Source: Sphaerolaimus hirsutus (Eukaryota; Nematoda; Chromadorea; Monhysterida; Sphaerolaimidae). From it: DNA of 64,000 bases. A program made the translations under genes and the position numbers. The notes beneath the pieces are model-generated. The model was not told the DNA's origin and did no database searches. It worked only from the letters and a program-made list of their open reading frames with translations. This document shows, one piece after another, positions 1-64,000 of the stretch (positions within the stretch are counted from its first letter, which is position 1; the number at the start of each line of letters is the position of its first letter). The stretch is from positions 20,085,206-20,149,205 of the forward strand of contig OZ038459.1 of NCBI GenBank assembly GCA_964036195.1, in the 5' to 3' direction.

Positions 1-95
1 TGAGGAAAAAATACCCCTCTTCGATAACTCCCCATTTTCAATTCGGATTTTCAAATACATTTTCGAACTGAACGGGCGCTGACGCATTCTGGTGT

Positions 96-250
96 CACCA
101 ATCTCAATTCAAATAGTCATCCCCGGGTTAGCGGTTCCCCCGCTTATCGGGTTCCCCGTGTTAACGGGTGGAATTCTGCAAAACGGGGACACGTGAGAAC
201 AAAATTCCCCCGATTGTAGGTTTTCTCGCATTCCCGGGTTACCGGGTGGA
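96..250. repeat. Foldback repeat built on the word CCCGGGTTAACGGGT
   Basis: The stretch alternates CCCGGGTTA, CTTATCGGGTTCCCC and GTTAACGGGTGG. A second small copy at 588-674 has CCCCGGTTATCGGG facing its inverse CCCGATAACCCGGGG. Both are short inverted-word repeats, probably non-autonomous elements. No coding potential is seen in bases 1-839 outside these and the neighbouring TACCGTA element. Confidence 0.5.
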
Positions 251-278
251 CTTTTAGAAAGACGCCTGCATTTTTATA

Positions 279-396
279 TACCGTATTTTTTCGAAATACC
301 CCCCCTCGAAATACCCCCGCACCCTCGTTTCACCCCCCTCAAAAATCTCACTCTGAAAAATTAAACCCCCTAGGGATATTTCGAGGAAATACGGTA
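279..396. mobile_element. Small TACCGTA-ended TIR element (TCGAAATACCCC word)
   Basis: It begins TACCGTATTTTTTCGAAATA and ends TATTTCGAGGAAATACGGTA. The inside repeats TCGAAATACCCCC. It is non-coding and MITE-like. A related 108-bp copy lies at 678-785 (TACTGTATTTCCTCG to GGAAATACAGTA). Target TA is suggested by the end bases. Confidence 0.7.
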
Positions 397-839
397 TGAA
401 ACATGGCTCGGTTATAGGGTCTTTTTAAGCAGTAAATGAAAGCATATCGTATAGAATATCAAATTTTCGAATCAAATCAAGTAATTTACTATTTTTTATT
501 ATCTAATATCCAAAATTGTGAAAAATGTGGAATATCGACTAGGTATTTTTCCTATCGGATGTCGATCATTTTTCCTGTTGAATATTGAACATTACATCCC
601 CGGTTATCGGGTTCCTCGCATTATCGGGTGAGTTTTCAAGAATTTCACTCCACCCGATAACCCGGGGATGACGACTGTACTGTATTTCCTCGAAATACCC
701 CCGGGTTGTTTTATTATTTCGCCAGCAAATTTTGAGGCCGGGGGTTAATTTGAGGAAAGCTTACTGTATAGGAGGAAATACAGTAGCTGCAAAAATCATA
801 ACACCCCCAACCCCCCCCCCCCCACCCCAAACCCCCCAG

Positions 840-3800
840 GAAGAAGAAGCGCGCAAAACGGCCGCCCTGCAAGACGGCATGCTGATGCCGAACGGCGAGA
901 TGCGCCGGTCGTCGGACGTCAGCGGCGGCACGTGGCTCCAGCGCGCCGGCAGGAGACTCAGCCGCGTCGCCGGCAGACACTTGAGATTGTCCAGGGGCAA
1001 TTTCCACGTCGGCGCACACACGGCTAGGTGCTTTTTTTTTTTGGGGGGGGGGTCAAGGCCACCATTTCCGCGCTTTGTGGAATTTCTTGTAAAAATGTTT
1101 TACTTTTACTCATGAGTAAATGTCAGTAAAGTACTTTTGTCTTCGGAAAACGTAAAAGTGGGTATTCTTTTGAGGTAAAGTGGGCTCCAATTTTTGCTTA
1201 AAATCACAATTTTTGAACTTTTTCACCATCAAATTCACTAGTTAATGTGTTTTTGCCTATTTTTATGATATTTTGGATATTTTGTCCCTATTTTTAGCTT
1301 TTCTCTCCTTGAGTTTCCTAAATGCTCTGAAAAAGTCCATAAAAAGCCTGTTCGAAATATGATTTCTGTATTCGCGTACTTTCAAAAAGTAATTTTTCGG
1401 GGGGAAACGTAAACGTATTTACGCAGTACTCGAGTATCCGTATTTATCGAATAAATTAAATACATTTTAACAACTACCGTATTACCTCGAATTAACACCC
1501 CTTGAATTAACCCCCCCCCCCCTCGAAATAGCCCCCTAAAATTCGGCTGCGGAAATAATCAACCCCTCCTCTCGAAATACCCCCCTAAAATTGAGTGTAA
1601 AGGGAACGTACAAGACAAATAACAGTTTGTGATCTGCACAATGCAAAACACACGTTAAAACTGATGATTAAGTGAAGTTAGGGAAGGGTTTTTGTGTATA
1701 TACAGTTATTTATGCCTATAAACACGTATACATCTATTTATGTAATTGTTTGATTTTTCTACTTCCGAGTATGGGGAACTTCCGAAAATTTCTGGCGAAA
1801 TAATAGATCCCCCTCGAATACCCCCTCTCGAATTATCCCCCCTCAAATTTTGCTGGCGAAATAATAAACCCCCTGGGGGTATTTCGAGGTAATACGGTAT
1901 GTCAAACTGTACAATGGAGATATCCAAGGTCTACAGTGTTGCATTGTCATGTTTATCATATTTTCAAATTTTCACATGTGTTTATGATATTGAATTAATG
2001 TTTTAATATTCGTGTTTATAACACTTTTTTAATTTAAAAACCTATTCCCAACGGTTTTTTTAAATAGTTCCATATTTTTTTATACATATTTTTACATATT
2101 GAAGCTTTGAAACCTGTTTTTTCATCGACAAACACCCCGCCACTCAATCTAGCCACACTTAATCCCTTTCCCAGCTCCGGCCACGAGGGCGGGTCGGGCG
2201 CCAGTTCCCCAGCGCACGATTCCGAACAACCCCCCGCCGACGCGCAGCCAGAAGAGCCGCCCGAAGAGAAACGCATGAACGTTCACGATATTACCAAGTT
2301 CGTGGGGGAGTTGTTTCTGGGGTTGTGGTATTTTTGTGGTGGGGATTTTAATGGAGCCGGTGGAAGCGAATCCATGGGGCCACTCAGTGGCGTAGCCAGG
2401 ATTTTTGAGCGGGGGGGGCGGATTGTTTACGGAGCCCGGCGAACGGGGGGGGCGGCGCCCCCCCCCCCCCCCTAAAATTTGACCCCTATAGTAGGGAATT
2501 GGCGCCATGGCGCTGGCGCCATTCGTAGGCGCCACGCCATGGTGTTGGCGCCATTCGTAGGCGCCGCAATATGGCGCCATTGGCGTCACATACCGCTGTA
2601 AATGTATGTAATTTACATACATATACAGCGACATGGACACAATTGAGTGCATTTTAACCCAGCTTGAGGCAATCGCAACCTGTGAAGTAAAAATGGCTGT
2701 AATGTGAAGCAAAAATGCGCGCTTGCGCGCAAAATTTTTGAAAATTGACCCCGAAATCGTTGCAGGAGAACACATTTCCTTACATTTCCATGTCTCACCC
2801 CGGAAGGGGGGGGGCGGCCGCCCCCCCCGCCCCCCCCCCCCTGGCTACGCCACTGGGGCCACTGCCAGACCCTGCAAATTACCCTGTCAAATGTCGTGCA
2901 AAGTGGGAAAAGATATTTATGTAAAATGTCAAACGTCCAGTAAATGAAAAATTGACATTTTCCGGGACATTTGACACTTTACATGACATTTTGCGGTTTT
3001 CCGGTAATTTTACAGGGTCTGGGAGCCATTGCATAAATCGGGGGTGGCATTTTAAGGTGTGGGGGTTCATCAGAATTTCATGTCGTTCGGGGTTTGAGGT
3101 TTCGGTTTGGGGTTGGGGCTACGACTAACAGTTTCTGTTTCCTCGAATAATCCCGATTAAGAGAATGAAAAGCCACATTTTTATTTTATCCCCGATCATA
3201 TTCCTTTCAGCATCAGTGAATTTGGCCCATCATTTTATCATGTAACTTCATTCATCGAAATACGGTACGCAACCAGTCTCTGCAAAAAAAACCCGCTCAA
3301 ACCACCCCACAAAACCCCCCAAAAAGGTTCGCCTTTCCCACGTTGGACGAGCTCCAAGAGCGCGAGGAAAAGTTGAAAGAGGAACGTGCCCAACTAAATG
3401 ATCAGCTCAGCGATATTGGACAGGCAATAGAGACTCTCAGATCTGATCAGAAGAAACTCAGGTCGGAGCAGAATACTACTAGAAGGTTTGTGGGCACTGG
3501 GGTGGTGGTTTATTTTACCGTATTTGCTCGAATAATTCCCCCGGGGAATTATTTTATCGTCGGACCTTTTTGTGGGGGAACTATTCGAGGGGGATTATTT
3601 TAAGGGTATTATCACTATCATATGCCCCTTAGATACTATGCCACTATCATTTAGAATTACTTTTCCCCCACTCCTCTTACAGGGGGGAATTGTTCAAGAG
3701 TGGAATTTTTAAGGGGGAATTATTCAAGCAAATACAGTAAATAGGTATATGAGTTTTCATTCTGTGGACCCTCCAGTCCCGCACTCAAATGTGATGTAAA

Positions 3801-6800
3801 ATGTAAAATTCCCACCAAAAACAAGAGAAAAAAGTACTGAGGATTTGACATTTTAGATGGCATTTTGTTGAGTGCCGTACTGGCACCAGATTGGTGTTGT
3901 GGTTTTCGAGAAGTTATGTATTGAATGTAGCTATGTGACTGGGAGATAAATTTGTTGACATTGACATCCAATTTGTACTGACGCCTAACTTTTGTCAATT
4001 TTATCGATACCTATTTGACACTTGTCTTGTCACCTGAAATTTCGTGGTATTTGAGACTTTTCCCGATTTCTAGCGCCATTTGTCTTCAACAGTTACAATT
4101 TACCTAATTTCACATCCATCCAATCCACCACCATTTCCACCCAGTTCCCTCGACGCCCTATTACCCGAATACAACAGCAAAATACAGCAAAAAGAACGTC
4201 TTGAAACTCAGTTGAATTCTTTGCAACTAGAACTGCAGGAACTCACGCCGACAACTGAAAAATTGGGCAGGAAAAAATTGGAGTTGGAAAACAGTTTGCA
4301 GGCAGTGAACACGAAATTGGATGCTGTCCAACTTTCCGTGGCTGAGTCGAAAGTTAGAAAGTTTTAAGTTATATTTGATGGGACAAGGTTTTTGATGATT
4401 GCGTTTTCTACTCGTTTCGTATGTTTTACCAGTGGTTGCTACAAATCGCAACTACAGTAATTGCCTGAATATGCCACGTCCTTAAATAAGTCCCAATACC
4501 ACGTCCCAATAAACCCCCGTTCACCTCAGTAGGCACCCCAACAACATTTTTAGAAAAATATATGTGCCGTAAATATAAACAGCACCATCCCATTTCGCGA
4601 ACGCAGCGTCCCTAGCATTCCAAAAATCTTAAGAGATTAATTTGAAAATATAATAAAATATTTAGAACAATTTCCACTTATATATGATATTTTTATTTTT
4701 CAGGGTTTTTTTTACAGAGCTATTTTATTGTTTTTTCTTTTTGCAAAATTTGAAGAAAAAAACATAAATGTTTTTAAATATTTCCATTGTATTTTCCGGA
4801 TTTCCCATGAAGATCTGATTATATTCGTTCTAAAATTTCCCTAACATTCAATCACATCACATTCACCTCCCAAACACCTCTCACATCTCCCCCCCCCCAG
4901 GCTCGCCAAAAAGACATCCGTTCGCACCTGCGCACGATCACGGGCGACTTGGTCCGCACCAGGCCGAGCTTGGCTGAGCTGCGCGAGCGGGAAGAACGCC
5001 TCGAGAGGGATCAGAAACACGCTGTTACGCAGGTCGCCGACCAGAAAGGGGAAGTCGACTATAGGATACTCACGTTGAAGATTATGCACCTGCAGGCGGA
5101 GAGGATAGCTACTTTTAAGGTTGGAGGGGTGGTTAGGTTTGGCAGGGTGATTACTTTTCAGTTGTCACTTTTTAAGGTGACAAAAATGTGAAATAATTGT
5201 CAACTGGAAAGTTATAAAACTGGAAAGTAATCACTTTTTACTGCCCTGCCCGCTGGACATGTACGACCCCGATATTTACATGTCGAGCGGGTCTACATGT
5301 TGAGCGTGTTTACATGTCTCGGGAGCCCACGTCGTTGGAGGGCCACAGGCGAAAGTCCTGCGACTTGTAAAATGTCATGTGAAGTGTAAAATGTCATGCA
5401 AAGTGAGATGTATGTCATATAATGTAAAGTGAGAAATTCCCGTTAATTCATTTTTTATAAATATTCTGTTTTTTCAACTGGGAATTTTATATTTTATGGA
5501 CACTTGAGAGACATTTTGCATTGTCGCCCCTAGGAAGTCTTTTACCCCCTTCAAAAAAAACCCACCCAACCCCTCAACCTCAAACCCCTTACCTCCCCCT
5601 ACCCACCCAACCCCTCAACCTCAAACCCCCTACCTCCCCCTACCCACCCAACCCCTCAACCTCAAACCCCCTACCTCCCCCTACCCACCCAACCCCTCAA
5701 CCTCAAACCCCCTACCTCCCCCTACCCACCCACCCTACCCCCCAAGGCGATGCTCCTAACCGAAAAAAACGGCGCGGGAGGCGCCGACGGCGACATGCAG
5801 GACCCGTCTGACGACGACGACGACGACGATGATGACGATGAAGAGGAAAAGAAACCTACCCCTCCCCCGCCAAAGTCGCCCACTCCTGAGAAGAGCCCTA
5901 CTCCTGAGCCTGAGCCTGAGCCTAGTGATAAGGAGGAGGAGAAAGGCACTGATAGGTTGAGTGTGGCCGAGCAGCCGGGTGAGTGCTTGCCAAGGGATTT
6001 ATTTGGCTCTTTTTTAATTGTTCTAAGCTTTCTTAACTAGCATTTTTGTTGCGATTTTTGGTTGATTTGAGTTTGAGTGTCTGAGTGTTTTATGTCTTGC
6101 CTGTCAGCTTTTGCATTACAGAAATTCACCGTAGAGCTGACGCTGCACATCCACAATGAGCAGTAAAACCGGAAAAAAAATTTATATTGCCTTGTAATGA
6201 CGCAGTCATTTTGCTGGCGCTTAGACATACCTAAATACCTAATGACAAGCGCTGTTAATTTGATAGCCTCCTTATTTTATCTCCGTATTTCTTCGATTTT
6301 ATTGACTGTTCATTTACATTGGCTTGCTCGTTTACTTTGCCGGGTCTGTGGGGCATCCGAAAAATACATTGCCGTGTTCAAATACATTGGCGTATGAAAA
6401 TATCGATGTATAATTATCCCATTTATCCTTTTATGTTTGCCACATTAGAAGTCTGACAACTCCTCCGCTGTGACAATTTACCTAATTTTTGATGAATGTA
6501 ACGAGTTTACATTAAACATTTCACATTCATATTAACTCAACAAATGCACATGAAAAATAGACTCTGGAATATACAATGCCATGCTCATTCACTTTGCCAT
6601 GCTCATTTACATTGACCCCCCAAAAAGCTTACGAAACAATACATTGACGGTCAATAAAATCGAAGAAATACGGTATTTATTAGGACGGTGTAGCATTCCG
6701 CACCTAAACCCATTCCGCATTTTATGTTACCCATCCCGCACCTGTGCCCATCCCGCACCTATGGGATGGACCAGGATGCAGGATGGGCCGAAATGCGGAA

Positions 6801-9472
6801 TGGGTATAGATGCGGGATGGGCTGGGGATTAAGTGATTTGCGACCTGCATTGCGGGGGGGGGGGGGTAGGTGCGGAATGGGCCGCAGAACGGCGCGGTGC
6901 GGCAAAGTCAAAGGGCACACAACAATAGAACAGGCATGTAACAATGTGTTGCCTTATGTTTTGACGCCAACCCAGCACACTCATTATAATCTACCCCCCC
7001 CCCCCAACGTGTTGCGTGTCAATGTTATCAATTAAAAGATAACCGACATGCTTATTTACATGACATTACATGACAATTGCCACGCGTTTCGCGGTTGGCA
7101 ATTACATGATAATCCGCGCACATGTTGCCGTTATCTTTTAATTGATCAGTGCCAACTGCAAAATGCATGTGCATTTTTTTGTCATTTATCTTTGGTATTT
7201 TGCATGATTTGGAAAATTTTCTCTGTGAATCGGTAAAATAAATTTTTTCATCACAGGGAATAGGTAATTTTTTCCCACGCTAGTTTGTTGTTCTGCCGCC
7301 ATTGTTGCTCTGAAAAATGACGGAACAGCGAATTAGTGTTGGGTTGCACGACCCGGAACCGGCTTGGTTCCAGGTTCCAGTATGAAACGCTACTTTGACA
7401 AAGTTTTCTTTGTTAAGCATTCCATACTGGAACCTGGAACTAACCCGGTTCCGGGTGCCGGCTCATGCAACCCAACACTAGTTCGTTGTTCCGCCACCAT
7501 TGTGGCTCTGAACAATGACGGAACAACGAACTAGCGTTAAGTTGCATGACCCGGTAGACCCAAGGACGTATCCAGGGGCCCCCTTCCTGGGGTGAGACCT
7601 GAAAAACCTGGGAAAATTTGTTTTTCAGTGAGAAAAAGTCTGATGAAGTTAGTCTGTATGCGCCAATTAATCTCCAACACTATCTTAATAAAAATCAAAA
7701 ATAATATATTGATAGATAATGTCAATCAAAAGTTATGAATTTCCAAAAAACAGCCCAAAAAACGATGACTTTTGACTTTGATCAATTTTTTCTAGTAGGA
7801 AGATGACATTTGCGGATATATGCATGCATGGAAATGTTAAGTTTCTATATATGTAGATTCCAAATCCACCAATAAAAATTTTTTTTGTCACTAAGTAGTA
7901 AGGGCATGTTTGGTTCTTAGGCAAAGCTAGTCTTAATTGATAACATCGACATGAAACACGCCGCGACTGTCTGTTGGGGGGGGGGGGGGTTACATTATAA
8001 TGAGTGTGCTGGGTTGGCGTCATAACATAAGGCAACACATTGTTATATGTCTGTCCTATTGTTGTGCCCTTTGACTTTGCCGCACCGCGCCGTTCTGCAG
8101 CCCATTCCGCACCTACCCCCCCCCCCCGCAATGCGGGTCGCAAATCACTTAATCCCCAGCCCATCCCGCATCTATACCCATCCCGCATTTCGGCCAATCC
8201 CGCATCCTGGCCCATCTTGCACCCAGCATCAGCTAGGTGCGGGATGGGCACAGGTGCGGGATGGGTTACATAAATGCGTGATGGGCTCAGGTGCGGAATG
8301 GGTTTAGGTGCGGAATAGGCCCTGGCCATTTATTAGTGCCACTGCTTCATTCAACGCTACAGTATGTCTCCATTCAAAACGAATTCCGCTCTGTTTAAAA
8401 TTACCAAACCAATTGTGTCGGGGTCAAGCCTATTACGCATTTAAACCCGCCACGCATTTAGACCCGGCACGCATGTAATAATACCCGGCACACATGTAGA
8501 CCACTTTTCATGGCACGCATGTTTTTTCATATCAAAAATTCATGTTCACTTCCACGATGATTTAGATTGTGTTCTGAGCAAGAACATACAGTCCGTGCAA
8601 ACAAAATTGAAAATGATCAATGAAATGAGATTCACACACCAAATATAACAAATTAATTACTTTTAATTTTGCAAATTACTGACTTTCACGTTTTTCCAAA
8701 TGTCTACAGTAGTTTTATTACCACAGAAAGCATAAGTGTGCACAAGAGTTGTTAAGAGTACTGAACTTTTTTCAAAGTATGTGTAAGCATAAAGTACAAC
8801 TGTGATGTGCACTCGCTATCAACTTTTATGGCTTTTACTTCGCCTACTGAAGGGTCTACATGCGTGGCGGGTATAATTAGATGCGTGCCGAGTCTACATA
8901 CGTTACGTGTTTACATGCATAAAGGCTCAGGGTCATTGTCTCGCACTTCACCACCCGCACTGACGCTTTGGGCCGCACGCAGCACCTCAACCGTTCTCAA
9001 ACCCACGCACTTAGGTCGCGCCCGTCGACCTTCAGGTGGATCGGCGGGCGGCCGCGGCGGCAGTTCGTCGCCGCGCGGCGGCCGCGGCGCCGCCGGCCCC
9101 CCGTCGCGCCGCCCGTCCACAGCGTCGAGTCGCGGCGCCGCCGGCGCGGCCAGGTGCCAGCCCCGCACCCTGTAAAGTGCCCTGGAAAATGTCAAGTGTC
9201 ACGCAAAGTGTCAAAAGTCAGGGAAAATGCCCTGAAAAATGGCAACTCGGTTGCCATTTTGCAGGGCATTTTACATGACTTTTGACACTTTGCTTGACAT
9301 TTGACGCTTTACTCGGTATTTTACAGGGTCCGGGACTGCCCCCAGGGGTGCGGCGAGGGGCGCCCCAGCTGCCGCGGGCAGGGGGGCTCCAGCTGCGGGC
9401 AGAGGGGCCCCCGCGAGGGGTGCAGCCAGGGGCAGAGGAGTACCCCCCAAAGTGCGCGCTTTGAGTGCCTGA
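840..9472 (+). CDS. 3' part of a coiled-coil, acidic and RG-rich protein gene (8 exons visible)
   Basis: Family not recognised; the 5' end lies left of the window or was not found. Exons that join without a frame break: 840-1027, 2175-2297, 3327-3485, 4145-4352, 4901-5119, 5747-5978, 9015-9153 (or from 9036), 9346-9472. All use GT-AG with C-rich acceptor tracts. About 455 residues are seen. Order: Arg-rich stretch, Ser/Pro/Glu linker, then three exons of heptad-rich coiled coil (DELQEREEKLKEER; LPEYNSKIQQKERLETQL; RQKDIRSHL), a run of about 13 Asp/Glu, SPTPE repeats, and an RG-rich tail (GRGAPAAGRGAPARG). The tail is split by an introner at 9154-9345. Two ends are possible: read-through to TGA at 9470-9472, or splicing at 9451 to 9531 giving a short KRGR end. 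RG tails often bind RNA, but function here is inference only. Confidence 0.7.
1080..1474. mobile_element. TTTTAACAACT-ended repeat with GAAAACGTA words
   Basis: The right end is TTTTAACAACT. Inside are GTACTTTT, GGAAAACGTAAA, ACTCGAGTA and an A/T-rich core (CACCATCAAATTCACTAG). The same family recurs at 35190-35436, 38944-40159, 42620-43330, 50700-51640 and 63648-63728. It is non-coding; the left end is uncertain. Confidence 0.55.
1475..1899. mobile_element. TACCGTA-ended TIR element, 425 bp
   Basis: Ends are TACCGTATTACCTCGAATTA and TATTTCGAGGTAATACGGTA. The inside has repeated CCTCGAAATACCCCC words flanking an A/T-rich core, with the typical AATTTTGCTGGCGAAATAATA block. It lies in intron 1 of the coiled-coil gene. 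Confidence 0.75.
2373..3036. mobile_element. Diverged introner-family foldback element, split by a hAT-like element
   Basis: The left end GGGGCCACTGCCAGACCCTG is interrupted at GGGCCACT by the element at 2385-2855. The remainder (CCTGTCAAATGTCGTGCAAA, then ACATTTGACACTTTACATGA to TTTACAGGGTCTGGGAG) runs to about 3036. It sits inside intron 2, not at an exon junction, and its splice-like ends are degraded. Confidence 0.6.
2385..2855. mobile_element. hAT-like non-autonomous element with 8-bp target duplication
   Basis: TIRs are CAGTGGCGTAGCCAGG and CCTGGCTACGCCACTG. A perfect 8-bp duplication GGGCCACT flanks it (2377-2384 and 2856-2863). The inside has long G and C runs and GGCGCCATGGCGCTGGCGCC words. 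TIR type and 8-bp duplication fit the hAT superfamily. There is no transposase. A sister copy is at 50901-51367. Confidence 0.85.
3516..3739. mobile_element. TACCGTA-ended TIR element (AATTATTCAAG word)
   Basis: Runs from TACCGTATTTGCTCGAATAA to ATTCAAGCAAATACAGTA. GGGGGAATTATTC-type words repeat inside, with the TTATTTTATCGTCGGA block seen across the superfamily. It lies in intron 3 of the coiled-coil gene. Confidence 0.7.
4353..4900 (+). other. Intron 4 of the coiled-coil gene, no clear element
   Basis: A/T-rich intron with a possible decayed repeat at about 4455-4545 (CCACGTCC words). It ends in a 10-base C run before CAG at 4898-4900. Nothing else supported. Confidence 0.5.
5352..5525. 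repeat. Degenerate introner-family-like foldback
   Basis: TGTAAAATGTCATGTGAAGTG at the left and ACACTTGAGAGACATTTTGCA at the right resemble the introner arms. The ends are worn. A similar worn copy lies at 3766-3892 (GTAAAATG and TGACATTTTAGATGGC). Both are within introns. Confidence 0.35.
5561..5735 (+). repeat. 41-bp minisatellite, about 4 copies
   Basis: The block CCCAACCCCTCAACCTC starts at 5565, 5606, 5647 and 5688, a constant 41-bp period with very few changes. The unit has almost no G on this strand. It ends 11 bases before the splice acceptor at 5746, so it forms the pyrimidine/C-rich tract of intron 5. Confidence 0.9.
6282..6676. mobile_element. CCGTATTT-ended TIR element (CATTTACATTG word)
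   Basis: CCGTATTTCTTCGATTTTAT faces ATAAAATCGAAGAAATACGG. The words CATTTACATTG, TTTACTTTGCC and TACATTGCCGTG recur inside. Same end scaffold as the TACCGTATTTCCTCGAAATA family but a different filler word. Confidence 0.75.
6683..8333. repeat. Large inverted repeat with CCCATCCCGCACC words
   Basis: The arm 6683-7037 (CATTCCGCACCTAAACCCAT and so on) recurs inverted at 7930-8333. Each arm repeats CCCATCCCGCACC or its complement, has a C/G run, and ends ATGTTATCAATTAA. The spacer of about 0.9 kb holds another foldback (7336-7483). Apparent ORFs here are translations of the repeat. Confidence 0.75.
7336..7483. repeat. Foldback element between 56-bp direct repeats
   Basis: The palindrome starts AGTGTTGGGTTGCACGACCC and ends with the near complement CATGCAACCCAACACT. 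The core CCAGGTTCCAGTATG faces CATACTGGAACCTGG. It is flanked by two similar 56-bp blocks at 7281-7336 and 7481-7536 (TTGTTGTTC...GACGGAACA), themselves partly palindromic. Confidence 0.7.
8418..8937. mobile_element. TIR element with GGCACGCATG words
   Basis: The left end AAGCCTATTACGCATTTAAAC faces GTTTACATGCATAAAGGCTC. The words ACCCGCCACGCAT, CCCGGCACGCATG and their complement (ACATGCGTGGCGGGT) repeat within about 120 bp of each end, around an A/T-rich core. Non-coding. Confidence 0.6.
9154..9345 (+). mobile_element. Introner-like foldback element forming an intron of the RG-rich gene
   Basis: The 192-bp intron starts GTGCCAGCCCCGCACCCTGT and ends GGGTCCGGGACTGCCCCCAG. Its two halves are near-perfect inverted repeats (CAAGTGTCACGCAAAGTGTC facing its complement; CTCGGTTGCCATTTTGCAGG at the centre). 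Removing it joins GCC-AG to G-GGT in frame (phase 2) between two GC-rich RG-coding exons. The whole intron is the transposon. Confidence 0.85.
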
Positions 9473-9569
9473 AGACGTTTTTCGTGCGATCCACGGTGCT
9501 GACAAAATTTGTGTCTTTTTTCTTTTTCAGAGAGGCAGGTGAGAAAGCTCGGTGCAAGCAGCTAGCCAG

Positions 9570-9784
9570 GTACCAATCCCAGATCCTGTAAAATGCCTTT
9601 TAAAATGTCAAATGTCATGCAAAATGTCAAATGTCATGTAAAATCCCCTGTAAAATGGCAAACGTACGTTCACCATTTTACATAGCATTTTACATGACTT
9701 TTGATAGTTTTTACACGACTTTTGACACTTCCCATGACATTTGACATTTTACAGGGCATTTTACAGCGTCTCGGACGGTTTCAG
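9570..9784 (+). mobile_element. Introner-like element at a short 3' exon
   Basis: GTACCAATCCCAGATCCTGT to GCGTCTCGGACGGTTTCAG, with the arms CAAATGTCATGCAAAATGTC and TGACACTTCCCATGACATTT. It follows a 39-bp candidate exon at 9531-9569 that ends AGCTAGCCAG and is preceded by TTTTTCTTTTTCAG. It probably lies in the 3' untranslated part of the coiled-coil gene. Confidence 0.65.
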
Positions 9785-9911
9785 GGTAAATATCATAGTC
9801 AACCAAACATAGCCCAAGTCAATTGATAATTTTGTGGCGCTTGTTCCAGTGATTATTTATAGATCTGTATTGTGTGTGGTTATTTACTTCCTTTGATATT
9901 GATTGTGTACT

Positions 9912-11183
9912 CAACGATGGAAAAAACACAGAAATTGAACACAGAAACTCATTGAGTTTCTGTGTTTTTGTTTTACACAGAAACACGGAAACTCATAAAT
10001 TTTGAAAAACTCAAAACTCAAATGAGTTTTTTTTTGGAGAACACAGAAACACAGAAACACGGAAACACAGAAAAGTTTTTTGAGTTTTTGTGTCTTTTTC
10101 AGCGAAGCAGTTGAATGCACATTAATTCAGTTAAACTAAACAAGATAAGATAAGCATCTATAGTATGTAAATATGTACATAATGTATTCATATTTTATAA
10201 GGGTACAAAAAAGAAATTCAAGATGGCATGCACATCTCATGGTGGATTTGACAATTTAAGTTTCGACATTTTAGTATACCTTATTACCTTGAATTAACCC
10301 CCCTTGAATTAACTCCCCTCAAAACGGACTGGTGAAATAATAAGCCCCGCCCCCCTCGAAATACCCCCCTCTGGGATGATGTACATCATGTATCCAATGT
10401 ACATGATGTATTTACCGTATTTCCTCGAAATACACCCCCCTCGAAATACCCCCCCTCGTTTGACCCCCCCTCTCGGGACCACTATGAAACAATCACCCCC
10501 TGGGGGGTATTTTGAGGAAATATGGTATTACTGCTAATTTGCATCGCAGCTACACATAGACTGTACTAGGTTGTGTAGCTATCTACATGTTTATCTCAAA
10601 TATATCCTGTTTGTACGCATTTATAACCTGTTTTGGGTACATATATGCCTACTATTTTCTGTGATCCTTACAAAACTTTCTGACGAAATTATAATGCCCA
10701 TAGGGGTATTTCAAGGTAATATGGTAGTTGTAGTTGTAATTCTGTAGTCTTCCATACAGTGCACATCCATTGAAGAATTTTGGAGTACTGCGTGAATTGT
10801 CATTTCTGGGCATTTTGTTGCTGGTGTTGTGATGTTGATGTCCTCATTGTGGACATTTTTATGGACTTTTTTGACACTTGAATGAATACACAAATGTTTT
10901 GTGGGGTTAAAACATGTGCAAAACCAATATATTATAAGAAAACCACTGTTTCCAGATCGAAATGCTGTAAATCAAATTTTTTTGGAGGAAAACTCGATTT
11001 TTTTGGAAAAAACTTGAGTTTTTTTAGAAAAAACTCAAAATACTCGAGTTTTTACAAAAAACACAGAAATAAAAACAGAGTTACTCAAGTTTTTTTCAAA
11101 AAAAAAACTCAAAACACAGGTATTCATTTTTGAAAAACTCAAAACACAGAAAGTGTTTTTTTTGGAGAACTTACCCATCGTTG
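9912..11183. mobile_element. hAT-like element with AACTCAAAA/ACACAGAAA words
   Basis: TIR CAACGATGG to CCATCGTTG, with a perfect 8-bp duplication TGTGTACT (9904-9911 and 11184-11191). Inside are runs of ACACAGAAA and AACTCGAGTTTTTT words. It is interrupted at 10277-10726 by TACCGTA-type elements; the sister copy at 49518-50370 lacks this insert and shows the empty site. Confidence 0.85.
10277..10726. mobile_element. Nested TACCGTA-type elements
   Basis: Outer ends TACCTTATTACCTTGAATTA and TTTCAAGGTAATATGGTA; an inner copy at 10413-10527 starts TACCGTATTTCCTCGAAATA and ends TTTTGAGGAAATATGGTA. Comparison with the uninterrupted copy near 49875 places the insertion at a TA. Confidence 0.7.
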
Positions 11184-11619
11184 TGTGTACTATCTGTGTG
11201 CATTCATTTATGTCTATTGTTCTAAAATTGTGTGTTTAGATCATATAAAATAGGACAGATTTTAGTTGGTTTTTGATGCAGATGAATTCATTTTGTTGCC
11301 GTAGTAACTGTTTACATCATAATCATGGTTCACAATTTAAAAAAATAGTTCGTGATGCAGCTCAACTGTTTTTTTTAGGTACCTACTTCTATTTATGTCG
11401 CATTCCCAGATGAATTTCATTGAAATATTTGTGTCAAATCGGAATGCATTTTCTCAATGACAGAAACGATTCATTGCTCTCACCTCACGATTAGACAAAC
11501 TTGTCAGATTTACCGTGTAAATATTATAAAAATGAATTTGTAGTAGCTGAGATATTTAGAAGATACTATAAAATTGAGTTTCTATAAAGTTCAATCAACT
11601 ACTACAAACGTAAAATACC
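11184..11619. other. Intergenic A/T-rich stretch, nothing identified
   Basis: No ORF of note, no inverted ends and no match to the other repeat families were seen. Confidence 0.5.
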
Positions 11620-12007
11620 TACCGTATAGTTTCGAATAAGTCCCCCGGGGAGTTAGTTTTTCGTCAGTATTTCCAGTAAAATGTATGATCAATTTACTGC
11701 ACAAATGGGGTAAATTTGGTAACAGAAATGATTGGTAGGAATACAAAATTTACAATTCAAACAGTGAAAACAATGTTAGTGAACTCTAGCTAAAATACAA
11801 GATAAATATTACATATATTTACATATTAAATGCATAAAACGTTTTTTGTAAATGTGAAATGTTATATAATGTTTCTACCCATCAAAGTGGGGGGGGGGAG
11901 GTTATTCGAGGGGGGAGTTGTTTTTCATCACACTCACAAGAGCGGGGGGACTTAATCGAGAGGGGGTCGTTATTCGAGAGGGGGGACTTATTCGAGGATA
12001 TACGGTA
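11620..12007. mobile_element. TACCGTA-ended TIR element (ATTCGAATAAGTCCCCC word)
   Basis: TACCGTATAGTTTCGAATAA at the left; GACTTATTCGAGGATATACGG at the right. GGGGGACTTATTCGAG-like words repeat near the right end. Non-coding. Confidence 0.7.
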
Positions 12008-12160
12008 TATACGAATTTCACCACAATGTCTAAGTTGGTAACCATCATTTAAACTTGAAAGCTCTGGGAATTATTCCAGTCGAAGCATTGTTTTTTCTTT
12101 TGAACAACGGATTTTTACCCCAAATGATAACATGTATTTTTAGTAAAAAAAGTTTGATTA

Positions 12161-12577
12161 AAGCGGCGTTTACACTGAGTTCTGTGCCGACAAAAGGTGA
12201 AGCGAAAAACTTTCATAATTCCTGAAAAAAGTTTCATATCTGCAAAACAATCCACGTAGGTATATATACTCACTAGTCGAGTGCACACGCATGCCAATTC
12301 GCAGATAATTCGTGCATGTCTTTCAAGACGTGAAAACAAATTTCAGTTGTCGGTTCGGTTTTCGTTTTGAAACCGAACCGACAACTGAAATTAGTTTTCA
12401 AATGGTCATAAGTCTTGAACGACAGGCGCAAATTATCTGCAAATTGGCATGTGTGTAAACTTAACTAGTGAGTATCCTTCATTGTTTTTTCTTGTAGATA
12501 TGGAACTTTATTCCGGAATTATGGAACTTTATCACTTGATTTTTTTGTCGGCGCAGGAAACCGTGTAAACGCCGCTT
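12161..12577. mobile_element. Foldback element AAGCGGCGTTTACAC
   Basis: The ends AAGCGGCGTTTACAC and GTGTAAACGCCGCTT are complementary. Matching inverted segments continue inward (TGCCAATTCGCAGATAATT vs AAATTATCTGCAAATTGGCA) to a central palindrome TTCAGTTGTCGGTTCGG. Both arms carry GGAACTTTAT or its inverse. Confidence 0.8.
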
Positions 12578-13332
12578 CAGCAAAAAAATTACTACAGCAA
12601 TGTAAATATCAAGAGATCATGATTTGCGTGGATCCTCTCACATTCAACTATTCCCACAAATTCTGACTGCGGAGTACGACAAGATATTTTAATGATGAAA
12701 CAGAATTTCTCCTATCAATTAACCGGCATCCGCAACAGTCTTCGACAATGAGATTTATGAAGTAAATGTACATCAAAAATACACATGGTAATTATCACTA
12801 ACACAGAAACCACAGATGCTACAGGGAACACACTTATTTTAATCTGCAGCGACCCACATTTTGTAAATACGCGCCGCACATTTTGTAAATAAATACATTT
12901 ATTTTTGCACTCATGCGCCCTCACTGATAAAGAGCTTTTCAGCCAGGCACATAGAAATGCGCAAAAACTACGAAGCCACTATTACACCACAAAAACTTGA
13001 GAAACCCATAAATCTCCTTAACACATTTGAGCTTATCAGAATGAGGAGTTTGTTAAAATAACTACCTACTGTTGTTTTCAAAATCATTCATTCTGGTAAA
13101 AATTTGTGTGTTCAAAACAGAGTGATGAAATTTTTTCCCCACCTTTGAACAGCGTACTAGTGTGCATGTCGACTATGGGATAAAAACGGAGTATGTTGAT
13201 AACATTGCACATTTTGAAACAATAACACAAGTGGCACGTGCAATCGATGTCACAGCACACCAAAATGCATGCGTTCCCTGTACCCACTAAATCCAACCCC
13301 CCCTCCCACTCAAAAGTGACTCCCCCAACCCC
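12578..13332. other. Downstream flank of the membrane-protein gene
   Basis: A/T-rich sequence; the 3' untranslated region and polyadenylation site of the minus-strand gene ending at 13333 should lie here, but no site could be fixed. No repeat family recognised. Confidence 0.4.
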
Positions 13333-16300
13333 TCACTCCCCCTTGAGCCTCTTCTCCCCCTCGGGCTCGCTAAAGTGCCCCTTATCCCCCCTCTTGGCTC
13401 CGTCGGTGAGCTCGGAGCGCCTGGCGCCGGCGGGGCGCGCCTTGGCGCCGCCGTCCACCTCGGCGAAGCGGAAAAACACGGACAGGAGGAAGGTTACGAA
13501 GAAACCGGACAGCATGAATGGGGTCACGTGGTACATTGAGAAGACGTCTAGTTGGAAGTGTCCATGGACGTTCCATAGGAAGTGCACCGCTTGTGTCTGG
13601 TGGGGGGGGGGGGGGGGGGGTTGGCGGTTGTTTACGGGGGTTTAAGTTTTTTGTGTTGAATGTTGGGCTAATTAGTCACCTTTCGGCCCGTTGTGTTGAG
13701 GTCAGTTTTGTAAAAATATCTCGGATATTTATATATTATTTAAATCAGAAAATATTTAAAAATATTTATTTTCCCCATGATTTTCCAGTGAGATTGAGTT
13801 CTTTTTTCTTTTTGAAATACTTTTCCTTTCTCTTAGATTTTAAAAAATATCAGAGAATATAAAAATACAATGTTTATATTTATTTATATTTTTCAAGACT
13901 TTCTTGAGACATTTAATTATATTTTCGTTTTGAGATACCTACTTTCTGAGATTATATGACAGTCAATTTCCTCATTGTCATGCATTTTTCTATGATATTT
14001 TAACTGCAGTAATGGCACCAGCGCAACTACTTTAGTGACACTGCCGATTGTCGAAAAAAATTCATAAAATCCGTAATTCGTTTTTTTTTGTAAAATTTGT
14101 AAAGCAAAGTGTGAACATTTTCGATTTTCGACAGCTATACTCGGCAGACATGATACTCTACAAATAGATATGATTTATGTGTTTGGTTGGCAGACGGCCA
14201 ACTGAAAACTTATGCATCAACATTTCGCAAAAGGAAAAAGAAAAAAAAGAAACGTAAACACCAGAATTGACTAAAGTGATGACGTCATGATGGGGTGTTT
14301 CCTCCGGAAAAATGTACGGTGTAATGTCATCCGAGTATAAAACCTTTTTTTCCCGATTTCACCATTCCACAACCCCCCAAATAACCCCCCAACCCACCAA
14401 AATCCTGCCAACCACAAAGTATTTCGCCTCCCTCCTTTGAGCAAAATGCGCCACGTAGGGCGCTGTGTAGGCGCTGCACAAACTCAGCGATGCAGATAGA
14501 CGGCCGAAACACGCGTGCGCTCCGTCCAGGGGGAACTCCCGTTTGATCTGGTGGGGGGGGGGGGTTATTTGATGGATATAGTCGGGGGAAATCACACTAA
14601 GTATGGTTCAACTACCATAACCCGTTTGAATAATGAACCTAAACTATGCGGATTTTCATAAAAATATTTCGTTTTTACTTTATAATAATAAATTACGAAA
14701 TTTATCACAATATTTTATTCATTTAATTATGGTAGGATTCTGCAAATGCTTTGCGGTCCGCCGGGTATAATGTTTGCCGTGAACGTAATTAGCAGGTAAT
14801 GAGGTGACCTAATTAGTTGCTGAACTTTGTCTATGTCTATGTTCCGTATGACTCAATTCTGATATACCTTGCTTGATAACGAATTCACCGCAGCGTATTA
14901 GGCACATAAATTACGCACATACTGTATTTATTTGTTCGAATAATACCCCTGGAGAATTGTTTTTTCGTCAGACTTTTGTGGGGAACTATACGAAAGGGGA
15001 TTATTCAAGGGGAAGAATTTTTAAAATCAAAGTTACAAAATAACGTGCCATTTTTCATCAAATTGGGCATAATAAATTGATCATATGCCTTAAGGGGGGA
15101 ATTATTCAAGGGGGTTATTTTCCTCACTCGTCTTACACAGGGAGAATTATTCAAGAGGAGAATAATTCAGGGGGAATAATTCAAGCGGGAATTATTCAGC
15201 GGGAATTATTCAAGCAAATACGGTATTATAACGTCCACACAAACTCACGACAGTCTTGAGTATCTGCAGCGGGAACGCGTAGTGCAACAACCCGGTAACC
15301 ATCAGCGCCGCCGCGTCCAAAGCCATCGCAACGGCGATCCAATTGTTCCTGGGGGCACTCCCAGACCCTGTAAAAGACCCTGTAAAGTGTCAAAAGCCCT
15401 GTAAAATGTCATGTGCCATGTAAACAACCCTGTAAAGTGTCACGTGTATCCAAATATTTTTTTATCGTATCCAAATCTTATGTCAAAAAGTAAGATTTGG
15501 ATACAAAAACATAAGAATTGGATACAATAAAATAAGATTTGGATATACATGACACTTCACGGGGTATTTTACATGACATTTTACACTTTACAGGGTATTT
15601 TACATGACACATGACATTTTACAGGATCTTTGACACTTTACAGGATCTTTTACAGGGTCTGGGGTGGCACCTGGACACCAAACCGCACGCGTGCATTTGA
15701 CCGTTGGCCATTAGATCGCCACCGCAGCCGCAACACAGGCTATCTGGCAGCTTGCCAACTCTGGTCTGCGCAGAGTACTGCTGGCAGTGGTGGGCCACGG
15801 TGCCGGCGCGGATCGAGTGCACGATGTTGCCGAGCATGGACGAGAAGAAGACGCACATGTAGAGCAGGGGGAACTGGAATGGTTGAGGAATTTTCGTGTG
15901 TTTAGGGCTAATTCCGCGAAATGTGAAGTGAAATGAGAAGTGAATTGTGAAGTGAAAAAATAAAAAAACGTAAAGGATTATTTCTGGCTTGCGTTACTGA
16001 AAGCATTGTTTCTGAACACGGTAATGATGATTTAGTGGGAATCATGCCAATTTGGAATTGAAAATGTTACCGCTTTCAAAAAGATAATTTCACTTGACCT
16101 TTTACTTCACTTTTTGCGGAATTGGCACCAGGAGAGTAGATTTTGGGATGGAGATATGATAAAACACGTGTTTGATAGATTAAATCGCACCTTCTGATTG
16201 AAATGCAGCCCCTTGCGCTCCCACATGTTGTAAGTGGAGTAGCCGACGGCGACCATCATGAAAATATTTGCCTGCGCGGTTTTAAATTAACCTAATAAAC

Positions 16301-17678
16301 GCCAAAACAGTTGAAACGCGTGAGACCCGAATAACGTACGATGACAACCAAATTTCGAAAAGTTTTCTAATTTTGTATAAAATATGTAAAAAATGCAGAA
16401 ACAGTATCCCAAAAAATTTCAACGTCACGTGGCTAGGTATACCAATTGCGGCAGGAAAATATGTGTAATTGTGTCTGCGGTCACAACTTGGCTTCAGCAA
16501 AAGATGTGTTCAAAATTCGAAAACGCAACAATTCAATGGAAAAAATACAAACATTCAAAACATATTTTTTTAAACGAAAACTATATTTTCGGTGAAAAAA
16601 TGGAAATCCGAAAAGTCATTATCGAGAAACACTCAAAAATCTAAACACATCTATTCACCATCCTTACACCCCCCCCCTCGAACCAGCACGGTGCCGAGCA
16701 TGACGCTCGCCTGCAGCGCCCTGTCCTTGGTGTTGCGCAGCGCCAGCCTGGGCACGCCCATCGACAGCAGGTGCGCGCCCACGCCGCGCAGCAGGAACAC
16801 GTGCACCTTGTCCAGGCTCCCGCCCGTGGTCTGCGGGAGGGGTGGGTGTTGTGTGAGGGATTAGGTGTTTAGAGGGTTGGGTGGGAGACTTTTGTGGAGC
16901 ATTCTGTGTGTGGATGTCAAAAAGGACCTCACGAAAATGGAAATGTTAAATGTAAAGTGCCAAAGTTTGGAGATTTCCTTTCACCGAAATTTGTTTCCTT
17001 CACTTTCTTGCCAGATATTTTTAGTGCCAGAAGGGGCACACTTTAGGGGCCATTTTAGTCCCACACACTATTTGACAACAAAAAAGGTCAACTAAATTCA
17101 ACTGAATTTTGGTTAATTGTGTGATTTCAACATGCCTATGTGATAGTGCATAGTTTATTTTATATAGTGACACTTGATTTTCATTGTATCTGTCAAGTGT
17201 GATGCTCTTAAAAATTATTTTGTGTTATTTACCCTGTGTGTTGACATTCAGTTGACATTTTTGCGATGTCAACTAGTTTGTGTGGTCCCAAAGAAATGTT
17301 TGCTTGTCGGAAAACGATAAATTGAAACCTGAAAACATTTTCCAGCGTCGAAAATTGTAAAGGTAAAAATTTCGCATTCGGAAAACGGGCAACGGAAAGT
17401 TGTGAACACTAATTCCGGGTTTTCGGTACCTTTTATCTTCAGAAAATCTTCACACTATTCAAACACACCCCTCAAAATAAAAACAAAAAAACCACCTGCG
17501 GCGCCAACACGATCTGCGGCGCAATTACCAACGCCAAACCCATGATGCACTGAGCAAAAAACGCATCGGCCATCCAAAAAACCCTCCTGCCGCACGGGAT
17601 GCTGATCAAAATGAACAAGGCGCACACAATGTGCACGGATTCGATCTGTTTCAGGTGCAAAGCGTGCACCCATTGCAT
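13333..17678 (-). CDS. Multi-pass membrane protein of two related halves, 375 aa, 7 coding exons
   Basis: Family not recognised. Coding exons in transcript order: 17678-17496 (exon from 17686), 16830-16684, 16271-16191, 15873-15671, 15348-15249, 14547-14398, 13596-13333. All are GT-AG and all join in frame; TGA at 13335-13333. The ATG at 17678 is preceded in frame by TAA in the next exon upstream. About eight hydrophobic segments are visible. The halves align loosely: AFFAQCIMGLALVIAPQIVL with DAAALMVTGLLHYAFPL; LDKVHVFLLRGVGAHLLS with LDGAHACFGRLSASLSLC; a third and a fourth segment follow in each. This suggests an internal duplication of a four-helix unit. The C-terminus is a charged Arg/Glu/Gly tail of about 40 residues. 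Intron 4 is an introner (15349-15670). Transport or receptor roles cannot be told from sequence. Confidence 0.8.
14588..14737. repeat. Foldback repeat CTACCATAACCC
   Basis: CACACTAAGTATGGTTCAACTACCATAA at the left and TTTATCACAATATTTTATTCATTTAATTATGGTAG at the right. A second copy is at 41776-41985, where an extra palindrome (GGAATTAGAGCTCAGCGTC) sits in the middle. Lies in an intron of the membrane-protein gene. Confidence 0.6.
14920..15225. mobile_element. TACCGTA-ended TIR element (AATTATTCAAG word)
   Basis: TACTGTATTTATTTGTTCGA to TTATTCAAGCAAATACGGTA. GGGAATTATTCAAG or AGAATTATTCAAGAGG words recur at least five times at the right side. It lies in the intron after exon 15348-15249. Confidence 0.75.
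15349..15670 (-). mobile_element. Introner-like element forming an intron of the membrane-protein gene
   Basis: On the minus strand it starts GTGCCACCCCAGACCCTGTA and ends GGTCTGGGAGTGCCCCCAG. Excision joins TCC-AG to G-AAC (Ser-Arg-Asn) in frame, phase 2, between two exons of the same membrane protein. The core has GTATCCAAATCTTA facing its complement; this core marks a subfamily shared with the copy at 48488-48980. Confidence 0.88.
15905..16129. repeat. Foldback repeat with GTGAAGTGAAA words
   Basis: GGCTAATTCCGCGAAATGTG at the left, TTTTTGCGGAATTGGCACC at the right; the arms are made of GTGAAGTGAAATGAGAAGTG-like words. A second copy, itself split by other elements, spans 55729-56778. Confidence 0.6.
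16831..17495 (-). other. Intron 1 of the coding part of the membrane-protein gene
   Basis: It carries a worn member of the CTAGTTGACA family at about 17165-17290 (GACACTTGATTTTCATTG to GATGTCAACTAGTTTGTG). Otherwise nothing identified. Confidence 0.45.
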
Positions 17679-17802
17679 GAATGAGACTGATAGACTAGGG
17701 CTGGTCATTTTTGGATGAATTTGCTCGCTTGCGGGTGGTAATTTTTTCAGTCTGCGAAGTATATTTAGCATATACCTAGTGGAAAATTCCCAACTCAATG
17801 GG

Positions 17803-18010
17803 GGCCGGCACACTAGTTGACACAGGTTGACACTATTTTGGAACTGATCTGTGTCAACTCAAAATTCGGCTTTACGTAATATTTATATTTTCAAAATTGA
17901 CGCATGTGCGTTTGGAGATCGCCGTATGTAGTGCGACACCTGAAACCCAAATCTGAGTTGACACAGACCAGTTGACACACACTTGTCAGTCAACTAGTGT
18001 GAGGGCCGCC
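17803..18010. mobile_element. CTAGTTGACA foldback element
   Basis: GGCCGGCACACTAGTTGACA faces GTCAACTAGTGTGAGGGCC. Arms carry TGTGTCAACTCAAAATTCGG and CAAATCTGAGTTGACACAG. Relatives: 40427-40630, 40635-40797, 48124-48256, 53440-53572 and the broken copy 53994-56840. It lies in the intron just upstream of the start codon of the membrane-protein gene. Confidence 0.8.
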
Positions 18011-18042
18011 AATTGCAAGAATCTTCACAGTCAAGCACCCAC

Positions 18043-18720
18043 CTTCTATTTACGAGCCTTCCCTAGCCAAATCGAATTCACGCTTCGAACGCCCTCCCAA
18101 ATGCAGAGCGGCCGCCGGTCCACATTGGGCCGCGTCTTGGCTCCTGCGTTGCACTGCATGAGCTACGCGCGCGCGCATAAATGCATATGCAGTGCGCTGC
18201 ACCTGGGCCCGGTCCCAGGCACTGTAGAATGTCAACTGTCAAATGTCAAGTGTCATGCAAAGTGTCAAAGGTCATGTAAAATGCCCTGCGAAATGGCTAC
18301 TAGTCCCAGACCCTTTAAACGACCATGTAAAATGTAAAATGTCAAGCAAAGTGTCAAAAGTCATGTGAAATGCCCTGCACACTGGCAACTAGTCCCAGAC
18401 CCTTTAAAATGCCCAGTTAAATGTCAAATGTCATGCAAAATGTCAAAACTCATGGACAATGCCCTGCGAAATAGCAACCGAGTTGCCATTTTGCAGGGCA
18501 TTTTTCATGACTCTTGACACTTTGCATGACATTTGACATTTTACAGGGTCTGGGACTGGCACCAGGGCGCGTGCGGCAGCGTCGCATCGCAGTGCGCAAA
18601 AGCCTATGGCCGCTGGCTCGTGGCTCGTTTTGTATCGATCGGAACGGCCGCTTGGCTGGTTTGCATCTAGGAATCTGGAAGGCGACCAGTGCGTTGAAGG
18701 ATGGGCGGGGAATTGACACT
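18043..18720 (-). other. Candidate 5' untranslated exons of the membrane-protein gene
   Basis: A 160-bp exon at 18202-18043 ends AATAGAAG before GTGGGT. In the frame that enters the coding exon at 17686 it contains TAA, so it is read as untranslated. It is preceded by an introner intron (18562-18203), and a GC-richer block from about 18720 to 18563 (ending CGCGCCCTG) may be the first exon. No promoter motif could be fixed. Confidence 0.45.
18203..18562 (-). mobile_element. Introner-like compound element in the 5' untranslated region
   Basis: Minus-strand start GTGCCAGTCCCAGACCCTGT and end TGGGACCGGGCCCAG. It holds a full foldback unit (about 18395-18562) plus two partial half-units, each starting GTCCCAGACCCTTTAAA. 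This looks like tandem growth of the element inside one intron. Confidence 0.65.
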
Positions 18721-18938
18721 TTTGCGGGATTTTCAAATTAAATTTGATAGAAACCAAATAAAATTTTTGGTTTCCGCCAGCAATGTCAAGCATCTATGTA
18801 ATATTCAAATTGAGGCGTCTACTTCTAAAAGTCGACAAGTCCAAAATATGAAAATTTCGAGTTAGGCCCGGAAACGTCATCTGGGGCTACTTCCACACAT
18901 TTTTTATCATTTTCCATAACATTTTTGACCTCACATGC

Positions 18939-20039
18939 TGTGTAACATTATCGTAAAATGTAAAATCTTTAATATTTAAGTTGACGTTCTTATGTTCGCT
19001 TTTATATTTAATTAATTCAATTTATTACGATTCCATTTTTATTCACATTCCATTTCTTAACATCTTCACATTCGCCATTTGATATCTCAAGCGATGTTGT
19101 TTACAACGTGCGCTTCACATCGCTCACATATTTAGATCTTAGTCATTGCTCACATTCCGCCACATTTCCTTGACAAGCAGCACGCAAATACGCCGTCATG
19201 TTTATGTTAAGCGGCGGGCCCGCCCCGAGTGGGGGGCCGGGCCCGCGCGCCATTTCAAATGCTGTCTGGCTTGTCTCACATTTTCACTATCTTGCCAGTT
19301 TAGCTCGCTTTTCATCGGAGAAGCGAGCGGGCAAGGATTGAACTTTCACAATTGGAAATGTTGGGTAAAAATCGGAGATTAGAGCCGACCGATTGGCCCC
19401 AAACCAATCGCCGTCGGTCTGGCCCTTAAAAGCTGATTTCACAGCTAGAATTGGCAGTGTTTGCAACCTCATCAACTTCACACAAATCTCTTCCTAGGAT
19501 CTAAATAAGCGCCGTAGTCACTTTATTAAGTCGCTTGTTTTTGGTGCTAAGTTTAACGCTTGGTGCTTTAAGTCACCTCAGTGCTTTATTTCACACCTGC
19601 GCTGTTTGAGGTGCTTTATTCACAACCGCGCCACTTAATTGTCGCCTATTGTCGTAATTAAGTGCCTTCTTTTAATTGCCTTATTTCTCCGGTAATTAGA
19701 GCTTCTTTTACGTTTTATTTAAGTAATTAATTTAGTTGTAAATTAATTCCTTTGTTTACGTATATTTTTATATATATTTTATTTACATTTATTTCTTTGT
19801 ATTTAATTGTCTAAATAAAAAATCGTTCGTCAAAACCTTTGGTAAACAATCTAAATTTGCTTCACACTAACTCACGTCAATTCACTTCAACTCAACTAAT
19901 CACATTTGATAAAATAACGGAACGTCAACTAGAGACGACGCTTCACGTCAACTTACATACGTTCACATTTGTCCTCTTCCTCGGTTAGGAATAGGAGCTG
20001 GTTCACAAGTCAATTCAACAAGTTCCGTAATATTTTACA
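18939..20039 (+). repeat. 5' LTR of the BEL/Pao element
   Basis: 1,101 bp, TG...CA ends. It contains a GC-rich hairpin (GCGGCGGGCCCGCCCCGAG facing GGGGGGCCGGGCCCGC near 19210-19250), a palindromic GATTGGCCCCAAACCAATC, and AATAAA at 19814-19819. Differences from the 3' copy are at about 19081, 19398, 19433, 19451, 19484 and 19938. TCACA occurs about 15 times on this strand. Confidence 0.95.
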
Positions 20040-20056
20040 TGGCGCAGCGAGCAGGG
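20040..20056 (+). promoter_or_regulatory. Primer binding site for tRNA-Ser
   Basis: TGGCGCAGCGAGCAGGG directly follows the LTR. It is the complement of a tRNA 3' end CCCTGCTCGCTGCG plus CCA. From memory this matches metazoan tRNA-Ser of the UGA/CGA type over all 17 bases. Confidence 0.75.
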
Positions 20057-20317
20057 TGACTAATTAAACTAATTGGTCACTCTAATTAAGTCGTCTCGCG
20101 CGAAATTTCATTGGAAATTGGTTTTCACAGCCTGAGTCACACGCACGAGGTTACGGTAATACGGTTTTGGACGCAAAATCGTTATTAGCGCGTGCATATT
20201 TACTTACGATTTTACAAGTACAAGTCACAAGAAACGAAATATTTATTTTTATTATTTTATTTCGTTCACAGCTAGCTACCACTTTGCTAATAAGCAATCA
20301 ATCGATCGAGATTTGCT

Positions 20318-22306
20318 ATGGAGGAACGCGTACGCGCTCAGCGAGGCGTCGCCGCCGCCGCAGCTATGCCTGTGAGCAACGTAGATGAGTCCGACACAAC
20401 TCATCCGTTGACTCAACATAGCCGGGCGTTGACTGGAGTGCGCAACGGAGTGCTACGTTTCACATCCAAACCGATTCCTAAAATCGTCAAAGACGAGTCA
20501 CAACCCGCCGCCGTAAACATACGCGCGGCGGAGGAAGTATTAGAATTACTTCAGGCCTACGGCTACCAAGCCAAGATGAAACGCTTGGACCTGTCTACGG
20601 CTATGGACAAATTCACAACTATAGTCCAAGATTACATCACAAGCCTAGACAGAGACGAAGACGGAGTGGCCAAAGAGATAAAGAGCGCCAACGCAAAATT
20701 GGAGCGCGCGCTCTACTCGGGCTCGAACAACGCGATGATGCTCATGGATGAGCTGGAATCGAGGATGGCGACCGGCCAAGCGCAAATCAAATCCGCGGAA
20801 AGGTTGATACTTTCCTTGAAAGGTCAGTCAAATGTCAATGTTGATTTAACTACTCAACCCCCTTCACAACCCCCTTACAACAATGTCAATATGGGAAGTA
20901 GTTCTCAACCTTCACAACCGGAAACTTTATTAAAGTTACCTAAAATCGAGCTTGCTAAATATAACGGTGATCCGTTAGAATGGGCAGCTTGGTGGGAGAT
21001 TTTTCGAGCTCAAATTCACGACCGAGCTAATTTGTCAACTGGTATGAAATATACATACCTCAAGCTCAGCCTTACCGGTCCAGCAGCAGAACTGCTGGCC
21101 GGATTAAAAGGTGATGGTCGAGATTACATCACAGCGGTCACTATGTTACAATCAAACTTTGGTGAAACGCATCGGGTACAAGCAGCCCTTTGGGATAAAT
21201 TGTATTCACTCGAAAAACCTTCGTCAAGAGGAGACTCTCTCACAAATTTCACACGAACCCTTTTGTCAACTCTCAATCAACTTAAAGAAAGGGGTGAGAG
21301 TGTCGATTCTGGTGCAGTGTTAAGAATAATTCGTGGTTATCTTCCCGATAATATTGTTCTTGCCGTCACAGAAGAACACCGGAATTCGATGCGCACCGCT
21401 GTAACCGGCGACACCGAACTCACAGTCGTCAGGTTTGTTGATGCATTAACTACCATTGCTCGTGCTCGGTTAGATGCGATGAAAACTGAACAACAAAGTT
21501 CACAATCTTCAACTGTTGTTCAGAAATCACAAAATTCATCATTAAAAAAGCCACAAAATGGAGGAGGTTGGCAACAGCAAAAGAAAAAAGGAAATAAATC
21601 ACAAAATACCTTTTCAAAACCAAAACCTATTCACAATACGGTTGCTTTTGCTGGTACCAATGCTAACGTTGGTAAATCACAAGGAAAAAATAAAAATTCC
21701 ACTCAACCTCCCAGAACTCCGGCGATCGGAGCGATTAGTCAAAAGCAATCCTCACAACCTGCTGCTGACTATCGCAAGCCGAAATTCGAGTGCTTGTTCT
21801 GCGGCATCAAAGAGCACTACACAACCGACTGCCCTCAATACGTCACACCGAGAGAGCGCACTGAACGGTTACAAGCTTTGGGCGATGTGTGCACGCGCTG
21901 CACGCGCAGAGGCCATCAAGCGGCACAGTGCACTCAACGACTGAGTTGCTACTATTGTCGCCAGATTGGTCAGCATCACGGGGCGTTCTGTCCTACCAGA
22001 CAGGCACCCGCCAGGCGTCAGGTAAACAATTCACAAAATAAAGCCTTTGTCAAAGCAACGAGCGCTAATTTTGTCAACGCTCAGGTAATCACAACGGGCG
22101 CGGCGTCGTCACATGCACCGCCATCGTATCCGCCTTCACACACGGAACCGATGAGCGTGTGTGTCATCCCCCCGGACGAGAACGATTTCCGGTGGAGACA
22201 GAATACGCTGTATCAGCTGGACATGGACGGCCCGCTAGACATGGGCGAATGGCCGAGGCCCGCAAACGCGCTACAGGCGAAAGCTCAGGAGGAAGCCCGC
22301 AAGTAA
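20318..22306 (+). CDS. gag: Gag polyprotein of BEL/Pao element
   Basis: 662 residues. The N-terminal third is helical and charged (about 60-170). Residues of about 205-400 form the Pao-type Gag core (LPKIELAKYNGDPLEWAAWW; DSLTNFTRTLLSTLNQLKE). A Gln/Lys/Ser-rich linker follows. About 490-560 hold three zinc knuckles: CLFCGIKEHYTTDC, CTRCTRRGHQAAQC and CYYCRQIGQHHGAFC, the last with altered spacing. It would form the particle and bind RNA. It ends at TAA, but the next ORF continues in the same frame, so Gag-Pol may once have been one protein or be made by read-through. Confidence 0.92.
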   Translation: MEERVRAQRGVAAAAAMPVSNVDESDTTHPLTQHSRALTGVRNGVLRFTSKPIPKIVKDESQPAAVNIRAAEEVLELLQAYGYQAKMKRLDLSTAMDKFTTIVQDYITSLDRDEDGVAKEIKSANAKLERALYSGSNNAMMLMDELESRMATGQAQIKSAERLILSLKGQSNVNVDLTTQPPSQPPYNNVNMGSSSQPSQPETLLKLPKIELAKYNGDPLEWAAWWEIFRAQIHDRANLSTGMKYTYLKLSLTGPAAELLAGLKGDGRDYITAVTMLQSNFGETHRVQAALWDKLYSLEKPSSRGDSLTNFTRTLLSTLNQLKERGESVDSGAVLRIIRGYLPDNIVLAVTEEHRNSMRTAVTGDTELTVVRFVDALTTIARARLDAMKTEQQSSQSSTVVQKSQNSSLKKPQNGGGWQQQKKKGNKSQNTFSKPKPIHNTVAFAGTNANVGKSQGKNKNSTQPPRTPAIGAISQKQSSQPAADYRKPKFECLFCGIKEHYTTDCPQYVTPRERTERLQALGDVCTRCTRRGHQAAQCTQRLSCYYCRQIGQHHGAFCPTRQAPARRQVNNSQNKAFVKATSANFVNAQVITTGAASSHAPPSYPPSHTEPMSVCVIPPDENDFRWRQNTLYQLDMDGPLDMGEWPRPANALQAKAQEEARK

Positions 22307-22366
22307 CACAGCGAAAACGAGCTGTGGACGACGCTCCGTGCCAACCTCATCCAGGAAGGCACAGAT

Positions 22367-24814
22367 ATGGAGACTGTCGAAGCCAAAATCCGCGGCTTCC
22401 AGCAGAAACGGTACGAGGTGTACCCACACCTCAACCCGAACCAAATGTCATCGTCGGTGCCACTTCAACCTAGTCACAGGCCCACGGTGGAGGTACTGAG
22501 CGCACAGGCGGGTTACGGTAACCCCAACGCCGCTACCAGGCAGCAGGCCGAACAAGAATGTGAGTTCGATTTTGCACCTATTGTTCGTTTGCAAGTGGCC
22601 CAGGCTTCATTAATTAATAAAGACGCTGAATTAAATCGAGTCACAGACCCTTTGTTAATATTCTTTGACACTGGATGCGAATATTCATACATTAAAGCAT
22701 CCGTGGCAAATGAGTATAACTTTGAAAACAAAGGAGATGTTGTTCTTCAAATGAACGTGTTTGCAACAAAAACGCCTGTCACAGTCAATACGTTTTTGGT
22801 CGAGGCTGTCATGCCTATTTACAAACACGTCGACAATAAGGGCAATATGTTACAAATTCCGCTCACTTTACGTGCAGTGGATAATTTGGCAACATATGCG
22901 TGCCCACCTCCTTTGTCACAAGATGACAAAACAGTCATTTATATTGTGTACGGTGATCACGCACAAGAACAATTCGCGGAACCGCTTGAATTGACCGAAA
23001 TGACTGATGAGTTTTGTCACAAACTATGTCAACCAGATGTAGTCATTGGTCAAGACTATTATTGGAAGTTCGACATTCGACCAACAGAAATCGAACTCCC
23101 ATCTGGATTGATCATAGTCGAATCAATACTTGGATTGATGCTTGGCGGAAATGCGTCATCACAGTCATTTGTCACAACACCCGACATTTCGCCACATCAA
23201 TTCATGGTTTCATGCAGTTCACATGCTTCATCAGCTGTTGCTGTTGGCCAAGAGACATTATTTCAATTTCACAGTCTCGAGTCAATAGGTATCACAGATG
23301 ATCCATTATCACATGATGACGACATAGCTGAACAGTTAATTCTGGAATCAATTACTCTCGATCCAGAAACTGGTCGTTATAGCGTAGATTGGCCATTCAA
23401 ATCAACCATTCAAGAATTGCCAACCAACAATGCAGAAGCATTTCGTCGCTTTCTGTCACTGTTGAAACGGTTTCGAAAAGATCCCGATTTATTCGCCACA
23501 TACGCGAAAGTCATCTCAGATCAACTTCACAAGGGTGTCATAGAACCCGTCTATGGTTCACAAGATGGTTTGCAAGAACACATCTTACCTCACCAACCTG
23601 TCATCACACCTGGCAGATCGACAACATGTCAAATAGTGTATGATGGTTCTGTAGGCAAGCCAAGTCTCAATAATTGCTTATTTCGAGGCCCAGTTCTCAC
23701 ACCACTGGCGCTCGGATTAATGCTTCGCTTCAGAGCCGGAAAAGTGGTGTTATTAGCAGACATTGAGAAAGCATTTTTACAAATTGCTCTTCACCCAAAA
23801 TCACGCGCATTCACAAAATTTTACTGGCTGCGTGATGACACCATTCCATCTCATGAAGACAATATTCAAATGATGCAATTCACAAGGGTGCTGTTTGGTC
23901 TCACATGCAGTCCATCCATTTTGTCAACTGTTATCAAATATCACCTAGAAGCGGAATTAGCTCACATGCATCCCGCTGAGACCAATGAACGAATGAAACT
24001 GGAGCTGTTGCTCAACAGCATTTACGTTGATAATTTAGTTATCAGCGTAGATGATGACAAATATGCAATACAGCTCTATCGTTTAATTAAAGCTGTTTTT
24101 GCCAGAGCAAATTTCAACATGCGCGAATGGATGACAAATTCGCCTATGGTTTCGGAGAAAATCAAATCTGATGACCTCAACCCGAAAAAGTCACAATATA
24201 TCAAAGTAATGGGTCTTGTTTACGATCACATTGAAGACACCATTGCGGTGCCAGCTCCCAAGAAAGATTTCACGCTCATTGTCACAGCCACACGCCGCAA
24301 TTTAAACAAATTGCTGGCTTCAACATACGATCCTATTGGCGTCACAGCACCCGCATTATTTCGGTTGAAATTTCGCGTGTCACAAATAATTCAAAGGTGC
24401 AATATCACAACCTGGGATGAACTCATCGAAGACCCAGAGGCGGATGACTTACTGGACGATTTAAAACGACATCTATCGTCCATAAGTCAAATCAAATTCC
24501 CGCGCTCATTTCATTCTTTTGGCATCGATGTCAAAGCCGTCACACGGCCATTAGAATTACATGTGTTTTGTGATGCCTCAAAAGATGGATACGCCGTTTG
24601 CGCTTATTTGCGTCAAAAAGCTATTTCACCTGACGAATATGGGTACGAAGATGACCAATATTTTAGTGGTTTTCTCACAGCTCGCACAAAACTAGCCCCA
24701 CTTCCGTCAAAACAAGGTCAACCCCTCACAATCACACGCTTGGAATTGCTAGGTGTCACAATTGGTGCACAGCTCATCGATTATTTACATCATGAACTCG
24801 TTGAGCTGGGTTGA
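22367..24814 (+). CDS. pol: Protease, reverse transcriptase and RNase H part of Pol
   Basis: 815 residues from the first Met; the frame is open back to the Gag stop. Protease motif FFDTGCEYSYI at about 98-108, followed by the VVIGQDYYWKF/ELPSGL block typical of this group. Reverse transcriptase: ADIEKAFLQIAL at about 464 and QFTRVLFGLTCSP, with the catalytic box IYVDNL at 552-557, where the second Asp is Asn. Then the Pao-specific region (TYDPIGVTAPALFRLK) and RNase H (HVFCDASKDGYAV, ITRLELLG). It stops at TGA (24812-24814) inside RNase H, and the missing part continues in frame downstream. Confidence 0.92.
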   Translation: METVEAKIRGFQQKRYEVYPHLNPNQMSSSVPLQPSHRPTVEVLSAQAGYGNPNAATRQQAEQECEFDFAPIVRLQVAQASLINKDAELNRVTDPLLIFFDTGCEYSYIKASVANEYNFENKGDVVLQMNVFATKTPVTVNTFLVEAVMPIYKHVDNKGNMLQIPLTLRAVDNLATYACPPPLSQDDKTVIYIVYGDHAQEQFAEPLELTEMTDEFCHKLCQPDVVIGQDYYWKFDIRPTEIELPSGLIIVESILGLMLGGNASSQSFVTTPDISPHQFMVSCSSHASSAVAVGQETLFQFHSLESIGITDDPLSHDDDIAEQLILESITLDPETGRYSVDWPFKSTIQELPTNNAEAFRRFLSLLKRFRKDPDLFATYAKVISDQLHKGVIEPVYGSQDGLQEHILPHQPVITPGRSTTCQIVYDGSVGKPSLNNCLFRGPVLTPLALGLMLRFRAGKVVLLADIEKAFLQIALHPKSRAFTKFYWLRDDTIPSHEDNIQMMQFTRVLFGLTCSPSILSTVIKYHLEAELAHMHPAETNERMKLELLLNSIYVDNLVISVDDDKYAIQLYRLIKAVFARANFNMREWMTNSPMVSEKIKSDDLNPKKSQYIKVMGLVYDHIEDTIAVPAPKKDFTLIVTATRRNLNKLLASTYDPIGVTAPALFRLKFRVSQIIQRCNITTWDELIEDPEADDLLDDLKRHLSSISQIKFPRSFHSFGIDVKAVTRPLELHVFCDASKDGYAVCAYLRQKAISPDEYGYEDDQYFSGFLTARTKLAPLPSKQGQPLTITRLELLGVTIGAQLIDYLHHELVELG

Positions 24815-24931
24815 TGGAAAATTCACAGTAATTTCCTCTGGACCGATAGTACAGTTGTCATCGGCTGGCTATATACCGCAAAGCCGCTGGCTACTTTTGT
24901 CAACAATCGGGTCACAAAAATCCATTCACTA

Positions 24932-27900
24932 ATGTCAAAACATTGCATTCAAATTTGCAAGGTTGCTACAAAAGACAACCCAGCCGACATCGTGTCACGG
25001 GGTTGTACTTTTGATCAACTAATGATCGAAACAATGTGGTTTACCGGACCCACATTTTTAGCTGAACCTCTCACATCAACCATGCTTGACATTTCGCAAT
25101 ATCAAGCGCAACCTGTCACCGAAGAGCTTGCGAAAGGCGACACTCACATCAGTCGACCTTTATATGCTGGAGCAGTAACTTCACAGCCTGTTTCACAGCC
25201 TGATTCACAACCAGCTAATGCTCTTGCACAGCAAGTACCTGTCAATTTGGACCCCAATTTGTCACAAAATGTCACTCCTCAAAATCCGTTTGTCGAAAGT
25301 CGACAACGTCACATCCCTTCAAATCCATTCGAAATCGACATTCAGCGATTTTCAACACTGTCAAAATTGTTGCGTACTGTCGTATATCTGCTTCGTGTCA
25401 AAACATATTGGCTAAATCGCTCCATGCATAAAGCTGCAAAGCGCGAAAGCGAATATTTATCAAAACCCATCACACAAGCTGATTTAAACGAAGCATTTAG
25501 ACATGTATTGCGCATTTCACAGGCAGAAGAATGTGCCAGTTGCATTTCACAAGCACAACTTGGCAAACACCACATGCTCAAATGGGACGCGTGGGATAAT
25601 TTATTATATTGTGTCACGCGTGTGTCTCACAAAGAACACCGAAACCCTTCATTGTTTTACTACCTGCCAAAGACCGGGTGGTTAACAACGCTAGTGGTTA
25701 CTCATTTTCATGAGCTTGCTGGTCACAGTGGCATGCTTCACACTTTAGCAGATTTACGCGAACACTGCTGGTTGTCAAGTGCCAAGCAGGTAGTTGCAAA
25801 AATTTTGCGTAAATGTGTCACATGCCGCAAAGCGGAAGGAGGTCCATTCACATTACCTGATTTTCACACATTACCTGTCACTCGAACTCAATCACAAATC
25901 AAGCCATTTCAACATATTGGCATTGATTATATGGGACCGTTAGTTTATTCACAGAACGGAACCCGTCACAGTCAACACATTTTGTTGCTAACATGCTTCA
26001 GTACACGCGCCATTCATTTAGAGTCAACCAATAGTGTCTCGACAGCCGACACAATTATGGCTCTAAATCGTTTTATTTCACGTCGAGGCATGCCGGACAC
26101 AATTTGGTCCAACAATGCCCCAGCATTCAAAAATTGTGTCAAAATGCTACCGGACGTAAAATGGCATTTTATCACAGCCAATAGTCCTTGGCAGGGCGGC
26201 GTGTACGAACGCATGGTAGGCTTAGTCAAATGCTTGCTCAAAAAAGCATGCGGACGACGTTGTCTCACATGGCATGAATTTCTCACAGTCATGCTTGACG
26301 TCGAATTCTCCGTCAATACGCGACCATTGTCATACTTGTCAAACACAGACATTGGTGCGGCAATACTGCGCCCAATACATTTTCTTTGGGGCACCCCACC
26401 ACCATGTTACATGGATGAAAAACGTGAGTTGGAACTCGATTCCACCACGATTGAACCCATGCGAAAAATTCCAAAAGAGGAATGGGAAAGAATGACGGAT
26501 GGATCTTTCAACCTCACACCCTCACAAATCGACAAAACCTACACACTCACACCCCCACGTGTCAATGACGTCAACTGCATTGACACAATTGCACTCAACT
26601 CTGTGCCTGAAAAGGACAGAGATGACATCACATTACTTTGGGACCAAATTCGTCACAATCGTGAAGTGCTTTGGTATGAGTGGTCACGTCAATACATTGA
26701 CCTACTCAAAGATCGAGCTAAAAATCAACGCTTGAAAAAAGGCACAATCAACGAAGCTCCCAAACGTGGCCAAGTGGTGTTAATCACAGATGATAAACAA
26801 CCACGCGGCATGTGGCAATTGGGCCGCGTTCACGAAATACACGTGTCAAGCGATGGCAAAATACGTGCAGTCACAGTATTGTCAAGCAACGGTCGTCGCA
26901 CACGTAGATCTCCATCTAACCTAGTACCTCTTGAAATCGACACAGAGGACGGTGTTGAATATAAAATCGACACTGAGGTAAAAGATGATGATAATTCACA
27001 ACCTTCACCTGATAAGGGTGATGATTCACAAACAGATCAATCACATCAACAATCACAATCTTCACAGCAAGATGCAAGACGCGCAAACCCACGTCGAACA
27101 TGTCGCTACACTGGCACATATTCGTTCTGGGGAAACGTGTCACATTTAATGGCGCTCACGTTGCTAATACAATCAAAATTAGCCAACGCGCTGACATGGA
27201 CAGATCAATATCACAAAACTTTCAATCTGTGCCATAAAACACGAACTGGTCATGCAATTCAACTTCCGGAAAAAGTAACATGTCACTTTCCTCAAGTTAC
27301 AGCCATAGAGGATATTGTGGTGTCCATATGGACGTTGCGTGTTCAGCCGCAAACGACACCAATTTATAGATGCTTTCAACAAGAGCATACTATAGTCACG
27401 TATATGAGTCTGGTGGGCGGAAAAGCTATGCTGCCACCAGAAATCATTAAAAACCACAGAGTCACAACCTACGATTGCATGATCGCCTACCAAAATAAAA
27501 CTTGGAAAGGCGAACCCTTAATAAAAATTGGTCATGCATTGTGGAGCACCAACAAATCACTTCACATAGATTATTGTTACTTTTGTCACAATTTGAGTAA
27601 CACAGTAATGAACTTTCACATAGAGGAAGGTGTGGTCGCAAGTCTTGACGGAAAGAAAATAGTTTCCGAAATTCAAGATCTGTCACATTGCAACCCACAA
27701 GCCGGCTATTGTTATGACAGCGACAATGGCGTCTCTTTATGGAATGCTACTGCCTTTAACAAGCAGTGTGCATTCCAAGAGATTGGTCAATTCGATGCGC
27801 AATATTCACAAAATCACTACATAGTAGAAAAACTGCAAGCTGCATTTTCTGTCACATGGAGATCACAACAATTTCCAAATAATGCAGAATGCGTGCCAAA

Positions 27901-30040
27901 AGACGCAAAATATATTGACCAAGGCTCGGCATTCATTCAATTTCTTCGATATCAACTTAAGAAATTGAAAAAACCTGAAACCGAAAAAGCTCCTCTTCAT
28001 TTCAAACTCGCACCAAATCTTGATGTTGGTGTGTTTCACTTGCTCACAGCCCGTCAACAATACGAAGTTGACAAAATTGCACATCTAGAACAAAAACAAT
28101 TTGGATCTATCTGGCAACAATTATGTCACATCCGTCAGACCCAACTAGATATAATTCATGCAATTGTCACATTCAATCCCACACTTGGCTTGCGAGCATT
28201 GCTAGGACGTCAAAATCTCTATGCTGAATGGCATGGAGATATATTAATGTTCTGGGATTGTAAACCAGTCACAGCAGAAATTATTTATTTTCAACACGAA
28301 TATAACAATACTTGTTATAAATTTCTGCCGGTCAAAGTCACAAATCACCCACATATTATGTTCGTTGCTCCTGGCACCAATGATCTGATCACACATTCAC
28401 CAATAGATCATTGTCTCATGAAAGATCACAAATATTATCAATTAAATGATAATTCATGGGCCAACGAAAATGGACCAACGAATTTGCACGTCACAAAACT
28501 CCCAATCGAATTAATTTGGGCTGGCTCGTGGAAACCATTCACACTAAATGTTTCCGGGTCACCAGGTGTAAGCATGACTGATATTGCATTCAGTATCATG
28601 GCTGCACATCATCACTTTCAAAATTTGCAACGACTCGAACAACAAGTCACACGTTCAGTCGATTATATTGCAACAAAATCCAACGATCCTAAAGCAGTGC
28701 AAGCATATATTGCTGGCATCGGCCAAGGGGTTGGTGCATATTTTGAAGGTGTAGGAAAAGAATTGGGTCACATCATTCACGGTATTGTCACAGGTGGTGC
28801 GTCTGCTTTAGACACGTTACTTACTGGGCCACTTCAAACAGCTGTGAACATCATACTCATTATGATCACAATTGCTTGTATTGGGTATATTGGTTATGTT
28901 TACATGCAGTGGCGGCTCGTAACCGGCAGGGGTATGCTGCCAGACATCAAGGGCTTTTTCCGAAGAAAGGGCAGAAGGGACAGAAACCCAAACAAATGGG
29001 AACCTCGTCCGTTCAGCAAGGAAAAATCGGTAAGCGACGGCAACGTAACCGCCAGAAGAAACCGACAAGCGGCTTCAACAAACCCGCTTTGTCAAATCAA
29101 ACCGTCACACAATCGTCAAGTTCGTCACAGTTACCTTCAAAGTTTGTCACACCCCTCAAACGAGTATCTCCATTCAAACGGCTTTCAGGATGCACGGTAC
29201 AGCCTAGATCGGATCCCCCGGTCGGTTATAGTACCGAACGCGCCGAAGAAATCGAAATGGAGACGGGTGCGCGCCGGGTCACAAAACCTGCACCCCCCTG
29301 CGAGTCACAACCGCAGAGCTCGTCACCAAACGCCAGACTCACAGTCACCGAGCCTGTCACAACAGAAGTCACAATGGAAGACGCGATCCCTGACCGCGAG
29401 CCCTTGCAAAAGCGACTCAAGAGATTCGCTGGAGTCGCAGGGCTCCCAGGTAAGCAGAAATCGTCACACCAGACATTTTCCTTTATACCCCAAACTTTTC
29501 ACAAATTCAATAACATCAATAAAAAACTGGTCAAATCAAAAGTTAAACGATCTAAAAAGATCCGTGACCTTCCTCAAACAAACACCTTCACAGTCCGACA
29601 TAGAAATCGGAGAGATGGAAGAAAGTCACGATCAAGATCTAGATCCCCCTCCGTACCATTTGACCACGTCAACTCAATCACTTCACAGTGTACGACCTCA
29701 TTCACAACCTCCCATGTCCCCTTGCTATCAAGCCAACCGCTTGCAGCATCGGAGCAATGGCAGCCCACCGAGCCGTCGAAGACGATCGTCGACGAGACCG
29801 ACGCGCTCCGACAAGCCTTCGAGAGGCTCGCCGAGGAATCTGAGAAGCTCCCCAACTGGCCGGGAAGACCAGCGGGGGCCCCAGAAGACCAGGCGCCCGA
29901 GCACGGGGAAGGCAGCCAGCCTGAGGAGGATGCCGTCGAACCCATGGACGAGCATCATGAGGAGGGCCGGGAAAATGCCGGCGTCGAAGACGCCGACGAT
30001 CTGCTACCACAGGAGTGATGAGAGTATCACAGGCGTTTGA
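24932..30040 (+). CDS. RNase H end, integrase and Env-like glycoprotein, one frame
   Basis: 1,702 residues from the first Met; the same frame is open from the TGA at 24812. Start: tail of RNase H (DNPADIVSRG). Integrase: HHCC zinc domain (HELAGH ... CVTCRK), then GIDYMGP with the first catalytic Asp, IWSNNAPAF where the second Asp should be but is Asn (codon AAC, 26111-26113), and QGGVYERMVG with Glu. Env-like part from about residue 735: hydrophobic leader (HLMALTLLIQSKLANA), many Cys, N-glycosylation sequons (NKT, NKS, NLS, NAT, NNT, NVS), membrane anchor near 1303-1325 (IILIMITIACIGYIGYVY), then a 375-residue Arg/Ser-rich tail with DLDPPPYHL, a PPxY late-domain motif. The origin of the glycoprotein is unknown to me. 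Confidence 0.85.
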   Translation: MSKHCIQICKVATKDNPADIVSRGCTFDQLMIETMWFTGPTFLAEPLTSTMLDISQYQAQPVTEELAKGDTHISRPLYAGAVTSQPVSQPDSQPANALAQQVPVNLDPNLSQNVTPQNPFVESRQRHIPSNPFEIDIQRFSTLSKLLRTVVYLLRVKTYWLNRSMHKAAKRESEYLSKPITQADLNEAFRHVLRISQAEECASCISQAQLGKHHMLKWDAWDNLLYCVTRVSHKEHRNPSLFYYLPKTGWLTTLVVTHFHELAGHSGMLHTLADLREHCWLSSAKQVVAKILRKCVTCRKAEGGPFTLPDFHTLPVTRTQSQIKPFQHIGIDYMGPLVYSQNGTRHSQHILLLTCFSTRAIHLESTNSVSTADTIMALNRFISRRGMPDTIWSNNAPAFKNCVKMLPDVKWHFITANSPWQGGVYERMVGLVKCLLKKACGRRCLTWHEFLTVMLDVEFSVNTRPLSYLSNTDIGAAILRPIHFLWGTPPPCYMDEKRELELDSTTIEPMRKIPKEEWERMTDGSFNLTPSQIDKTYTLTPPRVNDVNCIDTIALNSVPEKDRDDITLLWDQIRHNREVLWYEWSRQYIDLLKDRAKNQRLKKGTINEAPKRGQVVLITDDKQPRGMWQLGRVHEIHVSSDGKIRAVTVLSSNGRRTRRSPSNLVPLEIDTEDGVEYKIDTEVKDDDNSQPSPDKGDDSQTDQSHQQSQSSQQDARRANPRRTCRYTGTYSFWGNVSHLMALTLLIQSKLANALTWTDQYHKTFNLCHKTRTGHAIQLPEKVTCHFPQVTAIEDIVVSIWTLRVQPQTTPIYRCFQQEHTIVTYMSLVGGKAMLPPEIIKNHRVTTYDCMIAYQNKTWKGEPLIKIGHALWSTNKSLHIDYCYFCHNLSNTVMNFHIEEGVVASLDGKKIVSEIQDLSHCNPQAGYCYDSDNGVSLWNATAFNKQCAFQEIGQFDAQYSQNHYIVEKLQAAFSVTWRSQQFPNNAECVPKDAKYIDQGSAFIQFLRYQLKKLKKPETEKAPLHFKLAPNLDVGVFHLLTARQQYEVDKIAHLEQKQFGSIWQQLCHIRQTQLDIIHAIVTFNPTLGLRALLGRQNLYAEWHGDILMFWDCKPVTAEIIYFQHEYNNTCYKFLPVKVTNHPHIMFVAPGTNDLITHSPIDHCLMKDHKYYQLNDNSWANENGPTNLHVTKLPIELIWAGSWKPFTLNVSGSPGVSMTDIAFSIMAAHHHFQNLQRLEQQVTRSVDYIATKSNDPKAVQAYIAGIGQGVGAYFEGVGKELGHIIHGIVTGGASALDTLLTGPLQTAVNIILIMITIACIGYIGYVYMQWRLVTGRGMLPDIKGFFRRKGRRDRNPNKWEPRPFSKEKSVSDGNVTARRNRQAASTNPLCQIKPSHNRQVRHSYLQSLSHPSNEYLHSNGFQDARYSLDRIPRSVIVPNAPKKSKWRRVRAGSQNLHPPASHNRRARHQTPDSQSPSLSQQKSQWKTRSLTASPCKSDSRDSLESQGSQVSRNRHTRHFPLYPKLFTNSITSIKNWSNQKLNDLKRSVTFLKQTPSQSDIEIGEMEESHDQDLDPPPYHLTTSTQSLHSVRPHSQPPMSPCYQANRLQHRSNGSPPSRRRRSSTRPTRSDKPSRGSPRNLRSSPTGREDQRGPQKTRRPSTGKAASLRRMPSNPWTSIMRRAGKMPASKTPTICYHRSDESITGV
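28876..30018 (+). CDS. Overlapping second-frame ORF in the Env tail, 380 aa
   Basis: Open for 380 codons in a different frame from the Env ORF. It has a basic stretch (KVKRSKKIRDLPQ; DGRKSRSRSRSP) resembling nuclear-localisation and RS sequences, and an acidic C-terminus with ALRQAFERLAEESEKLPNW and a Glu/Asp-rich end. It may be an accessory regulatory protein made from a spliced mRNA, or chance openness caused by the TCACA-rich composition, which avoids stops in all plus frames. Confidence 0.4.
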   Translation: MYWVYWLCLHAVAARNRQGYAARHQGLFPKKGQKGQKPKQMGTSSVQQGKIGKRRQRNRQKKPTSGFNKPALSNQTVTQSSSSSQLPSKFVTPLKRVSPFKRLSGCTVQPRSDPPVGYSTERAEEIEMETGARRVTKPAPPCESQPQSSSPNARLTVTEPVTTEVTMEDAIPDREPLQKRLKRFAGVAGLPGKQKSSHQTFSFIPQTFHKFNNINKKLVKSKVKRSKKIRDLPQTNTFTVRHRNRRDGRKSRSRSRSPSVPFDHVNSITSQCTTSFTTSHVPLLSSQPLAASEQWQPTEPSKTIVDETDALRQAFERLAEESEKLPNWPGRPAGAPEDQAPEHGEGSQPEEDAVEPMDEHHEEGRENAGVEDADDLLPQE

Positions 30041-30123
30041 TTTTGATTTTGTTTCACATCAATTTGCCGAGATTGGCTGAGATAAAATTAAATTAAATTT
30101 AATTTTTATTCTAGTTTCGGGAG

Positions 30124-31224
30124 TGTGTAACATTATCGTAAAATGTAAAATCTTTAATATTTAAGTTGACGTTCTTATGTTCGCTTTTATATTTAATTAA
30201 TTCAATTTATTACGATTCCATTTTTATTCACATTCCATTTCTTAACATCTTCACATTCGCCATTTAATATCTCAAGCGATGTTGTTTACAACGTGCGCTT
30301 CACATCGCTCACATATTTAGATCTTAGTCATTGCTCACATTCCGCCACATTTCCTTGACAAGCAGCACGCAAATACGCCGTCATGTTTATGTTAAGCGGC
30401 GGGCCCGCCCCGAGTGGGGGGCCGGGCCCGCGCGCCATTTCAAATGCTGTCTGGCTTGTCTCACATTTTCACTATCTTGCCAGTTTAGCTCGCTTTTCAT
30501 CGGAGAAGCGAGCGGGCAAGGATTGAACTTTCACAATTGGAAATGTTGGGTAAAAATCGGAGATTAGAGCCGACCGATTGGCGCCAAACCAATCGCCGTC
30601 GGTCTGGCCCTTAAAAGCCGATTTCACAGCTAGAATCGGCAGTGTTTGCAACCTCATCAACTTCACACGAATCTCTTCCTAGGATCTAAATAAGCGCCGT
30701 AGTCACTTTATTAAGTCGCTTGTTTTTGGTGCTAAGTTTAACGCTTGGTGCTTTAAGTCACCTCAGTGCTTTATTTCACACCTGCGCTGTTTGAGGTGCT
30801 TTATTCACAACCGCGCCACTTAATTGTCGCCTATTGTCGTAATTAAGTGCCTTCTTTTAATTGCCTTATTTCTCCGGTAATTAGAGCTTCTTTTACGTTT
30901 TATTTAAGTAATTAATTTAGTTGTAAATTAATTCCTTTGTTTACGTATATTTTTATATATATTTTATTTACATTTATTTCTTTGTATTTAATTGTCTAAA
31001 TAAAAAATCGTTCGTCAAAACCTTTGGTAAACAATCTAAATTTGCTTCACACTAACTCACGTCAATTCACTTCAACTCAACTAATCACATTTGATAAAAT
31101 AACGGAACGTCAACTAGAGACAACGCTTCACGTCAACTTACATACGTTCACATTTGTCCTCTTCCTCGGTTAGGAATAGGAGCTGGTTCACAAGTCAATT
31201 CAACAAGTTCCGTAATATTTTACA
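30124..31224 (+). repeat. 3' LTR of the BEL/Pao element
   Basis: Same length as the 5' copy with six base differences and no indels seen. AATAAA at 30999-31004 could serve as the polyadenylation signal. It is followed by CATGC. Confidence 0.95.
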
Positions 31225-31738
31225 CATGCCCATATGGCAAAGTGCCAAATTTGTAATTTTTTGGGAAAAATGCAAAAATTTGAGGCAAAAAGTCAACAAG
31301 TCCACCTAGTTTAGTGCAAGAAGTCGACAAGTCCATCCCCCATTCCTTTTTTATGGGGAAAAATAGCAAGAAATGTGGTATGTCCACTATGGACAGCTAC
31401 TTCTAAACGTTGACAAGTGCATAAATTGCACATAAGGCAGCCTCGGCCTCCCCGGGAACAAAAATGTTCTCTAGTGCAAGAAGTCGACAAGTCCAATTCC
31501 CTCCCAAAACAGTTTTGCTCTGACTGAATGGAAATTTATGGACACCCAATTATTCAAATAAACGTTGAGAGCAGGGGCTGAAAATTTGACACTTTATTGT
31601 TAACATATGGAACTTGATGGAAAGCATGAGAGAGCCAAATTGGACACGCACCAGGGGCCTGGAATTGGGTCTGAAACTCAAAATGCGATTTACGCAAAAT
31701 CACATTTTGTGGAATTGTCGACTTTTAGAAGTAGAGGC

Positions 31739-32427
31739 CCCAGATGTCAATTCCATTCAATCATCCTAATCGACAACCTTCAGAAGTCTAAGGCAAAGCA
31801 ACAACACAAATGCCAGCTACGTAACAATAATGCCTTTGGTATTTTTCCCTCTTAAATATTTATGTAGGTTTCAAAACTGTTAAAAATAGTAAATAAAGCT
31901 GCAAACATCATGACCGAGAAAAATGAACAAAACACTTTTGTACCCATCGTCCTTGTATTTAATTGTCAATTGTCAATAAAAAAATTTATCCTGCAATTAT
32001 TATAAATTTTCCGCCAACGCAGAAGCCACAGTCATTCGCGGACAACTACTACCGTATTCAGACAAATTAAAGGACGATAAATTCCAGACTAAGTGCCACT
32101 AAATAGTGTGCGTACTTATTTATGTATGGGTAAAATTCTGGCTCAGAATGGTAAGCTCTAATATGAAGCTGCATTAGTACCACTCCGACAAATGTTGTCC
32201 TTTCGCACGGGAATTTGGCTTGACCCAGATGAATAATTTGACCGACTTCCGACGGCTTTTTGTTGTGATTGTGAATGTGCTACAAAATGGAATGCACAAC
32301 ACGCAGACCCTTGAAGCTGACATTGCAGCTCGATGTAAAATTCGAACGTAAAATTTAGCTGCAAAAATTTATTACATAGAAGTGAATGGTGTAATATGTG
32401 TAGACTGAAGTAACTAAGGATGTATTT
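31739..32427. other. Intergenic sequence, nothing identified
   Basis: A/T-rich, short ORFs only, no inverted ends seen. Confidence 0.45.
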
Positions 32428-32787
32428 AGTTGTTCTAAATTTACTCAGCCCGTGACTACAGAAAACGTTAAGTAAAATTTTTACTTTAACTTTGCTTAAA
32501 AGAAATGGAAAAATAATTTTACCCTAAGAAAACGTAAAAAAGGATAATTTTTCTTGATTTTTAGTAAGATAATGTTTATAAATGTTCTTCTTCAAGTAAC
32601 ACTTTTCAATATGTCCACGCAATATTCAAAAAATAAATTCAACAAAAAACAACAGCAACAACACAAACAAACAGTGAACAACAACTTGCCATGTAAAAAT
32701 GTGCAACTGGCATGCACACTTCATGCAGAACGTTACCGCAATTTGATGACTAAAGGTCATGTAATAATCCCAGATAAATTATCCTAA

Positions 32788-32913
32788 TAATAAAATAATA
32801 ATAATAATAATATTATTATAATAATGATTTATAATAATAATAATATTATAATAATTTATAATAATAATAATAATATTATAATAATTAATAAAAATAAAAA
32901 TAATAATATTATG
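32788..32913. repeat. A/T microsatellite (TAA/ATA)n
   Basis: About 126 bp of interrupted AATAATAAT and TATTATAATAAT. It lies inside what seems to be a member of the TTTTAACAACT family starting near 32428 (AGTTGTTC). Confidence 0.85.
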
Positions 32914-33066
32914 TAATGAGATCAAGTGTAAATTTACTTAAGTGATTTTACAACTTGCACATGTGGTTTACAACGGAAATCTTAAAAATCATTGTTGTTT
33001 TGCGTTTTACATTAGCTTTTACATTAACTTTTTGAAAGTACTCGAGTACAAAAAAAATATTTCAGA

Positions 33067-33471
33067 TACCGTAAATGCTCTAATAATACGACAGTCGTAC
33101 TATTTTTTTCAGCACATTTTTAGGTGTCGTACTATTGGAGATGCCGCATTATTGTTTTCGTCGAATCAACAACTTCTCGGCCAGTCAATAGTGGCGGTTG
33201 TGAGGCGGCTGGCGCCCTTGCGAACTGGCGAGCGACAATTGTGAACTGCCGGCAGCCGCCGCTTTGTCCAAAAGCGCCGAATCCGCGGCTTCCGCAGATT
33301 GCCACATCGTAACGGCGCTTTTTCTTTTTATTTCTCAGGTGTCGCACTATTGAAGAGTGTCGCATTATTGGAGAGTGTCGGATTATTTTCACACAACGTG
33401 CCCAAACCTGTCGCACTATTGGAGATGTCGTATTATTGGAGACTTGTCGTATTATTAGAGCATTTACGGTA
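33067..33471. mobile_element. TACCGTA-ended TIR element (GTCGTATTATTGGAG word)
   Basis: TACCGTAAATGCTCTAATAA to TTATTAGAGCATTTACGGTA. The words GTCGTACTATT, GTCGCACTATTG, GTCGCATTATTGGAG and GTCGTATTATTGGAG are spread over both arms, plus TATTGTTTTCGTCGAATC. Its architecture is the same as the element at 37637-38058 with a different word. Confidence 0.8.
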
Positions 33472-33576
33472 GGCATTTACCGTAAATACTCATGTGACTG
33501 TCACATTATTGTTTTCAACACATTTTTGGGAGGGGTCGCTTTTTTGGAGGGGGTCTTACTAATATAGTATTTTCAG

Positions 33577-35180
33577 TAAACCCTTGTTTACCTCGATCCG
33601 GACGGTTGCGAATTTTTTAAAAACGTTTCTTCACACCCCCTGTAAAGTTTTTGGGAAAATTGACCCAACTCAAAAAATAGCCCAAAGAGTTGTCTACATG
33701 ATGTATGGATTGCCCCCCAATATAACGCCGCGTGGGCCGTGTAAGCGGTAAGCCGTGTAAGATTTTTTTATACCAAAATGCAGTGTTTACCTCCATCCAA
33801 ACGGTGGCTCCAAATCTTATATAGTCTGTTTTTCACGGCCAGAATTTGGCCGAAACATAGAATAGTGTCCTGGCTTAGTGCCAAATGCCATTTCAACGGC
33901 TTATTTACAGGCAGAAATAAGATTAGGATATTTTCAATTTGCACTGTTTTGTACTGCGGATCACGATCAGCTGTGATTGTGATCATTTTATCTGTTCATC
34001 TTACATCTATTAACACAGAAAATGCTTCCACCAGAAAAATAAATCTTTCGCGGTATTTTTAAAAACCTACTCCGCTTAAATACACCCTTCCCAAAAATGA
34101 GATATTGAGGGGTGAAATTTTAAAAACTTAATTCATTTCATCCAGGGAAGCAAGTAGTAGTAAGTAAAATTTAGCAATGTTTTTTTAAATTTTGCCCCTC
34201 AAATTATCATGTTTGGGTGGGTGATTTTGGCTGGAAAATGGAAAGGTAAAAAAATTTCACTCAGCGGCAAACGGAAAACGGAAAAAATAAAGTGAAATTT
34301 GCACAGTAACAGACAAATTTGCAGAAGGAAAACCTGCATGCAGGTTTGCCTGTTTGGCTTTGATTGTGGTAGCTGTACATTCTGCAACTATGGATCATGC
34401 CAGTAACTTCACTTGTAGTTCAAGCTTAACTGAACCGACAAAAAATCATCAAAATATAGCAAAAATACACTACAACAATAAGAATTTAGCAAAAGTGAAC
34501 TTTCATGTAACTGAACAGTAAAAAGTATACTCAGCGGACTGCAAAGTACCTATGTGTCCAAAATTACTTAGTGTTTTTTACAGATTTGGATACAGATAAA
34601 AATTATGAATGACAGAAGAACCTGGTAGTTAAAAACACCATAGTGGAAAAAGATAAATACAGATTGGAAAAACAATGGAAAAATGCCAGAAAATGGAAGA
34701 ATGGCCTGGAAAAATGGAAACGGAAAGGTAAAAATTTTTCAGCTGGAAAACAGAAAAATGGGCCGGAAAAAGGAAACGGAAAGGTAAAAAATTGTCAGCT
34801 GCCAGAATGTGGAAAACGGTAAGGTAAAAAATTTTTGGCTGCTGGAAAACGGAAAACGGAAAGGTAAAAATTTTTTGGCTGCCGGTAAATGGAAAACGGA
34901 AAGGTAAAAAATTTTCCTGCGGAAAGGTGGAAACTGAAAACGGAAACGGAAATTTGACAGAGGTAAACACTGCATTTTGGTATAAAAACATGTGTGGCCC
35001 GCTTACACAGCCCACGCGGCGTTTTATTGGGGGGGGGGGGCGATCCGTACATCATGTAGACAACTCTTTGGGCTATTTTTTGAGTCGGGTCAATTTTCCT
35101 GAAAACTTTAGGGGGGGGGGGCGTGAACGAAACGTTTTTAAAAAATTCGCAACCGTTCGGATCGAGGTAAACAAGGGTTT
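33577..35180. mobile_element. TIR element, 1.6 kb, with arms of about 220 bp
   Basis: TAAACCCTTGTTTACCTCGA at the left and TCGAGGTAAACAAGGGTTT at the right. Arms match inward through GGTTGCGAATTTTTTAAAAA, CAAAGAGTTGTCTACATGAT and CCAAAATGCAGTGTTTACCTC. The middle is occupied by a GGAAAACGGAAA-word block (about 34230-34958) like the element at 61443-62045. No transposase. Confidence 0.8.
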
Positions 35181-35769
35181 ATATGCACAAAGCACATAAA
35201 CTAGTGAATTTGAAGGTGAATAAGGTAGGAAAATAGGTTATTTTGAGTGAAAGTCAGGGCAAAATTTCTCAAAAACACTCACTTTTATATTTTCAAGGGA
35301 AAATGGTATTTTACTCACATTTACTCAACTTTTAAAACTTTTACTTCACGTTTTCTGTACTCAGCTCAGGGAGTGAATAAAAACAAATTATTAACGTTTA
35401 CACATAGATAAAAAAAGTTCGGTACTTTTAACAACTCTGGTCGGCAGACCTTTACACGGTTTGATATTGTTTTTGCACTCGCTGTTCCAACAATTTTTAT
35501 GCAAGTGCGTGAACGCGGTGTGGCGTGCGTTATCGGTATTCAGTACTAAAAGTATAAGACCAACTAAAATACCTGCTTCTACGTACATAAATGTGTGTAC
35601 AAATACCTGGTTCATTATTCGTATCGCAGTGAATCATGTCGCGTTATCGAAAAATGTTCGCGCACTTGGCTGGCGTATTAAAGGGAGCACCGGACAAGTC
35701 CGTCGCAGTCGCAACGCAACTAAAATCGAGACTAAAAACTCCGGCACCATAAAGTTCATTCACTTTTAG

Positions 35770-35867
35770 AAGTCCAAGAAAAGCAGCGAAATGCCGACGC
35801 ACTCGTACATGCACAACAACATTTCCGACATGGACATCCTCGCGCTGACTGTGTGGGGCGAGGCCAG
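35770..35867 (+). CDS. Isolated candidate coding exon
   Basis: 98 bp after TTCATTCACTTTTAG, coding KSKKSSEMPTHSYMHNNISD then MDILALTVWGEA, ending GCC-AG (phase 2). An introner-family element follows at once. A possible next exon starts at 36038 (or 36009). No family recognised; the remaining exons were not found. Confidence 0.5.
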
Positions 35868-36037
35868 GCGCCACTCCCAGACCTTGTAAAATGCTTATAA
35901 AATGTAAAAGATCATACAAAGTTTCAAAAATAATGGTAAAATGCTCTATTAAATGGCAACACGATGCCATATTATGGGCCATTTTACTTGACTTTTGACA
36001 CTTTGCAGCGCCGGTGCTGGTGCCCTTCGGTGCCCAG
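35868..36037 (+). mobile_element. Introner-like element with GC donor
   Basis: Starts GCGCCACTCCCAGACCTTGT, so the usual GTGCCA donor reads GCGCCA (a GC-AG intron would be needed). Arms: CAAAGTTTCAAAAATAATGG and GACTTTTGACACTTTGCAG. The acceptor is either TTTGCAG (36008) or GTGCCCAG (36037). The preceding exon ends GCCAG as at the other introners. Confidence 0.6.
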
Positions 36038-36101
36038 CGACGGGGCACCGGTTTCCATCACTAGCTGCAACATTATATCCATCTGGTACTATCTTTTTAT
36101 C

Positions 36102-36473
36102 TACCATATTTCCTCGAAATACCCCCCCTCGAAATACCCCCCCCCAAATTTAGTGTATAGAGAACGTAAATGACAAAGGCTGCGGTTTGTCATCTGGGTA
36201 ATGCAAAACACGTTGAAAACGATGACTCTGTTATGTGAGAACAGTGATTATACGTCTACACACTTATACAAGTCTTTAGAGTCTTATAAATGGCGATTTT
36301 TGTTGCATTTTCGACGTATGCGTACGTTTCAGACGACAATTTAGTACTTGGTTTTCAAAAAAAATTCTGGCGAAATAATAAACCCCCCCTCGAAATACCC
36401 CCCTCGTTAAACCCCTCCTCAAAATTCTCACTCTGAAAAAAAAACCCCGGGGGTATTTCGAGGAAATACGGTA
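36102..36473. mobile_element. TACCGTA-ended TIR element (TCGAAATACCCC word)
   Basis: TACCATATTTCCTCGAAATA to TATTTCGAGGAAATACGGTA, with paired CCTCGAAATACCCCC words on both sides and an A/T-rich core containing GTATAGAGAACGTAAATGAC. That core recurs at 52856-53327. Confidence 0.8.
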
Positions 36474-36649
36474 TTTCGTGAAGCGATGATCAAATCAATT
36501 AAATTACTACTTTCATGATTATTGTGAGTGCAGTAGGAATTTCCAAACCAATCTATTGTCGTTATCGCCTGATTTTTGTTGAAACAAATTTTAGAAGCTA
36601 TTCACGTAGGTAGGTAGTCTAGTACTCAGCGCAAATATTGTGAACGCTT

Positions 36650-37152
36650 CAGGGGTCTCCAAGGTTTTGGCCCTCGCGGGGGCTGGATAGATAGCAAATC
36701 GCTCCTCCGGAGGGATAGATAGCTGAAAAATTTTTCTGGGGGGGGCTGGGGGTCCCGGGGGCAATATATATATAGGCTTTTTCAAGGTAAAGAAGCCAAA
36801 AAGGGGGAAAAGTCGCTAATAACATGTTCAAAGTAGCCAAAAGTAGGTTTAAAATGGCTGAAAATAGGTATATAACCATGTATATAGCCAGAAACCATGA
36901 TTTTGAAGGTTAAAAACTATAAAAAGGTGCGAAAATTAGCGATTTTGAGTGAAAATTGGGGCAAAATTTCTCAAAAACCACTCAAGATAGATAGATAGCT
37001 GAGCGATTTGGGGGGGGGGCTCAGTGGTTAGTAGCTAAAAATTTTGCCTTGGGATGGATAGATAGCTGAGCGGCCCCCGGGATAGATAGTTAGCTGGCCG
37101 ATTTGGGGGGGGGGGCAGCCCGCCTCCCCCAGCCCCTCGTAGGAGACCCCTG
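36650..37152. mobile_element. hAT-like element with TAGATAGATAGCTG words
   Basis: TIR CAGGGGTCTCC to GGAGACCCCTG, duplication GAACGCTT (36642-36649 and 37153-37160). The inside has GATAGATAGCTGAGCGATTT words, G runs, and TATAGGCTTTTTCAAGG. Sister copies: 55781-56688 and 59709-60190; a worn part at 45675-46100. Confidence 0.85.
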
Positions 37153-37636
37153 GAACGCTTCATTGGATATGCATGTTCAGGTATATCTAGTTACAATTCA
37201 AATCAATTCCCAGCCCGCCCCCTCTTTTTTTAAAAGGAAAGTTAGAGTGCATATCAATCCAAGAATTTGTGGTGCTGTAAACACTTGTTGCTTGTGAGGT
37301 ATGGCTATTCATTTAGGCTATTTTACAAGTTTTTCTACAGTATTTGAATAAATAAATATGTATTTATGTGATTGCATTTTAGTTTGATCTGAACGTGCAC
37401 AACATAAAACGTTTGGCGAGAAAGCGACTGTTTGCATTGAATTGCCGTTTGTACATATTTACAATTATAATTACAAAAGCTACTCCAGTTTGTTGTGTCA
37501 AAACACAAAAAAATATACCTAGGCTTATTTTTGAAAAACTCTAAACACAAAGCGTTTTCAATAAAAAAACTTACCCATCATTCAAGACAGGTTTTTCTTG
37601 TCAGTCCTGTTGATCAAGACTGAAATGATATTGTCT
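37153..37636. other. Intergenic stretch with a fragment of the CAACGATGG family
   Basis: 37486-37585 resembles the right end of the element at 49518-50370 (TTTTTGAAAAACTC, AAACACAAAGCG, ACTTACCCATCATTC). Otherwise nothing identified. Confidence 0.5.
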
Positions 37637-38058
37637 TACCGTATTTCTTCTAATAGAACGGCGCCGTTCTATTTTTTTCGTCATCTTTTTTTGACCTGCC
37701 GTTCTATTGGAGGCTGCCGTTCTATTTATTTCATCAAAGTTTTTCACACAATTTTCATTTGAAAATAGTATTTTTAGTGAGACATGAGCGACATTTGATT
37801 ATCAGATCATCAATTCAAACAAAACCAAATGTGAAAACAACCACTGAGAAATAGTTATGAACAGCCTGGATGTTCTAACTACTAATTTCTCATATATTTT
37901 TGTGTTTTGGCACTCTTACAATGTTCAATCTGCCTGCCGTTCTATTGGAGACTGCCATTCTATTCTTTTCGTGGGTGTAAAAAAGTGCCAAAACCTGCCG
38001 TTCTATTGGAGGTGCCGTTCTATTGGAGGTATGCCGTTCTATTAGAAGAAATGCGGTA
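37637..38058. mobile_element. TACCGTA-ended TIR element (GCCGTTCTATTGGAG word)
   Basis: TACCGTATTTCTTCTAATAG to TATTAGAAGAAATGCGGTA. GCCGTTCTATTGGAG appears repeatedly on both sides, with CTATTTTTTTCGTCATC near the left end. Confidence 0.85.
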
Positions 38059-38144
38059 TTTTGCGGGCAAACATTCGAACCATTCTGATTTTTTTTGTCT
38101 CATTTAAATTCGGCCCCACATGCTCCATCAATGGCAGCCACCTT

Positions 38145-38334
38145 GTGCCAATCCTAGACACTGTAAAATGCCCTGTAAAATGTCAAATGTCATACAAAGT
38201 GTCAAGTCACGTACAATGCCCTGCAAAATGGCAACTCGGTTGCCATTTTGCAGGGTATTTTTCGTGACTTTTGACACTTCGCATGACATTTGACATCTTA
38301 CAGGGTATTTTACAGGGTCTGTGACTGCCCCCTG
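38145..38334. mobile_element. Introner-family foldback, apparently not spliced
   Basis: GTGCCAATCCTAGACACTGT at the left and GGTCTGTGACTGCCCCCTG at the right. The acceptor AG reads TG, and no convincing coding exon flanks it. The arms and the centre (CTCGGTTGCCATTTTGCAGG) match the copy at 9154-9345 closely. Confidence 0.75.
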
Positions 38335-39084
38335 TGCTCACCCTTTTCTAAATACTAAATCCTAAACTAAAATACCCATCACATCAACAAAAAGATAAAC
38401 CTAAACGCCCAATCAACGATAGACGCGTTCGCGATTCAATGCAATGGCATATTATTTATGTAAGCGAATTTAGAGCCTCTTTAAAGCAAAAGCCATAAGC
38501 ACTTTATGACTTTGGTGGAAAAATTGTTGTAGAAATTGTCCTTTAACAACACGTTGATGTCACCAAACCAAGTGCATAACTCCGCCCCAGCCGCTTATCA
38601 GTCAAGCATCACCGCATGTCAGCCGGTGCGGTGCACTGCGGTGGGAAACGCTATTTATGCGGTACGGTAAACCAATTACGGTACGGTGCTGCAGGTAAAA
38701 ATAAATGCATTTTCCCATTTGTTACCCAGTTTTCACGATATATTTTTTTATAAGGGAAAACGATGAATCGGCTAATAGTGCGTAAACACTAGACGGTACG
38801 GTTAATCCCCGCCACTTACGGTTACCTCTTACCGGAGTGTTCATTTTCCCACCGTACCGCGAAATCCGGTAGTTATGAAAATGTGCGCAGCGCAGTGCAA
38901 ATTGCCTCTTCACCACGCAGCGTGGGATGCATCATCGAACCAGAGTTGTTAAAAGTATACATACACATAAAGTATTTATTTTTTACACACCCCGTGAGTA
39001 CAGAAAACGTAAAGTAATGTTTACTTTTCCTCATGAGTAAACGTGAGTAAACGCACTTTTCCCACCGGAAAATATAAAACTGAG

Positions 39085-39561
39085 TACCGTATTACCTCCA
39101 ATATAAGGTATTCACATTATTTATTTCATCAGCTTTTTTCAGGGTTTTGATATACCTTATATTAGAGGGTACCTTATATTAGGGTACCTTATATTATATT
39201 ACATTCTAATGTATTTGCCAGATTTTGCAAACATTATACCAATAGTGAACAACAATGTAATTAATTTTATCAAACTGAAATGTAACAAAACGGTGAACCA
39301 CGCCTATTTAATACAAGTTGCAAAGACTCATCTGGGTGCCCTTCAGCACAATTTTCTTCATTTTCTGCTATGTTTGGAAATGTTTTTCTCTTCATGATTT
39401 TATGCATTTTGGCATGCAGCCAGCCGTGTCTTATATTAGAGGTATACCTTATATTGGAGGGTATGCCTTACATTTATTTCGTCATGTTTGAAAAGCCAAA
39501 AGTTATACCTTATATTAGAGGGTACCTTTTATTGAGGTATACCTTGTATTGGAGGTAATGG
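39085..39561. mobile_element. TACCGTA-ended TIR element (ACCTTATATTAGAGGG word)
   Basis: Starts TACCGTATTACCTCCAATAT and ends CTTGTATTGGAGGTAATGG. TACCTTATATTAGAGGGTA occurs several times, and the block ATTTATTTCGTCATGTTTG matches the scaffold of its relatives. Confidence 0.75.
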
Positions 39562-39802
39562 CCCTACACACACTAGTTTTCACCGTGACACTTGTGAAAA
39601 CTGAAATGGCGACATGGCGACATCCAGCCTACTCTTATTGTATGCTTTATGCATTTTAGTTTTCTAATTTTCAAAATGTAACTTTGGTTAATTTAAATTC
39701 GAATTCAAATTAAATTCAATCATTCAATGGTGTTCATTAATTTGCATTTTTGTAAATTTCAGTTTTCACATGAAGTCACGGTGAAAACTAGTGTGTGTAG
39801 GC
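39561..39802. mobile_element. CACACACTAGTTTTCACCGTGA foldback element
   Basis: GCCCTACACACACTAGTTTT faces CACGGTGAAAACTAGTGTGT. It contains the uninterrupted sequence CCTACTCTTATTGTATGC, which is the empty site of the hAT-like insertion in the sister copy 59541-60278. Confidence 0.8.
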
Positions 39803-40360
39803 ACAATATGGTAGTTTTTGAAACTTTGCACTGATTTTCACATTCAGAATCACTATTTTTGTACATTTTTATCGTCAAATTCGCCTATTTTTAGCTTTTT
39901 TGGCTATATATGATCTCATTTGCCAATTTTGGCTATTTTTTTATCTCCATTTTCACCTTTTTTCACCCTTTTCTCCCTTCCACTGTTTCAAAAAATCTAC
40001 ATAAACGCCTACCAGAAATACGTTTTATGAACTCGAGTACTTTCAAAAAGTATATGTAAACGCGAATACAGGAACTTTTTTTGCAGGAAACGTAAATATA
40101 TTTACTCTGTAGCCGAGTATACGTATTCATCGAGTAAAAGTAAAAACGTTATAACAACTTTTCATGCACCCACAAGCATAAACATCCCACACCTTATTTC
40201 AAGGCACTTTCAAAACCTTGTGATTTATTATTTTTAGTTGATTTTGATTAGAAGAAGTTGGCTTCAATTTGAGCGACGATCATTCCATTTTATGGTGAAT
40301 TTGTGCCGTTTTTGATTGAGTTTGTGCTTGCATTGAAATAGCACAAAGTTTTGGAGAATT

Positions 40361-43300
40361 ATGAAGCTGATCACATTGATTTTAACGTTGGTCTTTTGGG
40401 CAGCGCTGGTGGCCTCAAGTGAGTGACGCCATGTGTGTCAACTGGTCTGCGTCAACTCAGATTTCGACTTCACATGTCGCAATCTTCCAATACACTTGTC
40501 GTGGTATTCAGTTTTCAACATTGCCGCATGTGCATTTAGAAATCACTCCGCGACACGTAAAGCCGAAATCTGAGTTGACACAGACCAGTTGACGAATGTG
40601 TCAACTGTCAACTGGTGTGCGATGAGCCGCGAATGGCCCCACACACGCTAGTTGACATCGACACCAAATGTCAACTGGTTCCGTTCCTAATTCAAAGATT
40701 GCGTTTGAACGTTGTTCGTCCACTCGTCCGCAAGCTTTGAATCGGGATCGGCACCAGTTGACATTTGGTGTCGATGTCAACTAGCGTGTGTGGGCCCAAT
40801 GATGCGTTTCAGACCCAGGCGGGCGGGCGAGATGGCCGCAGCACTACACGGACACATTCAGTTTGGGAAAGCGGTTCGGCGCTACTGATTGGCTTCCATT
40901 TTACGGGATCAGAGGTATTTATGTGAGGGTTCAGTAGTGGGGCAATCAAATATGTAATTAAAATTGTGCTCAGTAGTAATTTAAGCGCATACCTACTTCT
41001 AAAAGTCGATAGGTCGAAAAATCGCATTTTGCACAAACTTCTATTTTACACAGATCAGTTTCTGGTGGAAAAACCTGTGTCAACGGCAACAGTTTAAAAA
41101 GCCGCAAAACATTAAGTTTTATTTATACATATATATTTATACATAGGTATAATATTGATGTATATGTATATATACATATACATCAATATTATACCTATAT
41201 TTATAAATAAATAGGTGTGAGTTTTACACTGGCACCGTTACAACGGGGGTGCACTGATACGCACACGTGCCCGATACGCACATATGCCCGTTTTTTTCAC
41301 TTGACACTTTTTCAAGTGATTTTCAGATATGAGTAAAGTGTAAAAAAGTTGCGCAATGACATTAGTAAACTTTTTTCACTTCACTCATATCTGAAAATCA
41401 CTTGAAAATGTGTCAAATGAAAAACAGTGAAAAATAGCTATTTTTCACTGTTTTTTTTTCACTTGACACATTTTCAAGTGATTTTCAGATATGAGTGAAG
41501 TGAAAAAAGTTTACTAATGTCATTGCGCAACTTTTTTTCACTTTACTCATATCTGAAAATCACTTGAAAAAGTGTCAAGTGACAAAAACGGGCATATGTG
41601 CGTATCGGGCACGTGTGCGTATCAGGCCTGCCCCGTTACAACACGGTTCCTGAGCTTTAAGCACCAAAAAAATTTCAGGGTATGTGTGCGTACGCGTAAA
41701 GTATTTTGGTTTTACTCACCCAGGAGTACAGGAAGCCATATTTGTTAAAACCTATTTACGTTTATACGCGGCGGACATCACACTTAGTATGAAAACCTAC
41801 CATAACCCATCTGAATAATGAACCCAAAATTATGCAGTTTTTTACTCATAATATTTCGTCTTAAAGCCGGAATTAGAGCTCAGCGTCGATTCGACGTGAG
41901 CTCTAATTCCGCTTTACTGTCGACGAATTAATTGCGAGATTTATCACAAGATTTCATTCATTAAATTATGGTAGTTTTCATACCAGGGGCCAGATTTAAT
42001 TCTCGAGTAATGTGCCCTACCCGAAAGTAATGCGCCCGAAATCGGGCAGCCGGCCTACAAATTGTTTACGGATGCCCTACCCTACACGTCAGTCTCCCGA
42101 CACGACAAACGCAATTCAATTGCGTGTCGGGAAACACGTGTCGGGTGTAGGGCATATTTATTTGTTTTGTTTAGTGTTTCACAAAAAAAGAAAATGTGTA
42201 AATTGTGTAAACGATGCCAATGCAAGCAAAAGAACGTTGCATTTGGGCCAACCTGTATTTAGGGTGGAGCACTGTGTGCTGAGAATGTGTTGAGATTTGA
42301 GGAAAGAGGCCCGAAATCCACTGTGGATACATTGTGAAGTGTGCGTATTTTACCTATTCCGTCGGTCATTTTGACCTAACTTTCACCCCTCCCAACAGCA
42401 TTTTGCTTGAGGGCGGATTTTAATTTTTATTTTTATTTTGTCGGCCACGCGCCCGACAAAACCTGAGAATTGAATTGGAAATTGGTTCATAGGGCGCCTT
42501 ACGCGCATAACTTAACTATGCTTTGTACACGGTTTTGTCGGGCGTGTAGGGTGACGCATGTCGGGTGTAGTGCATAACTTAAGAATATTTGTAGGGCATA
42601 TTAAATCTGGCCCCAGGTGTGCTGTCCGTCGAGTATACTCAAAAAGTTTGTATACTCGAGTACTGTGAAAATATGTTTACATATCCTTCGAAAAAAGTAC
42701 CTTACTCGCTTTTACATATTTTTTGAAAGTACTCGAGTACAGAAAACGTATTTCAGAAAGGTTTTGTTATAGGCTTTTTCAAGGGATAGATGGGGGAAAA
42801 GGAGAAAAAATCGAAAAATAGGGAGAAAAAATTCTAAAAATAGCTTAAAATGGCAAATAACACATGAACTGATGAATTTGAAGGTTCAAATGGTCAAAAA
42901 AGTATGAAAATTTGTGATTTTGAGTGAAAATTGGGGCAATATTCCTCAAAAATACTCACAGTTACAGTTTCTGGGCGAAAATACTTACAGTTTTTGGGCG
43001 AAGAATCATTTTACTCATGTTTACTCATGAGCTTTCTCAGAAAAGCATAAAAGCGAGTAAAGTAACCATTTCTTTCTGGAAGATGCAGAAGGGAGCCTAG
43101 TGAATGCTTACCCTAGACAAGAAAAAGGTGTTTTCTTTCTAAGTATTCTTTATGAAAAGCAGGCGTCTCGAACAGCAAAAATATTTTTTCTGTAACCATG
43201 AAAATACTCTAATGTAGTCGAGTACTCTCGAGAAATATGAGTACAGATGATTTTTTCGAAGTATGCGTATTTACTCAGTACTCGTATGCGTACTTTTTGA

Positions 43301-43503
43301 GTAAAAGTAGATATGCATTATAACAACTGTGATGTTGTCAAGATAGTGTGTCAGATAAATATAATTTTTCAAATAATTCCTCAGTGCGCGCAGTATCTCC
43401 AAGATCATGGAACTACCATTATGGAATGAATAATCCATACAAGCCAGCATTCCACAAACGAGTGCCACCCTTCATGGCTCCAGTGATTTGGCAGTATGAG
43501 TGA
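40361..43503 (+). CDS. Secreted 58-residue peptide, two exons
   Basis: Exon 1 is 40361-40418 (MKLITLILTLVFWAALVAS, a typical signal peptide) with a perfect GTGAGT donor after phase 1. Exon 2 is 43385-43503 after ATTCCTCAG; it continues RAVSPRSWNYHYGMNNPYKP and ends IWQYE before TGA (43501-43503). The mature part is short, basic and rich in Tyr, Pro and aromatic residues, without Cys. It could be a peptide hormone, antimicrobial or cuticle/shell-type peptide; no family is recognised. The 3-kb intron is filled with repeats. Confidence 0.7.
40427..40797. mobile_element. Two adjacent CTAGTTGACA foldback elements
   Basis: Copy one, 40427-40630: GTCAACTGGTCTGCGTCAAC facing GTTGACACAGACCAGTTGAC. 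Copy two, 40635-40797: GGCCCCACACACGCTAGTTG facing CAACTAGCGTGTGTGGGCCC, with CACCAAATGTCAACTGGTTC arms. They represent two subfamilies side by side. Confidence 0.8.
41143..41198. repeat. Perfect 56-bp A/T-rich palindrome
   Basis: Two 28-bp arms (ATAGGTATAATATTGATG...) are exactly complementary with no spacer; the centre is at 41170/41171. Confidence 0.9.
41245..41634. repeat. Giant foldback, about 390 bp, almost no spacer
   Basis: The left arm (TGATACGCACACGTGCCCGA, TTTTTTCACTTGACACTTTT) and the right arm (AAGTGTCAAGTGACAAAAAC, GCGTATCGGGCACGTGTGCG) are near-perfect complements around AAAATAGCTATTTT at about 41432. Each arm is itself made of two inverted copies of a block of about 75 bp (TTCAGATATGAGT...). 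It lies in the intron of the secreted-peptide gene. Confidence 0.85.
41776..41985. repeat. Second CTACCATAACCC foldback, with inner palindrome
   Basis: Homologous to 14588-14737, but holding an extra palindrome at about 41864-41914 (GCCGGAATTAGAGCTCAGCG facing CGTGAGCTCTAATTCCGC). Confidence 0.6.
41986..42614. mobile_element. GGGGCCAGATTTAAT TIR element
   Basis: Left end GGGGCCAGATTTAAT, right end ATTAAATCTGGCCCC. TGCCCTAC and CGACACG words repeat inside. Non-coding. Confidence 0.75.
42620..43330. mobile_element. AGTTGTTATAA-type element with ACTCGAGTAC words
   Basis: TATACTCGAGTACTGTGAAA, AGTACTCGAGTACAGAAAAC and a right end TGCATTATAACAACT. Related to the copies at 38944 and 50700. Confidence 0.55.
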
Positions 43504-44680
43504 GAGTTATTGGCACAAAGAGTATATCACATGATCGATATATTTACATGATATGTCAACTGAAAATAGTAATTTGAATTATGCACATGGAATAGTGAAT
43601 GTAATATTGCGAAAAAAAGTTAAAGATTATCGTTATGTACATTTAGGGATCAAGGTAGGCTAATATCCATTTTCATTTTACTACAGTAAATTTATTCATG
43701 AACACACAGGTGTAATTTTATTCGCATGTGTATATATTCTCCAATGTCAGGTAATATATACCGGAACTCTCAATACTCAAATCGTGTGATAAAATATTTT
43801 ATGATAAAATCTCGCAACTAGTATCTCGAAAAAGCGCCAGGACTTTGGCGCCCAGCGCCAAAAGCGCCATGGCGTTTTTTGCTTTGCACTAGGACCAGGC
43901 GCCAGAGCCATGGCGCTCTTCCATCACTACTCACAACCATTAGTTCACAAATATTTTCCAAATAAAATTGTCCATCAACTACGAACACTATTATAAATTT
44001 AACATTTACTTTTGTAATTTATGGAATCGGGAATGAATAATCATTGCTGATGTAACTAATAACTAATGTATACTCGGATGACATTACACCGTACATTTTC
44101 CCGGAGGAAACACTCCCGCGAAGCATCATAAGAATGGGAACGAAAGTGCACAAAACATTACGGTAGTTTTGGAGTAGCGCCAAAAAAAATATTTGGATAC
44201 GGTTTGTAGTTTCAAGTAACACGTTCTATAATCAATTTTGACAGCCGGATGAGTTTTCATCGGTGACATAATAATAGATTCGTGCACATGTATGGATAAA
44301 AAACCGACAAAAGACATGATTTGCACAAATTCACCCAAGTTAAAGTTTTGAATAATATAAATATGCACTGCGGAAATGCGGATGCCTTTTCTGATCGGGT
44401 CATGTAAATATGGGAACTAGCCTAACGTTCAAGTTATCTGAGCGATGTTCCCCCATTTTTGCTCAAAATCGCTAAAATATGCTTTATTTTGCAAATGTTC
44501 ACCTTCATATTCACTATTTTCATCTATATTTTTGGTTATGTACCTATTTTTAGCCTTTTTATTTATATCTCAAGCGATGTCAAATGTTTTGGCTGGCTGC
44601 CAAGTTCCCATACGGGTCTCTTCCGCCATGTCTTGCGCTGAACGCTCAATTCAAAAGGAAATGCATAAAATTCCGGTTGC
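43504..44680. other. Intergenic region with one small GCGCCA-word element
   Basis: 43815-43935 is a short member of the TAGTGATGGAA family (GGCGCCCAGCGCCAAAAGCG, ending TCCATCACTA). The remainder is A/T-rich without recognised features. Confidence 0.5.
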
Positions 44681-44847
44681 AGGGGGGTGGGGGGGGGGTG
44701 AATGTATATGAACTTTATCATGGCCGACCCAAAGCGTGTGCTTTTGATATGAAATATCATTCAAACGCGTGTTTCCAGAAAATCGTTTTTATTGTATCTT
44801 TGAGGCAGGTATTTTGTAGGGCGTTGGGAGGGGGGGGGGGTCGTACC

Positions 44848-45169
44848 TAGGGATGGATTAAAAAGCGTTTTTTCTTCAACGGCCCCAATTTTTTTTAAAG
44901 CGCTCTTTAAAAAAATGCACTTTTTTCAAAAAATGTCAAAAGACATTTCCTAGAAGGCTCCCAAATATGGTTCTGAGTGCAATGAAGCAATGACACAAAA
45001 AGACACAAAACCAATTAAAACAACCACCGTGGTAATGTGCATGTGAAATTGCGCGCTTTTGAGCAAAAATATTTTCCAAATACCTGGTGCATAGGTACAA
45101 AAGTTTTTGCCAGCATTTTTTAAATCGCTCGACCCTTGCGCTTTTTAAAAAAAGCGCTGGCCAACCCTA
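44848..45169. mobile_element. hAT-like element with AAAAAGCGC words
   Basis: TAGGGATGGATTAAAAAGCG to AGCGCTGGCCAACCCTA, with a perfect duplication GTCGTACC (44840-44847 and 45170-45177). A larger relative is at 57289-59413. Confidence 0.85.
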
Positions 45170-45665
45170 GTCGTACCCATAGGGTATTTTGGGGGTAGCA
45201 TTTTAGGAGGGGGGGTCGGCCCAATAGCATGTGTTGATAACTCGGGAACGGCTTGGTGAAAAATGTTGAAATTTGGATGTAATATCGTTTCAGGTCGGGG
45301 CTAATACAAGTCCTAGGAAGTTACGCTACGACCCCCCTGACTGGAGATAAAAAGGTGGTCATTTTCGTCTACAAAAAAGCCTAAAAAGGTGGTCATTTTC
45401 GAAATTTTTGGGTGTCGCTCAGAATATTGAAAATTTGCACTGCTATAACTCGGCGTTTTCTGTACCGATTTTTATCGTTTAACTTTTAAAATGATCGCAA
45501 ATGTTTGGAGAGCTCATTTTTTGGGTTCAAATTATTAACGTTAAAGATTTGTAATTAGCGCCGACCTGAAATGATATTATAACCAAATTTCAACATTTTT
45601 CATCAAGCCGTTCCCGAGTTAATGACACGTCCCCACACGTTATAAACACGGGCCTACCCCCTCCC
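45170..45665. repeat. Inverted-repeat element with GGTGGTCATTTTCG words
   Basis: AACTCGGGAACGGCTTGGTG faces CATCAAGCCGTTCCCGAGTT, and TGGATGTAATATCGTTTCAG faces its near complement. AAAAAGGTGGTCATTTTCG is directly repeated in the centre. A G-rich left part may extend to about 44680, where the hAT-like element inserted. Confidence 0.6.
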
Positions 45666-46113
45666 CCTAAAAACTTATTTATGCATCAAATTTTTCGGCT
45701 ATTACCCCTGTACCCCCCAAATCGGCCAGCTATCTATTTTGTGAGAAACTATCACACAATTTTTACTCAAAATCATACCATATCATCAAATTTTTCATAC
45801 CTTTTTATAGATTTTCACCTCCAAAATCACTACTTCATGTTCCCTATTGCTTATTTTCAGCTACTCTTGGCTACATTCTGTATTTTTACCAATTTTGAGC
45901 TGTTTTACACTCACTTTTAGTGATTTTTCTCCCTTTTCTTGCCAGCTACACCCGAAAAAGCCTATATAAAGAACCCACGCAACCCCCCCCCCCAAATTAG
46001 CTGTTTCTGATTTTTTTCAGCTATCTACTCCTCTGGAGGAGAAATTTACTATCTATATGAAACCCCGCGGGGGTCTAAATCTACAAAACCCCTGGAGTGG
46101 TCTGAGATGGATG

Positions 46114-46485
46114 TACACAATTTCCTCCAAATCCCCCCTCAAAACAGCCACTGTGAATTAATAAGCCAACTCAAAATACCGCCCCCTGAAATGGCACACT
46201 GCACAATGAAATTGTGTTAAGCATTCGAACATTTTTGCACGCTGAAGTACAAACGCTGAAATCAAAATCCAAAGAACACAATGTTTTTGAAGCGTAAAAA
46301 ATTAAGCTCACATGCAAATTGCGCGAAATATTACAAATTCTGAATTTTTTACGCTTCAAAACGTTTTGTTCTTTAGATCGTGATTTCAGCATTTGTATTC
46401 AGGGTGCTAAAATGTTTGAATACTGAATGCAAAATTTGTTATTTGAAAAATGAACCCCCTGGAGGTATTTCGAGGAAATTTGGTA
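46114..46485. mobile_element. Diverged TACCGTA-type element
   Basis: TACACAATTTCCTCCAAATC to TATTTCGAGGAAATTTGGTA. The core is an inverted repeat (GCATTCGAACATTTTTGCAC; TTTTGAAGCGTAAAAAATTAAG facing TTTTTTACGCTTCAAAA). Confidence 0.65.
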
Positions 46486-47497
46486 TACATTTTTACGTCC
46501 AGTTTTTCGTTCCAGGGATTTGTACCATTCTGATGTGAAATCCGTGAATTTTCGGCACCCTAGCATTGCGGAAATTGACACCAATGCATCTGGTAGATCG
46601 GCAGCTACGTAAATACCCCGGTAATTGGTATCTGCCCCTCATACCTCAATTTTGGCACTGTGCCAAAAAGATAAAAAAGACGTCAGCACTGCGGAACGTT
46701 TTCAGCGGAATGTTGACTATCAACCTATCTAAGCATTACAATGTTATGTTTCAGAGAGAGTTCTACACTGCTGACATTACGTATGCTGCGAAAACCGTTT
46801 CCACGAATCCACGTTTCATCGAAATCCACGCAAAATATAAAATGTAAATTCGATAAATTGAACGAACCGTCGGGATCGCACGCACCTCATGCCAATGCAT
46901 GTCACTCGGATGCATAATTTTTATGTAAAGTTATAGAGCAAGTCCTACCAAATCAACGATGTGGCGGGAGACGTCAACCCGTCACATCAAACGATTTGCG
47001 AGGACAATATTGCTTTTTCAAGTGTTTAGTCCATCAATTTAATGAATAAGAATAGACAAATATTGTTTAGCTGGTATTTAATAGGTTCCGCTGAACATAT
47101 CTGAAGTTCTGCCTTTCGGAAACGCGACAAACTTGAAACAGTTGGCGTACACGCAATCTTTTCTTTTTTTATTTTCTTTTTTTTACGAAACGTAGTTTCA
47201 TAAGTTTCATAGTTCAGTATAAGACATAACTCCTATCTGTTGGTAGAGTATCGTGTCTGCCGAGTATAACTTGATTAACTTGACCATGTTATTGAAAATC
47301 AAGTCCGAATCCGATATTATCATAGCAAGCACTTTCGAAGGTGCATGTTAAATAGTTTTGGGAACACCGTCATTTGGTCAAATTTTCTGCCGCGGCTACT
47401 GTTTGCGTGATCGAATTTGCGGCGACATGTATTTGTCGCTTCACCTTCTATTTATCGTTATGCTGTAACTCCAGCTTAATGCCAAACTAAAAACTTT
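46486..47497. other. Intergenic sequence, nothing firm
   Basis: One 93-codon plus-strand ORF at 46566-46847 has no recognisable feature. The rest is A/T-rich, with no TIR seen. Confidence 0.4.
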
Positions 47498-47815
47498 CAC
47501 TTTAGAAAATAGTGCCAGGCAGCGCCAACGCCAGACATTTAGTTCCTGGCACAGGGCAAAAATAGCGCCAAGCGCCAAAAGCGCCATGGCGCTTTGCATG
47601 GGCATGGCGCCAAGCGCCAATGGCACCACAGAAAGATAGCGCCGAGAGCCAAAAGCGCCATGGCACATTTTGCTTTCGCGCTAGCGCCAGGCGCCAGCGC
47701 CATGGCACTTTTACATCACTAGTCCGGGCCACTGGCGCTTGGCGACGCCGATGCATAAGCGCCATGGCGCTTGGCGCCAAAAGTTTAGCGCTTTTTACAT
47801 CACTAGTCCGGGCAC
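47498..47815. repeat. GCGCCATGGCGC-word repeat block
   Basis: CAAGCGCCAAAAGCGCCATGG words in both orientations. ACATCACTAGTCCGGGC occurs twice (about 47713 and 47804). Related to the TAGTGATGGAA hAT-like family. ORFs here are repeat translations. Confidence 0.6.
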
Positions 47816-47990
47816 ACCGGTACATATTTACATAATACAAAATTTCTGAGATATTTCATGTAAAATGCACGAAAATAAATCCGAGTGCCCTTAACCCCTT
47901 CACACAGAAATCAAAACAAATCCAAGATACCCCTCATTCAACTGAAATTGATCAGAACGAAACAACCATTTAATCGACCAAGCAATCGAA

Positions 47991-48995
47991 TCAGCCTCTG
48001 CCATATTGAGATGGAAAATAGCTGTCGCTGAGTTGTGCTATCGGATCGTAGGGCATGGGCATTCCGAAACCTGAGAAAATTAAACCGAAAACGTTTTGAT
48101 AAAAATAACCGTGCAGAATGATCTCACACAGTAATTGACAATAACACCAAATGTCAACTGGTTCAGAATCCAATTCAAAGCTTGCGTCAGCAGGCTTTGA
48201 ATTGGGATGAGAACCAGTTGACATTTGGTGTCGCTGGCAACTAGTGTGCAGAGCCAATTAGAAACAAATCTTCGAAAAAATCGCAAACCGTAATGCGCGC
48301 CGGCGGTGAAGCCACCTGAACCCCCACTTCCATAAAACCTGTTGTACCCCTGTGGCGTCTTCATAAAGTCCACACTCTTAATGTAACGCCTCACTCGTGA
48401 ATGTTGCTTTTCGTGCCCACCTAAACCCAATGCAGTAGGTAGTAATACTGCCAGTACCATTAGTATTGTACAAATTTTGGGGATTGTCTGGGTGCAGTGC
48501 CAGACTCTGTAAAATGCCCTGTAAAACGTCCCCTGTCGTGTAAAACACCCTGTGAAGTGGTATGTGTATCCAAATCTTACTCTAATGTCTCACGGGACAC
48601 ACCGCACCTCTGTTGGAAGAGGTGTTTGTTCTGGCAAGTGAGGCACCAGTGAACCGGGCTAATAATGGATCGAAACAGCGAGTGTGAAATCAGTGTATGT
48701 GAAATCGGGTGTGATTGAGTGATTCAGGTGGGACCCAACTTGATAACGCTATTATTGATTGTTTCTTCGCGAGCCGTTGATATGAGGCGTTCGTGGCCCC
48801 CGGAAACCTGACAAAATAAACAAAAAAACAAAACAAAAAAAATGTATCCAAATGTAACAAAACATTATATTTGGATACTACAGAATATGGTTTGGATACA
48901 CATGACACTTCACATGGTCTTTTACGTGACACATGATATTTTACAGGGTATTTTAACAGTGTCTGGGACTAGCCTGGCACCTGATAGCCGTACAT
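47991..48995 (-). CDS. Secreted 97-residue Gly/Tyr-rich peptide precursor, three exons
   Basis: Exons in order: 48995-48981 (MYGYQ), 48487-48289, 48070-47991, stop TGA at 47993-47991. All joins keep frame. Exon 2 gives a hydrophobic signal segment (ICTILMVLAVLLPTALG), then a basic site RVRR, and a Gly/Tyr/Phe-rich part (GYNRFYGSGGSGGFTAGAHY). Exon 3 ends SYFPSQYGRG. The RVRR site suggests proprotein cleavage, so this may be a neuropeptide or toxin-like precursor or a structural secreted peptide; that is inference. Intron 1 is an introner (48488-48980) that splits the signal peptide after codon 5. Intron 2 holds a CTAGTTGACA element. Confidence 0.75.
48124..48256. mobile_element. CTAGTTGACA-family foldback (CACCAAATGTCAACTGGTTC subfamily)
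   Basis: ACACCAAATGTCAACTGGTTC faces GAACCAGTTGACATTTGGTGT, as in the copy at 40635-40797. It lies in intron 2 of the secreted-peptide gene. Confidence 0.75.
48488..48980 (-). mobile_element. Introner-like element forming intron 1 of the secreted-peptide gene
   Basis: Minus strand: starts GTGCCAGGCTAGTCCCAGAC, ends GTCTGGCACTGCACCCAG. Exons join CAG to ACA in phase 0. The core carries GTATCCAAATCTTA-type words like the copy at 15349-15670. About 240 bp of other sequence is inserted in the middle (about 48585-48830), which raises the length to 493 bp without touching the splice ends. Confidence 0.85.
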
Positions 48996-49517
48996 AATGG
49001 GCAAGCGTTAAATTCAAATTTACACCGACAATTGGTAAATCTGAGACGAATTTTATTCGATTTTGGAGAGTTTTGTGAAATTGGAACACGCTTTTCTGCA
49101 ATTTGAGAGCGCTCAGTAAGAAGAAATAAGACAGGGCGAGCGCAAGCGATCTACCGATAATGTGGTATAAAATCGATAAATTAAACGCTAAATAACTTTG
49201 GAACGTTTTGAGCTAGCGCAACACCGATTGCATCAATGAAAAGCCACTGTCGGAAAGTGCACCCATAAAAATTTTCACTTGTAGCATTCTAATGAACACC
49301 CACATCAGCAATTTAATGGGTGCAGTGTCTACTTTTTATTGGCCTTAGCTATTTTTAAGAGATTTGCAATTTAAGAGCGCTGCAGACAGAAATAATACTG
49401 AAATAGGAAATTGAAACCAGAAGTCCCTAATTTACCTATTTATAATTGCACACACAATTCATATGCCACTCCACTGGCTATTCATTTTAAGTTCAATGCT
49501 GGCATATCAACCGTAGC

Positions 49518-50370
49518 CAACGATGGAAAAAACACAGAAATTGAACACAGAAACTCATTGAGTTTCTGTGTTTTTGTTTTACACAGAAACACGGAAACTC
49601 ACAAATTTTGAAAAACTCAAAACTCAAATGAGTTTTTTTTTGGAGAACACAGAAACACAGAAACACGGAAACACAGAAAAGTTTTTTGAGTTTTTGAGTT
49701 TTTTTCAGCGAAGTGGTTGAACACATTTTCAGAACACACATGAATTCAGTTAAACTAAACAAGATGAGATGTGCATGTATAGCATGTAAATATGTACATA
49801 ATGTATTCATATTTTATGATGGAACAAAAAATAAATTAAAGATGGCATGCACATCTCCCGGTGGACATGTTTAAATATAGTTGTAGTTCAAATCAATTCT
49901 TGAGTCTTCCATACAGTGCACATCCATTGAAGAATTTTGGAGTACTGCGTAAATTGTCGTTTGTGAGCATTTTGTTGATGCTGGTGTTGTCATGTGGGTG
50001 GATGTCCTCATTGAGGACATTTTTATGGACTTTTTTGACACTTGAATGAATACACATATGTTATGTGGGGTTAAAACATGTGCAAAACCAATATTTTGTA
50101 GAAAAACCGCTGTTTCCACATCAAAATGCTGTAAATCAGAATTTTTGGTGGGAAAACTCGAGTTTTTTCGACAAAAACTCAAGTTTTTTGGACAAAAACT
50201 CGAGTTTTTTAGAAAAAAACTCAAAAAACTCGAGTTTTAACAAAAAACACAGAAATAAAAACAGAGTTACTCAAGTTTTTTTCGATAAAAAAACTCAAAA
50301 CACAGGTATTCATTTTTGAAAAACTCAAAACACAGAAAGTGTTTTTTTTTGGAGAACTTACCCATCGTTG
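49518..50370. mobile_element. hAT-like element with AACTCAAAA/ACACAGAAA words
   Basis: CAACGATGG to CCATCGTTG, with a perfect 8-bp duplication ACCGTAGC (49510-49517 and 50371-50378). Same family as 9912-11183, uninterrupted, 853 bp. Confidence 0.9.
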
Positions 50371-50699
50371 ACCGTAGCACAGTCGCATTTGAAATGAGGC
50401 AGTACAGCATTTGAACTGTGCTTTTCGTGGCATACGAAGTGACTAGCATTCCAAATTATGCATCCTCTGAATTCATCGAATGCGAATGCAGCACAGCGAT
50501 ATGCAACGATAAACACAACTTGATTTGAGCTTGTCTACTGAACATTTTGGCGTGTAAAATAGAAGACGTTCACTTTTTAATTATGAGAATACAAACCATA
50601 AAAAAGTTTAACAACTGCGACAAAATTAGCACGGAGTCAGAGCAGTGAAGCTCTGAGTTGGTGGTAATTGCTTTTCTGTACATATTTACCTAAGCACAA

Positions 50700-51640
50700 A
50701 GTTGTTAGAAGTGCCAAACTTCTTTCAAAGTATTTGTAATTGTATAAGTATTCTTTTTACTCACCCTCTGCGTACAGAACACGTAACGTAAATTTTTTTA
50801 ACTTTACCGATGAGTAAGTGTGAGTAAAATACTTGAATTACCCCACTCCCTCGAAATACACCCATGAAAATTTGCACCCTGAAAAAATCAATCCCCTGGG
50901 CAGGGACGTACGCAGGATTTCTGAGCGGGGGGGGCGGATTGTATACGGAGCCCGGCGAACGGGGGGGGGCGGCGCCCCCCCCCTAAAATTTGGCCCTATA
51001 GTAAAGAATTGAGCCATGGCGCTGGCGCCATTTGTAGGCGCCAGCGCCATGGCAGTATTGGCGTTGGCGCTGGCGCCAACGTATACTATATAGGTATCTA
51101 TTAAGACCTATAAATATATAGTTACTATGACCACGTTGATCACTTTTATTATGCCGTTTGGACTCCTGCAACTATACATTAAACAGCGGGGTGGGGTTTG
51201 CGCGCTTGCGCGCAAAAAATTCTTTCAAAAATTCAAAAAAAAAAAAAGTTCCTACAAAATCGCTTTACAAAAGTGCCATTCCTGGCAAATTTTTATGACC
51301 GGCCCGGGAACGGGGGGGGGGCGGCCGCCCCCCCCCCCCGGCCCCCCCTTCCCTGCGTACGTACTTGCCCCTGGAGTTATCTCGAGGAAATACGATACCA
51401 ATTTTTATCCATTTTTTCTGTTTCTTACTTTAAAAGCTTTTTTCCATTGTTCCCTTTCTGTTCCTTGAAAAAGCTTATAAATATAAAAGCCTATCGGAAA
51501 TACGTTTTCTGTACTCGAGTGCTTTCAAAATATGTAAGTAAAACCGAGTATAGGTACTTTTTACAGAGGAAACGTAAACATAATTACTTAGTACTCGAGT
51601 ACACATTTTTCAAGTAAACGAAAACACGTTTTAACAACTA
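50700..51640. mobile_element. GTTGTTAGAA element carrying two nested elements
   Basis: The outer ends are GTTGTTAGAAGTGCC and CACGTTTTAACAACT. Inside is a worn TACCGTA-type element (about 50829-51397), which in turn holds the hAT-like element 50901-51367: three levels of insertion. Confidence 0.6.
50901..51367. mobile_element. hAT-like element CAGGGACGTACGCAGG
   Basis: CAGGGACGTACGCAGG to CCTGCGTACGTACTTG; flanks CCCCTGGG and CCCCTGGA (7 of 8). The interior is like 2385-2855 (GAGCGGGGGGGGCGGATTG, GGCGCTGGCGCC words, G/C runs). Confidence 0.8.
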
Positions 51641-51806
51641 GGTATGCAAATGCGGATGTTACAGCAAATTACCTGTATGCAATCGGTATTTACACTCCGG
51701 GTATTTATTGTGGAAGGTTTCGCAATGCTTTTTTGACATTAAATAAATATCAAGGCTCTCATGGCTTAATCGAATCATAAAACAAGGAAAAAATTTCAGA
51801 GGTAAA

Positions 51807-52064
51807 TACCGTATTTCCTCGAATTACCCCCCGGGGGTTTATTTTTTCAGAGTGAAAATTTTGAGAGAAAAACGTGAAAAATGCAACAATAACCACCATT
51901 TATTAGTTTTTACAGCCTTGTATAAGGATGTAGATGGTATAAACGATGTTCTAACGTAACACAGAAGGGTTTTGAACGTCTGTTATGCATTTCCTGGACC
52001 ACAAATTCATAGTGCCCATTTTGAGGGGGGGTATTTCGAGGGGGGGGGGGTATTTCATTACGGT
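51807..52064. mobile_element. TACCGTA-ended TIR element
   Basis: TACCGTATTTCCTCGAATTA to GGGGTATTTCATTACGGT. CAGAGTGAAAATTTTGAGAG and GGGTATTTCGAGG blocks as in the family. Confidence 0.7.
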
Positions 52065-52288
52065 GTGAAAAAGACATTGAAAAGTCGGTGTCACAATCAA
52101 CTCATCAAATCGAAAAATGATTTTTTAAACAACTTTGGAGTTTGGTGTCTCCCATTCAAGGCTAGATTTCCTTTGGCTGATGAAACGGCTCCTATATTCC
52201 GTTTTTTACGGCAAAAATTCTTGGTGATAGTCAAAATGCACGCACACATAATTTGTAACATGACACTGACAAAGATTTATTGCTGCAT

Positions 52289-52430
52289 CTGGGGGCAGTC
52301 CCAGACCCTGTAAAATGTCAAATATCAAGATATTCAAATGTCATGCAACGTACGTGTGCCATTTTCCAGGGCATTTAAGATGACTTTGACACTTTGACAT
52401 TTTACATTTTACAGCGTTCGGCGTTGCCAC
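52289..52430. mobile_element. Short introner-family foldback, not clearly spliced
   Basis: CTGGGGGCAGTCCCAGACCC at the left matches the family exactly. The right end is reduced (TTTACAGCGTTCGGCGTTGCC). No coding exon flanks it. Confidence 0.7.
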
Positions 52431-52855
52431 AAAAAGGGCTTTTCCTATAACAAGGTACATTTAGCTACCTTTTCAAGGAAACTGCACAGAATGCACGGCC
52501 TTTTAGAGACACGGCGGCCGCTATGCGAAGAACATAATTTAGATTGATTTAAAGCACCTGCCCTGACAAAATCAACCAAAGTGACAGTAATGGCGAGAAT
52601 CAATTACCGACTAGGTAGTCTCAAATGGGATCCGGAAAAATGTCGGAACCAGAATTCATAGCCTAGATGGTGGTCTGGTCAACTCATAATCGGAACCACG
52701 ATCCCGACATTGTCCTAAGAATTTGAAGTCGTAGTCCAAGATTCTGTTCATTTAGCCTTCACTTCAAAAGGGTCGATTTCAAATAGCAGCATATGCGAAT
52801 ATTTCACGCCTGCATCCAGTGTTTCTACATGTACAACACGCAGTTGTGTTTATCA
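52431..52855. other. Intergenic sequence, nothing identified
   Basis: No ORF or repeat structure worth naming. Confidence 0.45.
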
Positions 52856-53327
52856 TACCGTATTTCCTCGAAATACCCCCCTCAAAATGGACACTATGAA
52901 CTTATAAACCCCCCCCCCCTCTAAATGGACACTATGAACTTATAAACACCCGCCCCTCTAAATGGACACTTTGAACTTATAACCGCCCCCCTCGAAATAC
53001 CCCCCCCCCCAAATTAAGTGTATAGAGAACGTTGATGATACAAGCTCTGGGAAAAGCAGAACACACGCGAAAAACAATGACTGTGTTATGTTAGAACCGG
53101 GTTTATACCGTCTACCGGTCTACGTACTTATATAAGTCTATAGAGCTTTATAAATGGCGCTTTTTGTTGCATTTTGTGACGTCAGTGTACGTCACAAACA
53201 ACGATTCAGTACTGGGATTTCAAAAAATTTCTGGCGAAATGATAACCCCCCTCCCTCGTTTAACGCCCCTCAAAATTTCCACTCTGAAAAAATAAACCCC
53301 CGGGGGGTAATTCGAGGAAATACGGTA
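52856..53327. mobile_element. TACCGTA-ended TIR element with internal triplication
   Basis: TACCGTATTTCCTCGAAATA to TAATTCGAGGAAATACGGTA. AATGGACACTATGAACTTATAA occurs three times in a row (52880-52985). The core GTATAGAGAACGTTGATG is shared with 36102-36473. Confidence 0.8.
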
Positions 53328-54108
53328 TACTAGAGGGTTTCATCCCAAATATTGAAAAAAAGTTCCAATAATAATCGTGATTTTCTGATCAGTGAATTAC
53401 AGAGCAATGTGGAAAAAATTTTAGCAGCTTATCGTGACACTTCATTGTCATTGTTTCTGTTGAATGTGATGCTTTTAAAATGTCTTTGTGTTATTTAGTT
53501 GACATGCAGTTGACACAAATTTGCGACGTCAACTAGTGGTGTGGGACTGGGCCCTAAGATGCCGATCATAAAAACCCCCAGAATTATTTGAAAAGCATAC
53601 TGAATGACGTGCGTGTGCTATCGCGCCTTTTTCATCCAGAACAAACAAATTAAAAAGAATGCAGATGTAAATAATGACAAATCGGGTGCGGAAACATGCG
53701 GGGGTATAATTGAATGAAGCGGTTCATTCCAAAAGTGTAAAGGCGTCAAATACATAGAAAATCGAGTTAAGCGTGATTTGGTATCCACAGTTTGCATTCA
53801 AATGGAATAGATTGAAATATAAGGCACCAACTGCCCGATAAATTTTATAAAATATTCCATCATAGGTAATTAGGTGCAATTAATAAATGGTAAATATACG
53901 CAGTTTGAAAGATGTTTGATAAACGCATAACAGTTATACGTCAAAATTTATATCAACATTATCATCATCATAATCGTAAAAAATCCTAAATGGCAGTCCA
54001 CCCACTAGTTGACACATGTGTGTCAACTTGTCTTTGTCAATTCAGATTTCGGCTTCACGTGTTGCAGTTCACATTCACGTTTAATGCACTTGCCGTAATA
54101 CATATGAG

Positions 54109-55032
54109 TAGTGATGGAAAAGCGCCAGAAAAAAGGGCGCCAAGCGCCAATGGCGCCATGGCGCCATTCAGAAAGTGGGCGCCAAGCGCCAAGGGCGCCA
54201 CGGAAAAAGGGCGCCAGGCGCCAAGGGCGCCATGGCGCCATTCGGAAAGCGGGCGCCAGGCGCCAAGGGCGCCACGGAAAGAGGGCGCCAAGCGCCAAGG
54301 GCGCCATGGCGCCATTTGAAAAATAGGGCGCCAGGCGCCAAGGGCGCCAGGATAAATAAGTGCATACAACACCCTGCGTGTGCTAAAAGTGTTTCTACAG
54401 CACCCTAGTACATGCATTCGCTACTTAATTTACGTTCTCCAGGGTGTAATGAACAAAGACAACACTAGCAACAAAAAAATTCGAGTAAAATTCACATGAC
54501 AATTCAAACACAATGGATATTGTCATTTGACAACAATCCATTCACTTCAAATTGACTTTTCCAATCATGTTTCCTCAAAATGGACCAAAAAAACGGAATA
54601 GCAACGATTTGAATCCATTGATTTATGATTTTGCAAGTTCAACGTTCCATCATTCTCATCTTCTGATCTGTCAGACACATCTGATGAACCGTTGCACAAA
54701 ATATTTATACCCACTCACACTACTTCGTCCATTTTTCTGGCGAGTTCAGATCATCCATGAATGCGTTTTTCATCTTTTTTCCATTTATACAGCACTCACC
54801 TTGAAACCCTGCTGGCGCCTTTTTGGCGCCCTTTAAAAGCAGAGCGCCAGGCGCCAAGGGCGCCACGGAAAAAGGGCGCCAAGCGCCAAGGGCGCCATGG
54901 CGCCTTTCAAAATGTGGGCGCCAGGCGCCAAGGGCGCCACAGAAAAAGGGCGCCAAGCGCCAATGGCGCCATGGCGCGGCGCCCTTTGGCGCCCTCAAAT
55001 GGCGCCAGCGCCATGGCGCCATTCCATCACTA
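54109..55032. mobile_element. hAT-like element with GGCGCCAAGGGCGCC words
   Basis: TAGTGATGGAA to TTCCATCACTA, perfect duplication CATATGAG (54101-54108 and 55033-55040). Both arms are arrays of GCGCCAAGCGCCAAGGGCGCC words. The middle (about 54360-54810) is unique A/T-rich DNA. Confidence 0.88.
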
Positions 55033-55040
55033 CATATGAG

Positions 55041-55647
55041 GCCTCTACTTCTAAAAGTCAACAAGTCCACAAAATGTGATTTTGAGTAAATCGCATGTTA
55101 AGTTTCAAACCCAATTCCAGGCCCGTGGTGCGTGTCCAATTTGGCTCTCTCATGGTTTCCATTAAGTTCCATATGTTAACAATAAAGTGTCAAATTTTCA
55201 GCCCCTGCTCTCAACATTTATGTGGAAAATTGGGTGTCCATAAATTTCCATTCGGTCAGAGCAAAACTGTTTTTGGGAGGGAATTGGACTTGTCGACTTC
55301 ATGCACTAACAAACATTTTTGTTCCCGGGGAGGCCGAGGCTGCCTTTTGGGAAATTTATGCACTTGTCGACTTTTAGAAGTAGCTGTCCATAGTGGACAT
55401 ATCACATTTCTTGCTATTTTTTCCCATAAAAAAGGAAGCGGAGGAATGGACTTGTCGACTTCTTGCCCGAAATTTTTTGCATTTTTCACCAAAAATGTCC
55501 AATTTGGCACTTTGCCATATGGGCATGCGAGGTCAAAAATTTTATGGAAAATGATAATAAATGTGCGGAAGTAGCCCCAGATGACGTTTCCGGGCCTAAC
55601 TCGAAATTTTGATATTTTGGACTTGTCGACTTTTAGAAGTAGACGCC
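55041..55647. mobile_element. CTACTTCTAAAAGTC repeat, intact copy (empty site of BEL/Pao)
   Basis: GCCTCTACTTCTAAAAGTCA to GACTTTTAGAAGTAGACGCC. On its minus strand the segment around 55523-55527 has one CATGC between the sequences that flank the BEL/Pao element at 18938 and 31225. Confidence 0.88.
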
Positions 55648-55780
55648 TCATATCTATCTTTCAACGTCGCCGCATGTGCATTGGTGCATTGGAAATAGTT
55701 GTGTGACACGTAAAGCAGAAATCAGGTTCCAGTTCCGCAAATCGAGAAGTAAAATGGCAAAAGTGAAGTGAGACGGCAAG

Positions 55781-56688
55781 CAGGGGTATCTTGAATTTTG
55801 ACCCTCCGAGTGGTTAGATAGATAGCAAATCGCTCCTCCGGAGGGATAGATAGCTGAAAAATTTTCTGGGGGGGGGGGGGGTTGGGGGGGGTTGTGGTTA
55901 GGGTTCAAACGGGATCCCGATCCCGATCCCGGAACCCGTGAAATTCTGAGATTTAGCAGTCCCGATCCCGATCCCGAAAATTTTCAAATCCCGATCCCGA
56001 TCCCGAGAAACTCCCAAGTCCGGGATCCCGATCCCGGAAAAATTAGTGGAATTAAGAAAAAGTGAAAAATGACATTTTTGCATGCAAAAATGTGATCACA
56101 AACCCCCAGCGTCTATTTTATGCCAATTTTCTGGCATCCAACAGTGTTTTGAGACCTTTACGAACAACTGTGGATGCCAGAACATTGGCCAAAATCGCTA
56201 TCCCAAGACCCCAATCCCAATCCCGAAAAAATGCCAATCCCGATCCCGATCCCGTGACCCCAATCCCGGCCAATCCCGATCCCAATCCCGAAAAGTCAAT
56301 CCCGTTTGAACCCTAGTTGTGGTGGTTCGATATATAGGCTTTTTCGGGGCATAGAAGGAAGAAAAGGGAGAAAAATCGCTAAAAGTAGGTGTAAAATAGC
56401 TCAAAATGGGTATACAAGAGCATATAGTACTTAAAATAACTGAAAATAGGCAGTAAGACGCGTGAACTAGTGATTTTGGAGGTGAAAATCTATATATAGG
56501 TATGAAAAATAGCGATTTTGAGCGAAAATTGGGGTAGTTTCTGAAAAATCGCTCCAGATAGATAGATAGCTGGGCGATTTGGGGGGGGGGGTTTAGGGGG
56601 TAGTAGCCCAAAATTTTGCCTCCGGGATAGATAGATAGCTGGGCGGTTTGGGGGGGGGGGGGGTACCCCCCCCCATTCGAGACTCCTG
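55781..56688. mobile_element. hAT-like TAGATAGATAGCTG element with nested copy
   Basis: CAGGGGTATC to GAGACTCCTG, perfect duplication ACGGCAAG (55773-55780 and 56689-56696). The interior is as in 36650-37152. It carries the element 55899-56315. Confidence 0.85.
55899..56315. mobile_element. hAT-like element with CCCGATCCCGATCCCG words
   Basis: TAGGGTTCAAACGGGATCCC to GGGATTGACTTTTCGGGAT on the other strand; the right end is TTTGAACCCTA. Perfect duplication GTTGTGGT (55891-55898 and 56316-56323). Both arms are arrays of CCCGATC. Confidence 0.88.
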
Positions 56689-56840
56689 ACGGCAAGTAAA
56701 TTGGCAAACGTGATAAAAAAAACCTATTTCTCTTCGCTTTTGCCATTTTACTTATCACTTCTCAATTTGCGGAACTGGCCTGTGAGTTGACCGACTAGTT
56801 GACAGTTGACGCACATGTATCAACTAGTGTGTGGGCCGCC

Positions 56841-57288
56841 ATTATCATCATAATCATCCTCAATAACGATTCACATTTTGCCGGCGGTATGCCGCTCTCT
56901 TAAATTAATGTCAGCATGTCAGAGCAGCAATCATATTTAATTAATACGGTAAAATATGATAAATACTGTATTACTGTAAATTGATGCTGCTTCTGCTTAT
57001 ACTCATGTTATACTCACTCATTTCTCATATACGATGCTCATTTCCTCTAGCTAGGAAAGTATCAAAATGAAATCGAGTGAGATAACATTTGTAAGATAAC
57101 ACTGGAGAGTGTCACAATATTTTGATGATGCAAATTGATAAATTATGCACGATATTTACACCGATAGTGAACGCAATGCATGTATGAATTATGTGATGAG
57201 AAAAATTGTATTTGTGTCTTCATTAAGTTCGGCTATAGTATTTTTCACCCGCAGAGTGAGGGGCTTTCACCGTAGTAGTTCTACCTTA
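56841..57288. other. Intergenic sequence, nothing identified
   Basis: A/T-rich, no repeat ends or coding signal. Confidence 0.45.
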
Positions 57289-59413
57289 TTAGGGATGGCC
57301 AGCGCTTTTTTTTAAAAAAACGCCGCTTTTTTAAAAAAAAGCGCAAGGGTCCCAGCGCTTTTTTTTAAAAAAGCGCTGGCAAAAAATTTTGTACTTATGC
57401 ACTCGGTATTTTGCAATTTTTTCGCGCGCAATTTCACATGCAAATTTCAATTGGTGGTTGTTTTCATTAGTTTTGTGGCATTTTTGGTGCCATTGCTTCT
57501 ATTCCTGCATGGTATCATGTAATAATAAGTTGTGTTATGTCAGTCTAGTATATAATATCCAGCCAATGTGCTTCCACACATTTTTCTACAGTGTGAAATG
57601 TCTCTGTCATGTATTAGCCTTCTCTTATAGCCATATTTAAGCACTATTCCATGCCTAACTTCACTAGGTCACAAAACATTAACAAACAGCGATATACAAA
57701 ATGAGTCAACACAAAATTGTACTTTTCTGCCTGAAATCAGAACTTAAAATGCTATTTCATGATTTTACAGCCATTCTATGGCTATATATCATCACAAGTA
57801 CTACCACTTGTCTGATATACCTGTATATATTGACTCAGAACCATATTTGGGAGCTTTTTAGGTAACGTCTTGACATTTTTTGAAAAAAGCGGAAAAAGCG
57901 CGTTTTTTTTTAAAAAGCGCTTTTTAGTAAACACCTTCCCGGACAAGTTCACCACCCATTTTTTATTTCACTTCGGTTGTAATATCTCCATCTATGGGGG
58001 TGTTATAAAGCTGAAACTTTGAATATCTAAAGTTGTAAAACCCCCCTACTTTGCTTCAATGGGGGGAGGTGGGGCGACTCACTACAGGGTGGGTTGCCCT
58101 ACATGCAAAAATTTAGTTTGGCTTTTTTGGTGTCCCAAACAAGTTCACCACCCACTTGATTAGCTACACTTCGAGGGTCATATCTCCAGCTGTGAGGCTG
58201 GTATAAAGCTGAAATTTGGGGGATGTCTTGCCAACAACCCCCCTTACAATACACCAGTGGGGGTGCCTGCCAGCGATCCACTACGGTATGCGTTACTGTA
58301 TGTACAGTTGTTCATATTTTTCAAAACAACCCAAGTGTCCCAAACAAGTTTGCCACCCAGCTCCATTATAAAAAATGTTGTGAGAAGATACCTAATATAA
58401 AATTGAGTCAGATTCGAACCCTAGTTCTGCTAATTAAATTTTTTTCAGTAGGGCACCCACCCCGTCCCAAAAACAGCAGAGCAAAAATTTCACTTTAAAC
58501 CAATTTTTTGTTTCACATTTAAAAAGTTGGTTTACAAAGTTCACTAGGGAAGGGTCCAAGGTTCAAAGTTACGTAAACAACATGACCTCTAAAATGCGTC
58601 CATAAGGAAATTTATTTGGGGTGAATATTATGATGTCATAATCACAACATTACAGGAACAAAATTTGACAAAATTTTTACTTTTTCATTTACCCCAAATA
58701 AATTTCATTATGCAGGCATTTTAGAGGTTATGTTGTCTACATAACTTTGAACTTTAGACCATCCCCTAGTGAACTTTGTAAACCAACTTCTTAAGTATGA
58801 AACAAAAAATTGGTTTTAAGTGAAATTTTCAGTCTGCCATTTATGGGACAGGGTGGGTGCCCTACTGAAAACTTTTTAATGAGCAGAACTAAGGTTCAAA
58901 TCTGATTCAATTTTATATCAGGTTTGTTCTCACAACACTTTTTTACAATGCAGTTGGGCGGCGAACTTGTTTGGGAGACTTGAGTTGTTTGTAAAAAATG
59001 AACAAATTTATAAGCTGTAGTGGGTCGTTGGCAGCCACAAACTGGTGTATTGTGAGAGGGGGTTGTTTGCAAAGCAACCCCCAAATTACAGCTTTATATC
59101 GCCCTCACAGCTGGAGATATGGCCCTCGTAGTGTTGCTAATCAAGTGGGTGGTGAACTTGTTTGGGACACTGAGAAAGCCACAGAAAATGCTTGCATATA
59201 GGGCGACCCACCCTGTAGTGAGTCGCTGCACCTTCCCCCATTGATTTGGAGTGGCAGGGTGTTAGGACTATATACCCACCCAATATTAGGTTTATACGAC
59301 TCCCATAGCCAGAGATATTGCATCTTAAGTGAAATAAAAAAATGGGTGGTGTACTTGTCTGGGAAGGTGTTTATAAAAGCGGGGCCGTTGAAAAAAGCGC
59401 TTTTTCCATCCAT
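57289..59413. mobile_element. TAGGGATGG element (AAAAAGCGC words) with a giant palindrome inserted
   Basis: TAGGGATGGCCAGCGCTTTT at the left and AAAAGCGCTTTTTCCATCC at the right. At 57930-59371 it is interrupted by the 1.4-kb inverted repeat. Confidence 0.7.
57930..59371. mobile_element. 1.4-kb palindromic element with arms of about 700 bp
   Basis: ACACCTTCCCGGACAAGTTC at the left faces GTACTTGTCTGGGAAGGTGT at the right. The arms match over CAAGTTCACCACCCACTTGA, TATCTCCAGCTGTGAGG and AACCCCCCTTACAATACACC and meet near 58660. Each arm holds two to three variants of a block CAAGTTCACCACCCA...ATATCTCC...TATAAAGCTG. Confidence 0.8.
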
Positions 59414-59540
59414 ATACCTAATGCTGAAATATCTGGAAGAAAGTAAAGCGTAGCCGTGCAAACATGACGCATCCTCACAGTTGCAACTGTGCATGCAACA
59501 AAGCATGCTATGTATCATCCCGATAAACAAGCAACATTGT

Positions 59541-60278
59541 GCCTACACACACTAGTTTTCACCGTGACTTCGTGTGAAAACTGAAATTTTTTCAAATGCA
59601 AATTAATGAACACGGTTGAAGGATTGAATTTAATTTAAATTTGAATTGAAATAAATGAAAGTTAAAGTTTGAAAATTTGAAAACTAAAACACATAGCATA
59701 CAATAAGACAGGGGTCTCCAGGATTTTGGATAGCAGGTCTCCATAGATAGCAAATCGCTCCTCCGGAGGGATAGATAGCTGAAAATTTTTCTGGGGGGGG
59801 GCGGCTGGCGGGGGCACACTATATAGGCTTTTTCAAGGTTAAGAAGGCAGAAAGGAGAAAAAATCGCTAAAAATCAGTTAAAAGTAGCCAAAAGTAGGTT
59901 TAAAATGGCTAAAAATAGGGATATATCCATGCATATAGCTGGAAAGCACGATTTTGAAGGTGAAAGACTATAAAACGTTGCAAAAATTAACGATTTTGAG
60001 CGAAAATTGGGACAAAATTTATCAAAAGCCACTCCAGATAGATAGATAGCTGAGCGATTTGGGGGGGGGGGATTTGGGAGTAGTGGCCAAAAATTTTGCC
60101 TCGGGATAGATAGATAGCTGAGCGGCCTCCAGGTTAGATAGATAGCTGGCCGATTTGGGGGGGGGAGCCCCCCCCCCTAGGAGACCCCTGCAAAAAGAGT
60201 AGGCTGGATGTCGCGATGTCGCTATGTCGCCAACTCAGTTTTCACATCAGTCACGGTGAAAACTAGTCTGTGTAGGGC
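59541..60278. mobile_element. CTAGTTTTCACCGTGA foldback split by a hAT-like element
   Basis: GCCTACACACACTAGTTTTC to GTGAAAACTAGTCTGTGTAG; inverse orientation to 39561-39802. Confidence 0.8.
59709..60190. mobile_element. hAT-like TAGATAGATAGCTG element
   Basis: CAGGGGTCTCC to GGAGACCCCTG, flanked by CAATAAGA and CAAAAAGA (7 of 8). The sister DNA near 39645 carries CAATAAGA once, confirming the ends. Confidence 0.88.
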
Positions 60279-61108
60279 CATTGTGTTGTTCACCACTCAG
60301 AGGGACCAAATTACCGGCATAAATTCTATCATCACACAGAGTATATTGGTTAATGTAATTTCCCTGTTTTTACACCTGAGACCCGTTATTTCAATATCGC
60401 TATGTGTGAGCATTTTATGGAAGCGAGAGCAGATAGCAGATAATTTTCGTCAAGTGTTAAGTAACGTCTAAATACGTTAAGCGCCGTCCATTTGTAGTAG
60501 TTGAGTGAACTTACTACAAGTTATTGTAGTAATTCAATCAAATACTACACATAGCAATCACTGGTGGTAATTCACTGGAACTGGGCACAAGTTACAGTAT
60601 ACTCCGGTTACTTTACACCTTGCACGCGTGGTTCCCGCTGGAAGTGCGCCAATGATGGTTAACGCGTGCGAGTTTCATAAAAAAATGACAAAAATGATTG
60701 TCGTTATAATGTTATTCATTAATATATTCACATCGATGAATTTTTTTCATCGTTTTACGGAAATCGCATGATTTGATAATCATTGGCACGATTCCAACAC
60801 GAGACATAAATCAGTGCGAGAACAGAGTATCATGTACGCCGAGTATAACTGTTGTAGATGAGTAAAACTTGTAGCATCAAAAACGAGAAATGTTTTAGAA
60901 TATGGATCTACTGTAAAACATGTGAAAGCGGCTGCGACGGAATGTGGCAAATAACTGCGTAAATTTTTATAAGTTTTTATATTTAAACTATAATTAATTT
61001 TTAATAAAATAGTGAAAGCTAAGATTACCTATAGGTAGTCCGCGCTCGGCGCCATGTCACACTTATTTCCAAATCCAGCCAACTGGAAGCAGCAATTACA
61101 GGTAAAGA
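60279..61108. other. Intergenic sequence, nothing identified
   Basis: A/T-rich; one 87-codon ORF at 60208-60471 overlaps the preceding repeat and shows no features. Confidence 0.45.
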
Positions 61109-61405
61109 TACCGTAAATCCTTGAATAACCCCCCCCCCGTTGTGAGCATGAGGAAAAAATAACTCCCCCCTCGAATACCACCCCCCCTCTGATCGATGCC
61201 GCAAATGCATCATGTCATTAACCGAATGCAAATGCAGAGCAGCGTCAACGATAAACTCATAAGAATGTTTTACCTACGTCGGCGACGTATTACGCCCTTA
61301 TGTATGCAGTTTTATGCTTATTTTATGATTATTTTATGCTTACTTTTATACTTATTTTCCTGAATATTCTGAGGAAAAAATAACTCCTCCCCACGAATAA
61401 ATGGT
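61109..61405. mobile_element. Worn TACCGTA-type element
   Basis: TACCGTAAATCCTTGAATAA at the left, CCCCTCGAATACCACCCC inside, and GAGGAAAAAATAACTCC occurring twice. The right end is unclear. Confidence 0.45.
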
Positions 61406-61442
61406 TGACTATAGTTTTCTGTTGCTTGGCTTGGGTTGCGCG

Positions 61443-62045
61443 TAGGGTGTCAAAAGATTTTTTTACGGAAAACGGAAACGGAAACGGAAAAATATTTTCA
61501 GCGGCCGGAAAACGGAACGGAAAACGGAAAAAAATTGCACTTGGCGGAAAACGGAAACGAAACCGGAAAAAAAATTTCAGCGGCCGGAAAACGGAAAAAG
61601 AGGCCGGAAAAACGGAAACAGAAAAATCAAATTTGCATGGAAATGGAAAAGCTTGCTGAAATTTTGCTGGAAAACGGATAAAATTTGCATAAATTTTGCT
61701 GGAAAAGTGGAAAAAATCTGCAGTAATTTTGCTGGAAATGGAAAAATTTTTACATCATTGACAATCTGCATGTATTTTTACCAGTTTGGCTGATCAGAAA
61801 ACAGAAAGTTGAGCCAGAAAAAGGTAAAATGAGGCGGAAAAATGGAAAATTAAGGTGGAAAATGGAAAAAAAGTGGAAAAACTGGAAATTGAGGCGGAAA
61901 ACGGAAAATGAGCCTGAAAAACGGAAACGGAAAAAAAAGTTGCTGGAAAACGGAACGGAAAACGGAAAAAAAATTTCAGCAGCTGGAAAACGGAAAAAAA
62001 TTGCCTGCGGAAAACGGAAACGGAAAACGGAAATTTGACACCCTA
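61443..62045. mobile_element. hAT-like element with GGAAAACGGAAA words
   Basis: TAGGGTGTCAAA to TTTGACACCCTA, perfect duplication GTTGCGCG (61435-61442 and 62046-62053). Nearly the whole element is GGAAAACGGAAACGGAAAAA on the plus strand. A related block is at 34230-34958. Confidence 0.88.
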
Positions 62046-62198
62046 GTTGCGCGCGGGTTTGGTCAAATATTGGTTCGCATGAGGCAGGCCAAATTGCACG
62101 CGTGTGGTCGATTTCTAATGAAAAACACGACCCCACATCGCACGCGTATTAATTGCGCTGACTCAGTCGACTCAGTGACTCAGTCGGGAATCCCGATT

Positions 62199-62442
62199 GT
62201 TAACCTTCCCGATCGGTAAGCTCGCGAATGGTAAGCCAAAGTATGTTGATGGGTAAGCGAAAGTGTATCGATTGTAAAGCCGCAGGAAAATTTTATTTTT
62301 GTTTCGATTGCTAAGCCAAAGTGTATCGGTCGTTAACCCGACTATCTCGATACACTTTGGCTTACCCATTGATATACTTTGGCTTACCCATTGATATACT
62401 TTGGCTTACCCATCGAGAGCTTACCAATCGGGAACGTTAACA
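62199..62442. mobile_element. Foldback with TTTGGCTTACCCAT words
   Basis: TGTTAACCTTCCCGATCGGT at the left, ACCAATCGGGAACGTTAACA at the right. Words GGTAAGCCAAAGTATG, CTAAGCCAAAGTGTATCG and CTTTGGCTTACCCATTGATA alternate. Confidence 0.75.
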
Positions 62443-62679
62443 AGGTTGAGGGGAAAAAGGGTCTATGGTAGTGCATCGGTCACTTTGGCACTCGATGTGC
62501 TGACCAATGAACATCTTTGTTTGCACAGGAGATTTGCATAGGGAATTATTGCAACAGCTGCGTCGCTATAAGTTTATTAATACAATCATTAGTCCAGGGT
62601 GACTCACAAATATACATGAAAAGTGCGTGTGCATGACAAATTTTTATTGGTACAAATATTCACTGCCTAATCAGTAATT

Positions 62680-63979
62680 TCAAACTTCGCGCCTGGCTGC
62701 TCGGGTTACATGGGCAACGTGGCGCAAATAATTCCTCACGGTGTTGCACTGGTGCTGGTTCAGCGCCTGAAATTTTTATAATTCATAATTTTCTTTGTTT
62801 TTGTTCAATTTACCAGACTAAAATGTTTCTGGAAATACAAACCACATTGTGCGGCGGCAACATTTGCAGCAACACCTAACCGGCGTTGTGCAGCGTCTGC
62901 TCCAGCTGCACATAGACCGGATGCCGCCGTTTCTCCTGCACATTGTAAGATTAAAATAACCTGTACACAAATCCCAACCAATACTGTAATTCGGAACTGA
63001 TACGAACCAGTGTCTGCGGGTCATCTAGAGTCTTGATTTCCGCATATGCTTGCATTTCCATGCTCTGTAGCCATGAAACGACATGCGACGGGCTGCCCTT
63101 ACCCGCCCGACCATACTATGCTTTGTAGTCGCGGTGTTTCCCCTCCTGTAAAAAAGTTTTATTTATGTTCATTTTCTTATGTTTGCTATCAAATTGAATT
63201 TATTCACCAGCATACTTGTCGTTTTCGGCGCAGTACTACCAAAATGCGTCCATGTGCACCGGTATTCTAGACGCCCCTGTACATTTGTGCCGCGACGGAA
63301 TCCCAGCCACTGCTTTCGGAAGTATGCAAACAAATGCACCAGTTTATGTCGTATCTGAATGTAGTTGCAATATGACTAAGTATTTTATGTGTACTTGACA
63401 GTTTATATTTACCGTTGGATTTGCGTGCGGGCCGCGTGTGCGTATGGAACGAAAAACTTCATCCATCCATTCCGGGGGACACATTGCCATTCCAATTAGT
63501 TCATGTATGCGGTCAGCAACAAATTGATCATTTCGCCGGCCCATGAAGTAAGGTTTCAGGCCCAAAAATGCAGCGCGGCGGATAATCTACATATTTTTTC
63601 ATAAGTAAAATTTGTTTGGATTGAAATTTACATGAACTTTAGAAACAGTTGTTATAATGTATTTACATTTACTCGAAAAATACATGTATGTCAACTTCAA
63701 AAAAAATTTTCAGTAATTTTAACAACTCGGCTGCTAACCGCTTGACCATAATGGAAGCGGCACTTTTTAATTGTCCAACTGGCATCTGTCCGCACATCAA
63801 ACACATCTCAAAATGCATTGGCTGACACCCTTTCATGGTCAAAAAGCATTACTTTGGGGGCTGCAGTGACTCCACCAATGTTCATAAGAGCTGCATGCAG
63901 TGCTTGAAAAACCAACACGTAATCGCGCTGCAATGCATGCAATACATAGATTGGGACTTGAAAAATACATGCATCAATT
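62680..63979 (-). pseudogene. MULE-type transposase-derived gene, decayed, with introns
   Basis: Exons read on the minus strand: 63956-63727, 63586-63413, 63354-63216, 63145-63103, 63064-62969, 62935-62881, 62766-62680 (TGA at 62682-62680). The first has an Asp in MLFDHERVSANAF and then KKCRFHYGQAV, the C...H block typical of MULE transposases. The next reads LGLKPYFMGRRNDQFVADRI and MAMCPPEWMDEVF; then YFRKQWLGF; HPVYVQLEQTL is near the end. An in-frame TGA (63810-63808) interrupts exon one, and later exons do not all keep frame, so it is probably dead or a mis-splitting of an old copy. The 5' end is off the window. Confidence 0.6.
63648..63728. repeat. Short GTTGTTATAA...TTTTAACAACT element
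   Basis: GTTGTTATAATGTATTTACA to GTAATTTTAACAACT; the minimal member of the family. It lies in an intron-like gap of the MULE-derived sequence. Confidence 0.55.
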
Positions 63980-64000
63980 CATTTACAACAATGCACACCT

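Follow-up and report, generated by a model that had tools for sequence, protein, structure and literature searches.

The window analysed here, a 64,000-nt stretch of the Sphaerolaimus hirsutus genome, contains a foldback element that appears to fill the space between two RG-rich exons exactly. This raises the question of whether a transposon has itself become an intron, and if so, which of the splice-site letters it carried and which it found at its target. The features around it are given below; here and later a slash marks an element or exon boundary.

3328–3485, 4145–4352, 4901–5119 and 5747–5978, plus strand: earlier exons of the RG-rich gene, encoding a coiled coil and then an acidic stretch (by-eye model, 5' end provisional)
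9036–9153, plus strand: RG-rich exon 5' of the element, acceptor cttcag, donor CCAG/gtgccag
9154–9345, plus strand: family copy that occupies the whole of a phase-2 intron; left terminal inverted repeat (TIR) GTGCCAGCCCC with the donor GT, right TIR ending ..GGGACTGCCCC, then CAG, the acceptor and a copy of the target duplication
9151–9153 and 9343–9345, plus strand: left and right copies of the 3-bp target duplication, CAG, assigned from the pairing across copies
9346–9472, plus strand: RG-rich exon 3' of the element, ending at the stop TGA
2857–3024, plus strand: decayed family copy 5' of the first placed RG-rich exon, probably inside one of that gene's introns, with an unrelated element adjoining
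9570–9784, plus strand: family copy, CAG/GTACC..TTT/CAG, 3' of the stop of the RG-rich gene, possibly a 3' UTR intron

The element is 192 nt long, is bounded by GGCCAG and GGGTGC, begins with GTGCCA and ends with CCCCCAG, just as an earlier note on this DNA had described it. That note also called it a near-perfect inverted repeat. The repeat is there, though the adjective was slightly generous – the ungapped arms (9150–9246 and 9250–9346, 97 nt each) are 82% complementary, compared with 94% in the family consensus. As RNA, the region 9140–9360 folds at −136.7 kcal/mol (z = −13.4), and none of 200 shuffled sequences folded equally well. Excision joins the RG exons in one frame, as had been claimed, and the acidic exon farther upstream is in phase with it too (..EQPG-GSAGGRGG..GAAGAAR/GAARGAP..ALSA-stop). 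The GC-rich flanks keep other frames open too, so the frame taken by itself carries little weight here. The RG-rich gene had no homologue at 0.001 among 8000 candidates scored and only weak coiled-coil matches in the PDB, and the read-through frames of three window regions had no Pfam match above the cut-off.

Two further, unrelated genes in the window each have one family copy occupying an intron, which bears out another statement of the earlier note. These and the remaining copies in the window are:

13333–17708, minus strand: multi-pass membrane protein gene with seven exons (17496–17708, 16684–16830, 16191–16271, 15671–15873, 15249–15348, 14398–14547, 13333–13596)
15349–15670, minus strand: family copy with TIRs retained and a different middle, filling intron 4 of the seven-exon gene; CAG/GTGCCACCCC..GTGCCCC/CAG
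47991–48995, minus strand: secreted-protein gene, by-eye prediction (exons 48981–48995, 48316–48487, 47991–48070); MYGYQ/TIPKICTILMVLAVLLPTALG..YGRG, stop
48488–48980, minus strand: family copy whose middle has a long extra segment, in place of intron 1 in the secreted-protein gene; CAG/GTGCCAGGC..CACC/CAG
18203–18562, minus strand: compound copy of three family units, CTG/GTGCC..GGGCC/CAG
35868–36008, plus strand: family copy starting with GC instead of GT, right end damaged, 3' of an exon-like stretch; ambiguous
38145–38334, plus strand: family copy, CTT/GTGCC..CCCC/CTG, in AT-rich DNA with no long joined frame; a CTG-type insertion without AG
52289–52430, minus strand: shortened family copy, TTT/GTGGC..CCCC/CAG, in AT-rich DNA

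The last four of these copies, and those at 2857–3024 and 9570–9784, are not clearly introns.

All three gene models in the window were assembled by eye, with a protein homologue for the seven-exon gene only. Its coding sequence of 1158 nt encodes a product of 385 aa with a homologue in the nematode Plectus sambesii (E 1.7e-48); the small secreted-protein product had no Pfam match. Intron 4, filled by the family copy, is the sole phase-2 intron of the seven-exon gene. The other five are in phase 0, have 34–38% GC and have no match to the family at E 1e-3. About 34 residues preceding intron 4 find no match in the Plectus homologue, so a donor farther upstream is possible. The unmatched stretch has an exon-like GC content of 60%, exceeding all 2371 windows taken from the other five introns and attained by 5.9% of the whole 64,000-nt window.

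A search of the genome (348 Mb), as the earlier note had proposed, extended the family well beyond the window. Two DNA searches gave 3921 and 4156 first-look candidates, of which 40 were scored per search. In this way 72 further copies were read outside the window, some in conserved host genes, and 70 were tabulated after two duplicates were dropped. The consensus, GTGCCAGTCCC...GGGACTGCCCC, is 189 nt long and 94% self-complementary, and is flanked by CWG triplets; its right end is GGGG and its left end GTGC. With its inverted termini and paired CWG triplets, the family has the structure of a DNA-transposon MITE. Copies in the first set differ from the consensus by ca. 5% on average, and the closest of 780 pairs by 3.7%. 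The window copy at 9154–9345 differs by 8.5%. The earlier description of the family as active finds no support in these values. Both queries favour the copies most similar to them; in a small fixed-position sample of 140 kb, five of six good copies had flanks of 30–43% GC with a non-exonic look and one lay in an apparent exon. A viral origin was also considered – a 17-base piece of the TIR matched two IMG/VR contigs – and dismissed as chance, with ca. 16–25 matching bases around those places and little more. The best matches to a retrotransposon protein, at 34% identity or less, gave no information on the host lineage.

The pairing of flanking triplets identifies the target. A CWG triplet was found on the left of 63 of the 70 copies and on the right of 61, where a shift of up to two bases was permitted for the right triplet. 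Both were CWG in 56 copies, with left/right combinations CAG/CAG (31), CAG/CTG (2), CTG/CAG (10) and CTG/CTG (13; Fisher 4e-5); the other 14 had a different triplet on at least one side. Among the 15 copies with AT-rich flanks, both triplets were CWG in 11, five CAG/CAG and six CTG/CTG with neither mixed type (Fisher 0.002). Agreement in all 11 points to a 3-bp CWG target duplication. The target logo (n = 39) reads C.74, C 1.0, A.67/T.31, G.97, followed across the boundary by G.77. The insertion site is thus CCWGG, with CWG duplicated.

Nearly all copies (67 of 70) start with GT, each having been oriented to favour GT where either end had it. The earlier note had both donor and acceptor built into the element. 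The donor GT stands; the acceptor does not belong to the element, as the right triplet tracks the left one and insertions at CTG begin without an AG. A right-end AG is present in 40 of the 55 copies with coding or GC-rich surroundings vs 6 of the 15 AT-rich copies. Among copies inserted at CTG, 10 of the 19 in GC-rich or coding DNA have CAG on their right vs 0 of the 6 in AT-rich DNA, and this probably reflects selection in exons for a T-to-A change that makes an acceptor. The AG-less exonic copies do not appear simply to be younger. CTG/CTG copies are 5.3% diverged, vs 5.6% for the 26 copies that remain when the hand-made AG-less and CTG/CAG classes are removed.

The host genes bear on whether insertion made new introns. 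Removal of the element gave an ungapped match over the junction, with AG present, in NKCC1 (5.5e-22), UQCRC1 (3.3e-19), AP-2 beta (4.9e-27) and cuticle collagen (3e-13). The same was true, with AG absent, in Kir2.2 (1.4e-26), a zinc finger (4e-13) and a Cation_efflux CDF transporter (7e-11), so that three of the seven best ungapped cases lack it. Matches to COPA/B (2e-26) and an intermediate filament also cross the junction, though they are gapped somewhere. Such ungapped homology, in these genes and others, indicates insertion into coding sequence. Among 17 copies with domain support, the AG was missing from the expected place in six (L015, L035, L038, L048, L064, L082). These 17 "coding" loci are a hand-typed list, in which three fall below the Pfam cut-off (L037, L040, L064) and four have a match that does not reach across the junction (L011, L015, L038, L064). 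Every assignable domain match was in the sense frame, where 37 of 39 loci of the first set were tested in sense and 28 in antisense. One Pfam match, in alignment A2 (RA domain, 2.6e-4), could be of either orientation.

Taking out a transposon together with one copy of its duplication will in every case recover the gene, so an uninterrupted frame is a sign of insertion into a gene, not of splicing. The copies might accordingly be ordinary MITEs that are never spliced, the hosts being broken alleles, pseudogenes or genes in which read-through is tolerated, and the AG-less domain-supported copies would fit this. It is nevertheless improbable: the hosts include conserved genes whose coding sequence is intact on both sides, although copies in the first set are ca. 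5% from the consensus, the assigned domains are in sense only, and the enrichment of AG and the CTG/CAG pairs are confined to GC-rich or coding surroundings. Less probable again is that transposons landed in pre-existing introns, some by chance beside a splice site, and created none. The AT-rich location of 15 of the 70 copies and of most of the fixed-position sample agrees with this, and the residues without a Plectus match that precede intron 4 in the seven-exon gene leave room for it at one locus; in the ungapped cases, however, the copy accounts for everything between the conserved residues, and no other intron sequence remains. Reverse splicing has been proposed for fungal introner-like elements, and here too the element ends match splice sites in genes, but spread at the RNA level is the remotest of the three, given the CWG duplications, the inverted terminal repeats and the AT-rich copies with matched duplications, including CTG/CTG, that a spliced GT–AG intron would not be expected to leave.

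The preferred reading, with a probability of about 0.86, is that the element should be classed as an introner, here a hairpin MITE, non-autonomous and mobile by cut-and-paste, whose 189 nt and 3-bp target duplication would together form a spliceable intron upon landing in an exon. The GT starts, the triplet agreement in AT-rich DNA and the seven rejoined genes favour the proposal of the earlier note that the element gives the 5' GT and the duplication the 3' AG. Similar predicted introns occupy several unrelated genes (the three window models and conserved hosts elsewhere), and their similarity extends to both putative splice boundaries, from the GT start to the duplicated triplet after the right TIR. 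Insertion at CCWGG duplicates CWG, and the ends GGGG and GTGC, the latter probably drifted from GGGG, provide a GT start in one orientation. Where the coding strand has CAG at the target, the product would be CAG/GTGCC...GCCCC/CAG, with the donor formed by the element and its flank and the acceptor AG by the duplication, and precise removal would give back the original mRNA. A CTG site would lack the AG until a T-to-A change was selected in exons. The target already resembles an exon junction (CAG/G), offering a simple one-step path to a new intron, and CAG insertions with an immediate acceptor and CTG insertions with none form a natural contrast for selection on splice-site birth. AG-less hairpin introns may be removed anyway, their ends joined by the near-perfect stem and GT...CTG spliced or otherwise eliminated in conserved genes such as Kir2, with a true AG arising later by the selected T-to-A change. 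This is a tentative and rather unlikely extension; if true, one genome would display new introns at successive steps toward canonical form.

The origin of new introns is a long-standing question. Algal transposon-derived introns (Huff et al., 2016) are reportedly DNA elements whose target duplication helps form a splice site; the present family shares this feature in a different host. The larvacean Fritillaria borealis is said to have many transposon-like, partly non-canonical introns (Henriet et al., 2019); it too is an animal, though a chordate. Introners are rare among animals, and this would be a large family in a nematode-like one; no nematode introners were found in the literature searched.

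The introners surveyed by Gozashti et al. (2022, PMC9860276) form families in which introns of unrelated genes are alike nearly to the splice boundaries, and many are DNA elements with TIRs and target duplications. In Chrysochromulina, one family has the 5' splice site within the element and co-opts its 3' site, and GC at the 5' site is also seen, though rarely. The survey reports introners from two animal groups only, and its main text does not contain "nematod". The present family shares similar predicted introns in unrelated genes, TIRs with target duplications and an element-borne 5' site with a co-opted 3' site. It differs in its 3-bp CWG duplication, in usually having a single hairpin as the intron, and in that CTG-type insertions seemingly acquire AG later.

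In target choice and GGGG-type ends the family resembles NuwaI of the PHIS superfamily (Han et al., 2015, PMC4482050), transposons of animals only, with CWG duplications and TIRs usually starting GGG; the sections of that paper drawn on here describe no intron role. The CWG duplication, seen here in the target logo and triplet pairing, is shared; of the ends, the right one here is GGGG and the left one GTGC. An autonomous partner, for NuwaI a DDE plus Myb/SANT element, would be expected to have termini like GGGGCAGTCCC and CWG duplications. The DDE_Tnp_4 domain (PF13359) has 163 matches in the genome.

The copy at 9154–9345 starts with GTGCCA and ends with CCCCCAG, between GGCCAG and GGGTGC, as the earlier note described. 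The inverted repeat reported there is present, but it is less than near-perfect – its 97-nt arms are 82% complementary without gaps. The RNA fold of the element with its flanks (9140–9360) is far better than that of shuffled sequence (z −13.4). Removing the element does join the exons in frame: one frame stays open from an acidic exon up to a stop codon and takes in both RG-rich exons. These RG-rich exons are 76–87% GC, so open frames alone are little proof at this site.

The assembly holding the window comprises 348 Mb in 762 contigs. DNA queries with 9100–9400 and 38100–38380 gave 3921 and 4156 first-look candidates, of which the best 40 were scored in each case. The first query yielded copies at 39 other places and the second at 33 new places; these 72, minus two duplicates, form a table of 70 copies. 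Both queries retrieve the copies most like themselves, and the exonic share among those fetched therefore does not represent the family at large. A consensus built from the 39 first-query copies and the one in the window spans 189 nt (GTGCCAGTCCCAGACCCTG...CAGGGTCCGGGACTGCCCC) and is 94% self-complementary. The earlier note had called the family active, but the same copies show no sign of very recent transposition – the mean difference over 780 pairs is 9.2%, and the closest pair differs by 3.7%.

A 140-kb sample, made up of fourteen 10-kb stretches at fixed positions, contained six near-full-length copies at 100 bits or more, and nine at any score. By proportion this gives, with wide error, roughly 15,000 copies genome-wide (Poisson range about 5,500–32,000). 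One of the six is apparently in an exon, with a KH-domain match (E 5.6e-5) that stops at its junction; the other five have flanks of 30–43% GC. Within the window, 18203–18562 is a compound copy of three family units, and copies can therefore insert into or fuse with one another.

Insertion into exons was assessed by joining the flanks of fetched copies (L-numbers) and scanning one best frame per strand with Pfam. The scan covered 37 of the 39 first-set loci in sense and 28 of the 39 in antisense, as well as 10 of the 33 second-set loci, picked by eye, in sense only.

Pfam matches in sense frames of joined flanks
L014: UQCRC1, spans the junction, ungapped there
L029: cuticle collagen, spans the junction, ungapped there
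L032: NKCC1, spans the junction, ungapped there
L035: zinc finger, spans the junction, ungapped there
L048: Kir2, spans the junction, ungapped there
L079: AP-2/AP-1 beta, spans the junction, ungapped there
L082: Cation_efflux (CDF), spans the junction, ungapped there
L040: kinase domain, spans the junction, ungapped there; below the Pfam cut-off
L034: intermediate filament, spans the junction, gaps somewhere
L018: M14 peptidase, spans the junction, gaps somewhere
L028: DB module, spans the junction, gaps somewhere
L092: COPA/B propeller, spans the junction, gaps somewhere
L037: ZP-N, spans the junction, gaps somewhere; below the Pfam cut-off
L095: kelch, spans the junction, gaps somewhere; below the Pfam cut-off, excluded from support
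L011, L015, L038: match confined to one side of the junction
L064: match confined to one side of the junction; below the Pfam cut-off

Antisense frames of the 28 first-set loci gave no assignable Pfam match; one unassigned RA-domain match could be in either orientation. The L071 copy interrupts an apparent neuropeptide precursor, whose GKRHSGYGNKYSSWL-like repeats run on past the junction.

Each copy was read in the orientation that places GT at its left end if either end has it, and 67 of the 70 start with GT. CWG (CAG or CTG) is the left triplet in 63 and, with a shift of up to two bases allowed, the right triplet in 61. Fifteen copies have AT-rich flanks (GC below 0.5), and their left/right triplets are CAG/CAG in five, CTG/CTG in six and another triplet in four, with no CAG/CTG mismatch. 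This pairing and the target logo of 39 copies, CCWGG, indicate that the element duplicates CWG. The earlier note's proposal that the duplication supplies the acceptor AG is right, and it follows that an AG arises only at CAG sites on the coding strand.

Left-CTG copies in GC-rich or coding flanks (n = 19) have CAG on the right in 10, CTG in seven and another triplet in two, versus none with CAG and six with CTG among the six AT-rich ones (Fisher 0.019, CAG vs CTG). We read this excess of CAG as selection for a change creating AG. The opposite mismatch, CAG/CTG, occurs in two copies, both with GC-rich or coding flanks.

Domain-supported copies without AG are the main observation left unexplained. 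AG is absent in 6 of 17, including three of the seven best ungapped cases (Kir2, zinc finger and CDF). In the CDF copy a frame-keeping AG, read by eye, lies 6 nt further on; in the Kir2 copy the next is 21 nt downstream and would cost seven residues. The simple story that AG-less copies are younger is not supported, as CTG/CTG copies diverge from the consensus by 5.3% (5 copies) vs 5.6% for the rest (26 copies).

Two other introns in the window are filled by family copies:
15349–15670, minus strand: intron 4 (phase 2) of a 7-exon gene; the entire intron is a family copy, whose middle differs
48488–48980: first intron of a third gene, for a small secreted protein; family copy

In both, TATCCAAA-type repeats replace the usual middle, perhaps because another element sits inside the loop, or because these copies form a separate subfamily. 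The 7-exon model, assembled by eye on the minus strand, has a start and a stop (1158 nt, 385 aa). Among 5124 candidates, the sole match to its product at E 0.01 is a protein of Plectus sambesii (E 1.7e-48; 34% identical, with 81% of the query covered). Its five other introns are phase 0 and have no family match at E 1e-3; two contain the 9-base end motif CTGGTGCCA. About 34 residues preceding intron 4 are without counterpart in the Plectus protein, so a donor upstream of the copy is possible. At 60% GC, this stretch is richer than any of the 2371 windows of 105 nt taken from the gene's other introns; across the window, 5.9% is at least this GC-rich. The intron 4 junction piece had no Pfam match, nor did the secreted-protein gene.

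A nematode or a close relative of nematodes is indicated by the Plectus homologue, the nematode cuticle collagen domain and the DB module, the last being a domain typical of nematodes.

Introners are an established phenomenon, with cases in which an element brings its own 5' site and co-opts the 3' one (PMC9860276). This family resembles NuwaI of the PHIS superfamily (PMC4482050) in its CWG duplication and its occurrence in an animal; NuwaI ends are of GGG type, and the ends here read GGGG on the right and GTGC on the left. The PF13359 domain of Harbinger-type transposases has at least 163 matches in the genome (best 150 of 306 first-look candidates scored). Most of the matches listed, such as G000:C7:3244940-3245572, are near-equal in score and have about four internal TGA, which may reflect an intron or a shared defect; this pattern suggests recent spread. 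A 2025 PNAS survey reportedly covers horizontal transfer of introners. Among the papers listed on introners and intron gain, judged by title and abstract opening, none was recognised as describing nematode introners; PMC9169325 deals with nematode introns.

CWGGTGCCA occurs seven times in the window vs 0.68 expected, so such ends may be common to several related MITE families. Other elements starting with CTGGTGCCA have different interiors:
3771–3886, minus strand
14013–14021, minus strand
16123–16131, minus strand

A frequent repeat with TACCGTATTTCCTCGAAATAC-like ends (277–300, 381–396, 678–699, 10411–10434 and others) is apparently another MITE family. Long open frames at 20294–30040 (plus strand) belong to a BEL/Pao-type retrotransposon, with Pao peptidase and reverse transcriptase domains at 22307–24811; identity to the nearest proteins retrieved does not exceed 34%.
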